Of a DNA stretch of 64,000 bases, positions 1 through 64,000 are shown piece by piece (position 1 is the stretch's first letter; each line of letters begins with the position of its first letter). The notes beneath the pieces were generated by a model. It searched no databases. It worked only from the letters and a program-made list of their open reading frames with translations, and was not told the DNA's origin. Origin of the DNA: Brachionus manjavacas. Its lineage: Eukaryota; Rotifera; Eurotatoria; Ploima; Brachionidae. The DNA lies in assembly GCA_019054805.1 (NCBI GenBank), contig JAHQIY010000016.1, positions 558,001-622,000 of the forward strand. Reading direction: 5' to 3'. The position numbers were made by a program, and so were the translations under genes.

Positions 1-1361
1 TAAATGATTAGTTCAATGTTATTATAATAATTATTTATTTGAAAAATACCTTAGAGGCGGTCTAAGAATAAAATAAAAGAAGAATTTAGAAGACGAAATA
101 GGGATTTAATTGTTTCTAAATTGTAAGATGTAAGTTAAATTTTTAAAATCTATAATTTTGCGAATTTTTATTTTCTCTTCTCATCCCGTTTATTTATGTT
201 TTTGTATTGATTTTGAATTAAAAAAATCAATTGAATAGCAATTGAAAATGATGTAGATTAGTTATTAATGAGAATTGGACTTAGGAGATTTTTTTAATCA
301 ACTATATCATCCGTCTCTGTATTTCATCTAGGTTTATTTTGTTAAGGCAAATTTTTTCCTCATCCTTTATTTTTTCTTTTATCGATAAAATTTGATTTTT
401 AAATTTTGTTCAGGTAGAAGTTTATCAAAATTATTTTAACTTGTTTTGCTTAATTTAAATAGAAAATGGAAAAATTTCTCACTGCTTAATTAACTTAAAT
501 TTTACTTTGAATAAAACAATTTTGTGAATTTTTTTTCTAATAATTTTATTAAATTTTTTCGTTTTTATTTAAAAAAAAAAGCAAAATGAAAAAAAAATTA
601 GTAAATCAAGTAATCAAATCAATAAAGTGAATAATAAACTTTGAACCAAAATCAAAAAATCAAACATTCAAAAATTCAAAAATTCAAAAATCTATCATTT
701 TTTAATCTTTATTCAAAATAAATTTAGAAAAAAAAAATTGAATTGATTTTTAAATGATTAGTTCAATATATTTAGTTTATTTACATTTTGGAAAGTCCAA
801 GACCTTTTGAAATAAAGAGTTGAAGATAAAATTTTACAAGTATAAAGCTAAAAAATCAATAAAGCAAAACTAAAGATAATCAAAAATAATGGAATCCTGT
901 TGTTCGAAAGACTTATCAATGGAAAACTTGACAAAATTATTCAGTTACAAAAAATCAAAAAAGAAAAAAAAATAGGAAAAACATTACTGTTGTTCAGCTT
1001 TAGGTAAAAAAGCGAAAAAAAGCGAAAAAAAAAGAGAAAAAATTGGAATTTTGTTCAAGATTTTTAATCTCGGTGGGCTTCGTTACTCACCCTGAAATAG
1101 CAAAAAAAAATTCCTCAAAATCACTGTATCCTTTATCACAACAACAACAACAAAAATCTTTTAAATCTCATTTTCAAGGATTTATTCTTTCTCTTCAGGC
1201 AGTTTTCTTTACAATATCAACAGAGAGAAAAAAAAAAAAAGGAAAAAAAAAACAATAACTAAAAACAATATTAGATGAATTTAAAAAGAAGAAAAATAGA
1301 AAAAAAAAAAAGAAATTATCATTCTATCTTATGGAATCATTAGTGGAAAGTACCGAGTTTG
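1..1361. other. AT-rich 3' flank of the CUX gene
   Basis: No supportable gene. The stretch is very AT-rich with many poly-A and poly-T runs. Its right part presumably includes the 3' untranslated region of the minus-strand CUX gene, whose stop codon is at 1362-1364. The short open frames here are low-complexity lysine/serine strings. Confidence 0.6.
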
Positions 1362-4300
1362 TTAGCTCGTGGCCGTGTGGTCAACATCGGATGTTTTTTT
1401 GATCAAATTTTCACTTGCATTGGACAACTTTTGAGGATTGTGTGGCTTGCGGCGCTTGTTTCGGTTGAAATCGCCACTGGGCAAATTGACCGAATGCTCG
1501 TCGTCCTCGTCTTCGTCCAAATTTTGCTCATAAGCCTCTTCATTAGGCTGTTCATAATCGTAGTCCTGGTCTTCGGCAAAATCTGTATTGTAGTGCATGT
1601 CGGCGTCATTGTTCTCTTCTTCGTTGTACTCCTGATAGGACTGGTCTTGGTTCTCGTCCTCGTCCTCGTAGCCCTCCTCGTCTTCGGTGCCGTGGCTCTG
1701 GGCCCCCGTTTGCACATTGGCAAGCAGGTTCAAAAAGTTGGTCTTGTCCGTCATCTTGTTGAGCTGTTCTAGAACGCCCTGAAACTTTAGGTTGGAGAGT
1801 CCGGCATTGAAGGAGGCGGCGCGAGAGTGCAGCGTGTTCGACAGGCTGGATATGTCGTTGAGACTGGTCGATTGGCTGCTGCTAGTGCTCTGCGTGTTCT
1901 TGTATCGGATCCTCATGCGGTGATTGTGGAACCAGTTGATTACTGTGCGCGTTTGAAGCCCGAGCTTGGCGGCCAGCTGCTGCATTTGGTTGACGGCCGG
2001 ATACGGGTCGTACTTGAACGCCTTCATCAGCTGGTCTTTCTGCTCCTCGCTGAATATGAATCGTCGCTTGGGCTTTTGCTGGTCGTGGGGCTCGGTCTCC
2101 TGGGTGCAGTTTTTCTTCTGCAGGTTTCTCTCCTCTTTCCACTCGGACAACTTGTCCAGCTTGATCGGATCGTTCAGCCACATGTACATGCGCAAGTAGG
2201 GCTCGCGGCCCTTTATGCTCAGCGTGTTCCACGGCTTGGGCTTGGAGAGCAGCTCGCTGACGGTGCCCTGCGACAAATTGAGCACCGCTTCGCCGAACAG
2301 CTTTTGCCCGATGTTGTTGTTCATCAAGGTCTCCTTGACTCGATTGGTGATCTCGTCCGTGTTGAGCTCGGCGACGCCGGACAGCGCCGATATGTCATAC
2401 GGAATTATGTTGATTTGCGTGTGAACGTGCGGCGTCTTGGCCTCCGAGTCGTTCGAACAGCTGTCGTTGACGCTTTTGGCCAAGTAAACATTTTGTATGT
2501 TCGCCAAGCTAGTGTTTCTGGCATTGGGGCTGAGTGTGGACACCAAATTGTTGTTCGAGTCGACGGCTCTTTTGTCCGCGTTGGCCACGGGCGTCTTGTA
2601 CTGGTTGGCCATTAGCTTTTTGATGGAGTCCGGGTCGTCGATGAACATCTGCATGCGGATAAACGGCTCGCGGCCCTTCTGAGTCAACATCACCCACGGT
2701 TTTGGCCGCGCCAGCAAATCGCTCACACTTCCCTGACTCAAGCCCAGAATGCATTCGCCAAACAAACGCTGGCTGATCGAAAACTTGCTCAACAGGTCCT
2801 TTACTTTCTTGACCAATTCGTCTGTGTTTATTTGAGAGTATTTGTCGAATTGGTCCTGGGAGACGGGCGGCAGCACGCACTTCAGCGGCTTGTTCGAGAA
2901 TGTGCTCTGTGTGGATGTGTTGAGAGAGGGCGATGGCGAGGGCGTCGACGTGGCTCGGCTGAACGCCTGTGACGGCATCATCTGTTGCTGAAACTGCTGA
3001 AATTGATGCATTTGCTGTTGCTGCTGCTGCTGCTGGTGTTGTTGGTGTTGGTGTTGGTGCTGTTGCTGATGCATGAACAAATTGCTTGCTTGGCTTTGAT
3101 TGAGCAGTGAGGTGAACTTTTTGCCAAATTGAGAGTTCAACAATGGCGTTAGTTGATTTAAATTGCCAAGTGCTAGTTGATTGGTGAGGCCTGTGTTGGG
3201 CAGTGTGCTAGGTTTAGTGGCGCTGGTAGTGGTGGTGGTGGTGGTGGAGGTGTTTGGCTCGAATTCGTTTGTGTTGGACGAGGTGTCTTCGTCGTCCGAG
3301 CTGGTTTCGTTTGAGTTGAGCTTTCTTTTTTTGGCGTTTTTGATCGTGAGGTCGAGCGCTGTGTCGTTCTCGTCCGAGTCGTCCTTTCGGCTGCACACCG
3401 GCGACATCAGAGGCGACGACTCCGAATTCGACGAGCTCGGCGACATCGGCGACGAAAAATTCTCGCTCTGATTATGCATTTTCTTCTGGGCATCGTACAG
3501 TATTTGAGCGATGCGCTCCAACGTGGCACTGTCCTCTTTGGTGCCGCTTGCGTTCAGTGCATACGTGTCTTTGTTTGCCTTCTTGGGGCTGATGGCTTTT
3601 AGCGAGTGTATGCTGTTGGCGTTCATGGACCAGGTGTGCATTTTGCGGTAGGACTCGCGGCCCTTTTCGGTCAGTTTGTCCCAGTGCTTTGGCTTGGATA
3701 GGAGCTCGCTGACGGTGCCCTGCGACAAGCCGAGCACGCACTTGGCGAATACGCGCTGTCCAATGTTGTGTGTGCCGAGCAGGTCGCGCACCTTTTGCGC
3801 CACATCAGCCGTGTTCAGCGGCTCGTAGGCCGAGCTGCTCGGCGATAGATTCGACGACGAGTTGAGCACGTTTTCGTCGTTGTCCGTTTCGTTGGACGAG
3901 TCGTACTCGTGGCCGTTGTCCGCCTCCAATTTAAGCTGCTTGGGCTCCGGCTTGTACGAGCAAGCCGATGATATGGAAGATGAGGATGACGAGGACGATG
4001 AAGAGCTGCATTTGCCTGCTTCTTTGGACATGTCGAGAAGAGTCTTTAGGTTGCTAGCTGCTTGACCATTGTTCAGTGACGGCGATCTCGAACGTTTCGC
4101 TAAATAAATAAAAAAAAATTTTTTTTTTGAATATTTTATTATAAAAATTTTAAAAAATTTTAAATTTTTTTTTTTTTTCAATCTTTCTCATATTTTTCAA
4201 GTAGCTTCTTATAATCTGATATTTAAAATAGGAAAATTAGACTGAACAAAGTGTCCATTCAATCCTTGGTTATTAGTCATGGAACAATTAGATTTGACAA

Positions 4301-7032
4301 AAGGTGGACATAAAAAGAAAAAGCTGTATATTCACTTGCCACTTATTCAGATGGTTTTTGGATCAAGAAGCTGATGAGCAATTTAGAACTCGACTGGTTT
4401 TAGAAGCATATCTAAATCAGGTCGAAAAGTCTTAACGAAATTTCTATTTAATTTAACTTAAACCGGTGTGTGTTGAGCAAATCGCAAAAAGCAGCTCGGC
4501 TCCAAATTTTGACAGCCAAAATTATTAGAAAATTTTTTTTTTCTTGTCTCTATTATTCGAAAATAATCATAAGAAAAAGAAAATAAAAAGGCTACGGAAT
4601 AAAAAAATTAATGCCATATAAATTATAAAAACAAAATTTTTGAATTCGATTTTTTTCCCTTTATTTTCTATCTGTAATAAATTATTTATAAATATAATCA
4701 ATAATAATGATTTTTAGTTGTTTTTTTTTCGCTTAAAGCTACCTGAATGATAGTAAAATTTAAACAAAAATTTTTTTTTCGATTTTATATGCCTAATTAC
4801 AAATCTAAATGTTAATACTTGAAGTTGTCATTTTTTAATTTTTTTTCAAGGTTCATTTTCTCTAACAATAGGCTAAAAAAAGGTAAATCTTGACGTCTGG
4901 CTAAAATTATTCAATGTATAGATAAATAAAAATTTTAATATAAATGTAATCAATAATAATAATACTGCCATAAAGTCTAAAATCAACCTTATTTGGAGAA
5001 TTAGAGGACTCAAGCTAAAAAACTCAATTGAACTGTGCAAAATTATCTACAAAAACTTAATCCAACCTCATCTGGATTACGCATTTATTCCCAATTCAAG
5101 TTCCACTCAAAAAATACCCACTGACCCACAAGAAATACAAAACAAGTTTTTGAGACACATAAAGTTTTTTCCGCTAAAAACGAAAATTACATCTATCCAT
5201 GAACAATTAAAAATTGACACTTTAGACACAAGGAAAAAACAGTTGTTAAATTTTTTTTTTTAAATCGCCTACAACACCAACAGTTAAATATGGACAACAA
5301 TTTTTGCTCTCAAGTTAAATAATTTAAACTTAAATTTTAACATTTTTTTCTTCCTTTTTTTTTGATGTATAATTTTCAACTTTATTTTCTAAATCGTTAG
5401 GCAGAATAAAAGAAGGACCTTGACCCATTCCAAGTGGCCTGAGGTATTTCCTCAAACTATTTAATAAATAATCAATAATAAAAACTATTATTTTTTTTAA
5501 TTGTTCAAGAAATATTTTATTTTTGTTTAAAGCTACCTGAATGATAGTGAAAGTTAAACAAAAAATTCTTTTGTTGTTATGCGAATACAAGTTAATTAGA
5601 GTAGATTTTTATCTAGTTGACGATTTAATTTAAAAAAAATGAAAAAAAAACAAAAAAAAACTTACACATTAGACTCGAATTCAAATCAGATGTTTGGCTA
5701 AAATTAAACAAAAAAAAAAATTAAATTTTTGTTTGAGCGAAAAAATAAATTTTGTTTTACTTTAGCTTCAGTTTATCATTCTCTTTCAATATTTCACTTT
5801 TAATCTATAAACAAAGATTATTAGATAAGATAAAAAAAACTATGATTAATTAAAAAGTTTAACTTGCCTCATTAATTTGTTTACATTTCATCTCGGACAA
5901 TTGAGCTTTGTAATCGGACAAAAGTTTCTTGTAACTTTCGAGCTCGCCTTCGTTTATCTTGAGCTTGGAAGTAAGGTCTATATTCATTGCCATAGTATTC
6001 GTAATCTGTTCGCTTAGACTCACTATAAGCTCTTTTTCTTTGCTGTCCGCTTCGGCGTGTCTCACGCGTATAAGCTCTTTTTCCAGCAACAGTATCTTTT
6101 CTTTTAGCGTTTTGTTCTCTAGTTGTAATTTGCTTATCTGCTTGCTGGACTTGCTAGATTTTACTTGTTCTATTACTGGAAACGGATCTGGCAAAGCAAA
6201 TGGTTAGTGTGTGCTGTAACAAGGCAAAAAAAGTAATTAAAACTCTCAATAATTTACCTGGCACATTGGCAAGCAATTTGAACAAGTGCGTACAAGTGAT
6301 CTTGTTCGCTTTGGTCCGATTTGATAAACTATCTATTTCGGTCTGTAGCAAGTTTACAATTGGCGACACTGTTTGGACTGCGTCCTATTTAATGATAGAA
6401 TATTTATCGATTAAGTCTATCAAAATGGGTCAAGTCGCGTTACAAAAATCGATAAAATCGAATTGACCCATAAATTAATAAAAATTTGAAAAAAAAAAAT
6501 TTGAACAAATGTCTGCAAAATTTAAATTTTCAGCCGACTGAATAATTAAGTTTAAACTTTGGTTATCTGGCCTAATTAAAACTGTGCGCAGCCAAAATTA
6601 GCTTACCTCGTCGAGTACAGTTAATTTTACGTTCAAATCCGAAAAACAAGAATTTATCTTGTCCAAATCTTGGACATTGCTATTCATTATGTCAATCTGG
6701 TTGTTCAGATCGTCCTTTAATTGAAAAAAATAAATAAATAAATAAACAAAGAGAAAATTTTTTTTATTTTTTAATTTAATAACAGAAAAAAAGGGAAGAG
6801 TAATTACTTGGAGTTTTTTTATGTCAAAGTTTTTCCAGTAGTCGTACACTACGGAAAAGTCGGTGTTTCTCGAGTGTTCCTTTTGTTGGCCGCTCTGGGC
6901 CGGCTGCGGCTCGAGTGGGTCTTGTTTGAGCGCACTCTCGTCCATCTCCGGGCTAGATGTATTCGATTCTTCGGTGGCCGACGTGCTTGCTATCTGTATA
7001 CTCTGTGCTCTTTGCTTCGTAGATACCATCAT
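1362..7032 (-). CDS. CUX1: CUX1/2 (Cut) homeobox transcription factor, split gene
   Basis: Minus-strand gene for a Cut-type nuclear transcription factor. Exons I can place: 7032-6808, 6714-6607, 6384-6258, 6187-5868, 5804-5761 and the terminal exon 4099-1362. Junction phases agree through exon 5. The N-terminal exons match the CASP/CUX coiled-coil head: YDYWKNFDIKKLQ resembles YW-RFDLQQLQ of vertebrate CUX1, and VPDPFPVIEQ resembles its VPDPVPAL. The terminal exon encodes a Ser tract, CUT1 (about 3825-3590), a Gln/His-rich segment (about 3085-2985), CUT2 (about 2840-2600), CUT3 (about 2370-2135), a homeodomain (about 2085-1905, with WFHNHRMRIR) and an acidic tail. Each CUT repeat carries LSQG(T/S)VS(E/D)LL. 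The link between exon 5 (phase 2) and the last exon (entered in phase 1) needs at least one more exon, so the middle is incomplete. Identity as the single Cut orthologue is very secure; the exact central splicing is not. Confidence 0.9.
4696..5580 (+). mobile_element. LINE RT C-terminal fragment in a CUX intron, with flanking local repeat
   Basis: Plus-strand translation of about 4979-5262 gives IIYKNLIQPHLDYAF, then IQNKFLRHIKFF and EQLKIDTLDTRKKQLL. This is the usual order of the region after the reverse transcriptase in CR1/Jockey-type LINEs. It has no catalytic core and is a short relict. Around it lies an imperfect direct repeat of about 90-100 bp (4696-4780 and 5467-5580), both copies containing GCTACCTGAATGATAGT. 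The repeat may predate or record the insertion. Confidence 0.6.
5330..5456 (-). other. candidate extra CUX exon, or alternative 3' end
   Basis: After CUX exon 5 the minus strand has a splice acceptor (AAATAG) followed at 5456 by a frame in exactly the required phase. It encodes LRKYLRPLGMGQGPSFILPN and a Lys/Glu-rich tail before a stop at 5332-5330. It could be the missing connecting exon (then using a weak phase-1 donor within it), the last exon of a short CASP-like isoform, or chance. I recognise no domain in it. Confidence 0.35.
5805..5867 (-). other. GC-AG intron in CUX
   Basis: The fourth CUX intron has no GT donor compatible with the frame. The minus-strand junction reads GAG|GCAAGT and ends in TTTATAG. 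A GT four bases later would put an immediate stop in the next exon. GCAAGT is the standard strong GC-AG donor, and using it joins QINE to IKSEIL in frame. Confidence 0.75.
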
Positions 7033-8776
7033 TTTACATAGGGCAAAATACTCTTTTATGCTACAACACTAGGTTTAGGATTTTTTTATTTTCAAACACC
7101 AAACAGAAACAAAAAAAACAAAAATCTAATAAAAAAAAAGACAAAAATTTGATTAGTTATTGGGCTAGAAATTGAATTATCAATAATTAAATTATTGATC
7201 ATGGGCGCTGCAGATGGGTGTTCAATTCGAGATTTTCAACAAAAAAAAAAAAGAAGAGAAAAAAAACCAACAAAGCTAAATATTTTGCTTGCTACAGAGA
7301 GAAAAATTTAAATTTCAAGAGTTTATTTCTAGGTTGCATTTAAATTATCTATTAGCAATTTTAAAACTAAAAAAAAAACAAAACAAAATTTAAATGTTAT
7401 CATATCCTATCTTTAAATTCAATCCAAAGCATGATTGAATTCATCGGGTGTTTTTATCAAGATGTATTGAATTTAAAAGCTTATTAATTAACCTTTTTTA
7501 TTGTTTCGTTCATTTTTATGAAGTCACATGGTTAGATAAGAGAAAAGTAGCCTATCAATTGCCTGAACAAAATTTAGAAATATTTTTCGAATAGTTGTCG
7601 AATTTTATATGCGCAAAATTTCACATTCTTTGATAGCCAACTTTAGAAAATTATTTTTTCAAATTCCACTCCCAAATTAAAGAACTTGTAATTTGAACTT
7701 CCCTTTTTTTCTCTCTTTTTCGCTTATAAATGAACGAATGTTCAAAATTTAATTGCACAATTAGAAATTAGAATTGATCATCAGCAATTACACAACTTGT
7801 GTGCATTACTCTCGACTGAAACGCTCGGCCGCCGCGCTCTATCATCGCTGTTGCACACAGTGTGTCTTTGGCAAGCTATCGATCGGCAACACAACAGCAT
7901 AATCTAGAGAAAATTAACAATCACAATTTTGTTTCAAATGATAAATAGTGATATTCTAGCTGCTCGCTAAATAGACACCTTCTCTCTTAGAAATTGATCA
8001 GATTGATTTGAGAAAAATTTGAAAAAAAAAAAAAGATTTTTTTTAATATTCTAATTAAAATAAAGGTAAAATAAAATTGAAAATTTGTTATTCAAAAATG
8101 TCTCTTTAGTTTGATGGTGGTGCTTTTTTTTTTTTTGTTATTTCTTTTTCTAATGACAAACAAATTCGACTACTTCATGGAAATAATTTGATTTTTTATT
8201 GCACAGAGCATCAAAGTTTCTCTTTAGTATTAGTGTATTTTTTTCTTTAAATTTTATAATTATAAACGCAATTTATTTTGCTAACAAGAAAATACTTTGA
8301 ATTTTTTCCACTGTTCAGTATACAGCGCGAATGTCTCCACAAACATCGATCAATCAGATTGATATGAAAACATTCGCTTTGGCAAATATCATCCAGGTAA
8401 AATTAAACATTCAAATTTTAACATTTCACAAGACTTGCTTGCATAAGTACGCCTTTGCATTCATAGCTCGGATCTCGAACTGGATCCGAACGCAAATTAG
8501 CCTCATTCTCAGTTCGAGGGACAAATTATTCAAGTAACACTAGGTCATCTAAATAAAGCCTATTGTTTTTCAAATTGACCTGATTTGCGGTGCTTGTTCG
8601 ACAACAAAAAAGAGAAAAATTTAATTGCATGCAACTTCGAGTCGAGTCGCATGCAATTCGAGTATTGATTTTTGAAACTTTGAGCAAAAATCAATACACT
8701 AATTTAAAACCTTTAAATCTCGAATACGACACACTAAGAAAATAACTTGGAAAAAAACGAGACGCTTTCTCTCTCC

Positions 8777-8800
8777 GTCTCTCTCTCTCTCTCTCTCTCT
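8777..8800. repeat. (CT)n microsatellite
   Basis: Uninterrupted CT dinucleotides. Similar tracts occur at about 10344-10372 (CT) and 11387-11408 (AG). Confidence 0.9.
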
Positions 8801-9181
8801 GACTCACTTGTTTTCTCCTGATCGGGCTTGATATGATTATAAATCATAAACTTTGAAAAGATTTCAAATTTTGAATTTCTTTTTTTGTACTTTAAATTTT
8901 AAAATGGGACAAGCGCACAAACCACAATGAAACTAAATGAGGTCAATTGGATTTGTATTAATTACTATCACTAAAACTTAGCTTGTTATTATTTTTATTA
9001 TTACTATTATTATTGCAAATATTAACCTGTAATATCAATCAGATTGAAATTTTATTAGTACTCTAAACCTAAAAAATCAAATAAAAATCATTTAAAAAAA
9101 TGTCCAAAAAACTGTAATAGTCGAGAGATGTGCTCTGCTCGTGGTGAATAGTGGGGAGTTGGCTAGCGGACAAAAAGTTAC

Positions 9182-9245
9182 CTGGCGTATCGATTGATCG
9201 ATATGTGCGATAAGTGGCGGTCCAGTGCGCCATTCTGCGCATGCT
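9182..9245 (-). promoter_or_regulatory. candidate CUX 5' noncoding exon and promoter region
   Basis: On the minus strand a relatively GC-rich stretch contains GCATGCGCAGA (NRF1-like), two ATCGAT words eight bases apart (9189-9194 and 9197-9202), and ends with a good donor CGCCAG|GTAACT at 9181/9180. A matching acceptor, CTAAACCTAG, lies about 35 bases upstream of the CUX start codon. The simplest reading is a 5' UTR exon spliced across a 2.1-kb intron. This is inference from sequence signals only. Confidence 0.35.
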
Positions 9246-10343
9246 TCTAAATCAATAAAATAGCAAATAATCTTTGATGAAATCTTAGTTTAATACTTGC
9301 GCAAAAACTTATCACAGAGCACATGTATAACACTTGAACGACTTGAACCAGTGTTCAATTTGTTGAAACTGTTTCAATTTGTTTTAGAAGTTTGAGAAAA
9401 AGAAAAAAGAAGAAGCTATTGTTCGAATCGAACTATCGACTCGAATTTTAGTCCTTTTTGAAAAGCCAGGCCTCTGCATCTTTCGATTTCTAATATTTAT
9501 TATTTAAGAGTTTCAATAAGAGAATAACTCTAATTTACAATTATTACCAAATTGTCTTGGTAACCGAATAGCTCTCATGAATAAACTAATCTTAGCAAAT
9601 ACTAGAACTAATATTCGCCAATGTAACCTCTTATTGATACTACAGCTTGTCCATAGTAACCCTCCAAGACAGCTTGAGAAGTGCTTCTTTTTTGTCGCTG
9701 TGGTTGTTGTGGTTGCTGTTGTTGTTGTTGTTCCTAATCTATCAAAATTGGTCACATTCATTCTCTCTATTGATAAAGTGAAAATGAAATTAAAAGAAAA
9801 AAAATTCGAACACATATATTAATACACATATTTTCCTAATAAAATATATCTCGACAAAAAAGCAATTCTCTTATCTATAAAATTCTAAAATTTCAAATTT
9901 TAAACAGTAATTTATTTAAATTAACATCAATAGATAAATTCAATACTATTTATTATCTTTTTTTTATTTAAAAAAAAACACAAAACCTGTTTTGTTTTCT
10001 CTCGCTCTCTTTCTCTCTCTCGTTCGAGAGATATCTTGGCTTTCAAATTTTGTTTATACGATTCAAATAATAAATTAGATGATTTGGTTCCTTGAAAATT
10101 TTATTTATTAGTTTTGTACGCATTCAAAATGCACGGACTACGAGTCTTATCTATTTAATAGTCTGTTAAAATTAAAATTTTTGTTTTGAAGTTCAATTTT
10201 ATTGATATTTAAATTTGAATTTTCCTATTTTTGTGAATAGAATTCTACTCGTCATATTTCTAACCTAATTTAATTGACATATATAAATATTTACGAATGC
10301 AATTTAGAATGAAAAAAAATCGTTCAATTATGATCTGGGACAG

Positions 10344-10372
10344 CTCTCTCTCTCTCTCTCGCTCTTTCTCTT
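10344..10372. repeat. (CT)n microsatellite, imperfect
   Basis: CT dinucleotide run with a few interruptions. Confidence 0.85.
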
Positions 10373-11386
10373 TATTGATAGATGAATATTTAAAAAATAG
10401 TTTAACGATATAAAGCAAAATCTGTCTAGCTCATTGATCCAGTTGAGTTGAGACAATTTCACTTTCTACAAATCGATTTATTGGCTTTTAATTATAGATC
10501 ATTGGTGGGACCTTGATAAATCGCAATCAATAAATCACATGACTGAGCATGCTTTATCACTTGACACCCATAGAAATAGCCAAAAATGTATTAGTACTTT
10601 TTTGGGCATCACGAGACAAATTTGTTGCCTCGGCACATACACTACACTGGTTTACTTACTTTGTGTCAAGTCAAGTGATATGCATCGCCTCCAACTTACT
10701 TTAGGCTAATTCAATTTTTGTTTTCTCAAAGAATAAGAAAATAAACTCTTAAAAAACATCTAAAATTTTACATGTACCCATAGATAAATGTGATAAAACA
10801 CGTGAAAAAATTGATGGATTCAGTCGAACCCCTTAATGATCATCTCTTGATGAAATCAAATGCTTTTGTTGTTTTGTTTTTTTGGAAAATAAAGCTCTCT
10901 TCACCAACACAAGATCTGATCAATTTGATTATTCTCCAATTAATTGAAAGTCAACTTGGACAAAATTCTATAAATCATTATTTAATTAGTTTGGAAAAAT
11001 AAAAATAATGATTTAAGAGTTAGAAAATAAAGAGCAATGATGACTTTGTTTTTAATGTTCTATTTGAATGGCTTTAGAAAAAATACCAAATCTATTTAGT
11101 TCAAATACAACCACGACAAAATAGCATTTGATTTATGATATTTGTCAATGATCGGCAAGAACAGTGAAGGCATGAAATGGGTGAATGATGTATTGGAAAG
11201 GAGGAGAATGGAGGAAAATCAATAAAAATCGATTATGAGATTTGTATGCAAATCGATAAATTCGGGCATAAATTGTGCCACTAAACTGAAATCGATAATT
11301 TATCATTTTTCTGAATGCTACTGCTGTGGAGCGGAATTCGATTGAAAGGAGAAAGAGGAGATGAAACTGAAGAAGGCGAACGAAAT

Positions 11387-11408
11387 AGAGAGAGAGAGAG
11401 AGAGAGAG
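11387..11408. repeat. (AG)n microsatellite
   Basis: Uninterrupted AG dinucleotides followed by degenerate AGAGAAAAAG sequence. Confidence 0.9.
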
Positions 11409-14400
11409 TAAGAGAAAAAGAGAGATAGAGTAAGAAAATCTATCAATTCTATTAATAATCATGATTAGAATGAGACGATGCATCAAAATATTTTTTTGTC
11501 AATCATAATCGAGATGATAAATTTATAATTAAATTTCAATATATTGAAACCTAAAATAAATATTATAAATAATCATTATGATTACTGGGATCAATGTTCG
11601 ATTTATTGGATGCAAATTATGCTCTGTCCGTCTTGCTTAAACTCACTGAAACATTGTGAACAAAATTACCTATTTATTGTGTCCACAATGATTTGCCAAT
11701 TTTTGATAATTTAAATTTAAATTTTTTTTCTATTTGATTAATAAAAGATTCATTAGCTTTGATATTCTGCTATTCTGAGTGACTAAAATCTGGCACATTG
11801 ACATACAAAAAAAAAGAAAAGAAAAAGAAAATCTATTTTCTTCAGACGTAATTAAAAATTTTATTTTTTGAAAAATTGAGGCTACGACTTTAGAATAGAA
11901 TAGAAAGCAAAAAAAGCCTTTGTTTTAGATTCGCGAAGATTTTAAAGATAAAATTTGAAACTAAATTTTTTTGCTTGTTTGTTTGTGGGGAGCCCCTCTC
12001 TCTAATCTGTTCTTAAAATGCAGTTAAAATTAAATTTAGAATTTATATTAGATAGAAAAGTCATCATCGTAATCGGAGGCCTTTGTTTAATTCTAGAAAT
12101 CATTCAGTTTTTATTCTTAGATTATTTTAAAATTAGCTAGGAGAAATTATTTTTAATTTATTTTATTAATAAATGGCCTCTATTTTGTTCCTTGCTGCCA
12201 GCTTGCTTTGAAAAATTGACGCAATAGCGCCCTTCATTCTGATCGGAACGAGCCAGTGCCTACTCTAATTATCTAACCAATGTTCAATGAGTCTAGACTG
12301 GATATTAACTCGGTGACACAATTTAGCCCAGTAATTACCAAGTGGGCCCGAGCCATCCTCGGCGTGAGAGTTTTTGTTGATGCAAAATTGGCAAAATTAC
12401 TCCACACAAAGCGCCACAAGGCTCTTGGTTGGCAAAATCATCAAAATCGTGACATCTTTCTTTATTCTTATTTAAAAATGAGTTAACTATTTGGAAATTA
12501 GCTATTTTCTCATGGTCATAATTGTTTGGATTTTTATTGGTATTATTATTTAGTTACGAAATTGAAAAATAAAACGATTTTAAAGCTCCAATTTAGAAAA
12601 AAATATTTGACATTTAGACAAAAAATACTAAGAGAAGAAATTATTTAAAAGTAATCATAAAATTTAGCTTTTAAAACAATTAAAATAACAAAAATCCAAC
12701 AAAAACATATTGAAATATTTTGATATTAATAAAGAGATAAAATAAAGTATTACCTAAATCTGATTCAAAAATTCATAGATATTTTTCAAATTAATTAAAA
12801 TATTTTAAAATTTGGGTTTGCTTAACACAAAGACACACATAGAAAAAAAGAGAGGAGAGAGAGAGAGCTTGAATTTTAAACTAAAAGCTATAAATTCTAA
12901 TTTGAATAAAATAAATTTTTACTGATTAAGTCTAATCGTTCGTATGTATTTAAAATATATTTTTTATCATTTATTGAAACGAAGATATTTGACTAAACAA
13001 AAACGTAACTCGATACTGAGCATAGCAACGCAATAAAAAAAACTTGATTATTAATTAATTACTTAGAACGACCATTGCTGAACATTTGATCCTTCAAAAT
13101 TTTTCTAAATTTTTTTTGACATATTTGATTTTGTGTTCGAATTTTATTTATCGTTGTTCTTATTGCACAAAACACTCAAAAATTATTATCTTTTAGCAAT
13201 AATTGAAACTTGAAATTAATTACAACTACCCCCCTCTTCTTACTTTTTTTGCTATTTTATTAATTAGAACATTTGCTTGAAGCCCATATCTGAATATTTC
13301 TACACAAATTTCAAGATAAATAATTAAAATTCAATTTAAAATTTGAATTTGAAAATACTTGGCATAATCGAAATTCATAAGCTCAGTTAAACGCTATTTA
13401 GAATGAAGTAAAAAAAAAGTTAAATTTAAAAATCTTCTTTCTACAGGTAAATTTAATGATATTTTTATTTTTTGAAATATTTCTAAAACTATAGAGGACA
13501 ATTGTATCATTAGGAGTTTTAATTATAATTTCAATATTTATCTAAAAATTTATAGCCCTTTATAAATCCCAAATCCCCTTTAATTTATTCAAAATTTAAA
13601 CTTTTTTTACATAATAGTCAAAATCGCTCTAATCCCCAAAGTCTTATCAAACTCTTGAATTTTTTTCTAAATGCCTCAACATGATCGCTCACTTACCAAC
13701 CAACTAACGCACTCCACTTTGAATTAATATCGGCTCTTATCAATTTTTCTATGACGGTTTCACAATTTTAAAAATCTTGCCACTTTTCCCTGACTTTCCC
13801 CCAATTGCCAGAACCATTTTGCATTAAAAATCAAAGTTAAATGTTATTTTGTCAAGATTCAATTTCCTTTAAAATGTAATAAACCCTTTGAAATCCTCTT
13901 ACTAGTCGCCCAATTTCAAGACTCTCAGGTCACCTAATTTTATATAAGTTAATTACAAAAAACAAGCCTAGAATAAAATTGGCCTATTTGCTAAAGAATT
14001 GTACCTCCATAAATCAAAAGTTATCGATCCATTAAAAATTTGAAATTTTTTTTTAATTTAGCAAAATTTTGATTTAGATAAGAAAAAAATTGATTTTTTT
14101 TAAAGACATGAACTTAAATTTCCATGTCTTGATTCGAGTTAAAAATTTTACTTGATATTTTTGAACACTTTTCTTATGAAATAATTTCTTTGCTCATGAA
14201 ACATGGTCTTGCCACCATAAGCTACAAAAAAAAATGTAATTTATTGATTGTAAAAAATTTTTTAAAATTTTCGATCTGTATATGGAAACGCTTCGGTAGT
14301 TCTTATAAACAAAACTTTAGTAATCTAAATCCTAAGATAATTAGAAATGAGTCATAATTTTTAATTGTGATTAAATTGGCCCTTTTTTTTTAATATTAGA

Positions 14401-17400
14401 CCTAGTTGAAACTACTAGTACTACTAAAATTGCTTGTCTTTGTGCTTGGTAAAAAATTTTCCTCCAACCTGAAAATATTATGAAACGTGACTGTCTCCAA
14501 GCAGATATTTTGCGAAGACAAAAAAGCTTATTTGACATTGACAAGTTTATTATCATTGTTTTTGTAAAAAATTCATAAAAAAGTTTAGCATAAGAGTTAA
14601 ATTTTTACGTTTCATTAGACACTTTAAAATCGATTGAATTCAACAATTGGAAAACAACCCTTTGCCAATGGATACAATGAAAAAAAAATCAACATTTATT
14701 TGATTAATTGAGTAAAATTTAAAAGAAAAATAAAAAACTATTGAATTTAAAGAATCTATAAGAACAAAATTGAATTTTATTTAAATAAAGGTATTTTTAT
14801 AAAATTTAGGTGGCTGAAAACTCAGTTTTAGATATTTTTCTAAATTGTTTTTGACGAAATTTAAAAAAAATATATATAGAGAGAGAAAAAACTATTTTTA
14901 TTCAATATTGATATTTTTATTTTAATTTATCTAAAAAATATTTTAAAATTCTTTTTTTTTTTTGAACAAGTTGTTTTTTAACTATATTAATTGTGCGTAC
15001 CTTTATTTAAGGTGAACAAAACAATGAACAAAAATAAAGTGTTTTTTATTGATAAATTTAAACGCTAAAGGTAATTTGGCTTGAGAAAGAAAATAGCTCT
15101 ATTTTTTATCTTTTAAATTTTATTTACTAAACTCGATTTTTGAGCCATGTAACCAATACTTTGCTTTCTAATCAAAGCCAAGAGTCTCTCACAATTAATT
15201 TTGAATTGAACGAATTAATCATAAATATTTTTTATGAAATTTTACTTTATAATAAAAGCCTAGTTATCTTTAAACTAATCATAAACTATTTTCCTAGCTT
15301 CAATACTAAAAGTCTCGATTGCTTGTAGAACACATTCTTATCTAGACTTGATACAATTCGTCGATGTTAATTCGATCAAGCCTTATTGTGCACTTCCAGT
15401 GAGCCGATCGGTGCCCCAACAGATCAATGTCAGTCTCTTATCTTGATAAAAATCACCAAAATATTTTCTAACTAAATATTTGCTCTCTCTCTCTCTCAAA
15501 CATTTGAATGTTTAGTCTACTTGCAGCTAATTATGTCAAATCATACCTTTAAATCCTGATTCTGATCTAATTTTTGAGAAAACGAAAATTAAAATTGTCA
15601 ATTGAATCAAGCTGTGTTTAGACTAAAAGTCTGAAAAATACCATTCTTAAAAACCAGTTAAATTATGATTTTAAAATAAATAATTCCTTTCGATTTTAAT
15701 TCAATTCTGTTTTTTTTGTTGATAAAATTTCAAAAATGGCTAACTAATTTTTCAAAAATCGAAACACAGACTTGCTTGGTTCTAAAAAGCTTTTGATCAA
15801 TAAATATTTACAGTAATCAATGAGGAAGCCAGCTACTGAACTTTGTTTCTAGCTAAAGCAAAAAGGAAATCTATTTAAACTTATCTATTTTTAAATGATT
15901 AATAATAATTTTTAATCTAAATGAAATTTTAATCAACACCAAAGCAAACAATATTCAATAAATTTCAATTAGAATCATTCATAGTTATCGATTATACAAG
16001 ACTATAAATATATATATAAAATTGTATAATCTAATCTAGAATGGAAGCCTATGTATACATTATTGGGTAATTATTCGAGCTTTTCTAATTAATTAATACA
16101 ATTGATGATTGATCCTTTTGCCTTGTAGTTCCTAATAAAGCTGGTTCAATTGAACATTGATTAATGGCAAAATCGGAGTTAGATCGGGATCGATACACCC
16201 ATCCTTGCCTCAGGTTCGCTCATTTTCCTCGACTCTCATTGATTAATGACAAAAAGCGAACTAGTCAAAACTTAAAATAAAACTACTAGGGTTAAGTATT
16301 ATCTAATCTTATGGTTGTGATATAATTCAAATAGTTGACATAATAAAGTTTGTATTTCAAATGGATTTTGTCTAATCAGTAATTAGCTGGATATGATATT
16401 TAAGGTAATATCCATCTCGATTATATTTTGATTGCCATTTTTGAGGTATTCGTGCAAATTTGGCAAACAGATAAGTAAACTGAATAGAAAAAATAGATGA
16501 ATAACACAAATCCTTAGCTTTAAACAAACAAAAATCTTAATGATTTTTTGCTTAATCTTCAATCAATTTATTGAAACTTGAGGAAGCTCTGTGCACACAA
16601 AAGAATTGTCATTTTTAACCTAGGAAAGAAATATGTTTTTTTTATGTTGTGTTGATCGCAAATTATTTAATCTTGCTCTCGTTTTGAAAATTCAATTTCA
16701 CTAATTTGAGAGGAACACACTAAAAGCATAAAAAACTTAAAGGTATTACAACTATAGAAGTTTTTTTAATCTTTGTAATCTAGGTTTTGTTTAAAATATT
16801 GAAGAAGACGAAATTTTTTTAAAGAACTCTTTAAATTTTTTAATATTTGTCTACTTATTAATTTTTGATTAGCTAAGATTCCCGAGTTTTCTCTTGTTTT
16901 CTACGAAACAATTCAAATGATAGCTTTGTCCTAAAGCTTCTTACCTATGTATCAATTAAGAGAGTTTTAAGTTTTCGTTATTTAGAAAAAATAAATTTTC
17001 TATTCATTTCTAAAATTCCAGATATAATTTTCTATAATTTGAAATTTACCTTTATGTTCCACAAATAATGAGCAATAAAGAAAAAAATTCAAAATTTATT
17101 TAATGCCAATAATCTAAACCTAGTTTTAGAGCTTTTTTTATGTTCAACGAATAGAGCCATTTGATATTAGTCGAAAATCGTTTCGATTCGAATTATTTTC
17201 TTATAAATTAAAATTTATTAAATAAAAGTGTTTTAAATTTTATATTTGCTTTTTTGTTGTTGCCTATTTCAATACTAAAAGTTTCTCCAAATAAACTCAA
17301 TAAAAAGAAAACTCATTCCGTTCTATACTCAATAAAACGTAACAGTGTAGCGGCAGTTTGTTGACCCAGTCAGGAAAAGAAAAAAAAATTTAATCAGCCT

Positions 17401-18124
17401 ATTTATAAAATAAAGAGAAAAATATCACATAAAAATTTTGCTTAGTTGTGTTGGCTTTGATTGATGAAGACATCCATTAACTTTCACTTGATTTATGTCA
17501 AAAACCAAAATCAATTGTGTCTAATAATTCATCGAGCCTTCGTTAATTTGTGATTAAAATAGAGGCTTTAAAAAAAATTCAATTCTAAATAAAAAAAATT
17601 GTGTGTTTAAATTTTAGAAAAATTATCTAAAAAAAATTTTGGCATCAATTTTTTTTTAGTAATTAGATCAACAACTCCTACGACTAAATATTGATTTGAT
17701 ATATTCATTCCGTCGACCAATATTTATAATTTTCTACTAAGTACTTAGAAAATAAACAGCATCAATTTTTGAAAATTTGAAGCCATAATTTTTATTTGAA
17801 ATTATATTTGAAACTAAAAGGTGTTATTGGTAAAACACGCTAATAAACAAAATAGACATCTTATTCTTCCAAATAAAATAAAATAAAATAAAAGTAAAAC
17901 ATTATTCAAAAAATAACTGGCCTTATTTTTTAAACTAATTGATCAAATCTGAATAAATTTGAAAAATTTAAATCCAAACTTTATTTAAGTTGGATATGAA
18001 ATTAAATTTTAGCATACAAACCAAAAGCTTCGAGAGTTCTATCGAAACATTTTAGGTGCATAAATTTTTTGATTTAAAGCTCCTAACTTTTAAATTTATT
18101 TTTGAATATTTGACCGTAATTTTA

Positions 18125-18572
18125 ATGAGTCGATTAAATTTGTATTCAAGAGTAATATAAATATATCAATCCGTAAATTCTTAATTCCATTAAAAACTAA
18201 AGGTGCTCAATTTATACAAAAGTCTTTACATCACCAGAAATAGAGTTTTTCAAGACGATAATCCTGTTCTTAAAAGTAAAATATTCAATTTTGTTTTATA
18301 GTCAAATAAAAGCATTTATCATTCAGACTCACTCACAAGGCTTAGAAGCGAATTCAGAGCTAATAAACACCTAACCGATGAAGCCGAAATAAAACAGGTA
18401 TGCCACTCTACAAGTCAATTTTTTGTTTAAAAATTACTCTGTTAATTTATAAATTTTTCTTTTTACTTTAAAGCTTCTAAAATTTGGCAGAGAAGTTAAA
18501 CAAGAACTTGAAGGCTTAATTCAAACAATACCAACAGAAAAGCAAAATATATACAGTAAATACCAACAATAA
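18125..18572 (+). CDS. LYRM7: LYRM7/MZM1-like complex III assembly factor, four exons
   Basis: Small mitochondrial LYR-motif protein assembled from short exons: 18125-18151 (tentative first exon), 18203-18275, 18327-18397 and 18474-18572. The intron phases fit (0, 1, 0) and the introns are 51-76 bp. The product reads VLNLYKSLYITRNRVFQDDN, then SLTRLRSEFRANKHLTDEAE and LLKFGREVKQELEGLIQ. Spacing and residues parallel LYRM7 (VLQLFKTLHRTRQQVF...EEFKNNK...LMKIGSDVELLL), which chaperones the Rieske Fe-S subunit before insertion into complex III. Other LYR proteins (LYRM4, SDHAF3) align less well around the RVF motif. None of the exons is long enough to stand out as an open frame. The first exon (MSRLNLYSR) is the least certain part. 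It lies 391 bp upstream of TAF7 on the same strand. Confidence 0.72.
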
Positions 18573-18963
18573 GTCGCCAAGAAGTGAAGAAAAAAATTTT
18601 CTCTATTAATTTAAAGAGTATTTTGAAGCATCGAACATTTTTAGAGTTCATTTCCTCGGAAATAATTTATTGCCATAATTAAGAAAAACATTATTCGCCC
18701 AGAAAAAAAAGTCTTTCAAAAATCAAAATTTGATTTAATGATTTTTATTAAAATTAACTATTTAGAAAGTATATTTCGCAATCAGAATAATACTTCTATA
18801 CTCAAAGAAATTTTTTTTTCATTTTCAAATGAATTCTTTTGCTATTTTTGTTTAAATTTATTATTATTTAAGGAGTTCGGGTGAAGAAATTCATGATTAA
18901 AGATAACCATATCAGCAAATAAATTGATTGAATAAAAATTTTTAAAAAATTTTATTTTTTACA

Positions 18964-20313
18964 ATGAACTCCGCAGTGACTAAACAATCCAACATTGTTG
19001 AGATCGAAAATCAGTTTGTTCTTCGAATGCCCACAATAAAAGCTGAAAATGGGCTGTTGAAACCTCATCCAGCGACGGCTGCACTGCGTCAAGCCCTAGC
19101 GGAAGCTAAGGCCCGCGAGGATTCCATTTCGGATCCGTTGAAGGATCGCTTATCCATAGAATTAAACCCCGAAACTAGGAAAGGCCGCGTCAAGTTTGAC
19201 AATGAAATATTTGAGGCTAGATTAGTCGATTTACCTTGTGTAATAGAATCTCTTAAAACAACAGATAAGAAAGTATTTTACAAATCTGCAGATATTTGCC
19301 AAATGTTAGTCTGTAAGACCAACAATGACCCGTTCAGTAATAGCGAAGACGAAAAGGAAAAAGAAAAAAACCAAGCTGACTATCAGTTAAAAAAGTACCA
19401 GTGGCCGCATGGACTGGCACCACCACTCAAAAACGTCAGGCGTAAACGATTCCGAAAGTGTGCCAAAAAGAAATTCATAGACTATGTCGAGATCGAGAAA
19501 GAAGTGAAGCAGTTATTTCGAGCTGACCGTGAAGCAGTCAAAATTGACTATGAAGTGTGCATGGTCGAAGCGGACCCTGATGATGACAATGATGAAAGCA
19601 AAAATGTTGAGGCCAGGGATTATGATTCTTATGACGAGAGTGGTTACAAAGATAAATCAATGACCGAAGGATTTAAATCAAAGAGTATGATTGAGGACAC
19701 TAATATGTCCGACACCAATTATGATACTTCATCCATGCCTGCTCATAAAGTCAAGGTTCCAGACGACTCATCAAATATCAATCTTGTTGAAGAAAGCAAC
19801 GATGCCAGCAATTTGGATGCGTCATCGAATCGAACCAGCTTCAAGAATATATTTGTCAAAGAAGTGTTGGGAGATTTGAGTAGCTCGGATGAAAATGCCG
19901 ATGAAGACGACGATGAAGAAGAGGAAGAAGAAGAAAATGAGACAAAGCCAAAATCGATTGCAAGTGGCCTTTTTGGTGCAGATGATGATTCAATTTCAAA
20001 CTTTGAAGATGCAAAAACTGAGCAAAATAACTATGAAGAGTCGGATGTGGACAAGACCAAAATGGATGAGGATGAAGAATCACTTATGTCTCCGCCACAG
20101 AAGGATCCAAAGAGTGAACTAGCTTCTAAACTGAATAATTTAATGGAAGAGTTGAACAAAATACAGGAAGAAAGAAAGCGCAAAGAAATCGAAATAGAAC
20201 CCATTAACAATCCGGTGCTGAAAAATTATTTGACTTCTAAACTGAACAATTTGATCGAAGAGGAAAACAAAAAACAAATCCAAGTTGAAGAAATAAAAAA
20301 GCTACTTGAATAA
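18964..20313 (+). CDS. TAF7: TFIID subunit TAF7 (TAFII55)
   Basis: Intronless 449-residue protein. Residues about 13-175 form the TAFII55 N-terminal domain, with ENQFVLRMP, then ARLVDLPCVIESLKTTDKK and FYKSADICQMLV, and finally WPHGLAPPLKNVRRKRFRK. These are hallmark blocks of TAF7, the TFIID subunit that binds TAF1 and restrains its acetyltransferase activity. A long acidic linker follows (DEDDDEEEEEEE near residue 310). The C-terminal coiled coil contains two related segments, SKLNNLMEELNKIQ and SKLNNLIEEENKKQ. The start is the first ATG of the open frame and directly precedes the conserved region. A polyadenylation-like AATAAA-rich region follows the stop. Confidence 0.95.
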   Translation: MNSAVTKQSNIVEIENQFVLRMPTIKAENGLLKPHPATAALRQALAEAKAREDSISDPLKDRLSIELNPETRKGRVKFDNEIFEARLVDLPCVIESLKTTDKKVFYKSADICQMLVCKTNNDPFSNSEDEKEKEKNQADYQLKKYQWPHGLAPPLKNVRRKRFRKCAKKKFIDYVEIEKEVKQLFRADREAVKIDYEVCMVEADPDDDNDESKNVEARDYDSYDESGYKDKSMTEGFKSKSMIEDTNMSDTNYDTSSMPAHKVKVPDDSSNINLVEESNDASNLDASSNRTSFKNIFVKEVLGDLSSSDENADEDDDEEEEEEENETKPKSIASGLFGADDDSISNFEDAKTEQNNYEESDVDKTKMDEDEESLMSPPQKDPKSELASKLNNLMEELNKIQEERKRKEIEIEPINNPVLKNYLTSKLNNLIEEENKKQIQVEEIKKLLE

Positions 20314-21120
20314 AGTAAATAATGTGTATAAATCAATCATTTATAAAAAGAGTAGTTTTTTCTTTTTAAATTAATCTGGAAAAGAGCTTATTAAAAATTA
20401 AAAAATTATTATTCAAAAAAATCGGGCCATTTTCAATAATTGAGAATAGATTTATTTTAAATCAAAAATTATATTTAAATTATGTCACATTTTTTTAACT
20501 AGAAATATTTGAAGAATGAATAATCAATTTTTAAAAATTAAGTTATGAATAAGACTGCATAATATTCAAATTATTTTTTGATTAATTGGCAAACGTCTTT
20601 TTTAAAAATTTTCCATCGAAAAAATTTTAATTAAAAATTTTTGAATTTAAACTTATACTCTAGAAAAATTAATTAGAGCTATGGTCTAATTCAGTTTTGC
20701 AAAAAAATAATAATTTCATTTTTCAATTTCACAATAAATGATTTGATTAATAATTTAATTTTTAGTCTAAAATTGATAATATTGAAAATGTAGAAAAAGT
20801 AAACCTCGGTCAACAGAGTGTTTAGAGAATAAATTGATTAAATAAAAAGCAGCTATTAATTAGATTTTAATGTATAAAATTGAAATATATCTTCAACTTT
20901 GAATGAGATTATATTGAAAAATTAAAAATTAATGAAAAATCTCAGATAAAATCAAAGCTTTCACAAGTTCGGCCGCCAAGGATTTTTCTAAACAAACTGT
21001 TTGATCAAATAATCAAAAAAAAAATTAAAATTTTAAAAAAGAATTAGACAGATAAAAAATTATTAAAAATTAACTAAGAAAACAATCAAGTAAAAATTTA
21101 TATGTTCAAATTTAAAATAA
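20314..21120. other. AT-rich intergenic spacer
   Basis: No gene seen. The 33-bp string ending this stretch (AATTTATATGTTCAAATTTAAAATAAATAAATC region, about 21093-21120) recurs at about 21545-21578 just inside the duplicated module. Confidence 0.5.
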
Positions 21121-21650
21121 ATAAATCTATTAAATAATCAATAGTGATTTCTTTTTCTTTTATTTCTATTATTCTGGCAGCGGAGCAACATGTATAACCT
21201 TGTATTAAAATTAAAAACCTTCATTTTATTTAAAAGAAACATTCAATTTTGAAACATTAATAATGAGTAAAAAAATGTTTAAATTATATATTAGTTAATT
21301 AAATAAAATTAAAATGTATTTTCAAATAATTTTTAGCCACATGTAAATATGCGCTTAACTTTTAAAATATATTTGATCCTAAAAAGAATTTATTGTTCAA
21401 ATATATTTTAAAGTTTGATGTAATCAACAACTAAATGATCCGAGCTAAATCACGAAAAAATGCAATAATATGACCACAAAACGAAGTTATCTTCAGATTT
21501 AAATTATTTTATTCCATTAATATTATAATTTAGATAAACGCCGAAAATTTATATGTTCAAATTTAAAATAAATAAATCAAATAACTAAAATTCTTTTATT
21601 TAAAAATAATTAATTACAAATTTGACATAAAACATTTGATTGCATTTTTC

Positions 21651-21829
21651 CTATTGCTTGCATTTGCAGTTATCTTTTAATAAAGTTAAATTTAATTTTT
21701 ATTTATTTCATTAAGCATGAAGAACTTACCACAACATTTGGTTTCTTGACAACACTTGCAGTTACAATTGTCACATTGGTTTTCACAGTTGACACATTTG
21801 CAGGAGCATTTATCACAACAGTTGCACAT
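21651..21829 (-). CDS. metallothionein A, copy 1 (two exons)
   Basis: Minus-strand metallothionein of 40 residues with 16 cysteines and no aromatic residues: exon 1 is 21829-21730 and exon 2 is 21673-21651. It starts MCNCCDKCSCKC and ends DNCKCKQ, with abundant Cys-X-Cys and Cys-Cys pairs. Donor GTAAGT and acceptor TTAAAAG give a phase-1 intron of 56 bp at the same protein position as in the divergent partner. Metallothioneins bind Zn, Cd and Cu through cysteine-thiolate clusters in the cytosol. A TATA-like element (TATAAAAAGG on the minus strand, about 21913-21904) lies upstream. The length and Cys order do not match a family I can name. Confidence 0.85.
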
Positions 21830-21940
21830 TTTTGTTTTTAGAACTTATGATAATGTAATTTAACTTTTGAAATCGATTGAATGATATTTGAAAAAATTTT
21901 ATCCCTTTTTATACATGATTTTATTATTTTTTGGTTTTGT

Positions 21941-22142
21941 GCCGGGCGCAAAAATTTTAGTAACGAGTGCAAAATTATAAACACAAATAATTGGTATCGT
22001 GTGCAAAAAAGAAAATTTCTTTACATACGCATTTGATAAATAAAAACCAGTTTTGCAAATTTTGGTTAATTTGCACTCGAAACATCAAATTAAGATCAAG
22101 ATTTGCATCTCTTGAAGACCGAGTGCAAATTTTGCGCTCGGC
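21941..22142. promoter_or_regulatory. bidirectional metallothionein promoter with six MRE cores, copy 1
   Basis: The core of the metal response element bound by MTF-1 is TGCRCNC. Between the two ATGs I find six: TGCGCCCGGC (minus, 21950-21941), TGCACTCG (minus, 21971-21964), TGCACACG (minus, 22005-21998), TGCACTCG (plus, 22072-22079), TGCACTCGG (minus, 22127-22119) and TGCGCTCGGC (plus, 22133-22142). The first and last extend into the GGC flank of the full MRE. This predicts coordinated metal induction of both genes. Confidence 0.8.
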
Positions 22143-22248
22143 TCAAATAACATGCCAAATAGCATAAATACAAGCCAAAATTTTTTATTTTTTCATTCTT
22201 AAAAAAAATCAACTCAATTAGTCAAACAAAATCAATCAATAGATCAAA

Positions 22249-22428
22249 ATGCATTCCTGTAACTGTTGCGACAAATGTAAATGCAATTGCCAAAAGTGTG
22301 ATTGTTGCAAGTGCACATGTTGCCAAGATGCCAAATGTTGTGGTAAGTCTCATCGTCCAAAATCAAAATTTACCTTTTTTAACTCCAAAATTTTTACTAT
22401 TCTAGATTCTTGCAAATGCAAAGTATAA
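22249..22428 (+). CDS. metallothionein B, copy 1 (two exons)
   Basis: Plus-strand metallothionein of 38 residues with 16 cysteines: exon 1 is 22249-22342 and exon 2 is 22406-22428. It starts MHSCNCCDKCKCNC and ends DSCKCKV. The phase-1 intron (63 bp, GTAAGT...TTCTAG) sits at the homologous site in metallothionein A, so the two genes are paralogues from an inverted duplication. A weak TATA (CATAAATA) is at about 22163. It shares a 419-bp divergent promoter with gene A. Confidence 0.85.
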   Translation: MHSCNCCDKCKCNCQKCDCCKCTCCQDAKCCGKSHRPKSKFTFFNSKIFTILDSCKCKV

Positions 22429-22684
22429 TTGTTGAAAATGAAATTGTGAATTAGAAAATTTTTGTTAAAACTTTTTTTTGTTTACTGTAAAAACTTGGAA
22501 AAAATAAAAATCTTTGAACAAAAATTATTTTTTTATTTCTACTCAAGAGCTTAAAAATTGGGCTCGAATTTAATTAAATTTTGGAATTGAATCATGTCCC
22601 GGTTGAAAAATATCACGCAAGAAAATTTCTCGGTATTTCTTTGTTTTATTTATGAGAAAAAATTCCGAGATTCAGAAAATAAAA

Positions 22685-23434
22685 ATGGAAAAAAGTCGTT
22701 CGAAAAAAGAATTGTTTTAGTAAAGGTATAAATAGAATAAAATAAGAAATTAATGTTTTTAAATAATATTATTTTAAGGCCGATCAAAAAGAGAAAGAAG
22801 TAAATTTTATTTTTAATTCAATTACTGAGTAAGGCATTGTTATTTAGAGAAGAGATTATTCCAATTTTCCTGCACCTTTGGACCAAGTTAAACTTGAACC
22901 TGATGATTTACTTGAAGAAATAGCCAGAATTTTGACTATCAAGAAAATCGAAGAACCATCAAATAATGTGTGCTATAGTAATAAGCAAAAAAAATGGGTT
23001 CAAATTCCTAAAAAAGAAGATTCTCACATATATTTGAGTTTTGAGGGAAATTATTACTTCAAGAATTCACAAGATGCCACAAGCTATTTACTTGAAAAAG
23101 ATAAAATTGAGGCTAAAAGACGCTTTTTATGATCCGAAGATAGTTGATGATTTTATTGATATAGATAATGTGAGAAAATTCCGGGTTTTGAAAAATGATT
23201 TTAATTTTGCTAGCCGTTGTTCTCAGACAAAGAGTTTAGCTACCAGAGAAGATGAATCTCAGACTGATGCCGCTAAAAAGATAAATTTTTCTGGTCATGT
23301 TAGTCCATATTTAATAAGTAAAATTTATCAAGAGGACTTTGCCAATAAAGCCAAGCTTAGTCAAAAGCGCTTAGGAACAAAAACAACAGATAGTTTGTCT
23401 GAATCCAAATTTAACCCGCAATTGTTAGATGCTC
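22685..23434 (+). pseudogene. DNAI1: truncated DNAI1 fragment, copy 1
   Basis: 5' half of the dynein intermediate chain gene copied with the metallothioneins. Equivalent exons lie at 22685, 22779-22799 and 22848-23434. Exon 1 has A6 instead of A7 at 22703, which frameshifts it. The main exon has T5 instead of T7 at 23124, turning KRRFFYDPK into KRRFL-stop. Homology ends abruptly at GATGCTC (23434), before the WD40 repeats, and runs into unrelated AT-rich DNA. It cannot encode a functional intermediate chain. If the homopolymer differences are read errors, it would still be truncated. Confidence 0.85.
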
Positions 23435-25289
23435 TCAACAATTATATTTTTTGTACTAAATGATAATCATTTTTCTATTGTATTTTAGTGTACAAATTTT
23501 AAAAAATTTATTGCTATTCTTAAACTAAGTCTCTCTCTAATTTCTTTCATGTGAATTTGGGACTGGTATTGGTATGGTTGCGCCTTAACAAATTTTCGAC
23601 AAAGTAACAATGGAACGTTCATCATAAACAGCGCCACTTATCCCAACATTAAAAGGCTACGAACTAGACAACTATTTAGACTAGCTTGATACAACTTACC
23701 AAGCATATCTTTAATTTGTAATAGAATTAGAAACCTGATTTTTGTTCCTGGTACATAATTTACTTAATCAGTGTAAGACTCCAAAGAAAGGTGCTTTAAA
23801 TAACCTTAGTTACTCTCGTCCAATTTCAACAACTCTTAGGAACTTCTTTTAAATAAAATGGATTGCTATCAATTTGGTTTAAAAAAGTAAGCTTTAGATA
23901 AGCTTTCGATAAGCTTTTTAACTTTTTATACTTAAAGATTTTACAGATCCATTTAGCATTGATTGAAGGAAAAATAATTTAAAAATTGACGTTTTCATGG
24001 CAGACTCATTCGTTTGTGTGTATAGATCTCTTTTAGATAAAAAAAGGAAAATAAAAATATATATAACGTATAGGCTCGATATTAGGACACGTCAAACAAA
24101 CAAACTTCACCTCACTTCACTTTAACACTATACAAAATTGAATATTTTTTAAAATTTAATGTCAACATTAGTGACATGCCGCTCTAATTATCAGTAAAAT
24201 GTTTTATAGCTTTTTTATCAGGCAACTTGAAGTTCATGATCATGACCACATGATCAAAACTTAAAAGTTTAATTTTGTATGGCAAAATTACAAAATATTG
24301 ATTAAGATTTTGTTTTACTTCATTTAAAAATTCTTATAATTTTCTTCATAATTAAAGATTTAACAAATCATGTTTAATAAAGTTAAGCCATTTATTATTA
24401 AAAAAGTTCATAAAAATTCCTTTTTTTTAAATCTAAAAATAAAAATTTTGATTTGAATTTTACATTTGATCATTTTGAACTTCAATTTGCCTTTTTATCA
24501 TAATAAAATTTAAAAAATTAACTTTTTTAAAACAAGATAATGGAGAAACGAAAGCAGTTTGAAGGTCGGACAAAATTGATAGAGCCTTTTAATAAACATG
24601 TTGGATGGAAAATTTCTCTGGTTCGGCTAAGAAAAGTAAAAATATTTACTGAATTCCGCTTTTGTTTTCTTCGAAATTTAAAAAACTTTAAAGTAAAGAT
24701 TTATAAAATTTAATTAAATTTAAATTTATTTTAAAATAACCAAAATTCAATTTTTTCTGATAATCTTAATCATCTATGCATAGTGAGTTTTTTTTATGTA
24801 CTTAACTTCTATTCATAGACTTCCAAGCAAATAAACAAACAAAAATATTTCGTCGAATTTTTCTTCCTAATTAGAAGCTTAAATTAGTTCAAAACTTAAT
24901 TTAATTTAGAAAATTTTTCAAAAAATATTTAAAAAAAACTAAATAAATGTGGCTAAAATGAATTAATTTAAATTAAATTAACGAAGCAAGATAGTTTTAC
25001 AATATTTTCTTTATTTTTAGGGCATTTTTACAAATAATAAATGAATTTTTACAAATACAACATTTTAAATACCAAAAATTTTTTTTAAGTAATTAACTTT
25101 TTGACTTAAAAAAAAAAAGTTATTGAATAACTTTTTGTCGCTAGATTTAAAAGAATTTTTATGTTATTTGTTCCAATTTTGTCAAAATGAAAGCGACTTC
25201 TTCGAAAAATAATAAAGAATGCTATAATGAATAATAAAGCTCTTAAATATATTTTTGTCACATTTTTTATTATTATTATATTATATTAT
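23435..25289. other. spacer with faint RT remnant
   Basis: Mostly AT-rich unique DNA following the copy 1 breakpoint. About 23780-23885 (plus) translates as PKKGALNNLSYSRPISTTLR and then a CYQFGF-like string, resembling the N-terminal reverse-transcriptase motifs (YRPISL, QFGFR) of LINEs. It is too decayed to classify. Confidence 0.4.
24540..24635 (+). other. orphan exon-like open frame
   Basis: A 32-codon frame starting with an ATG and ending at a GTAAAAAT donor. Residues include RTKLIEPFNKHVGWKISLVR, which has ordinary protein composition in otherwise noncoding DNA. I find no continuation exon, so it may be a stranded first exon or a transposon piece. Confidence 0.2.
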
Positions 25290-25904
25290 TATTAAAGTAG
25301 AAATAGCCGAAGCCTTGAATAATCAATTTAAGTCAATCTTTGTAAACGAAGACACATTGTCAATGCCTTAATTTGCCAATACAACAGAAAAAAATTGAGA
25401 CGATGATCGCCTTACTAATATACTGACCATCGAATTACTGATTTTGATTAATTGCTAGTATTTACTCAAAATGTTGTAAAATCTAGTCGACACAAAAGCA
25501 ATGGGCAGCGAGCCATTTAATCTTAAATCGATTAATGAGCGATCAACAAGCGAGATTTGTCTCTGATAAATCATGTACAACCAACTTACTAGGAGCATTC
25601 GAAGCCATCGCATACGAACTGTCTAAAGACAAACCTTATGCGTAATGTACCTCGATTTAGCCAAGGCGTTTGACAAAGTCCCTCACGTCAGACTCTTAGC
25701 TAAAATGAGAGCGTAAGAGATAAATGGCACTCTACTGGAGTCTTACAAGGAGAGTCCACATCAGCCCGGCAAAACATAACAAGCGGAGTACCACAAGGAT
25801 CTGTAAGTGGTCCAATTTTCTTCATAAGCTTCATCAAAGACCTGTCTGGTGTTGTAAAATACATTTTCAAGATGAACGCAGACGATAGTAGAATTAAAGC
25901 AAAT
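25290..25904 (+). mobile_element. degraded CR1-like LINE, RT part, left segment
   Basis: Plus-strand pieces read AEALNNQF-SIFVNED, YLDLAKAFDKVPHVRLLAKM, SGVPQGSVSGPIFFISFIKD and KMNADDSRIKA. These are RT motifs in LINE order, with the catalytic FADD decayed to NADD. There are many stops and frameshifts. The segment is interrupted at 25904 by a nested insertion and resumes at 26524. Confidence 0.75.
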
Positions 25905-26510
25905 TATTATTATTATTATCATTATTATGCTCTTAGGCTGAGGTCATCATTCGACCACTTGCTCAACGCCCCGTAAAATAAGGTGGCGTTGTATTTTTAA
26001 AATTTCTCAGATAAAAAATAAAAAAAATTGTAAAAAAAGAATTGAATAAATCAGTAAAAAAAGAATAAAATTTAAGTATATAAAAAAAAAAAAAACAAAC
26101 AAAAAATGAAAAATAGTTCAATTATTTTCAGACATTTAAATTAGAGTAAAATAATAACATAGAAATTCCATGTTTAATTTATCCTATTGTATCTTAAAAG
26201 ATCGTAAATGCTCTCTGTATGGCGCTCCTGCTTATTGAACGCTTTTTTTAGTTCTTCGAAAACTGTGTTATTTTTCTTGGACGTCTCAAATTCCAACTCA
26301 GTAACATACCCATAATATTACATTTATCTGTCAGTTCCATCCTGCTCTCATACTCTTTTTCATTTAGTAAATCAAGAGAATTACTTATATAATCCTTGTC
26401 ATTCTCATCGTTTAATAGCTCTTTTATGATTAATTTAGTGAATTCATTTGCTAAAAGCTTTTCAAAAAATTCTATATTCATTTGTTTGAGCCTAACATCA
26501 GTCTTCAGTT
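25905..26510 (-). mobile_element. nested retro-insertion with 13-bp target-site duplication
   Basis: This 606-bp insertion splits the older LINE. It is flanked by identical AATTAAAGCAAAT at 25892-25904 and 26511-26523. On its minus strand it ends in an (ATA)n/(AAT)n tail (about 25925-25905), as LINE-mobilised sequences do. The preceding 3' region (CCCCGTAAAATAAGG area) may be a LINE 3' end. About 29 bases from its 5' end an ATG opens a frame of roughly 100 codons. Confidence 0.75.
26173..26481 (-). pseudogene. frameshifted ~100-codon acidic/helical ORF inside the retro-insertion
   Basis: The frame starts MNIEFFEKLLANEF and runs to DKCNIMG. A +1 shift near 26314 then continues the protein-like sequence as YVTELEFETSKKNNTVFEEL and ends near LLRYNRIN. 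Composition suggests a helical, charged protein. I do not recognise it. It could be a retrocopied host transcript or LINE ORF1 material. Confidence 0.4.
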
Positions 26511-26523
26511 AATTAAAGCAAAT

Positions 26524-27060
26524 ATGGAAACTCGCAAGATGAGATAGCAACTACATAAAGACATCGACAATGCAGTTGAATTGTGTTACATGACGTGAAA
26601 CATGAATTTAAAGAAAAAATATTTCAAAGCTATTAGCTTTGGTCATAACAAAGAAACAGTCTATACGTTTAAAACAACAAATGAAGAGCATAAGCTAACA
26701 GAAAGCGAGCTTGAACTTCTATGTACAATCCAACATGAAATGGAAATACCAAGAACAAGTTAGCCACAACAAAGCATCAAAAAAGTTAGGCATGCTTAAA
26801 AAACACATTAATAAGTCTGTGGAAGAGGCTTTACACAAACCATAAGATTTCATTTAGAGTTTGCGGTCCCAGAATGTTCACCACAAATGTCATAGGAATA
26901 GCCTTGCATGAAAAAATTCAACGTAGAATATCAAAGGTGCCAACTTTAACTAGGAATATTAACTATGCACAGCGACTAGTTAAAATTAATCTCCCCACAC
27001 TCGAAACAAGAAGAAAAAGAGGAAATCTGATGGTCAATTTGAAAATGCTTAAAAAAAATA
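26524..27060 (+). mobile_element. degraded CR1-like LINE, RT part, right segment
   Basis: Continuation of the interrupted LINE. It includes a decayed thumb region (NMNLKKKYFKAISFG) and C-terminal QRLVKINLPTLETRRKRGNL, the recurring 'LGLTTLE.RR.RGDL' block of CR1-type elements. No open frame survives. Confidence 0.7.
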
Positions 27061-27570
27061 AAATGATTTCTAAACCTTCTGAAACCTATACTTCAATTGA
27101 ATATTTATCAGTCAAATGCCTTTTATTTTTTTAAGTCCAACAAAACAAAAAATAATTAATTTAATAAAGAAAATTTGAATGAATTTTTTGAAAATATTTT
27201 CTTAAGCCAAAAAAAACTTTGATATTATAATTAAACTGAATTTTTTGCCGCTAAAGTACTAAATTTATTTACTTTTTATTTATTTATTTATTGAAAATTA
27301 AGTAATTATTTATTAAAAATGTAATTTATCTTAATATTTAAAACCCAAATGTGAGAAAAAAAATAAAATTTTCATGCATATGCTTACGATAACTAACTTT
27401 AATATTTGATTGTGTGCTTTTATAATTGTCTTAATCCATTTTTTTAGATTACATATTATATATAAATAATTTTTACAACTTAAAAATAAATTTTAATTAA
27501 AATATTAAGAAAAGGAAAAAAATATTCGAATTCATTCATTCAAATTTTTCTTACAAAAAATGTTGTTTGT

Positions 27571-27813
27571 ACAGTATGTCACAAAAAATTAGAATCAAGT
27601 TGAAAAAACCTAAAACTCTACTACCTAAAAATCTGACAAAATGGAGAAAAAATAGGTAAAAATAAACTAACTGATCAACAAACATGCCAAATTGCATGTT
27701 TTTTGAAAAATCAGACAAAGACTGAAAGAGAAATAGACGAGTTAACGAAATAATGAACAAAAAACAACCAAATAGAAAAAAAAATTTGATTCTTACTTTT
27801 TGTGACATACTTG
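27571..27813. mobile_element. short TIR element (Tc1/mariner-like MITE)
   Basis: The left end reads CAGTATGTCACAAAAAATTAG and the right end, reverse-complemented, reads AAGTATGTCACAAAAAGTAAG. This gives terminal inverted repeats of about 25 bp with two or three mismatches enclosing about 190 bp. The internal reading frame on the minus strand is hydrophobic low-complexity sequence and not a transposase. Ends of the form CAGT..GTCACAAAAA are typical of Tc1/mariner relatives. A TA precedes the left end but none is evident on the right. Confidence 0.6.
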
Positions 27814-28440
27814 ACAGAAATATTCATTACATCATTTAATCAACATTTATGAAAAAAAAATTTTAAAATCAATTTTTAATTAGAAGTTTTCAATATAATA
27901 AATAAAATGAATAAATCTATTAAATAATCAATAGTGATTTCTTTTTCTTTTATTTCTATTATTCTGGCAGCGGAGCAACATGTATAACCTTGTATTAAAA
28001 TTAAAAACCTTCATTTTATTTAAAAGAAACATTCAATTTTGAAACATTAATAATGAGTAAAAAAATGTTTAAATTATATATTAGTTAATTAAATAAAATT
28101 AAAATGTATTTTCAAATAATTTTTAGCCACATGTAAATATGCGCTTAACTTTTAAAATATATTTGATCCTAAAAAGAATTTATTGTTCAAATATATTTTA
28201 AAGTTTGATGTAATCAACAACTAAATGATCCGAGCTAAATCACGAAAAAATGCAATAATATGACCACAAAACGAAGTTATCTTCAGATTTAAATTATTTT
28301 ATTCCATTAATATTATAATTTAGATAAACGCCGAAAATTTATATGTTCAAATTTAAAATAAATAAATCAAATAACTAAAATTCTTTTATTTAAAAATAAT
28401 TAATTACAAATTTGACATAAAACATTTGATTGCATTTTTC

Positions 28441-28619
28441 CTATTGCTTGCATTTGCAGTTATCTTTTAATAAAGTTAAATTTAATTTTTATTTATTTCA
28501 TTAAGCATGAAGAACTTACCACAACATTTGGTTTCTTGACAACACTTGCAGTTACAATTGTCACATTGGTTTTCACAGTTGACACATTTGCAGGAGCATT
28601 TATCACAACAGTTGCACAT
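28441..28619 (-). CDS. metallothionein A, copy 2 (two exons)
   Basis: Exons 28619-28520 and 28463-28441. The sequence is identical to the gene at 21651-21829 as far as I compared: 40 residues, 16 Cys, 56-bp phase-1 intron. Confidence 0.85.
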
Positions 28620-28730
28620 TTTTGTTTTTAGAACTTATGATAATGTAATTTAACTTTTGAAATCGATTGAATGATATTTGAAAAAATTTTATCCCTTTTT
28701 ATACATGATTTTATTATTTTTTGGTTTTGT

Positions 28731-28932
28731 GCCGGGCGCAAAAATTTTAGTAACGAGTGCAAAATTATAAACACAAATAATTGGTATCGTGTGCAAAAAA
28801 GAAAATTTCTTTACATACGCATTTGATAAATAAAAACCAGTTTTGCAAATTTTGGTTAATTTGCACTCGAAACATCAAATTAAGATCAAGATTTGCATCT
28901 CTTGAAGACCGAGTGCAAATTTTGCGCTCGGC
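28731..28932. promoter_or_regulatory. bidirectional metallothionein promoter with six MRE cores, copy 2
   Basis: Second copy of the MRE-rich divergent promoter, with all six TGCRCNC cores preserved at positions 6790 bp higher than in copy 1. Confidence 0.8.
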
Positions 28933-29038
28933 TCAAATAACATGCCAAATAGCATAAATACAAGCCAAAATTTTTTATTTTTTCATTCTTAAAAAAAATC
29001 AACTCAATTAGTCAAACAAAATCAATCAATAGATCAAA

Positions 29039-29218
29039 ATGCATTCCTGTAACTGTTGCGACAAATGTAAATGCAATTGCCAAAAGTGTGATTGTTGCAA
29101 GTGCACATGTTGCCAAGATGCCAAATGTTGTGGTAAGTCTCATCGTCCAAAATCAAAATTTACCTTTTTTAACTCCAAAATTTTTACTATTCTAGATTCT
29201 TGCAAATGCAAAGTATAA
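29039..29218 (+). CDS. metallothionein B, copy 2 (two exons)
   Basis: Exons 29039-29132 and 29196-29218. The sequence matches the gene at 22249-22428: 38 residues, 16 Cys. The DNAI1 start codon lies 258 bp downstream on the same strand. Confidence 0.85.
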   Translation: MHSCNCCDKCKCNCQKCDCCKCTCCQDAKCCGKSHRPKSKFTFFNSKIFTILDSCKCKV

Positions 29219-29475
29219 TTGTTGAAAATGAAATTGTGAATTAGAAAATTTTTGTTAAAACTTTTTTTTGTTTACTGTAAAAACTTGGAAAAAAATAAAA
29301 ATCTTTGAACAAAAATTATTTTTTTATTTCTACTCAAGAGCTTAAAAATTGGGCTCGAATTTAATTAAATTTTGGAATTGAATCATGTCCCGGTTGAAAA
29401 ATATCACGCAAGAAAATTTCTCGGTATTTCTTTGTTTTATTTATGAGAAAAAATTCCGAGATTCAGAAAATAAAA

Positions 29476-32400
29476 ATGGAAAAAAGTCGTTCGAAAAAAA
29501 GAATTGTTTTAGTAAAGGTATAAATAGAATAAAATAAGAAATTAATGTTTTTAAATAATATTATTTTAAGGCCGATCAAAAAGAGAAAGAAGTAAATTTT
29601 ATTTTTAATTCAATTACTGAGTAAGGCATTGTTATTTAGAGAAGAGATTATTCCAATTTTCCTGCACCTTTGGACCAAGTTAAACTTGAACCTGATGATT
29701 TACTTGAAGAAATAGCCAGAATTTTGACTATCAAGAAAATCGAAGAACCATCAAATAATGTGTGCTATAGTAATAAGCAAAAAAAATGGGTTCAAATTCC
29801 TAAAAAAGAAGATTCTCACATATATTTGAGTTTTGAGGGAAATTATTACTTCAAGAATTCACAAGATGCCACAAGCTATTTACTTGAAAAAGATAAAATT
29901 GAGGCTAAAAGACGCTTTTTTTATGATCCGAAGATAGTTGATGATTTTATTGATATAGATAATGTGAGAAAATTCCGGGTTTTGAAAAATGATTTTAATT
30001 TTGCTAGCCGTTGTTCTCAGACAAAGAGTTTAGCTACCAGAGAAGATGAATCTCAGACTGATGCCGCTAAAAAGATAAATTTTTCTGGTCATGTTAGTCC
30101 ATATTTAATAAGTAAAATTTATCAAGAGGACTTTGCCAATAAAGCCAAGCTTAGTCAAAAGCGCTTAGGAACAAAAACAACAGATAGTTTGTCTGAATCC
30201 AAATTTAACCCGCAATTGTTAGATGCTCAAGAACAAAAGGTTCAACAAAATGAGCGATTTAAAAAATCAGCCATGATTGTAGAGAGAATGATAAGTCAAA
30301 ATAATTTACAAGATATCTTAATTGATTACAAGCATTGGGATGATGAAGCAGACAATTTTCGTATAGAAGGAAGTTTACTACCCTTATGGAAATTTTCTAA
30401 CAATTTAACCAAGCGAAGAGCTATAACAGCAATTTCGTGGAGTCCTTTTTACAGCGATTTATTCGCAGTAGCAACAGGATCATGTACTTTTTTGTTTGAA
30501 TTTTTTAATTAAATAAAATCCTTTTTTTAGATAATTTTCTAAAAAAAACTTCTGGCTCAATCATTTGTTTTACTCTCAAAAACCCTAATAATCCTCAATT
30601 TAAAATAGACACACCTTTGAGTTGTATGACTATTCAATTTAATCCTCGGGAACCATATCTATTAGCTGCTGGATTCTACGACGGTTCGGTGTGTGTATAC
30701 GATCTTAGATTGATAAATAAACCCAAAGAGACTAAATATTATTATAAATCTGTAGCCAAGCACTATGGACCAGTTTGGCAAGTAAATTCATTAAAATAAT
30801 AGACATATCACTTACCTAAAGTTTCCAAGGTACAATGGCTACTACCAAATAATGAACAATATGAAAATTTTGTTTCGGTTTCTGCAGATGGTAGAATTTT
30901 TAATTGGGAATTAAAAAAAGTATTACTTTGTTAATTCAAAATTAAAATTTAAATAATTAAATTTCAGAATCTTTTGGTTGGAACTGAGATAAATTTGCTA
31001 AAAGACTTGGCAAAAGATCCAAAAATGAAATTCAGTGATGTGTTTAAACAAACTCAATGTAATTTTTTTCTCAAATTTAAATTCTGCTCAATAAACCGAA
31101 TATTCCATCGCCTTAAATAATGATGATTTAAAAATTTATCCTAAGAGACTAAAAAATACCTTAATAATTAGACAAAAAAAAATTATTTTAATAGTAATGA
31201 TTAATTTGGTTAAGACCATAAATAATAAAGTCATGACTAAAAATCCAAAATATTAGTATGGCCACGATCATAACAGAAAGAGTGATCTATCTGTCTAATG
31301 TTTCTCAAATAATATAAAAAAGAGTGAAACTTTTCATTACTATATGATTAGTTTTGAGATATCAAGTCAAAATTTTCCTTTTAAATGATTAAAAAAATTT
31401 AAATTAAATAATCCAAAATTCAATTTTTAATAATCAATTTTAAAAATTTTGAGATATTCTACAAAAAAAGGATTATTTTTTTGAATTTATAATTTGTCTC
31501 ATTTTAAATCAAATGATTTTTTTGAATATTTTTCTGTTAATCAATAAACCAATTCACTTGATTTTTAAAAAAGGTTATCAATCTGCTTATCAATTTATTT
31601 AAATATAATTTGGGAGAGACTCCCAGGCAGTTTGGAATGGAACTTAGTCCTCCCTTTCAGCCTCTTGCTTGAAGAAACAAAAAAAAATTAAAAAGTTTGA
31701 ATTTAAAATCAAAATAAAATAGAAACAAAAGTGTTTTGTTAGCTTGGAATTAAAAGTTGAAAGATATTGTTAAGTGATGACCAAATGTACTTTTTAAAGA
31801 TTTGCATAAAAAATTATAGAATAAAAAATTATAAAATAAAAAATTATAAGTAAAGTTAGTGTTAGTTTAGTATTTTTGAATAATTAGATCGAATAAAGTT
31901 TTGAATCTAGGATTTGTTGTTTGGACGTAATCGTTTAGCTCTTCTTGGATTAGGCTGTGGCTCCGTTTGGCCGAAATGAAATTCAATCTGCTTATCAGGT
32001 GAATCGAAATTAGTGTTAAAAATGTTTGAGTTTAATTTTGACTTTTCTAATATAGATGCTTAATTCTAACTTTTTTTTTGGTCAATTTCATTAGTCGTAT
32101 CAAATACCGTTTAATAATTAGATTTTATTAGATTTTTTTTTTTTTTTTAACTTGTTTATTGAATTTTTATGAGACTTAAAATTTAATAAAAAAAATTAAA
32201 TTACCATTTGTGAATATTATGTAAATAAAATATTGAATTGTTGTATCGTCTTAGTCAAGCTTGACTCTGTCCATTGAAATTTCTTAAGCTAAATAGTTAT
32301 GGTTTATCTAATTTTATAAAGAATTATCTAATTAAAGATGCCAAAATTGAATTGAAAATTTAGAAAAAAAAGGAAAATTTCAACTTTTTTTAGGATTTTA

Positions 32401-33709
32401 TCAGAATTATAAATATTTTCATTTTGATACAAAATTTTAAATTCTGAATTTTAAATTTTGAATTTTAAATTAAATTTTAAATTTTAACTTCTTTCAAAAA
32501 TTTAAAAAAATTTAAATTTTATTTCATATAATGAGTTTAAAAAAATATAAATAAATTTTTACTAAAATTTAATTTTCATTTGAAAAATAAAATTTAAATT
32601 TTTTTAAATTTTTGAAAGAAGTTTGATAAATTTAATATTATTAATGTAAGAAAATTAAAAAATTGAAAATATTGACTTGTTTGTGTAAGACTAATTTTAA
32701 AAGAATTTATTATTTTTTTTTATATTAAATTTTTTGTAAATAACTTTTCATAGCTTAATAAATTATTGTAGGAAAAGGATATTTTCACGTTTCTTAATAA
32801 TTTATTAATTTATAATTTTGAACGCTTGTTAAACTTAACAAATTTAACTTGTATAGAATAATTTAAATTTAAACTGTGTATCAAAGATTGTGGAACATGC
32901 ATAGATTTCAATTCTCAGGAAGTTGATTTGTATATTGTTGGTACTGAAGAAGGCAAGGTGCTAGAGTATTCTTCGTTGCACAAGGAGAAAATTTTGACTA
33001 TTTTTGATGCTCATAGTTTACCAATCTATTCAATCAAATGGAATCCGTTTTTCAAACGAATTTTTATAACTTGTTCGGCTGATTTTTCAGTAAAAATTTG
33101 GGATCATAGATACAAGTAAACGAAACGATTTTTTTTTCATAAAATTACATTTATTTTTTATAAAGAAATCCACTAATAGTTTATGAGCTAGGTGCTCCAG
33201 TGTGTGATGTTCAATGGGCTCCATTTTCATCTACAGTTTTTGCAGCTTTAACTTTAGATGGGAACATTCACATATATGATATTTATTTGAATATAGAAAA
33301 ACCCTTGTGTGTTCAGAATGTAATTTTTAAAAAAAAGCGCAGAATAACACATGTTTGCTTTAGTCCTTTTTTTCCTATTCTGATTGTGGGAGACGAGAAG
33401 TTTGTTTTCAGTTTTGCCTTAATAAAGAATTTCATTTTTTTTAATAGAGGTTCAATATCGAGTTTTAAGCTTTCGCCCAATTTAAGATCCCTTCAAAGAG
33501 ACAACACACTAAATTCGATCTCTATACTGAACAAGGAGACATTCGAACAGGACAAAATAAGAAACATTTTATCCCAAGAGGCTGAATTGAATCCAGAATT
33601 AGTAGAGACAAATCGAAAGAACTATAAATTTGAGAGAATTTATGTGAAAAAAACCGAGGTAAACCAGGACGAAGACGAAGAAGAAAAAAATCCAAAAAAG
33701 AAGAAATAA
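29476..33709 (+). CDS. DNAI1: axonemal outer-arm dynein intermediate chain 1 (DNAI1), nine exons
   Basis: Exons: 29476-29517, 29571-29591 (21-nt microexon), 29640-30483, 30531-30781, 30830-30919, 30968-31058, 32887-33115, 33166-33399 and 33448-33709. All junctions are GT-AG and in phase, giving 687 residues (human DNAI1 is about 699). The N-terminal half has the family landmarks CSQTKSLAT, ESQTDAAKK and LLPLWKF. The C-terminal half is a WD40 domain: TAISWSPFYSDLFAVATGSY, YLLAAGFYDGSVCVYDLR, GPVWQVQW, SVSADGRIFNWEL, LYIVGTEEGKVLEY, TCSADFSVKIWDH and VGDEKGSISSFKLSPNLR. The protein assembles dynein arms on ciliary doublets. Intron 6 is unusually long (1828 bp) and carries an insertion. The first exon choice rests on phase and the absence of stops; an upstream ATG at 29385 spliced over 43 bp is possible. 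Confidence 0.93.
31593..31982 (-). mobile_element. 390-bp SINE-like insertion in DNAI1 intron 6, 15-bp TSD
   Basis: The segment is flanked by perfect copies of TCAATCTGCTTATCA at 31578-31592 and 31983-31997. It has no protein-coding potential. Read on the minus strand it starts with GC-richer sequence (GGCCAAACGGAGCCACAGCC) and ends with an (AAAT)-type tail, consistent with target-primed reverse transcription. I do not see clear tRNA A/B boxes, so the SINE label is tentative. Confidence 0.6.
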
Positions 33710-33851
33710 TTTTTTTTTTCTCTCTAAATTTAAAAAATTTTGATTTAGCTAAACAAAAAAAATAAACCACGCGCTTTTTTTAAATTTATCTTTTACTAAT
33801 AGATTGATATCTTAGAAAATAATTAAAAAATTATTAAATAAATTGGATAAA

Positions 33852-34919
33852 ATGTCTAAAAAGCCTTTGCCGAATTCATATAAAAATTACATAAACTATT
33901 TGCCATTGTCAAATGACGCAAATGAATCAGAAAATTCTGAGATCGAGAGCCAGCTTGTTCGAGATTTGAATAACCTCGAGGTAATAAATCCAATATTTGA
34001 CCAAAATTTTATTCAAGAAAAATTCAATTCAAACAATTCAAACAACGCATGCACTTCAAAATCAAATGGGTGCGGCAAAAATTGTCCCAATCATGACCGA
34101 AATTCTTTTTTGAAAATTGTTACCAACTCGATCCGCAGCGCCATGGACCGTAGTTCTTCTCAAACAGATACTGTCGGCATTCGCATGAACAGAAACAACC
34201 AAATAGAGCTCAAACTAGTCATTCCAAAAGATTGTTTCAATCAGCAAGATCTGAATTCACTACATCTTAAAAAAAAATGCGACACATCATCCGAGTCTGA
34301 TGATGACATAAGTGATTCAAGTGAAGATGAAAACTTTAAAAAGTCAAACAAATGCAAGAAAAACTATTCGTGTATTTTACTGTTGGTTTTTTTTGCTATA
34401 CTGATGAATCCGCTTTTCGGATTTATTGCTCTTTTAGCTTTTATAAGATCACGCAAAAACAAAGATGATTTTGAGTCTAAACGTTTGATGAAAACATCAA
34501 GACAAACAGCTTTTGCTGGAATAGTAATTACTTTAGTAGTTGCTTTTGTCATTATTATTTTGCTGTATTTTTATAACAAATTTTTTAGTCTTTTTAAACT
34601 GGAAGAGTTTCGGTTCATCAATAATGTGACTAATGAGACAAGTACAGTCATTAGTCACAAATTACATTTTGAAATTACCCATTTAGATGATGCATTGACT
34701 TCAACAACATCTTCGTCTAGATTAATCAGAGAAAATATTAATTCAACGAAATCGTTTCAGGAGAATAAAACTATTTTTACAATGACCACAAGCACAGCTC
34801 TTTCGAATAGTAAAATGCAGAATAGTACCGCGAAATTATATGACCGATTGAGTTTTTTAATTGATCATGATCTCTTTGAAATGCTTAAACTAAAATACAA
34901 AATAAATAGAAATAATTAG
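33852..34919 (+). CDS. CD225/dispanin-like two-pass membrane protein
   Basis: Single-exon protein of 355 residues starting at ATG 33852. The N-terminal ~170 residues are hydrophilic and acidic (SSESDDDISDSSEDE). Residues about 175-245 match the CD225 pattern: a hydrophobic segment with NPLFGFIALLAF, then SR, a loop DDFESKRLMKTSRQTA, and a second helix AGIVITLVVAFVIIILLYFY. In CD225 proteins (IFITM, proline-rich transmembrane and synapse-differentiation proteins) the first helix plus loop is membrane-embedded and the second helix spans the bilayer. The C-terminal region, with N-glycosylation sequons (NVTNETS), would then be extracytoplasmic. The usual Cys before NP is replaced by Met. It begins 142 bp after the DNAI1 stop. 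The specific subfamily is undetermined. Confidence 0.72.
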   Translation: MSKKPLPNSYKNYINYLPLSNDANESENSEIESQLVRDLNNLEVINPIFDQNFIQEKFNSNNSNNACTSKSNGCGKNCPNHDRNSFLKIVTNSIRSAMDRSSSQTDTVGIRMNRNNQIELKLVIPKDCFNQQDLNSLHLKKKCDTSSESDDDISDSSEDENFKKSNKCKKNYSCILLLVFFAILMNPLFGFIALLAFIRSRKNKDDFESKRLMKTSRQTAFAGIVITLVVAFVIIILLYFYNKFFSLFKLEEFRFINNVTNETSTVISHKLHFEITHLDDALTSTTSSSRLIRENINSTKSFQENKTIFTMTTSTALSNSKMQNSTAKLYDRLSFLIDHDLFEMLKLKYKINRNN

Positions 34920-36159
34920 TCTTAATTCTGTTGAAGCTTTTAGAGGGAATTTTTAATCGGCACTTTACTGTAAAATTGAAGACACCAGAATGTGGATGAC
35001 CTGATGATGATCTTGAGGAGAAACTTTTGAATTTTTGAACTTTTTTTGGAGAATTTTTGAAATAATTTTTTAAAGCTTTCATAAATTTTTTGTATCAATA
35101 AAATTTTAAAATAAAAACTAGGAGAATTTTTTATATTTTTCAAATTATTTAGAATAATCTGAAAAAAAGAACTTGGAAAATTCACAAAATTTTTGTTAAG
35201 ATTAGCCAAAATTTAAGTAATATAGCTAACTCTTGATTAATTAAAATATTGCAAAATTTTCGAAATATTTTTAAAATATCATAGTTGCTTTAATAAATAG
35301 ATGTGAAATAAAATAAAATGATCTTAAAGAGTATTCAAGTATTTAAAAATTAAAAAATTTAAAAAAATTTATTTACGAACTTTTTCAAATACATCATTTT
35401 ATTATAATTTATATCATTTTATTACTTTATCAAGAAAAAATATTCCTAAAAGTGTAAATTTTCAACTCAAAAATTTCATATTTTTTTCACTTAACAACTT
35501 TTTAATTTTTAAAATTCTCATATTTGTGTTGAAATCAAAAATGAGATCGAATGCATCATTTACTAGTGCATGATATCGAAATATATCGTGATCGATATTT
35601 CTTATCAACTTTCTCTAAAAATATCGATATTCAAATAATATAAAAGACAATTTTTCGATTTTTATTTTCAATTAATGCCAATTCTGACAATCATAAAATT
35701 TTAAAAGAAAAGTTATTTAATTTAAAAAAAAATAATTTAAAAATTGTAGAAGGATATAAGTATTAGTAAAACTGTAGCATGGTGAGAAGCTAGCGCGTCA
35801 CCGACGCCCTTCGTTGATTGCTGTTATGATTAAGAGAAAAAAAAAATAAGTCGTAAAAATTCAGGAAAATCTTGTTATAAATAAAGCGATATTTATATGA
35901 GGGGCTTTGGTTATCAATTAAAAAAAAATTCACCCAGATTAACATTAGGATCATGGATCATGTGATTAATCTGTAAAAATTATTTTTTAATTAAAGAAAG
36001 CATAAAATAGACATTTATTAAAAATAAACTTTTAAAAAAAATGATCGATTGTTTTGGAACAAATTTTAAAAATTTTATTTCTTTTTTTTCAATTTCTTTT
36101 TGGTTGTTTACATTGAAAAAAAAGTTACATAAACAAATAAATTTTGTATCATTTTTTTA
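34920..36159. other. AT-rich intergenic spacer with a small GC-rich island
   Basis: No gene seen. About 35570-35635 has overlapping ATCGAT/ATATCGATAT words. About 35777-35825 is a compact GC-rich patch (AGCTAGCGCGTCACCGACGC) with a short GGTG/CACC stem, which could belong to a structured RNA or an element end. Confidence 0.4.
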
Positions 36160-36392
36160 TTTATCTATTTATTTGTTTTCTGTACCGAGCTAGAGCTCCT
36201 TCAGAATAAGTTAAAAAAAAAAAAAAAATATGGAGTTCGATATTCGATATATCTAGATTCGAAACCTTCTCTATATTCTTCTACCAGTTTCACGACCAGT
36301 GGGACAGAATGACTCAATCCTGCCCTGACATATCTCTCACTCAACTCAAAAAGTCTCATTTTGTTTATTCCGACATTAAATAGTAGAACCAA
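36160..36392 (-). mobile_element. 5'-truncated 3' end of the LINE-A family
   Basis: The minus strand encodes LFELSERYVRAGLSHSVPLV and EGFESRYIEYRTP, the C-terminus of the LINE found in full at 46.8-50.3 kb. The family 3' end (GAAGGAGCTCTAGCTCGGTACAG, cut here at a purine tract) and an AAAT-type tail follow. It is one of three family members in the window. Confidence 0.85.
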
Positions 36393-36399
36393 ATGAGTC

Positions 36400-36700
36400 G
36401 GATTATCGAGGGCTGGCTGTATGTGGTCGAATGTAACAAGTGTATAACTTTTTCCATGTTAGTGGGCCTCAAGGTTCGCTGCTTTGATCTCTGCCAATAT
36501 TATTTCGTATTATCTGCGTATAGTTTGCAAATGTTTGTAAGTGAGTCAAAAAGTTGTTTATGTCTACTGTTGTCCATTTAGATATCGTACTACCGATTAC
36601 AACACGCTGTTTCCTTCCTGTCATAAAGGCTTTAATCCAATTGAGAAGATTACCGCTAGTATCATAAGCTAAAGTTTATGAATTACTTTTTGGTGAGGCA
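36400..36700 (-). mobile_element. CR1-like LINE RT fragment
   Basis: The minus strand reads GNLLNWIKAFMTGRKQRVVI and GSTISKWTTV, then out of frame LTNICKLYADNTK. This is the RT palm region up to a decayed FADD box, with an internal deletion of the GVPQGS block. The GRKQRVVI string also begins the plus-strand LINE at 38.05 kb, so both belong to one family. Confidence 0.7.
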
Positions 36701-37034
36701 CAATAAATTAAAATAATAAAATTTTCGACATTAGTCTATAATATCGATATAATATTGATATGAAAAATAAATATCAAGATTCTTTAGATATATTTTAAAA
36801 AAATTGATGGTTAATAGTTAAAATATCAATATTGAATCTTAAAAATTTAAATTAAGCTTTATAGAATTTTATACCGATTCTTTGATAATTTAAAATAAAA
36901 ATCTAATACAAATTAATAATTAATTATTTTTTTTAGTTTTTTAATAATAGAAATTTGGTTAATTAATTTTACCTTTAGTTTTTGATTTTTTAAAAATTAA
37001 AAAATGTTCTTAAATTATTAATATTTTGCTTTTA

Positions 37035-37895
37035 TCGAAACAAAGTAAAAAAAAAAATGTCCAAAAAATCGAAATAATTTGGCACTTTTTAAAAAAAAAT
37101 GAATTTTTGTTATCCTTCAATATTTATATCCAAAATTATGAGAAAAAAAAAATTACCATAATTTACGTAAATTTTGGTAAAATGTAATCAATTTAATGGT
37201 AAAAAATAGTAAAAAATGGTAAAAAATGATTATTTAAAATTTTAAATTAATTTGAAAAAAAATTTTTATTTCAAATTTTTACGTTAAAAAAATATTATAA
37301 GTTAATATTGCAAACATCTCATAGAGAGCGCATTTGGGTATTTGAAATTGTTAAAAGAGAAATACCAAGTCAAAAAGATCAGAGAAAATTCTAAGCTATT
37401 TCTAAAGCTCCTTCAAAAAATAAAAAAAAAATAAAAAAACTATTAAATAATTTTTAAATCATTAATTTTATATACTATATTAACTTATAATATTTTTTTA
37501 ACGTAAAAAATTGAAATAAAAATTTTTTTTCAAATTAATTTAAAATTTTAAATAATCATTTTTTACCATTTTTTACTATTTTTTACCATTAAATTGATTA
37601 CATTTTACCAAAATTTACGTAAATTATGGTAATTTTTTTTCTCATAATTTTGGATATAAATTATGAAATTCATTTTTTTTTAAAAAGTGCCAAATTATTT
37701 CAATTTTTTGGACATTTTTTTTTACATAAATTTACGTAAAATGATCGAAATTTACCAAATTTTACGTAAAATCAAGTAAATTTACGTTTTTTTACTTTTG
37801 TAAATTTACGTAAATTTACAATATTTTACGTAAAATTCGGTAAATTTACTGTTTTTTACGTAAATTATCGTAAATTACTAAAACCGGAACACCAC
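37035..37895. mobile_element. foldback/MITE-like element with ~250-bp inverted arms and TTTACGTAAA repeats
   Basis: Arms 37043-37305 and 37478-37727 are near-perfect reverse complements. For example, CCAAAATTATGAGAAAAAAA and AATTTGGCACTTTTTAAAAA recur inverted. They flank a ~170-bp loop. Outside the right arm are at least five more TTTACGTAAA palindromes and an end reading CCGGAACACCACTG; its complement CAGTGGTGTTCCGG looks like a transposon terminus. The matching left terminus is missing, so the element looks truncated on the left. No transposase is encoded. Confidence 0.75.
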
Positions 37896-38469
37896 TGTAA
37901 TAATGATTACCAACCAGTTTTAAACAAATTGAGAATCAAAAAACTAATTATTAAAATAATTATCATTAAAAACAATCCAATTAATTTAAAAAAAAATAAT
38001 TTAAAAGTATTTTGTTGATTTAGAGTAATTTAAGAGATTTAAATGATTTAATTTTTTAAATAGCAGAAAGCAAAGGGTGGTTATTAGAGACAAGTCTTTA
38101 GAATGGCTAGATGTATTAAGTGGTGTGCCTCAAGGCTCAGTCTTAGGTACTTTGCTTTTTGTAATTTTAATAAATGATATGCCTGAAGCAAACAAGACAC
38201 TGTGCAAGCTTTTTGCCGATGATACAAAGCTTATTGGTGTTATTAGAAATCCATTGGATCTTACAACATTACAAGGTGACATCGACTCTCTGGTGAGATG
38301 GGCCGAGGACTGGATGATGGATTTTAATGTTGATAAGTGCGGCTATATGGTATTCAACAACAAGACTTGGATATTAATTTGAAAATGAATGGAGTAGATA
38401 CGTGTAAGACAGAAAATGAACGCGGTTTAGGTATAATAATCAGTTCAAATCTGAAATGGAGTACACAAG

Positions 38470-39222
38470 GGCTCCATAACAAAATAGCATACACACATAA
38501 ATTACCTTACTAAATGGCATAAATTATAACTCTATTACAAAATAGCAATCTCGCATTACGAAATAGCAACACTTTTTAAAATTAACATAACATGCCAAAA
38601 CAGCCCATGTATGCTAATATGTAATCAAAATCTTTCATAATAGTTTAAAAAAAAATTCAAAAATAAAATGAGTTTAGCAGCAAAGTTTTTAGACGATTTT
38701 GAAAATTTGACATAAATTTGATTATCTTTATTAGTTTTTAAGTTTCTTTTTCTTATAAAGAAAACCGTAAGCAGTCATCCGGAAGTTTATAAACTAGTAG
38801 ATGCTTTGAGGTATGAAAACGGAGCAAGCAATTTCAATGCTATCAGAGCTTTAAACGGCATTACAACAAAAAGAAAAGCATCGTACATTGAACATGACAT
38901 TAATATTAAAAATATTTTAAACGATGATAAAATCGAAACACAACATGAAAGATTGTTGAAAATTTGCGAACATGTATCTTACAAATCCAAATAAATAATT
39001 AGTTTAAATAAACTATAATTGATTTCTGAGACCTAATAAAAACACTTTTTTGCTTTTATTTTTCTCTTAAAAACTAATTTTTGATTGGCTATTTCGTTAT
39101 GAGCTCTTACTCAATTGCATGTGTTTTTACTTTTTGCTATTTTTTTAAACCGAAGAAAACTAATTTTTAATTGGCTATTTCGTAATGTGCTATTTCATTA
39201 TATGCTATTATGTAAAGACCCC
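38470..39222 (+). mobile_element. MULE-like (Mutator) non-autonomous element with 9-bp TSD
   Basis: The element interrupts a LINE and is flanked by GTACACAAG (38461-38469) and GTACGCAAG (39223-39231), nine bases with one mismatch; nine-base duplications are the Mutator hallmark. Its ends (GGCTCCATAACAAAATAGCA and, complemented, GGGGTCTTTACATAATAGCA) match at 14 of 21 positions. Subterminal AAATAGC/GCTATTT motifs recur in both flanks. Confidence 0.75.
38767..38994 (+). pseudogene. fragment resembling the C-terminus of a MULE/FLYWCH transposase
   Basis: Inside the MULE-like element a frame after an AG acceptor (TTATAAAG) reads KTVSSHPEVYKLVDALRYEN and ends in EHVSYKSK. The 'HP-(V/I)-(Y/W)-..-ALR-E' opening and charged tail resemble C-terminal tails of FLYWCH-associated MULE transposases, as I recall that family. 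A possible upstream exon (MSLAAKFLDDFENLT at 38668-38712) precedes it. No catalytic DDE core is present. Confidence 0.4.
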
Positions 39223-39867
39223 GTACGCAAGCTATCGTAGCGGCCAAAAGAGCTAATATGGTACTGGGACAATTATCTAAAGCGTTCAAGTCATGGTCAA
39301 TCGGTACACCTTTACGTGACATTTGTTAGACCTCATCTCGAGTATGCTGTCGCTGCTTGGTGTCCGTACACGAAGAAGGACGTTTTAGTTCTCGAGAAGG
39401 TACAAATAAGAGCAACAAAATTGGTCAAGTCACTTAAGCATCTACCATATGAGCAGAGATTAGAAAACTTGGGACTTACTACCCTGAGCAAGAGAAGAAA
39501 GAGAGGAGATCTTGTCGAATATTTCAAGATAGTTAATGGTTAACTCAAGTGAACTGGCACAATCCAAACAAACTTTGCGATTCGTTGAGCTGTTCTGGTC
39601 CAGCGGGGATTATACGTGGGTGCCAACACAGAATGTCCAAACAACTGACGAGAATCAACCAACGTGAGCATTTCATTCTTAACAGAGTAGTAGACAACTG
39701 GAACAGACTGCCTCCTGAAGTAGTCAAAGCAAGTTCAAAGAATTTGTTTAAGAAAATGATTGACGAAATCAATACGTCGCGATAGTTAGAGGAATGTTCA
39801 TCACTGTCTGAAAGCTACTATAACGTTCCCTATATGGGTTTTCGTTTGGTGGGAAAAACCACCGTAG

Positions 39868-39897
<30 letters not shown>

Positions 39898-39898
<1 letters not shown>

Positions 39899-40425
39899 AT
39901 TCCAATGCAATATACTTTAAATGATTTTTTTATCAATTTAGTTGAATATTATATTTAGTTACACTCTCAATTGTGGAATAAGATTTTGATGAGTTAAAAT
40001 TAAATTAAGAAAAAAGAGTGGCAGTGAGGATTAAATTCAACATGCAAAAAAAAGTTACATTTTAATTTTAATTATAAAATAATTTCATCATATGTTGAAA
40101 TTACCAAAAAAATAAATAAAATAAAATAAAATAAAATAAAATCAAAATATCTTGATATCTAAAGATCAAGCATTTAAACAAAAATTTTAAATCAAATTTT
40201 ATTCATCTCAAGGATTAAATTATTAATTTTAGATTATCGTTCACAATAATTTGTCATTTCGAACATTTTTTTGTTCGCTTGATTCGATTTGATACAATAT
40301 GCAACATCAAGTTCAAAAAAATCCATCAACAAATTTCAATACTAAAAACTTAATTAATTTAATTTACGTTTAATGACAATAACACTAAGAGTGCTTGCTG
40401 TCTTAACTAAATAACAATGTATTCC
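39898..40425. other. AT-rich intergenic spacer
   Basis: Nothing recognisable apart from an (AAAAT)n run at about 40111-40141. The right end would contain the 3' UTR of the minus-strand gene that ends at 40426. Confidence 0.5.
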
Positions 40426-41859
40426 TCACGCAATATTCAAAGTCGAAACTTCGAACGGATCATTAATTTGATTTATCTGAAATTTTTCCAATTCTCTACT
40501 TAATTTGATATTTGAAAATTCCATTTTCTTGATTTTTTGTTCATAAAAGTCCTTCATATGCATTTTTTCATAAAACTCCAGTTTGTAATCCTCGCGAAAC
40601 ACATTCAACTAAAAAGATTACTTTATTCCATAAAATTTTTTTTTTATTTTTCTTACTTGAACTTTTAGAGCTTCATATTCATTCCGTGTCATTATTTTGA
40701 ACCTTTTTTCATGGTAACATAGAAATTTACTTAGATAGAGTGAAAAAATTACTTCGATGTTTTGGGCTTATCATTACATCTCCGTTTGGTGGTATCTTTT
40801 TTGGGTATTTCATAGGACGACTGCTCAAAGCTATTGCTTATCTTAGAACTAAAGTTATCTTGTTGGTTCAAAACCATTTTATCACTAAAAGAATTGCTTG
40901 TGTCATTTGAAAAAGATTGATTTTTAGGAGTGCTCTGTTTAAAACTTGATAAAGTTTGAGGTCGCTTTGTATCATTTTGGAAAATTGATTCGTAATTTAA
41001 AAAACAATTTGAATCTTTGCGAGCACATGGCCATGTTTGAACTGGCCTTTGCTTGTTTAAACATATTTTATTTTCGATAATTTTCTTATCATCGAAGCTT
41101 TCGTTCAAACTACTTGAGCTCAAGGATGTCAGAGATGATATGTGTTTTAGATCACTACGATAAACTGGGGACCCTTTGCTTTTGGCTTTGATTTGATTTT
41201 TATCTTTTATACTTTTTGTGTTTTTCATGTCGTGTTTAAACAATTTTTCTAATTCAGAAAACAGACTGTCATCGTCGTACCACTCCTTTTTTTTAAATAA
41301 AAATTTTAAATTTTTCTTAATATCATATTTATTTTTCAAAAAAATTTATAATTTTAAATTTACTAACTATTAAGAACTTTGACGAATTCCTAAATTTCTT
41401 GTAAGTTTTTATTAAGGAACACATATCAATAATTTTTTTGGAACTTATTTTATATAAAAAATTCCTATTTCGCCCTTTGGATTTAGAACTAGCATTTTTG
41501 ATCCTAAGTTTGTTGATTGATTTCTGAAATTGGGTGATAAAATTTTTCAATAGATGAACAAAGTTAATAATATTTTGTTCTAGAAATTGTGAATTGAGGC
41601 CATTGTAGATCGAGGAAGATTTAGAATCTTCAAAAAAACTCGAAAAATCGGATGTTTCAGTGGAATTTTTCAGCAACGACTTAGAGTTGTCAAAAATTTG
41701 ACAAGGCTCCTTTTTACGTTTTAAAACATCACCTTTTACGTCACAATGATTGGAGCGGTTATATTTGTTTTCCAAATCAGTAAGCTTGTTTGGATTAATA
41801 TCCAAATATCCACAATAAAATATATTTCTAAAACCAACATCCATGTTTTTATCGTTCAT
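40426..41859 (-). CDS. coiled-coil protein with UBAN-like (NEMO/optineurin/ABIN) C-terminal motif
   Basis: Four exons: 41859-41368, 41285-40753, 40702-40657 and 40608-40426. Phases fit (0, 2, 0), introns are 48-82 bp, and the product is 417 residues. The N-terminal ~340 residues are Ser/Lys/Asn-rich and unrecognised. Exons 3-4 join to give EYEALKVQLNVFREDYKLEF followed by a continuous heptad-like helix to ELEKFQ. This resembles the ubiquitin-binding UBAN segment of NEMO, optineurin and ABIN (LK-Q-D-VY-ADF-AER), with Asp-Tyr for Asp-Phe, Asn for the first Asp and Phe for the Arg. No C-terminal zinc finger follows. If right, it would read linear polyubiquitin in NF-kB or autophagy signalling; the substitutions make binding uncertain. 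The start is the first ATG of the frame. Confidence 0.55.
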
Positions 41860-43014
41860 TTTTGACTTTTTTTTCTATTTTATGCGCTAGCTCTATTAAA
41901 TAAAAATTAAAAAGGAAGTTGACGTGCTAAATATTTTTATTTCAAAATAAAGCATAAATAATTTATAAATTAGCTACGAAGAACAAGATTTTTTTAAGTA
42001 AAAAAAAAATTATGTTTCTTAATTTACTATTTAAATGCTTTGCGAAAAATTTTGAAAATTTTTTATTCAAATAAGAAATAATTTATTAAAATAAAGACCA
42101 ATTATTACTATTTTTAATCAAAGTTCCCTCTAATTTGATTCACCTTATGATCTTGAAATTGACAAACTTTTTTTTCGTGACAACTATGTGACTTTCGTAG
42201 AAATATAATTTTTAGCAAAATTATGATGAAATATTTTGCTATCAAGTCAAGAATACACATAAGAATTTGTTTAAAATTAATTTCGAATCTAAACATGTCT
42301 AGACATACCAATTCAAAATCAAACAAAAATTTTTAATCCCAATTCTTTAAAATTGACAAAACTTAAAACTTTTTAGAAAAAAATTCAAACCCTTTACTTT
42401 GGATTTTAGACAGTTCTTATTGTGTCAGTTTTGGTGTCACCTAAAGTTGAGTACAAAATCATGTCAGAAAAAGTAAGATTTTAATAAATGAACAACAACT
42501 AATTGCTGTGATTTAAACTACTATTGCAGTTAACCCATTTATTTTTTATTAAAATCGTAGAAAACAAAAAATTATTTTTACTCTAATTTATTCAAATTTA
42601 TTAGTTTGCTCTTCAACATCCCATTCGGTTAAAGCAGCATAATTTGTCTGTAGATGGCTTTGAGTGAACCGATGAAAAAGACAAATTTTATTTCTTATAA
42701 ATCATCTAAAAATTTGAAGAATTAGTGATACTTAAATCAAAAATTTTGCTCTTTTAAAAAAAATTATTGCTAAAAAATGCATTGTTAAGTTTTGGCAAGA
42801 CAAGTTTAAAGGCATTTGAGCAAAAATTCTGCATTGCATTCAACTCTTGCAATTACAAAGTAAGCTTTACGAAAAAAAAAAAAAAAAAATAAAAAACCAA
42901 AATATCAAGCATATAAATACATGAAACCAAATAAAATATTCTAGAAAAGAATCAACATAAATTTCATCTTTTGAAGAAAAAAAAAAACAAAAAACTAACT
43001 GTTCTAAACCAACA
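41860..43014. other. divergent intergenic region, with one coding-like patch
   Basis: This lies between the minus-strand coiled-coil gene and plus-strand SF1. Most of it is AT-rich. At 42603-42680 the minus strand has a protein-like frame, FHRFTQSHLQTNYAALTEWD then VEEQTNKFE-stop. I cannot connect it to other exons or name it. Confidence 0.4.
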
Positions 43015-45021
43015 ATGCCACCTACCAAAATCTCTTCGGAAAACGAAGACAGCAGTAAGTTGCCTTTGAATGAAAAATGCATGCTAACCAAAAGTAACCT
43101 AATGTTTGTAGATGGCTCTGCGGAAAATTTGGAGCCAAGACGCAAAAGAAAGAGGGCGAGCCGATGGGAAGGAACTGAACAGGACAGAGCATTCATACCG
43201 GGCATGCCGACCACAGTTCCGCCAAATATGAGCAAGGATCAAGAAAAAGCCTACCTTACTCAGCTCAGGATCGAGCAGATCAGCCGAATGCTTCGGACTG
43301 GCGATCTGGGAATAGCTGCCAATCCCGAAGATCGGTCGCCATCGCCGGAGCCCATCTACGACTCGGCTGGCAAGCGATTGAATACACGCGAGGTTCGCCA
43401 ACGAAACAAACTCGAGTCCGAGAGGCACCAATATGTTCTAGAAATGTTTAAGTTCAATCCGGACTACAAGCCACCGCCGGACTACAAGTAATTATCTAAT
43501 TTCTTATCCGAACTCAAATAGTTAAGGACTAAATAATTCTTTTTTTATTTCCAAGATCTTCTATAAGTAAAGACTATTCTAAATTTAAAATCTAAATCGC
43601 TTAAGTCCAATTATTTGGTGTAAGTTTTTATATACATTAAATTTGTACTAATTCTTTAAATTTTTAGTGACAAACAGTGCACAAGATAAAATTTTATTTT
43701 AGATTAAATTTTTGTTTAAAATCAGCTGGTCAAATAATTAATTGATTATTAATTCAAGGTTAATTTAAGGACTTTTTTTGTCAAGTCACACGTTGAAGTC
43801 AAATTAGTATTCTTGCAGTTGCTGGCCTGAAATTGACGCCTTTTTACCTTTGATGCGGTCATGGTCGCGGCCGCATGAATTTCTGGCCCAACAGGAAAGA
43901 AAAAAATTGAGCCAACGAGCTTGGCTTAGGACTTGTGGCCTAAAAAACAACATTTGACTCTTACTTCTTTCATACAAGTGAAAGACTTTTTTAGATAGAA
44001 TTAGACAAAAAAAATTTATTTTAAATTATCTGATTAGCTGAGTGTATTATTTTTCCCTTTTACTAATTAAATTAAATTGACCATTTTATTTTGAAATAGA
44101 CCTCCGGCAAATAAAATAGTTGATAAAGTTTTTATTCCACAAGAAGAACACCCGGACATCAATTTTGTGGGCTTGTTGATAGGACCACGCGGCAACACAC
44201 TGAAAATGCTGGAGAAAGAAACCAATGCCAAGATAATAATCAGAGGCAAGGGCTCGGTCAAGGAGGGAAAATTGGGTCGGATCAATGGTCAGCCATTGCC
44301 TGGCGAAGACGAGCCCTTGCATGCATACATTACGGGACCCACTGCCGAAATAGTCTCCAAAGCTTGTGCCAAAGTGAGAGAAATAGTGCAACAAGGCATT
44401 GAGGTTCCGGAGACTATGAACGACTTGAGGAAAAGTCAGCTCAGAGAACTGGCGTTGTTGAACGGAACCTTGAGAGAAAATGACAGCTTGAACAAATTGA
44501 AGTTAATTGAAACCACAAAAACCATTCTCACAAACACAATTATTTGTGGTATTTGTGGCGGAGCGGGTCATATAACAGGCGATTGTAAAATGAAGTCCAC
44601 TTTGGATTTGTCAAGTTCGGACAGACCGATCACTTGGGCAGAGCGAGAAAAAATGGACAATGAATACCAATCGTTGATGGCCGAATTAGGACAGGGACCA
44701 GCGCCAGATTTAAACAAGCCAGGAAAATCTATAGTGTCCAGAAATGGTGCGTCGAGCACAGGCGCTTCACTTGCTTTAGAGGGCACGGCCAATACCAGCG
44801 ACTATTCCAATTCACCCAAAACTGATGGTGACAATAAGACAAACAGCGCGACTGTTGCGTCCGCCAGTGGAGCCTCAGCCTATGATGCAGCTAATGTTGA
44901 TCCAAATTATTATGCTCAGTATTACTCGTACATGTGGCAGGGTAATGCCGGATACGGGTGGCCTTCAATGACATCTGGCGCTCCACCGCCGCCTCCGCCA
45001 CCACCTCCGCCAACTAGCTAA
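43015..45021 (+). CDS. SF1: splicing factor 1 / branchpoint-binding protein
   Basis: Two exons, 43015-43487 and 44100-45021, joined in phase 2 over a 612-bp intron, giving 464 residues. The N-terminal part has the U2AF65-binding ULM (RKRKRASRWEG, Trp essential) and the SF1 helix-hairpin with the phosphorylatable SPSP motif (DRSPSPEPIYDSAGKRLNTR). The KH-QUA2 RNA-binding domain follows: VGLLIGPRGNTLKMLEKETN contains the GPRG loop, then GKGSVKEGK. A single CCHC zinc knuckle, CGICGGAGHITGDC, and a proline tail of ten residues complete the protein. SF1 recognises the intron branchpoint in the nuclear E complex. It is shorter than human SF1 (639), mainly in the proline-rich C-terminus. The ATG sits in AACAATGCC context with no upstream in-frame coding sequence. 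Confidence 0.96.
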
Positions 45022-45335
45022 GCGCTATTTTGGTTGATTATATGTTACTCTTATTTGTGCTGTTTATCTTCTTTAGAGTTTGTTTTTAAAAATAAAAAAT
45101 AAAAAAAAAACTAAACGATTTTATTGTAAAATTTATTTATAAATTTGAAATTGATTACTGAAATGTTGAATAATAAAATTTTTCTAAAAAAAGTGAGGAT
45201 TTTTTTTTTGACATGTGACAAAACAGGAAGAGTCTCTAATTGAAGTGTATTAATTGCATATGATTTCGGATTTGTGTGAAAGAAGTGTAAATGTGCATTG
45301 ATCCCAGATCTTTTTTTGTAATGTTTGATTCCCAA

Positions 45336-45598
45336 AAAGGGATCAGCTGCACAGACATCATCATCTAAAAGACATTCTAAAAAAAATGATACAAGTCCGA
45401 AACCAGTCGAATATTAAAATGAAGTCATTAGTTTGGATTCAAAGAAATGTTTTAGATGTAAATCTTCTTTAAGATCAAGTAAATATCAAGACTCATGGCT
45501 ATCATGCCAAAGTTGTGACAATTGGGTCTGTGATGATTGTGGGCCAAAGGGTTTGAGACCTAATCAATCTTTCTATTGTATAAATTGTAAATAGTTTA
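45336..45598 (+). pseudogene. PHD-like zinc finger relict
   Basis: The frame reads KKCFRCKSSLRSSKYQDSW, then LSCQSCDNWVCDDCGPKG and FYCINCK-stop. The spacing C-X2-C...W-X2-C-X2-C-X2-WVC-X2-C...C-X2-C is PHD-like and common in LINE ORF1 and other transposon proteins. The upstream frame (SSSKRHSKKNDTSPKPVEY) is cut by one stop. It is probably the 3' remnant of a mobile-element ORF. Confidence 0.5.
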
Positions 45599-45818
45599 GT
45601 CTTAACGAATCGTTCAAATATTTTTTTACCCGGAAATAGCTTTTTTAGAAAATAATAATAATAATATTAAATATAAAACTAATCTAATTTTAATAGTTTA
45701 TTTTATTATTGGTTTTACAAGAATTTACATAAAGTAAAAACCTTATATTTTCTTGTATTGTGACATGTCACTATTACGGTTACTATTTTTTAGTAAAAAT
45801 TGATTTTTAGGGGTATTT

Positions 45819-45927
45819 TCGAGTTTTATGACATGTCATAAATCGAAATTTTCAACCACTGTTCGACATATATAGAAATGTCACTATTGTAGGATACCCT
45901 ACAAAAATGACATGTCATAAAACTCGA
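45819..45927. repeat. short inverted repeat (20 bp arms)
   Basis: TCGAGTTTTATGACATGTCA at 45819-45838 recurs exactly inverted at 45908-45927. Another GACATGTCA occurs at about 45761. It could be the end structure of a small MITE. Confidence 0.7.
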
Positions 45928-46769
45928 GTAACTACGTTAGTATTTCCATTCATAACAGACCATGTTTGATTTGAATTATTTTAAATATAAAATTTTTGAT
46001 TGTCAAGCCATTGTTGAAAAAAGGATCTCTTACTAGCGTGCTGTTTTTTCTTTACTCAAACAGGTCTACAATTTCTTAGAAGGACCCGCTTGAGACGAAC
46101 TTTTTGCTAGTTTATTTTAATCTCTAATTGGGAAACCAGAAATTAAAACCTTTTTTGGAATAGCAAAAAAGCTTTTCATTTTTAATTTCTCGAGCCATGA
46201 GTTAAAATTCTCTAAAAGTTGGTGGATTTAGCAAAATAACAAAAAGGATGACATGATGTAACTGTTATAAAGAAAAATATAAAATCATGAATCAAAGTGA
46301 AAGAGTTGAAATGAAAAGATTTAAATTAAAATTATTTATTACTTAAGTATTATAAAAATATTTTTAATTATTAAAAGCACACATATTGCTAATAAATCTG
46401 AATATTTGATATTTTTTTCAAGACTTAATTTCTTATTCAATATTTGATTGAAGTGAAGCTAAAATGGATCGAATAGGCCTTAAAAAAAAGTCTTGTAGCT
46501 ATTGCTAAAAAAGCTCTAGAACATCAAGATAAAAAGCATTTAGTCAAAAAATTAAAGAATTAACAAAAACTTTATCGAAGCGAGCACCGAACAGAGTGGA
46601 GTCTCAAAAAGCAAATATAACTTAAATATCACTTTTTTTCTACTAAAATTAAGTAAAAAATTTTTCTAATTTTTATATTCTAATTTTGTTGAAACACTGA
46701 TGAGCGTGATTAATAACGCTGCAGCTATAAACTGCTACTACTACTTAATTAAATATGTAAATACAGTGG

Positions 46770-47278
46770 TGTCGCTTGAGAGGAAAAAGATTGACTACAA
46801 TGATCTTTACATTGACCAAGAAGAAACCCAATCAATAATTGAAGCTGACCTAAAAGACAATGATGAAAATCTGATGCCAAAAACGCCTGGATATCAGCCA
46901 TCAAATCTCAATGACGTAATGTCAGAAATTAGTCCTCAAGACCTCAAAACTTCAGTGTTAGAAGACAGTTTGGTAAGCCATTTAAACGATCTTCTACCAA
47001 TAAGTCAGAGACCTGTAAATGTCCTCTCAAATGATCAGAATGAGACTGAAGCTTTTTTCCAAACAAAAAATCAAATCAAGAGATTTCCCGAATTTGATCC
47101 AAATGAAAAAGAGCTAACCGAAAATGAATCAAAGAAACCATTAGTTGTATTAGAAAATCAAAACGACAGTACCTTCGAGTCTGAATCAAACAGTTCAACA
47201 ACTGAATGTTCAATTCAAGTAGATCAATCATCTAACAAAATTGGTCAGCAAACTGCCAGTCAAGAAAATTTAGAATGA
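46770..47278 (+). pseudogene. LINE-A ORF1, C-terminal part (copy 1)
   Basis: Open frame from the truncation point to TGA at 47276-47278, encoding the acidic C-terminal half of ORF1 (ERKKIDYNDLYIDQEETQ onward). The ATG at 46700 is in flanking DNA and not the element's own start. The stop overlaps the ORF2 start as ATGA. Confidence 0.8.
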
Positions 47279-50087
47279 ACAAGAAGCTAAATAAATCAAC
47301 TTTAAGAACAAAACCTCTTAATAAAACAAGGTTAGTAATTACACACTGGAATTGTCTTCATTTACCTAGTAGGGTTCATCTCTTAGACAATTTTTTAGCT
47401 CAAAAATGTCCCGACATTGTTTTGCTCAATGAATTAAAGATAGATTTGAGTGAGGCAAATATTTATCTTGATTTTCAAAATTATCAGTTCTTAACAAAAC
47501 CACGCAACAAGTACGGAGGAGGAGTAGCTATTTTAATTAAAGAAGGAATCGAATTTATACAAGATTTTTCTTACGAGGAATTCAATTCCGAACTCCTTTG
47601 TATAAAAATGAACTTAGGAAAGAATAATGAACTGTTTGTATTTATTCTTTATAATCCACCTAATGTGCTTCTGAACTTTGAGTTTTTTAAAACAGTAAAT
47701 AAAACATGTAGAAACTACATTTTAGGTGGTGATCTAAACGCTAGAACAAAGCAAATAGGCTGCGTAGGGGAAAATGAAAACGGGATAATATTAGAAAGAA
47801 TAATCAACGAGCTAGACTTTTCAGTAATCAATGATAAGCATCCTACTTTCAATATTTTTAATAAGAATTACTTTGAAATTCTTGACCTTTTTTTAGTTTC
47901 ATCTTCATTGATTGACAAAATTACCGACTTTAGTGTCTTAAATAGTCAAGACATGACTAGTGACCATTTCCCAATCGAAGCATCGATTTCTATGGGCTAT
48001 CAATTAGAAAATAAATCAGCAGCTAAAAGGCTTAACTATAAGAAAGCAAACTGGCAATTATTCAGCGAGATTTTAAATTCTCAAATAGTGAATGTCACTG
48101 AAAGTTCCCTCACAATAGATCAACTAAATGATAAAATAACAGAAAAAATTATTTCTGCTTCACATAAAAGCATTCCATATCTTTCTCAGAAAATTTACAA
48201 AACGAGTCTTCCGCCAAACATTGTTAATTTGATAAAAGAACGTAGGTAAGTAAGAAGAAATTACCAGAAAACTCGCTGTCAAAAGCTCAAGCAAAAATTT
48301 AATCAACTTACATCTGAGTTAAAGGCCTCTTTAAAAAATTCTGGAATCAAAATTGGTTTGATTTTATTGAGAAGATGGGAAAAAACCCACTGACAAGTAG
48401 ACCTTTTTGGAAAAAAATAAATAAATTTAGAACAAAAAAAGGATCAAATTTAATTCCTAAATTGATTTTAAATGAAAGGGAATTCAAAACTAATGAAGAA
48501 AAGGGAAAATGCTTTGGAGAACTCTTATCGTCAATATTTAGTCCTAATTCTGATTTAATTGATACTGAGAAAGATATCGAAATTCTAAATTCTAACTCTG
48601 TTTTCTTTAGGAATTATAACCAGTCTAATTTTAATGATCCAATTTGCTTAAATGAATTAATTATGGCTTTAAAGAGATTAAAAAATGAAGCGGCATCAGG
48701 ACCTGACCAAATTCATAATTTAATGTTAAAAAACTTACCTAGAAATTCATTTATAGAAATCATAGAACTTTTTAATTTAACTCTTCGAGAAGGTAGAGTC
48801 CCGAAAGCGTGGAAAACATCTTACATTACTATGATTCAAAAAAAGGCCTCTAGTTTACACGATCCTTTAAATTTTAGACCAATTAGTATAACGAGTTGTT
48901 TAGGAAAGCTACTGGAACGCATAGTATATTCAAGATTATACAATTTTTTAGAGCAAAATTCACTCCTTATCCAGGAGCAATCTGGATTTAGGAAACACCG
49001 GCGAACAGCAGATAATCTTTTCTTCTTAATTCAAAAAATTGTGGAATCATTTAATAGAAAAAAGAGTTTGCGGCCTTTTTTTGATATTTCTAAAGCCTTT
49101 GATAGGGTTTGGCATGAAGGTTTACTTTTTAAATTGATTAAAATAAATCCACCTCATTACTTGACTAACTGGATAAAATCCTTTTTAGACTCTAGGACAT
49201 TTAAGGTAAATGTGAATGACCATTTGAGCGAAGAATATCAAATAACTGCAGGTGTTCCTCAAGGCTCAGTAATTAGTCCTCTTTTATTTAGTATATACAT
49301 TAATGACATCCCTAAAAGAAACAAAACAAATAATGAATACTCTCTGCTTTTTGCAGATGATCTAGTTACATTCTTCATTTATAACAAAAAAGGGAACCTA
49401 GAAAATAAGATCAATAAATACCTCAACGAATTAGAACAATGGCTTATTAAGTGGAAAATGAAGATATCGGTTGAAAAGTCGTGTTCATTAGTCTTTTCTA
49501 GGTACAAAAAAGAGAGTGATAATCTTAACTTAAAAATTTATGGAAACAGAATAGAGAGACAAAAAGAAATCAAGTTTCTTGGTATTAAATTTGATTCTAA
49601 ATTAAACTTTAATATACTGGTAGATGAAATTAAAGAGCGCTGCAATAAAAGGCTAAATATTATTAAGATATTGTCAAACAAAAAATGGGGTCTTAATCAG
49701 AACACACTAGGAAATCTATATAAATCTTTAGTCGGATCAATTTTAGACTATTCTTTTCCTTGCTTGAATTCATTTTCAGAAAATAATATCAAAAAACTAC
49801 AAGCAATTCAGAATACAGCAGTCAGATCTATTCTTAAGTTAAAATATGATACTCCCTCCAACATCGTACATCATGAGGCTTTTAATAAACTAAAATTACT
49901 AACAGTCTCGAATCGGCTTTTCGAATTGAGTGAGAGATATGTTGGGGCAGGACTGAGTCATTCTATTCCATTGGTTGTAAGACTGGTGAAGGAATACAAA
50001 GAAGGTTTCGAATCAAGATATATTGACTACCCAACTCCATTGTGTAATTGCTACCTTACTATTTCTTCTTTTTTTCCTGAAACTTGA
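47275..50087 (+). pseudogene. LINE-A ORF2: APE endonuclease and reverse transcriptase (copy 1)
   Basis: 47275-48249 encodes the endonuclease, with WNCLHL, LLNELK, GGDLNAR and SDHFPIEA as catalytic landmarks. It is cut by TAA at 48247. 48375-50087 encodes the RT, with GFRKHRRTADNLFF, FFDISKAFDRVW, AGVPQGSVISPLLFSIYIND and LLFADDLVTFF, plus the C-terminal domain. The A6 run at about 48333 is one base short of copy 2 and causes a frameshift. A local shift at NRKKSLRPF (A6 and T7 versus A8 and T8 in copy 2) alters five residues without ending the frame. The polymerase core is intact. Confidence 0.88.
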
Positions 50088-50330
50088 ACTATTTAAACAT
50101 GAGCCACATGTAACAATCTTTTCCAATTTTATATATTCTTAATTTTCATTTATTTAGCTTATTTACTTTTTTTAATTCTTTTTTTTTTTTTTTTTATCTT
50201 ATTTTATTAACTTTAATTTTATTTTTATTTTATTTTATTTCATTTTTATTTTATTTTTTTAATTTTTAACTTATTCTGAAGGAGCTCTAGCTCGGTACAG
50301 AAAACAAATAAATAAATAAATTATATCAAA

Positions 50331-50594
50331 CAAAAAGAGATACTAAAAAAAGATAAATCAAGACATGCAAGAAAAGAAAACAATCTCAAGCAGCTATTAC
50401 AATTAATTAAGTCGTATGCCAAAGAAAATCTTAATCTCAACTTAGACCATGACTTAAATTTGATTCAAGAACAAGAAAACGATAAGTCTGAAAGCGACAG
50501 AGACCTTATCAACATTGATTTCACTATGTTTGAACAAAATTCCAAATTGAATTCGACCAATATAGATTGTGATGAAGAAAAGGAAGACAACTAA
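50331..50594 (+). other. lysine-rich then acidic ORF upstream of the Helitron, 5' cut by LINE-A
   Basis: In-frame codons begin directly after the LINE-A tail (KEILKKDKSRHARKENNLKQ) and end EEKEDN-stop. The basic-to-acidic composition and position suggest the C-terminus of a Helitron-associated or host frame that LINE-A interrupted. The counterpart left of LINE-A may lie near 46480-46620 but is not convincing. Confidence 0.35.
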
Positions 50595-50650
50595 TTTTTT
50601 TTCTCTCTTTTTATTAGATTGTGATTAATGTTTTTTTATTATAAATTTTT

Positions 50651-51724
50651 ATGATTAACAACTTTGTAAAAACCAAATTAATCCACATCCCAGTTGAATC
50701 AAAAGAGAACTTTTTAACACCCACTAATCGAAAAAGACATAGAAGTCTCGAAAATTGCCCCAGAAAAAAAATTAAAACAACTCCCTTTTCACCAATAGAA
50801 GAAGTAACATGTCAACTGACTAATAGATCATATGTAAACTATCAAAACCAATATCTTATTGCTGGTCTACAACAATCTGGCAAACCACTCTCATCGCAAT
50901 TGTTTAGCACAAATCAAGCTCCAACGTCCCAACTCAACTCCCAAAACCAATACCATTATCCAGGACCTTCCAACTTACACAACCTTTACTCTTCACCGTC
51001 AATCACTACAAGTCAAACATATGTAAGAAAAAATGAACCCCCATAATTCTTCGATAACCTTTTTTTTTTAAAGAAAGCAAATACATTTAGTAGTATCTCA
51101 AGTTCACCTAATACCAATTTTTTATTATCGCCCCGGACTATCGATCGGTCATCTGCTCACATTAATGGTCGAAATTTAAATTTTCAATTAGATAACATGT
51201 CTCATGTCAATAGTCCAAACCAATACCCTCATCCAAGACCTTCAACATCCCACAACCTTTATTCTTCACTTTCAATCCCAACAAGTCAAACAAATGTAAT
51301 AAAAATTGAACCCCCAAAAGATATTTTTCTAAAATTTTTTTATTTAAAGCCAGTAAATGCCTTTGGTCGAATCTTGGATTCACCACAATCTTATTATGTT
51401 CAATCGACCAGCATAGTCAATACTATTGGTGTACAACATCAGGCCAACTCGATCCAGTTAAATCAAAATCAGTCGGCTAATTCTCATATTTTACAAAATG
51501 GTATTCAACCCAAAAGATGTAAATGTGGTAGTATATCACACCAACGAATAAATCAAAGAGAGTGTCCATTAAATAAAAAAAGATTGAGTGCATTTATGAA
51601 CGATGATATCGAGTCTGCCATTGAATCAACGACTCAGATAGTACCTACAATAACAGATCATACGTATTTATATTTTTTTTACAAGTCTTTCATAATCGAG
51701 TATTTACATATTTTTACTTTGTAG
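50651..51724 (+). pseudogene. Helitron N-terminal region with an internal tandem repeat
   Basis: Two frames (50651-51046 and 51197-51724) share a repeated unit: NQYHYPGPSNLHNLYSS...NEPP and NQYPHPRPSTSHNLYSS...IEPP, about 39 residues repeated at a ~265-bp spacing. Each unit is followed by a T-rich AG acceptor-like site. The second frame ends with a Cys/His cluster, CKCGSISHQRINQRECPLNK. The function of this region is unknown. Confidence 0.5.
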
Positions 51725-51752
51725 CAAAAAGACCTCAAATGCAAGAAGCTAT

Positions 51753-54621
51753 TTGATTGCCCGTAAAAAATATGATCCTAAAAAGATAATTGGTAAATAT
51801 ATCGATACAGATCCCGATTCAGAGAATTTCGGATCAATTATTCTTCCAAAAAGAACCGTTATCTGTCAATATTGTTCCGGTTCTACGTGGATAGAAGAAA
51901 AATCAGACGGAACATTAACCAATCCTCAATTTGGAATTTGTTGTGCTAAAGGGAGAGATTTGATACAATAGAGATTTGATGAAATCAACATCTGGTGTAT
52001 ACACCTACAGAATAAACGGACCAGTTGTTCAAAGAATCAGCAATTTAAAACCCGATGATTCACAAAACCCAATTTACTCTCAAATCTATTTATATGATCC
52101 GGAGTTTCAAGCGAAATACCGAGAAAATAAATTTAAATCAGTCATTAATATTAACATTCTGAACCGACTTCAAAACTCATTAATGAGATAAAATCCGTAC
52201 GTTAAATTATATCAACAATTAGGCAGAAGGTTCAGGACCGATCCATCTCTCAATTTAAACATTGTCCTTAAAAAACACGTATCCAAAGATAAACGTTACA
52301 ATTTACCAACAGCCCTAGAAGTAGCCGCTTTGATTTCGAATGAAGACTCCGAAGCCTTTAAAAACGAGAACACTTATCCGCTTAAGGATACTCCTAATAA
52401 GAGAACAACAATCGATTCAAATCGAAATGAATCCGAGAAAGTTAAATACGTATCGGCTATGCAATACTATGCGTATCAATTACAAGATCGACCAAATTGT
52501 TTCCCTATTGAATAAGAATTTAATATTAACTTTTTTTAAAAAAGATTCCAACTTGAATTTATTTGGTAGACTTTTTCATCAGTATATCGTAGAACAATAT
52601 GCAGGAAAGGTTGAGAGTGGTAGATTGAGATTTTTACGATTTAATCAGGAAAGTATTCGGGCCGAACTTTATCAAGGGCTAATAGACGCTGTGAACAGAG
52701 AAGATTAAGAAATGGAAAACATCGGTAAGATGGTTATTCTACCGTCTTCATTTACAGGTAGCCCTAGACACATGAACGAACTATTCCAAGATGCTATGTC
52801 TGTTGTTAGAGCTCTCGGTAAACCTGATATGTTTATTACAATGACATGCAATCCAAATTGGCCAGGCCTGAAAAAAAATCTGCTTTTTTCACAAACACCA
52901 AACGATCGTCCGGACTTAGTCGCTCGGTATTTTCGAATAAAATTAAAAATGCTCATCAAAGACCTTATAAAAAATCATGTAATGGGAAGAACAATCGGAC
53001 ATATCTACGTCATTGAATTCCAAAAAAGAGGCCTTCCTCATGCGCATATTCTTATAATATTGCATCCAGACGATAAGATAAAGACAGCTCAACAAGTTGA
53101 CCTTGCAGTTAGTGCTGGGATACCATCAAAAGAAGAATTCCCAAATATTTATAAAATTGTGAAATCGACTATGATGCATGGACCATGTGGTCCAGGTTAC
53201 CCAAATGCACCATGCATGGTAGACGGTAAATGTAGTAAGAAATTCCCAAAGGAATATACTGAAGAAACAATTATGTCAAATAACACCTTTCCAATTTATA
53301 AACGAAGCGCAAATAATCCAGACAATAAATGGGTTGTACCTTATAATCCGTATCTTTCAACGAAATACAACTGCCATATCAATGTAGAAGTGTGTAATTT
53401 TGTCGCAGCAGTCAAATATCTTTTTAAATATGTTTACAAAGGTAATCTTATTAAAAGCATAATAATCTAGAGTTATAATTTTAATTAAAGGCCATGAAAA
53501 GTCTCTTATCTCAATTAATACCGATGATCCTAATGGGCCCAATTCTTTAAGCACTGATACCAGTCTAAAAGTGAATGATGAGATTGAGAAATTCATAGAT
53601 ATGCGCTACATTAGTGCTCCTGAGTGCATTTGGAGACTTTTTCATTTTGGCTTAACCGATCAGTATCCGAAAACCAGAAGATTACCAGTACACCTACCAA
53701 ACCGAAAAACTTGCTTTTTCAAAGCAAATGACCCTAAAGAGAAAATCTTACAAACGTCAAATGAGACAGAACTCACAGCATTTTTTAAGCTCAACAAAAA
53801 AAAACCTGATTTGGCAAAGCAATATTTCTATTATGAAATTCCAAAATATTTTACCTTTAATGAAAAGGAAAAAGACTGGAAAGTTAAGTCCAGGTAAACG
53901 AATTAAGATTAGAATTTAATTATACGATATATCTAAGTTTATTATTTAAGACCAGATGAAACAATAATCGGTAGAATGTATTTCGTTCACCCAAGCGATA
54001 TAGAACGATTTGCTTTACATATTTTATTGATTTATAAAAAAGGACCCGAATCATTTGAAGATCTACTGACGGTTAATGGAGAGTTATGTTCAACTTTTCA
54101 AGAAGCCGCTAAAAAAAATGGGTACCTTGAATCGAATAATCAGTGGTGTGAATCTCTTGAAGAAGCATGTCAAACAATTACAGACATCGAAGAATTGAGG
54201 AAGTTTTTTGTCATAATTTTAGAAAATTGTCAACCTTCAGACATGAAAAATTTATGGGAACGTTTCAAAAATGATCTATCGACCGACATTTTGTACAAAT
54301 ATCGAAACCATAAAAACGATCAAACTCTAAATTACGATGATAAAGTTTACAACACTTCGTTATTTTACATTAGCCGAATTCTCCAGAGTAGTTCCAAAAA
54401 TGTAGAGCAGATATTGGAACTTTTTAAATACGATCAAGACAAGATTATAAATTGTGATGAAATTCGACCAATTTATTCAATCAATAACCTTATTAATGAA
54501 GAGCTAGATTATGACGTCGAAATGTTAAAAAATGAATATGCTGAGAATCATCGACAATTGAATGTAGACCAATTACAAATATTTAATTCAATAATTGAAA
54601 GGATCAACAATGAAAACCAGG
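51753..54621 (+). pseudogene. Helitron Rep (HUH endonuclease) region
   Basis: Starts with the zinc ribbon typical of Helitron proteins (CQYCSGSTWIEEK...GICCAKGRDL), then a frame break at about 51972 and one TAA at 52190. The Rep core has LPSSFTGSPRHMNELFQDAM, TMTCNPNWPGL and the HUH motif RGLPHAHILIIL, followed by KCSKKFPK and KYLFKYVYKGHEK across an intron. After a second intron comes RMYFVHPSDIERFALHILL. The motifs are conserved but the frame is no longer continuous. Confidence 0.85.
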
Positions 54622-54685
54622 GTACATTTAAAAACATCACAATTTAATCATTAATATAACTAAATTAACTTTTCTTTCAAAATAG

Positions 54686-55656
54686 TTGATAATAATCTTT
54701 TTTTTGTCGATGAACCTGGTGGCACTGGGAAGACTTTTCTGTACAACACAATAATAGCTTATTTGCGCTCACAGAACAAAATTGTACTTTCAGTTGCTTC
54801 GTCCGGTATAGCAGCCTTACTTCTACCTGCTGGAAAAACAGCCCATTCTCGATTCAAAATTCCATTGAATCTTACAAATACATCAACTTGCGACATTTCA
54901 GTTTAGTCAGACCTTGCCGAATTGATTCACAAAGCCGATTTAATAATTTGGGACGAAGCCCCCATGATGCACAAACATGCTTTTCAAGCACTCGACCAAA
55001 CCCTCAAAGACTTATGTAAAGTTAAAAACAAAAATTTTGAAAAAATATTTTTCGGCAACAAGATTATGTTATTTGGAGGTGACTTTAGACAAATTCTGCC
55101 GGTTATTAAAAAAGGAAATAGTGCTCAAATCGTTAATGCCACATTAAACAAGTCAACGTTTTGGAATCATGTTACAATCATGAAGTTAAAACTTAATATG
55201 CGAGTGTTAAACAAAACAGGTAGAGACAGCGAAAGAGCTCGAAATTTTTCTGAATTTCTCCTAAGAATAGGAGAGGATAAAGAAAAAAGGTATAAAGATC
55301 CTAATGGTTATGATGATTTGATTGAATTGCCAGAACAACTTATAAATCATTTTGACAAAGAAGGTTTGATCAAGCAAATCTTCCTGAATATTTGCACCAA
55401 GTTAATTTTTTTTTTATTTTCTTATTTTAATTCTTACTTATAACTAATCAAATTTAATTCAGATCAAACCCACATGAATTTATTGATTCGGCTATCCTAT
55501 GTCCAACAAACGAAGAAGTGGATTCGATAAACGAAATAGCAACACCTTTTTGTCAGGTGAGATTATGGAGTATTTGTCTCAAGACTCGGTAGTCGTTGAC
55601 TCCGATACAGCACAATATCCGACCGAATTTCTAAATAGTATCAATCCACCTGGCAT
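54686..55656 (+). pseudogene. Helitron PIF1-like helicase, N-terminal part
   Basis: Walker A is [14 protein letters not shown] and Walker B is LIIWDEAPMMHKHAF, followed by GGDFRQILPVIKKG and LKLNMRV. One in-frame TAG at 54904 (CAG to TAG would explain it) and a one-base shift near 55540 break the frame. The helicase stops at INPPGIP, where LINE-A copy 2 is inserted. Confidence 0.85.
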
Positions 55657-55877
55657 TCCATTTATTTATTTATTTATTTGTTTTCTGTACCGAGCTAGAG
55701 CTCCTTCAGAATAAGTTAAAAATTAATAAAAATAAAATAAAAATGAAATAAAATAAAATAAAAATAAAATTAAAGTTAATAAAATAAGATAAAAAAAAAA
55801 AAAAAAAAAAAAAGTAAATAAGCTAAATAAATGAAAATTAAGAATATACAAAATTGGAAAAGATTGTTACATGTGGC

Positions 55878-58517
55878 TCAAGTTTCAGGAAAAAAAGAAG
55901 AAATAGTAAGGTAGCAATTACACAATGGAGTTGGGTAGTCAATATATCTTGATTCGAAACCGTCTTTGTATTCCTTCACCAGTCTTACAACCAATGGAAT
56001 AGAATGACTCAGTCCTGCCCCAACATATCTCTCACTCAATTCAAAAAGCCGATTCGAGACTGTTAGTAATTTTAGTTTATCAAAAGCCTCATGATGTACG
56101 ATGTTGGAGGGAGTATCATATTTTAACTTAAGAATAGATCTGACTGCTGTATTCTGAATTGCTTGTAGTTTTTTGATATTATTTTCTGAAAATGAATTCA
56201 AGCAAGGAAAAGAATAGTCTAAAATTGATCCGACTAAAGATTTATATAGATTTCCTAGTGTGTTCTGATTAAGACCCCATTTTTTGTTTGACAATATCTT
56301 AATAATATTTAGCCTTTTATTGCAGCGCTCTTTAATTTCATCTACCAGTATATTAAAGTTTAATTTAGAATCAAATTTAATACCAAGAAACTTGATTTCT
56401 TTTTGTCTCTCTATTCTGTTTCCATAAATTTTTAAGTTAAGATTATCACTCTCTTTTTGTACCTAGAAAAGACTAATGAACACGACTTTTCAACCGATAT
56501 CTTCATTTTCCACTTAATAAGCCATTGTTCTAATTCGTTGAGGTATTTATTGATCTTATTTTCTAGGTTCCCTTTTTTGTTATAAATGAAGAATGTAACT
56601 AGATCATCTGCAAAAAGCAGATTTCAAAATAAAAAGTAAACCAATTTAAAATCAATTTAAAAAGTAAACCTTCATGCCAAACCCTATCAAAGGCTTTAGA
56701 AATATCAAAAAAAAGGCCGCAAACTCTTTTTTTTCTATTAAATGATTCCACAATTTTTTGAATTAAGAAGAAAAGATTATCTGCTGTTCGCCGGTGTTTC
56801 CTAAATCCAGATTGCTCCTGGATAAGGAGTGAATTTTGCTCTAAAAAATTGTATAATCTTGAATATACTATGCGTTCCAGTAGCTTTCCTAAACAACTCG
56901 TTATACTAATTGGTCTATAATTTAAAGGATTGTGTAAACTAGAGGCCTTTTTTGAATCATAGTAATGTAAGATGTTTTCCACGCTTTCGGGACTCTACCT
57001 TCTCGAAGAGTTAAATTAAAAAGTTCTATGATTTCTATAAATGAATTTCTAGGTAAGTTTTTTAACATTAAATTATGAATTTGGTCAGGTCCTGATGCCG
57101 CTTCATTTTTTAATCTCTTTAAAGCCATAATTAATTCATTTAAGCAAATTGGATCATTAAAATTAGACTGGTTATAATTCCTAAAGAAAACAGAGTTAGA
57201 ATTTAGAATTTCGATATCTTTCTCAGTATCAATTAAATCAGAATTAGGACTAAATATTGACGATAAGAGTTCTCCAAAGCATTTTCCCTTTTCTTCATTA
57301 GTTTTGAATTCCCTTTCATTTAAAATCAATTTAGGAATTAAATTTGATCCTTTTTTTGTTCTAAATTTATTTATTTTTTTCCAAAAAGGTCTACTTGTCA
57401 GTGGGTTTTTTCCCATCTTCTCAATAAAATCAAACCAATTTTGATTCCAGAATTTTTTTAAAGAGGCCTTTAACTCAGATGTAAGTTGATTAAATTTTTG
57501 CTTGAGCTTTTGACAGCGAGTTTTCTGGTAATTTCTTCTTACTTACCTACGTTCTTTTATCAAATTAACAATGTTTGGCGGAAGACTCGTTTTGTAGATT
57601 TTCTGAGAAAGATATGGAATGCTTTTATGTGAAGCAGAAATAATTTTTTCTGTTATTTTATCATTTAGTTGATCTATTGTGAGGGAACTTTCAGTGACAT
57701 TCACTATTTGAGAATTTAAAATCTCGCTGAATAATTGCCAGTTTGCTTTCTTATAGTTAAGCCTTTTAGCTGCTGATTTATTTTCTAATTGATAGCCCAT
57801 AGAAATCGATGCTTCGATTGGGAAATGGTCACTAGTCATGTCTTGACTATTTAAGACACTAAAGTCGGTAATTTTGTCAATCAATGAAGATGAAACTAAA
57901 AAAAGGTCAAGAATTTCAAAGTAATTCTTATTAAAAATATTGAAAGTAGGATGCTTATCATTGATTACTGAAAAGTCTAGCTCGTTGATTATTCTTTCTA
58001 ATATTATCCCGTTTTCATTTTCCCCTACGCAGCCTATTTGCTTTGTTCTAGCGTTTAGATCACCACCTAAAATGTAGTTTCTACATGTTTTATTTACTGT
58101 TTTAAAAAACTCAAAGTTCAGAAGCACATTAGGTGGATTATAAAGACTAAATACAAACAGTTCATTATTCTTTCCTAAGTTCATTTTTATACAAAGGAGT
58201 TCGGAATTGAATTCCTCGTAAGAAAAATCTTGTATAAATTCGATTCCTTCTTTAATTAAAATAGCTACTCCTCCTCCGTACTTGTTGCGTGGTTTTGTTA
58301 AGAACTGATAATTTTGAAAATCAAGATAAATATTTGCCTCACTCAAATCTATCTTTAATTCATTGAGCAAAACAATGTCGGGACATTTTTGAGCTAAAAA
58401 ATTGTCTAAGAGATGAACCCTACTAGGTAAATGAAGACAATTCCAGTTTGTAATTACTAACCTTGTTTTATTAAGAGGTTTTGTTCTTAAAGTTGATTTA
58501 TTTAGCTTCTTGTTCAT
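55878..58517 (-). pseudogene. LINE-A ORF2 (copy 2), RT core deleted
   Basis: The endonuclease frame 58517-57543 ends at the same TAA as copy 1. Downstream, the A7 run keeps the linker in frame (KKFWNQNWFDFIEKMG). The RT fragment holds GFRKHRRTADNLFF and LFFDISKAFDRVW but then loses about 210 bp, including GVPQGS; AAAAAGTAAACC repeats flank the scar near 56635-56670. A further shift at 56945 breaks KKASSLHNPL. The C-terminal domain (55878-56294) is intact. Confidence 0.88.
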
Positions 58518-59719
58518 TCTAAATTTTCTTGACTGGCAGTTTGCTGACCAATTTTGTTAGATGATTGATCTACTTCAATTGAACATTCAGTTGTTGAACT
58601 GTTTGATTCAGACTCGAAGGTACTGTCGTTTTGATTTTCTAATACAACTAATGGTTTCTTTGATTCATTTTCGGTTAGCTCTTTTTCATTTGGATCAAAT
58701 TCGGGAAATCTCTTGATTTGATTTTTTGTTTGGAAAAAAGCTTCAGTCTCATTCTGATCATTTGAGAGGACATTGACAGGTCTCTGACTTATTGGTAGAA
58801 GATCGTTTAAATGGCTTACCAAACTGTCTTCTAACACTGAAGTTTTGAGGTCTTGAGGACTAATTTCTGACATTACGTCATTGAGATTTGATGGCTGATA
58901 TCCAGGCGTTTTTGGCATCAGATTTTCATCATTGTCTTTTAGGTCAGCTTCAATTATTGATTGGGTTTCTTCTTGGTCAATGTAAAGATCATTGTAGTCA
59001 ATCTTTTTCCTCTCAAGCGACTTTAGCTTTTCAGCAATGGAGCATTTTTGTGTTAAGTGTCCTTTCTGATGACACTTTTCGCATAGTTTTTCTTTGACAG
59101 GGCATTTCGCTATGTTGTGCCCTTCTTCATCACAAAAATAGCATTTCTGCTTTTGTCCAACAATTGACACAAGACACTTTAAACCATACATTATTGTAGG
59201 GCCTGACAAGCTTCCAATAATGTTCTCAACTTCTTTTGGAAATGATATTCTTACTCTTCTGACACCATTTTTCCTCTCGGGTCTATCTTTATATTTTTCT
59301 TCGGTAATGTGTTCAATATTGAGTCCATCAATTCGAACAGCATTAAAGAAGGTTTCAAGTCTATGATTCTCGAAATCAGAGGGCAAGAAGTGAAATCGAA
59401 AAGTACAATTTCTTCTGCGATCCGGGACTTTATTTGCATCTTCAAGTCTGAAATTGGTTCCATTAATATTGATTTCACGATCGAAGATTTGGGTAACATT
59501 AAAAGCAGCATTAAACTCGATTATCCATACTTTGTTTGAAGAAAAATTGTAGACAGATGTGATCGCATCATTTTCCACCTGGTTTAGTACGATATCCAGT
59601 GAACCAAATAAGACCTTATGGCTAATCGGTTTGTCTAACCTCTTCAGATTTAGCTTGACCGAATTTTTAAATATCCACCGTCGGTTTTGGTTTGTTTTGT
59701 TGAGCGACATTGCCAACAC
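58514..59719 (-). CDS. LINE-A ORF1 (Gag-like) protein, intact, copy 2
   Basis: Uninterrupted 401-residue frame. Two CCHC knuckles, CYFCDEEGHNIAKC and CEKCHQKGHLTQKC (about residues 195-232), follow a basic RNA-binding region, and the C-terminal half is acidic. ORF1 proteins of this type coat the element RNA. The stop overlaps the ORF2 ATG by four bases (ATGA). The start is the first ATG after about 70 bp of 5' UTR. Confidence 0.85.
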   Translation of the reverse strand: MLAMSLNKTNQNRRWIFKNSVKLNLKRLDKPISHKVLFGSLDIVLNQVENDAITSVYNFSSNKVWIIEFNAAFNVTQIFDREININGTNFRLEDANKVPDRRRNCTFRFHFLPSDFENHRLETFFNAVRIDGLNIEHITEEKYKDRPERKNGVRRVRISFPKEVENIIGSLSGPTIMYGLKCLVSIVGQKQKCYFCDEEGHNIAKCPVKEKLCEKCHQKGHLTQKCSIAEKLKSLERKKIDYNDLYIDQEETQSIIEADLKDNDENLMPKTPGYQPSNLNDVMSEISPQDLKTSVLEDSLVSHLNDLLPISQRPVNVLSNDQNETEAFFQTKNQIKRFPEFDPNEKELTENESKKPLVVLENQNDSTFESESNSSTTECSIEVDQSSNKIGQQTASQENLE

Positions 59720-59796
59720 ACAACTTTCAACGGTTTTTTAACACGTGATGACACTATTAATTAAATTTGATTTTTCAAACTTGCTAAGCCAAACAC

Positions 59797-60247
59797 CCTT
59801 CAAATTGTCTCTTAAAGTTGGTCAACCAATTATTCTTCTTCGAAACATAGCGGCAAATATGGGACTATGTAACGGAACTAGATTGATTGTCAAACGTTTA
59901 CACAAACAATTGATAGAAGCCGAAATAGCAATAGGTAAGTTAAAAGGTAAATGTGTTCATATTCCAAGGGTACCATTGATACCATCCGATTCAGGTCTTC
60001 CGTTTGACTTCAATCGAACACAATTCCCAGTAAGACCTGCTTTTGCTATTTCTATCAATAAATCGCAAGGTCAAACATTGAAAAGGGTAGGAGTGTACCT
60101 TGAAAATCCGGTATTCAGTCACGGACAACTTTACGTAGCCCTCTCAAGGGTATCTGACTTTGACGATATTACTATAACATTACCGAAAGGCACAAAATAC
60201 ACAAGGAATCCAGTTTTTTATGATGTTTTTAATAATGTTAAAATGTA
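59797..60247 (+). pseudogene. Helitron PIF1-like helicase, C-terminal part
   Basis: Continues the helicase after LINE-A: LKVGQPIILLRNIAANMGLC, NGTRLIV, FPVRPAFAISINKSQGQTL and SHGQLYVALSRV, the last helicase motifs of the PIF1 family. It ends at a stop at 60245-60247. Codons upstream to 59745 belong to the LINE 5' UTR read in antisense. Confidence 0.85.
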
Positions 60248-60370
60248 AATTTTTTATTTTTATTAATTGTAAATAGTCTTTTTTATAAATTGTAAATAAA
60301 ATTCATTTGTACAATAACTTTTTTTGTTTACCATCGCTTATGACGTTTACCATAGTGGGGGTTTCTAGTT

Positions 60371-61140
60371 ATAAATAAATAAATTAGCTATTATTCACAA
60401 CCGTACTAAATTACACCTGAGATTTTCGAACAAACTTTTTTCAAACCGTACTATTACACAGCAAATCTTATTCCATTTCAATATTTGTCTTTTTATTTTT
60501 ATTTTCATTTTATTTTAGATTAAATTATTCAACTCTTGTTGTCTGTTATCTATTTTTTTTCTTCCAAAATTATTTATTAGGATGTTTTAAGTAAATTTAT
60601 TTTTCTTTACTCTAAAATTTTTTATCATTTAATAATGAACGAATCAAGAATTTTTTTATTTTAAATTCAAAAATATTTTATTTTTTAAAATTGTTTTATT
60701 ATACTATCAGTACTAAATATAATTTATTTAAAATTATTATGAGTTGAGTTTTATGAAAATTTTGTATAACATAAGTAAAAATAGCAAAATATCGATTAAA
60801 TTGAAAGAACCTCCTGATTATTACCCTTGATATATAGAAAATCATTATCAAAGGGTCCAGTAGTCAAATATTGAAAGCATTACTAATTCTTTGTAGATTT
60901 TTATATCTTAATATAAGTTGAATTTTTTTTCAAAACTTGGTAATAATTCTCTACCGATATTTCAATTAATAAATACTCAAAATCTAAAAATTTATTACTG
61001 AGTGAAATAAGATTTCATCATATATTTTTTTTTTATAAAATAAACTTAAATAATTATCGACAAAATAAAATAAAATTGAATTAAAAAAAAATACCAATAC
61101 CAGTGTCATGTCCAAACTAGATGCAAAAAAGTTCAAATTT
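60371..61140. other. AT-rich intergenic spacer
   Basis: No gene or element recognised. It includes the likely 3' flank of the minus-strand membrane protein gene. Confidence 0.5.
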
Positions 61141-62229
61141 TTAAACATTACTCTCAAAAACAACATTATTCGAAAAAGATCCTGACTGATTGATCGATTG
61201 AGCATCGTTTGTTTCCAAAAAATTAGATTTGGGCAAATGAGCTGGATTACAATCAGGTACGCTGTCAGTCTTTTCCATCCATGGTTTACTGTCTAGGATA
61301 TGATCTGCTTCATTCAAATTTTCTTCATCCAGCTCGCGATGAAAATTTTCATCTATTTCTTTCAAATCAAATGTTACTTTTTCTGGATCGGACAGCCTCT
61401 CAATTAAGGGACTCAAAAGATCTTTATTAAAATTTACTTTTTTAAAACTAGCACTAGAATTTCTCAGCAATCCTGTAGTGCTTACTTCAGAAATATCACA
61501 ATTACTTGGACCATCAATTTTTATCTTTAGCTTCGATTTGGATCTGGTAGTTAGATGTTGAAATACGGCTATGGGGACTAGTATTGACGCACATAGTATG
61601 TACATTAACAAAATAAATAATGGTTTATATCGAAAGCTATGTTGTTCTTTCTTTAGGTGTAAATCATTAATTTTCCAATTCCGGCACATATTCTCGGTAA
61701 AAATGAGCAAATTTGGATTTAATGCTGTTAAAAGCTTGATGCATATTACAAATGATCCGGTTTGATTTAATTTAAAGGAAAAAGTTTCTAGCATATATTG
61801 TGGCGAGGAAAAATTTGAACTATTTAGGTAGCAATTTGTAAATCCATTTTCCTCTGATCTACAAATATTTTGATTGAATCTGGACGAATCGTTCGATGAA
61901 TATAAGGACAAATTTAAAGTTCTATTAAAATAATAATTTGACCAACATAAATTGCACTCGGAATAAAATTTTAAACTAAATAGAGCTTGATTTAGCTTGT
62001 AAAACTGAGCCAAATTTTTAAAATTAGATGAAAAATTCAATTTTATAATCGCTATAAAATTTTTAGTTAATGTTATGTTTGTGAAGAAAAGCTCCGATTT
62101 TAATTCATTATTGAGCTGAATCAAATTATCAATTGTTAGACTTATAGCGTCTGTGATATCAAGACTTTTGTTTAATTTAGTAGTTTGATTAAATTTAATA
62201 AAACAAATTAAAATAATTAATATTAGCAT
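61141..62229 (-). CDS. single-exon type I membrane glycoprotein, unrecognised family
   Basis: Frame of 362 residues. The N-terminus is a likely signal peptide (LILIILICFIKF). The ectodomain (about residues 20-205) has six or more N-glycosylation sequons (NIT, NFS, NRT, NLS, NDS, NQT) and a few cysteines, including CNLCW and paired Cys residues that could form disulfides. One transmembrane helix follows, PLFILLMYILCASILVPIAV (about 206-225). The cytoplasmic tail is basic near the membrane (TTRSKSKLKIKI) and then acidic with Ser/Pro motifs. I do not recognise a domain; fibronectin-III-like folds and receptor-type proteins are possibilities. No intron is evident. Confidence 0.6.
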   Translation of the reverse strand: MLILIILICFIKFNQTTKLNKSLDITDAISLTIDNLIQLNNELKSELFFTNITLTKNFIAIIKLNFSSNFKNLAQFYKLNQALFSLKFYSECNLCWSNYYFNRTLNLSLYSSNDSSRFNQNICRSEENGFTNCYLNSSNFSSPQYMLETFSFKLNQTGSFVICIKLLTALNPNLLIFTENMCRNWKINDLHLKKEQHSFRYKPLFILLMYILCASILVPIAVFQHLTTRSKSKLKIKIDGPSNCDISEVSTTGLLRNSSASFKKVNFNKDLLSPLIERLSDPEKVTFDLKEIDENFHRELDEENLNEADHILDSKPWMEKTDSVPDCNPAHLPKSNFLETNDAQSINQSGSFSNNVVFESNV

Positions 62230-64000
62230 CTAAAAAAAATTAATAAAAAAAAATCTTAAATTGTTTATTGAAATTTCTAAAAAAAAAATTCTATAATGAA
62301 AATTATAAAGCTTTTCGGGTAATAATTCTGTAAATCTAATTATAATCAAAAAATTATTGTATCTGACTTTAAATAAATATTATATTATAATCAGCCAGTC
62401 TATCGCTTTAGATAATTTTCAAAACAAATATTTTAAGATAAACTGTCAGCCATTTAATCATGACACTAATGTAAATTCACTAAGGACAAACATCAATTAA
62501 ATTTAATTTCCTCTTGAAGAATTATAAACCTAAGCTGTTTTTTTACCATCCATTAAAATAATAAAAATTTTTAAACGAAAAACAAAATCGATCGTTTCAG
62601 GAGATAAATGTGATTGAAAAAACAACGGAACGAGATAACATAAATTAAAAAAATTTGATATCCTAATTTAATTTAAATTTTTTATTTAAAAAAAATATTT
62701 CCACAAAAAACTAACGTTTAAAGGAAATTAGCATAAATTGTTTTGAATTATTTAAAAAAAAAAATTTTTTTGTAATATCTTTTAAGTTGGAATTCAGCAT
62801 TATTGAATTAGTATTCTAACGCTTGCTTAATTTGAGTTTTTTGAAATAAAAATCTATGCAACTTTTGGAAATTAATTATTCCTAATCATCTAGCGTGCCT
62901 CGTGAAAAAAACTAAATTCTTTATTCAGAAATTTATGTTAAAAGTTAAATGAGTACTCTTTTCAAAAATATTGCGTTATTATTTTTATGTCAATATTTTT
63001 AGATAATAACTAAATTCTGATCAGTCTTTTTTTTACTCAATTATATCCTTTAGCATCTAGCGAAAATTATGCAGTGAAGCAAGCTAACTGAATTGACAAA
63101 AATTCAATTCAACTTGGTAATAGCTATGTTTTTGGTCTAATTCAAAAAAATAAATAAATCAATAAATGTGGTACATTTCAATAAAATCAAGTTTTTGTTT
63201 GTTTAAGTAGATTTTTTTTCGTTAATAAAATTTTAATTCCTGTTTTCATTTATTGTCAAATTAGAGAAAGAAATTTGTTGATTTCTTTAATTTTTGTTAA
63301 ATTGTGCTCTGTATTTTAATAATTATAATACTTCAAGTTTTTTAAACAAATAGTAATTAAGTGCCAAAAAATAATATTTTCAGTTTTATTTTGAAAGAAT
63401 TCATTTTGTTCATTTAACAAGGCTTAATTACAAAAATGTTGAAGAAAATAAAAATTCAATTAAAATCTTTTATTTAAAGACATAATAACTAAATATTTTA
63501 TTCATTTAAATTATTAAAAAAATTATAATTATGAAAAATGATATAATAGCAAAATTCAAATTCTTTGTAATAAAAATTTTATTGATTTAATTTATATTGA
63601 AGTGAATAATTCGCTAGAAATGCGCAAACGCAAAAAAACACATTGAAAAAAAAATCATCAGAGCTGAAAAAAAAATATATCCATGGTACAAAACCTTATT
63701 TTTGGCAGCTAAGGAGCAATTTTAAGCTAAAAAAATTATTATAATCAAACACTAGATTTTATTCAAATACAATACAGTCTATATAATATTGTAGATTATG
63801 TATCACTTCGATTTAAACATTTGTGTGTAGAACGCACTTCCTTCTCAGAATGTTTGAAATTTTTTTTGGAAACCCATTGAAAAGTTATCTTAAAAAACAA
63901 CTAAAATGTACCATTTTTAAATAGTTAAATAACAAACCGAGGGTGTGAATGATAAGCCTAGTATTCTGTTAAGCACTGTATTTGAAAAAAGTAAAGAAAT
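62230..64000. other. AT-rich right flank
   Basis: No supportable gene, RNA or element. Short frames are absent or low-complexity. The first hundred bases would include the promoter of the membrane protein gene. Confidence 0.5.

What the first reader, a model, noticed from the sequence alone, without database searches (positions are those of the whole stretch)
21651..22428. Head-to-head metallothionein pair sharing one MRE-dense promoter
Two 38-40 residue proteins with 16 Cys each have the same phase-1 intron position, are divergent over 419 bp, and share six TGCRCNC cores. This is a compact bidirectional metal-inducible unit. The Cys arrangement does not fit a family I can name, so it may be an undescribed metallothionein family.
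Basis: partly seen in the sequence, partly recalled or inferred. Interest (0 to 1): 0.8.

Follow-up and report, generated by a model that had tools for sequence, protein, structure and literature searches.

The report
Mirror-image metallothionein gene pair, duplicated
Two tiny cysteine-rich genes, probably for metal-binding proteins, sit back to back around a shared control region with six likely metal-response sites, and the whole unit appears twice in the assembly, which may show an animal gaining copies of its metal-detoxification genes.

Summary
Two spliced genes encode 38- and 40-residue proteins with 16 Cys each, diverging over 419 bp, each with one phase-1 intron at the matching place. 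All six TGCRCNC cores there are TTTGCRCNCG decamers. The decamer occurs 12 times in the window: six here, six in a second copy of the unit 6,790 bp away (0.41 expected).

That 2.3-kb block (99.8% identical) gives four metallothionein-like genes in two head-to-head pairs. Copy 1 also carries a broken 5' part of a DNAI1-like gene that continues beyond copy 2. The two intergene halves align and MRE distances to the ATGs roughly mirror, so the pair probably arose by inverted duplication of one gene with its promoter.

Best explanation: metallothioneins, probably of Zn/Cd type, induced through an MTF-1-like factor. No Pfam, NCBIfam or credible PDB match was found; recalled family patterns do not fit. 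The host may be a rotifer; I found no rotifer metallothionein gene described. Expression and metal binding are untested, and assembly error is not excluded.

The parts
22249..22428 (+). MT-A, copy 1: exon 1 22249-22342, intron 22343-22405, exon 2 22406-22428; 38 aa, 16 Cys
21651..21829 (-). MT-B, copy 1: exon 1 21829-21730, intron 21729-21674, exon 2 21673-21651; 40 aa, 16 Cys
21943..22140 (.). Array of six TTTGCRCNCG sites: 21943-21952(-), 21964-21973(-), 21998-22007(-), 22070-22079(+), 22120-22129(-), 22131-22140(+)
   Evidence: expected 0.41 in the whole window
21903..21913 (-). TATA box of MT-B (TATAAAAAGGG)
   Evidence: scan; sequence
22163..22170 (+). TATA-like element of MT-A (CATAAATA), in the position that aligns with the MT-B TATA region; not an exact TATA match
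   Evidence: sequence; mirror alignment; no exact TATA[AT]A here
22503..22508 (+). AATAAA, candidate polyadenylation signal of MT-A
   Evidence: sequence
21595..21600 (-). AATAAA, candidate polyadenylation signal of MT-B
   Evidence: sequence
21113..23434 (.). Duplicated block, copy 1: MT pair plus a truncated, frameshifted 5' part of the DNAI1-like gene
27903..30228 (.). Duplicated block, copy 2 (99.785% identical), continuous with the rest of the DNAI1-like gene
28441..28619 (-). MT-B, copy 2 (no difference from copy 1 in the coding region)
29039..29218 (+). MT-A, copy 2 (no difference from copy 1 in the coding region)
28733..28930 (.). Second six-site MRE array

Best explanation
The locus holds two paralogous metallothionein genes in mirror orientation. 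They arose by inverted duplication of one gene together with its MRE/TATA promoter, and the pair was then copied again, giving four genes. Under excess zinc or cadmium an MTF-1-like zinc-finger activator would bind the six TTTGCRCNCG sites and drive transcription outward from two facing core promoters. The two small proteins, presumably cytosolic, each with 16 Cys, 6 or 7 Lys and no Phe, Trp or Tyr, would then chelate the metal in thiolate clusters. Shown here: the gene models, paralogy, MRE clustering, mirror homology, and the duplicated block as assembled. Inferred: expression and splicing, MTF-1 binding, metal preference, protein function, and that the block is a true duplication.
For: Gene models with matching phase-1 introns. 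MT-A and MT-B are related beyond shared cysteines: score 174; 0 of 1000 full shuffles reach it in either direction; with Cys positions kept, 1 of 1000 and 0 of 1000. 15 Cys columns are shared, and 6 of the 15 use different codons, so Cys is kept through silent change. The MRE decamer occurs 12 times, all in the two intergenes. One site contains TTTTGCACTCG, identical to that stretch of the human MT2A MRE-a probe printed in PMC9820605 (passages). Inverted repeats pair exon with exon (52 nt at 81%, 44 nt at 70%, 18 nt at 83%) and proximal MRE with proximal MRE (21 nt at 86%) (27 pairs, 25 listed, many of the others short and AT-rich). The promoter halves align: local score 83, largest of 500 shuffles 72; 0 of 1000 window pieces from outside both copies reach the observed local or global score. 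Second copy.
Against: No transcript, protein or metal data could be consulted. Mirror spacing alone is modest evidence (P 0.009 or 0.002 depending on the range allowed), and only 2 of the 3 mirrored MRE pairs are also mirrored in orientation. In the global promoter alignment 1 of 500 shuffles reached the observed score, and 2 of 500 (local) and 1 of 500 (global) window pieces did; that draw did not exclude the two copies, and the repeat that excluded them gave 0 of 1000. MT-A has no exact TATA box. PMC10047149 (passages) disputes that TGCACACG is a true MTF-1 motif in human cells. No MTF-1 gene could be looked for, because no genome is held.
Confidence: 0.82

Rival explanations
1. The genes are real metallothioneins, but the second pair is an assembly duplication rather than two loci.
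For: The copies are 99.785% identical; over 2,326 aligned positions they differ by one substitution 7 bases from the left edge and three homopolymer-length gaps of 1, 1 and 2 bases, the kind of difference that sequencing error leaves.
Against: The flanks outside the copies are unrelated apart from one 19-base match, so two independent wrong joins would be needed. Copy 1 ends abruptly inside the DNAI1-like gene.
Confidence: 0.25
2. The two genes have separate promoters and the mirrored layout is only a relic of inverted duplication; there is no functional sharing of MREs.
For: Each half has its own proximal MRE and TATA-type region at a similar distance from its ATG.
Against: The six MREs lie 108 to 301 bp from both ATGs. 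A single element between head-to-head genes controls both in C. elegans (PMC12239621, abstract and passages).
Confidence: 0.3
3. The proteins are not metallothioneins but other small Cys-rich proteins, for example secreted disulfide-rich peptides.
For: No Pfam or NCBIfam model matches.
Against: The first Cys is at residue 2 or 4, so there is no hydrophobic signal sequence before it; CC, CxC and Lys are abundant and there is no F, W or Y; the MRE array fits metal regulation.
Confidence: 0.06

Closest known systems
C. elegans mtl-2 / T08G5.1 head-to-head pair with one HZA enhancer (PMC12239621; abstract and passages)
   Same: A metallothionein gene in head-to-head orientation with a second metal-induced gene, a metal-response enhancer between them, and start codons about 280 bp from it.
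   Different: There mtl-2 is the metallothionein and T08G5.1 an uncharacterized protein, and the element is a single HZA bound by HIZR-1. Here both genes are paralogous metallothionein-like genes around six MTF-1-type MREs.
Vertebrate MT promoters with MREs bound by MTF-1 (human MT2A; PMC9820605, passages)
   Same: TGCRCNC elements; one site here shares TTTTGCACTCG with the human MT2A MRE-a probe.
   Different: Each gene has one intron, against the typical three exons and two introns stated in PMC4101491 (passages).
   Same: Small Cys- and Lys-rich proteins.
   Different: 58 to 440 of 1000 full shuffles reach the alignment scores; the recalled nematode pattern is absent.
Acanthocephalan metallothionein-like sequences of Dentitruncus truttae (PMC12274423, passages)
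   Same: From Acanthocephala, close relatives of rotifers, the group to which this host may belong; the paper reports that two such sequences are most similar to P. laevis and rotifer sequences.
   Different: Those two were identified as kalirin-like and as a member of MT family 11, and the paper says that a metal-binding protein of the 'metallothionein' family was absent from the other organisms it analysed, which included rotifers. Their sequences were not seen, so relationship could not be tested.

Membership tests
Metallothionein (functional class) | Short, very Cys-rich chain with CC, CxC and CxxC motifs and no aromatic residues | tested here: met
   38 and 40 aa, 16 Cys each; 4 CC/7 CxC and 3 CC/6 CxC; no F, W or Y (one His in MT-A)
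Metallothionein (functional class) | Binds several metal ions in thiolate clusters | not testable with these tools
   needs recombinant protein
Metallothionein (functional class) | Metal-responsive promoter (MREs present; response itself) | tested here: inconclusive
   Six TTTGCRCNCG sites are present; the response is untested
Named metallothionein families (11 of the 15 Binz-Kagi patterns, recalled from memory) | Family signature pattern present | tested here: not met
   0 of 11 recalled patterns match either protein; the other 4 patterns were not tested and the patterns were not checked against a source
Pfam and NCBIfam models | Match to a curated model | tested here: not met
   0 Pfam families at E up to 1; 0 NCBIfam at E up to 10. 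HMMER's filters may hide very Cys-rich matches
Bidirectional (head-to-head) gene pair | Divergent genes with start sites under 1 kb apart | tested here: met
   419 bp between ATGs; transcription starts themselves not mapped
Bidirectional (head-to-head) gene pair | Co-expression from the shared region | not testable with these tools
   no expression data

The most novel reading that the evidence does not exclude
This is an undescribed metallothionein family of rotifers (or a wider gnathiferan group), built as a palindromic two-gene metal-response cassette that amplifies as a unit, so that each copy event adds two co-induced metallothioneins at once.
Probability: 0.45. Interest if true: 0.58.

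Novelty: new variant of a known kind. Interest (0 to 1): 0.45.

Why it matters
If the host is a rotifer, these would be the first rotifer metallothionein genes described at gene level that I could find; the searches behind that were made, in an open-access library only, with capped listings. Rotifers are used as ecotoxicology animals, so a defined metal-response gene and promoter would be useful as a biomarker. A mirrored pair copied as a unit also gives a testable case of how metal tolerance can grow by gene copy number.

Tried and rejected
Rejected: chance. No sign of a bacterial, phage or plasmid source: no confirmed relative in viral contigs (195 pattern matches, none confirmed), genome contigs (62 pattern matches, none confirmed), phages (MT-B only) or plasmids (MT-A only). 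Not useful: PDB search with MT-A, no match; with MT-B, one match to a Ly6 protein at E = 1, taken as chance. A literature search for printed peptide motifs found 0 papers. Searches for head-to-head metallothionein genes: 413 papers hold 2 of 3 terms, 20 listed; it gave PMC12239621; 178 papers, 20 listed; 139 papers, 15 listed; by title none concerns head-to-head animal metallothionein genes, one is about a cyanobacterial metallothionein regulator. MTF-1 with rotifer: 4 papers, listing only, none about rotifer MTF-1 by title and abstract start. Rfam at gathering threshold found nothing in the window. The full rotifer spliced leader at up to 3 mismatches found nothing; only a 14-base part matches. 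No structure prediction was run, since metallothioneins without metal are not expected to give useful models.

Full report
Observation. The region 21651-22428 holds two genes with one intron each. The plus-strand gene (here MT-A) has exon 1 at 22249-22342, a 63-nt GTAAG..AG intron and exon 2 at 22406-22428; the product has 38 residues with 16 Cys. The minus-strand gene (MT-B) starts at 21829, has a 100-nt first exon, a 56-nt GTAAG..AG intron and a stop ending at 21651; the product has 40 residues with 16 Cys. Both introns are phase 1 and split the same Asp codon after a Cys pair. The ATGs are 419 bp apart. Each gene is followed by AATAAA (22503-22508 on plus, 21600-21595 on minus; read). Chance is not an explanation: the densest 30-residue stop-free stretch has 14 Cys, while 50 dinucleotide shuffles of the window reach at most 7. 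Splicing is modelled from the sequence and no transcript was seen.

Metal-response elements. The intergene holds six TGCRCNC cores, with 0.106 expected from the rest of the window. All six are TTTGCRCNCG. This decamer occurs 12 times in 64 kb, six here and six in the second copy, and nowhere else; 0.41 are expected and the largest of 100 shuffles is 3. PMC9820605 (passages) gives the MRE consensus as TGCRCNC, or NTGCRCNCgGCCc in longer form, and prints a human MT2A MRE-a probe containing TTTTGCACTCG, which is present in the site at 21964-21973. The two proximal sites here continue as CGGCAC and CGGCTC. Against this, PMC10047149 (passages) argues that the JASPAR motif TGCACACG is not a true MTF-1 motif in human cells.

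Mirror structure. The two proteins are paralogues: the local score is 174, which 0 of 1000 full shuffles reach in either direction, and which 1 of 1000 and 0 of 1000 shuffles reach when Cys positions are kept. Fifteen Cys columns are shared in the alignment and 6 of them use different codons. Inverted repeats pair exon 1 with exon 1 (52 nt at 81% and 44 nt at 70%), exon 2 with exon 2 (18 nt at 83%), and the proximal MRE regions (21 nt at 86%); the call lists 25 of 27 inverted pairs, and many of the rest are short AT-rich matches. The two halves of the intergene align in order: MRE, proximal MRE, TATA region and leader. The local score is 83 and the largest of 500 shuffles is 72; in the global form 1 of 500 shuffles reached the observed score. 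In one search, 2 of 500 (local) and 1 of 500 (global) window pieces also reached it, but that draw did not exclude the two copies; with both copies excluded, 0 of 1000 pieces reach the observed score (best 69 against 83 local, 55 against 65 global). MRE distances to the two ATGs are 113/108, 134/119 and 168/169; random placement matches this symmetry with P 0.009 (sites between the TATA regions) or 0.002 (whole intergene), and 2 of the 3 pairs are also mirrored in strand. MT-B has TATAAAAAGGG at 21913-21903. MT-A has only CATAAATA (22163-22170) at the matching place and no exact TATA match. The simplest history is inverted duplication of a single metallothionein gene with its promoter.

Second copy. 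The block 21113-23434 recurs at 27903-30228, 99.785% identical over 2,326 aligned positions, with one substitution 7 bases from the left edge and three homopolymer-length gaps of 1, 1 and 2 bases. The coding regions and MREs of the two pairs do not differ. Copy 2 runs on into a DNAI1-like gene: a frame that crosses the right breakpoint and a frame near its C-terminal end both match axonemal dynein intermediate chain 1 best in the PDB (E 6e-35 and 2e-22). I did not build that whole gene model. Copy 1 contains only a truncated and frameshifted 5' part of that gene. Flanks outside the copies are unrelated apart from one 19-base match. Copy 1 is therefore probably the derived one. There are four metallothionein-like genes in the window if the assembly is right. 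The few, mostly homopolymer, differences leave an assembly error possible, although unrelated flanks on both sides would require two wrong joins.

Where it comes from. No genome is held for the window. Window GC is 29.0%; the monogonont rotifers newly assembled in PMC11954553 span 24.95-31.14% GC, B. plicatilis is given as 26.75% and Proales similis as 45.51% (passages). A 14-base exact match to part of the rotifer spliced leader GGCTTATTACAACTTACCAAGAG (printed in PMC3795323, passages) lies at 23690-23703; 1 of 100 shuffles has such a match at up to 1 mismatch. The 14-mer was chosen after seeing it in the sequence, so this is weaker than the number suggests, and the full 23-mer at up to 3 mismatches is absent. 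A rotifer is my best guess, not a result.

Relation to known families. No Pfam match at E up to 1, no NCBIfam match at E up to 10, no PDB match for MT-A at E up to 10, and only a Ly6 match at E = 1 for MT-B. None of 11 family patterns recalled from memory fits. Within each protein the two halves look alike around a CxCC...C motif; this was not tested against shuffles. The review PMC4101491 has no mention of rotifers (term search). Papers with metallothionein, rotifer and Brachionus number 47, of which 25 were listed; I opened passages of four papers from that list (PMC12268377, PMC13307446, PMC12274423, PMC7310846) and saw no rotifer metallothionein gene described. Further searches are 1 paper; 176 papers with 2 of 3 terms, 15 listed. 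The closest paper, on an acanthocephalan transcriptome (PMC12274423, passages), reports two metallothionein-like sequences most similar to P. laevis and rotifer sequences, and also says that a metal-binding protein of the 'metallothionein' family was absent from the other organisms it analysed, rotifers among them. Those sequences were not seen.

How it likely works. Excess Zn or Cd activates an MTF-1-like factor, which binds MREs lying 108 to 301 bp from both starts and drives both genes; the products chelate the metal. A working precedent for one metal enhancer driving two head-to-head genes is C. elegans mtl-2/T08G5.1, where deleting a single HZA element strongly reduced zinc activation of both (PMC12239621, abstract and passages). 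The element, the factor and the partner gene differ there. Expression, MTF-1 binding and metal binding are inferred here.

Verdict. Real, more extensive than reported, probably an unnamed metallothionein subgroup in a neat mirrored and duplicated layout. It is a new variant of a known kind and not a new kind of system.

Noticed in passing
window 22848-23434 and 29640-33709: A DNAI1-like axonemal dynein intermediate chain gene continues beyond copy 2 (matches in two frames; whole gene model not built), and a truncated, frameshifted 5' part of it lies in copy 1.
   Followed up: partly
window 23690-23703: 14-base exact match to part of the rotifer spliced-leader sequence, not followed by GT; perhaps a decayed copy.
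   Followed up: partly
window 46771-50321 and 55664-59021: A LINE-like element with endonuclease-type and reverse-transcriptase-type reading frames present twice in inverted orientation at 97-99.5% identity, with frames that look like Helitron parts between and beyond them (element names are from recall, not searched).
   Followed up: no
window 21093-21137 and 21544-21588: A 45-bp direct repeat (93%) spans the left breakpoint of copy 1 and recurs inside the block, possibly involved in forming the duplication.
   Followed up: no
window 23435-27902: The stretch between the two copies holds broken reverse-transcriptase-like frames, perhaps a decayed retroelement (recognised by eye, not searched).
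   Followed up: no
window 1362-4187 (-), 18946-20313 (+), 42961-43491 (+), 44095-45021 (+): Neighbouring genes: a protein with three CUT domains and a homeodomain (CUX-like), a TAF7-like protein (TAFII55_N), and SF1-like splicing factor pieces.
   Followed up: no
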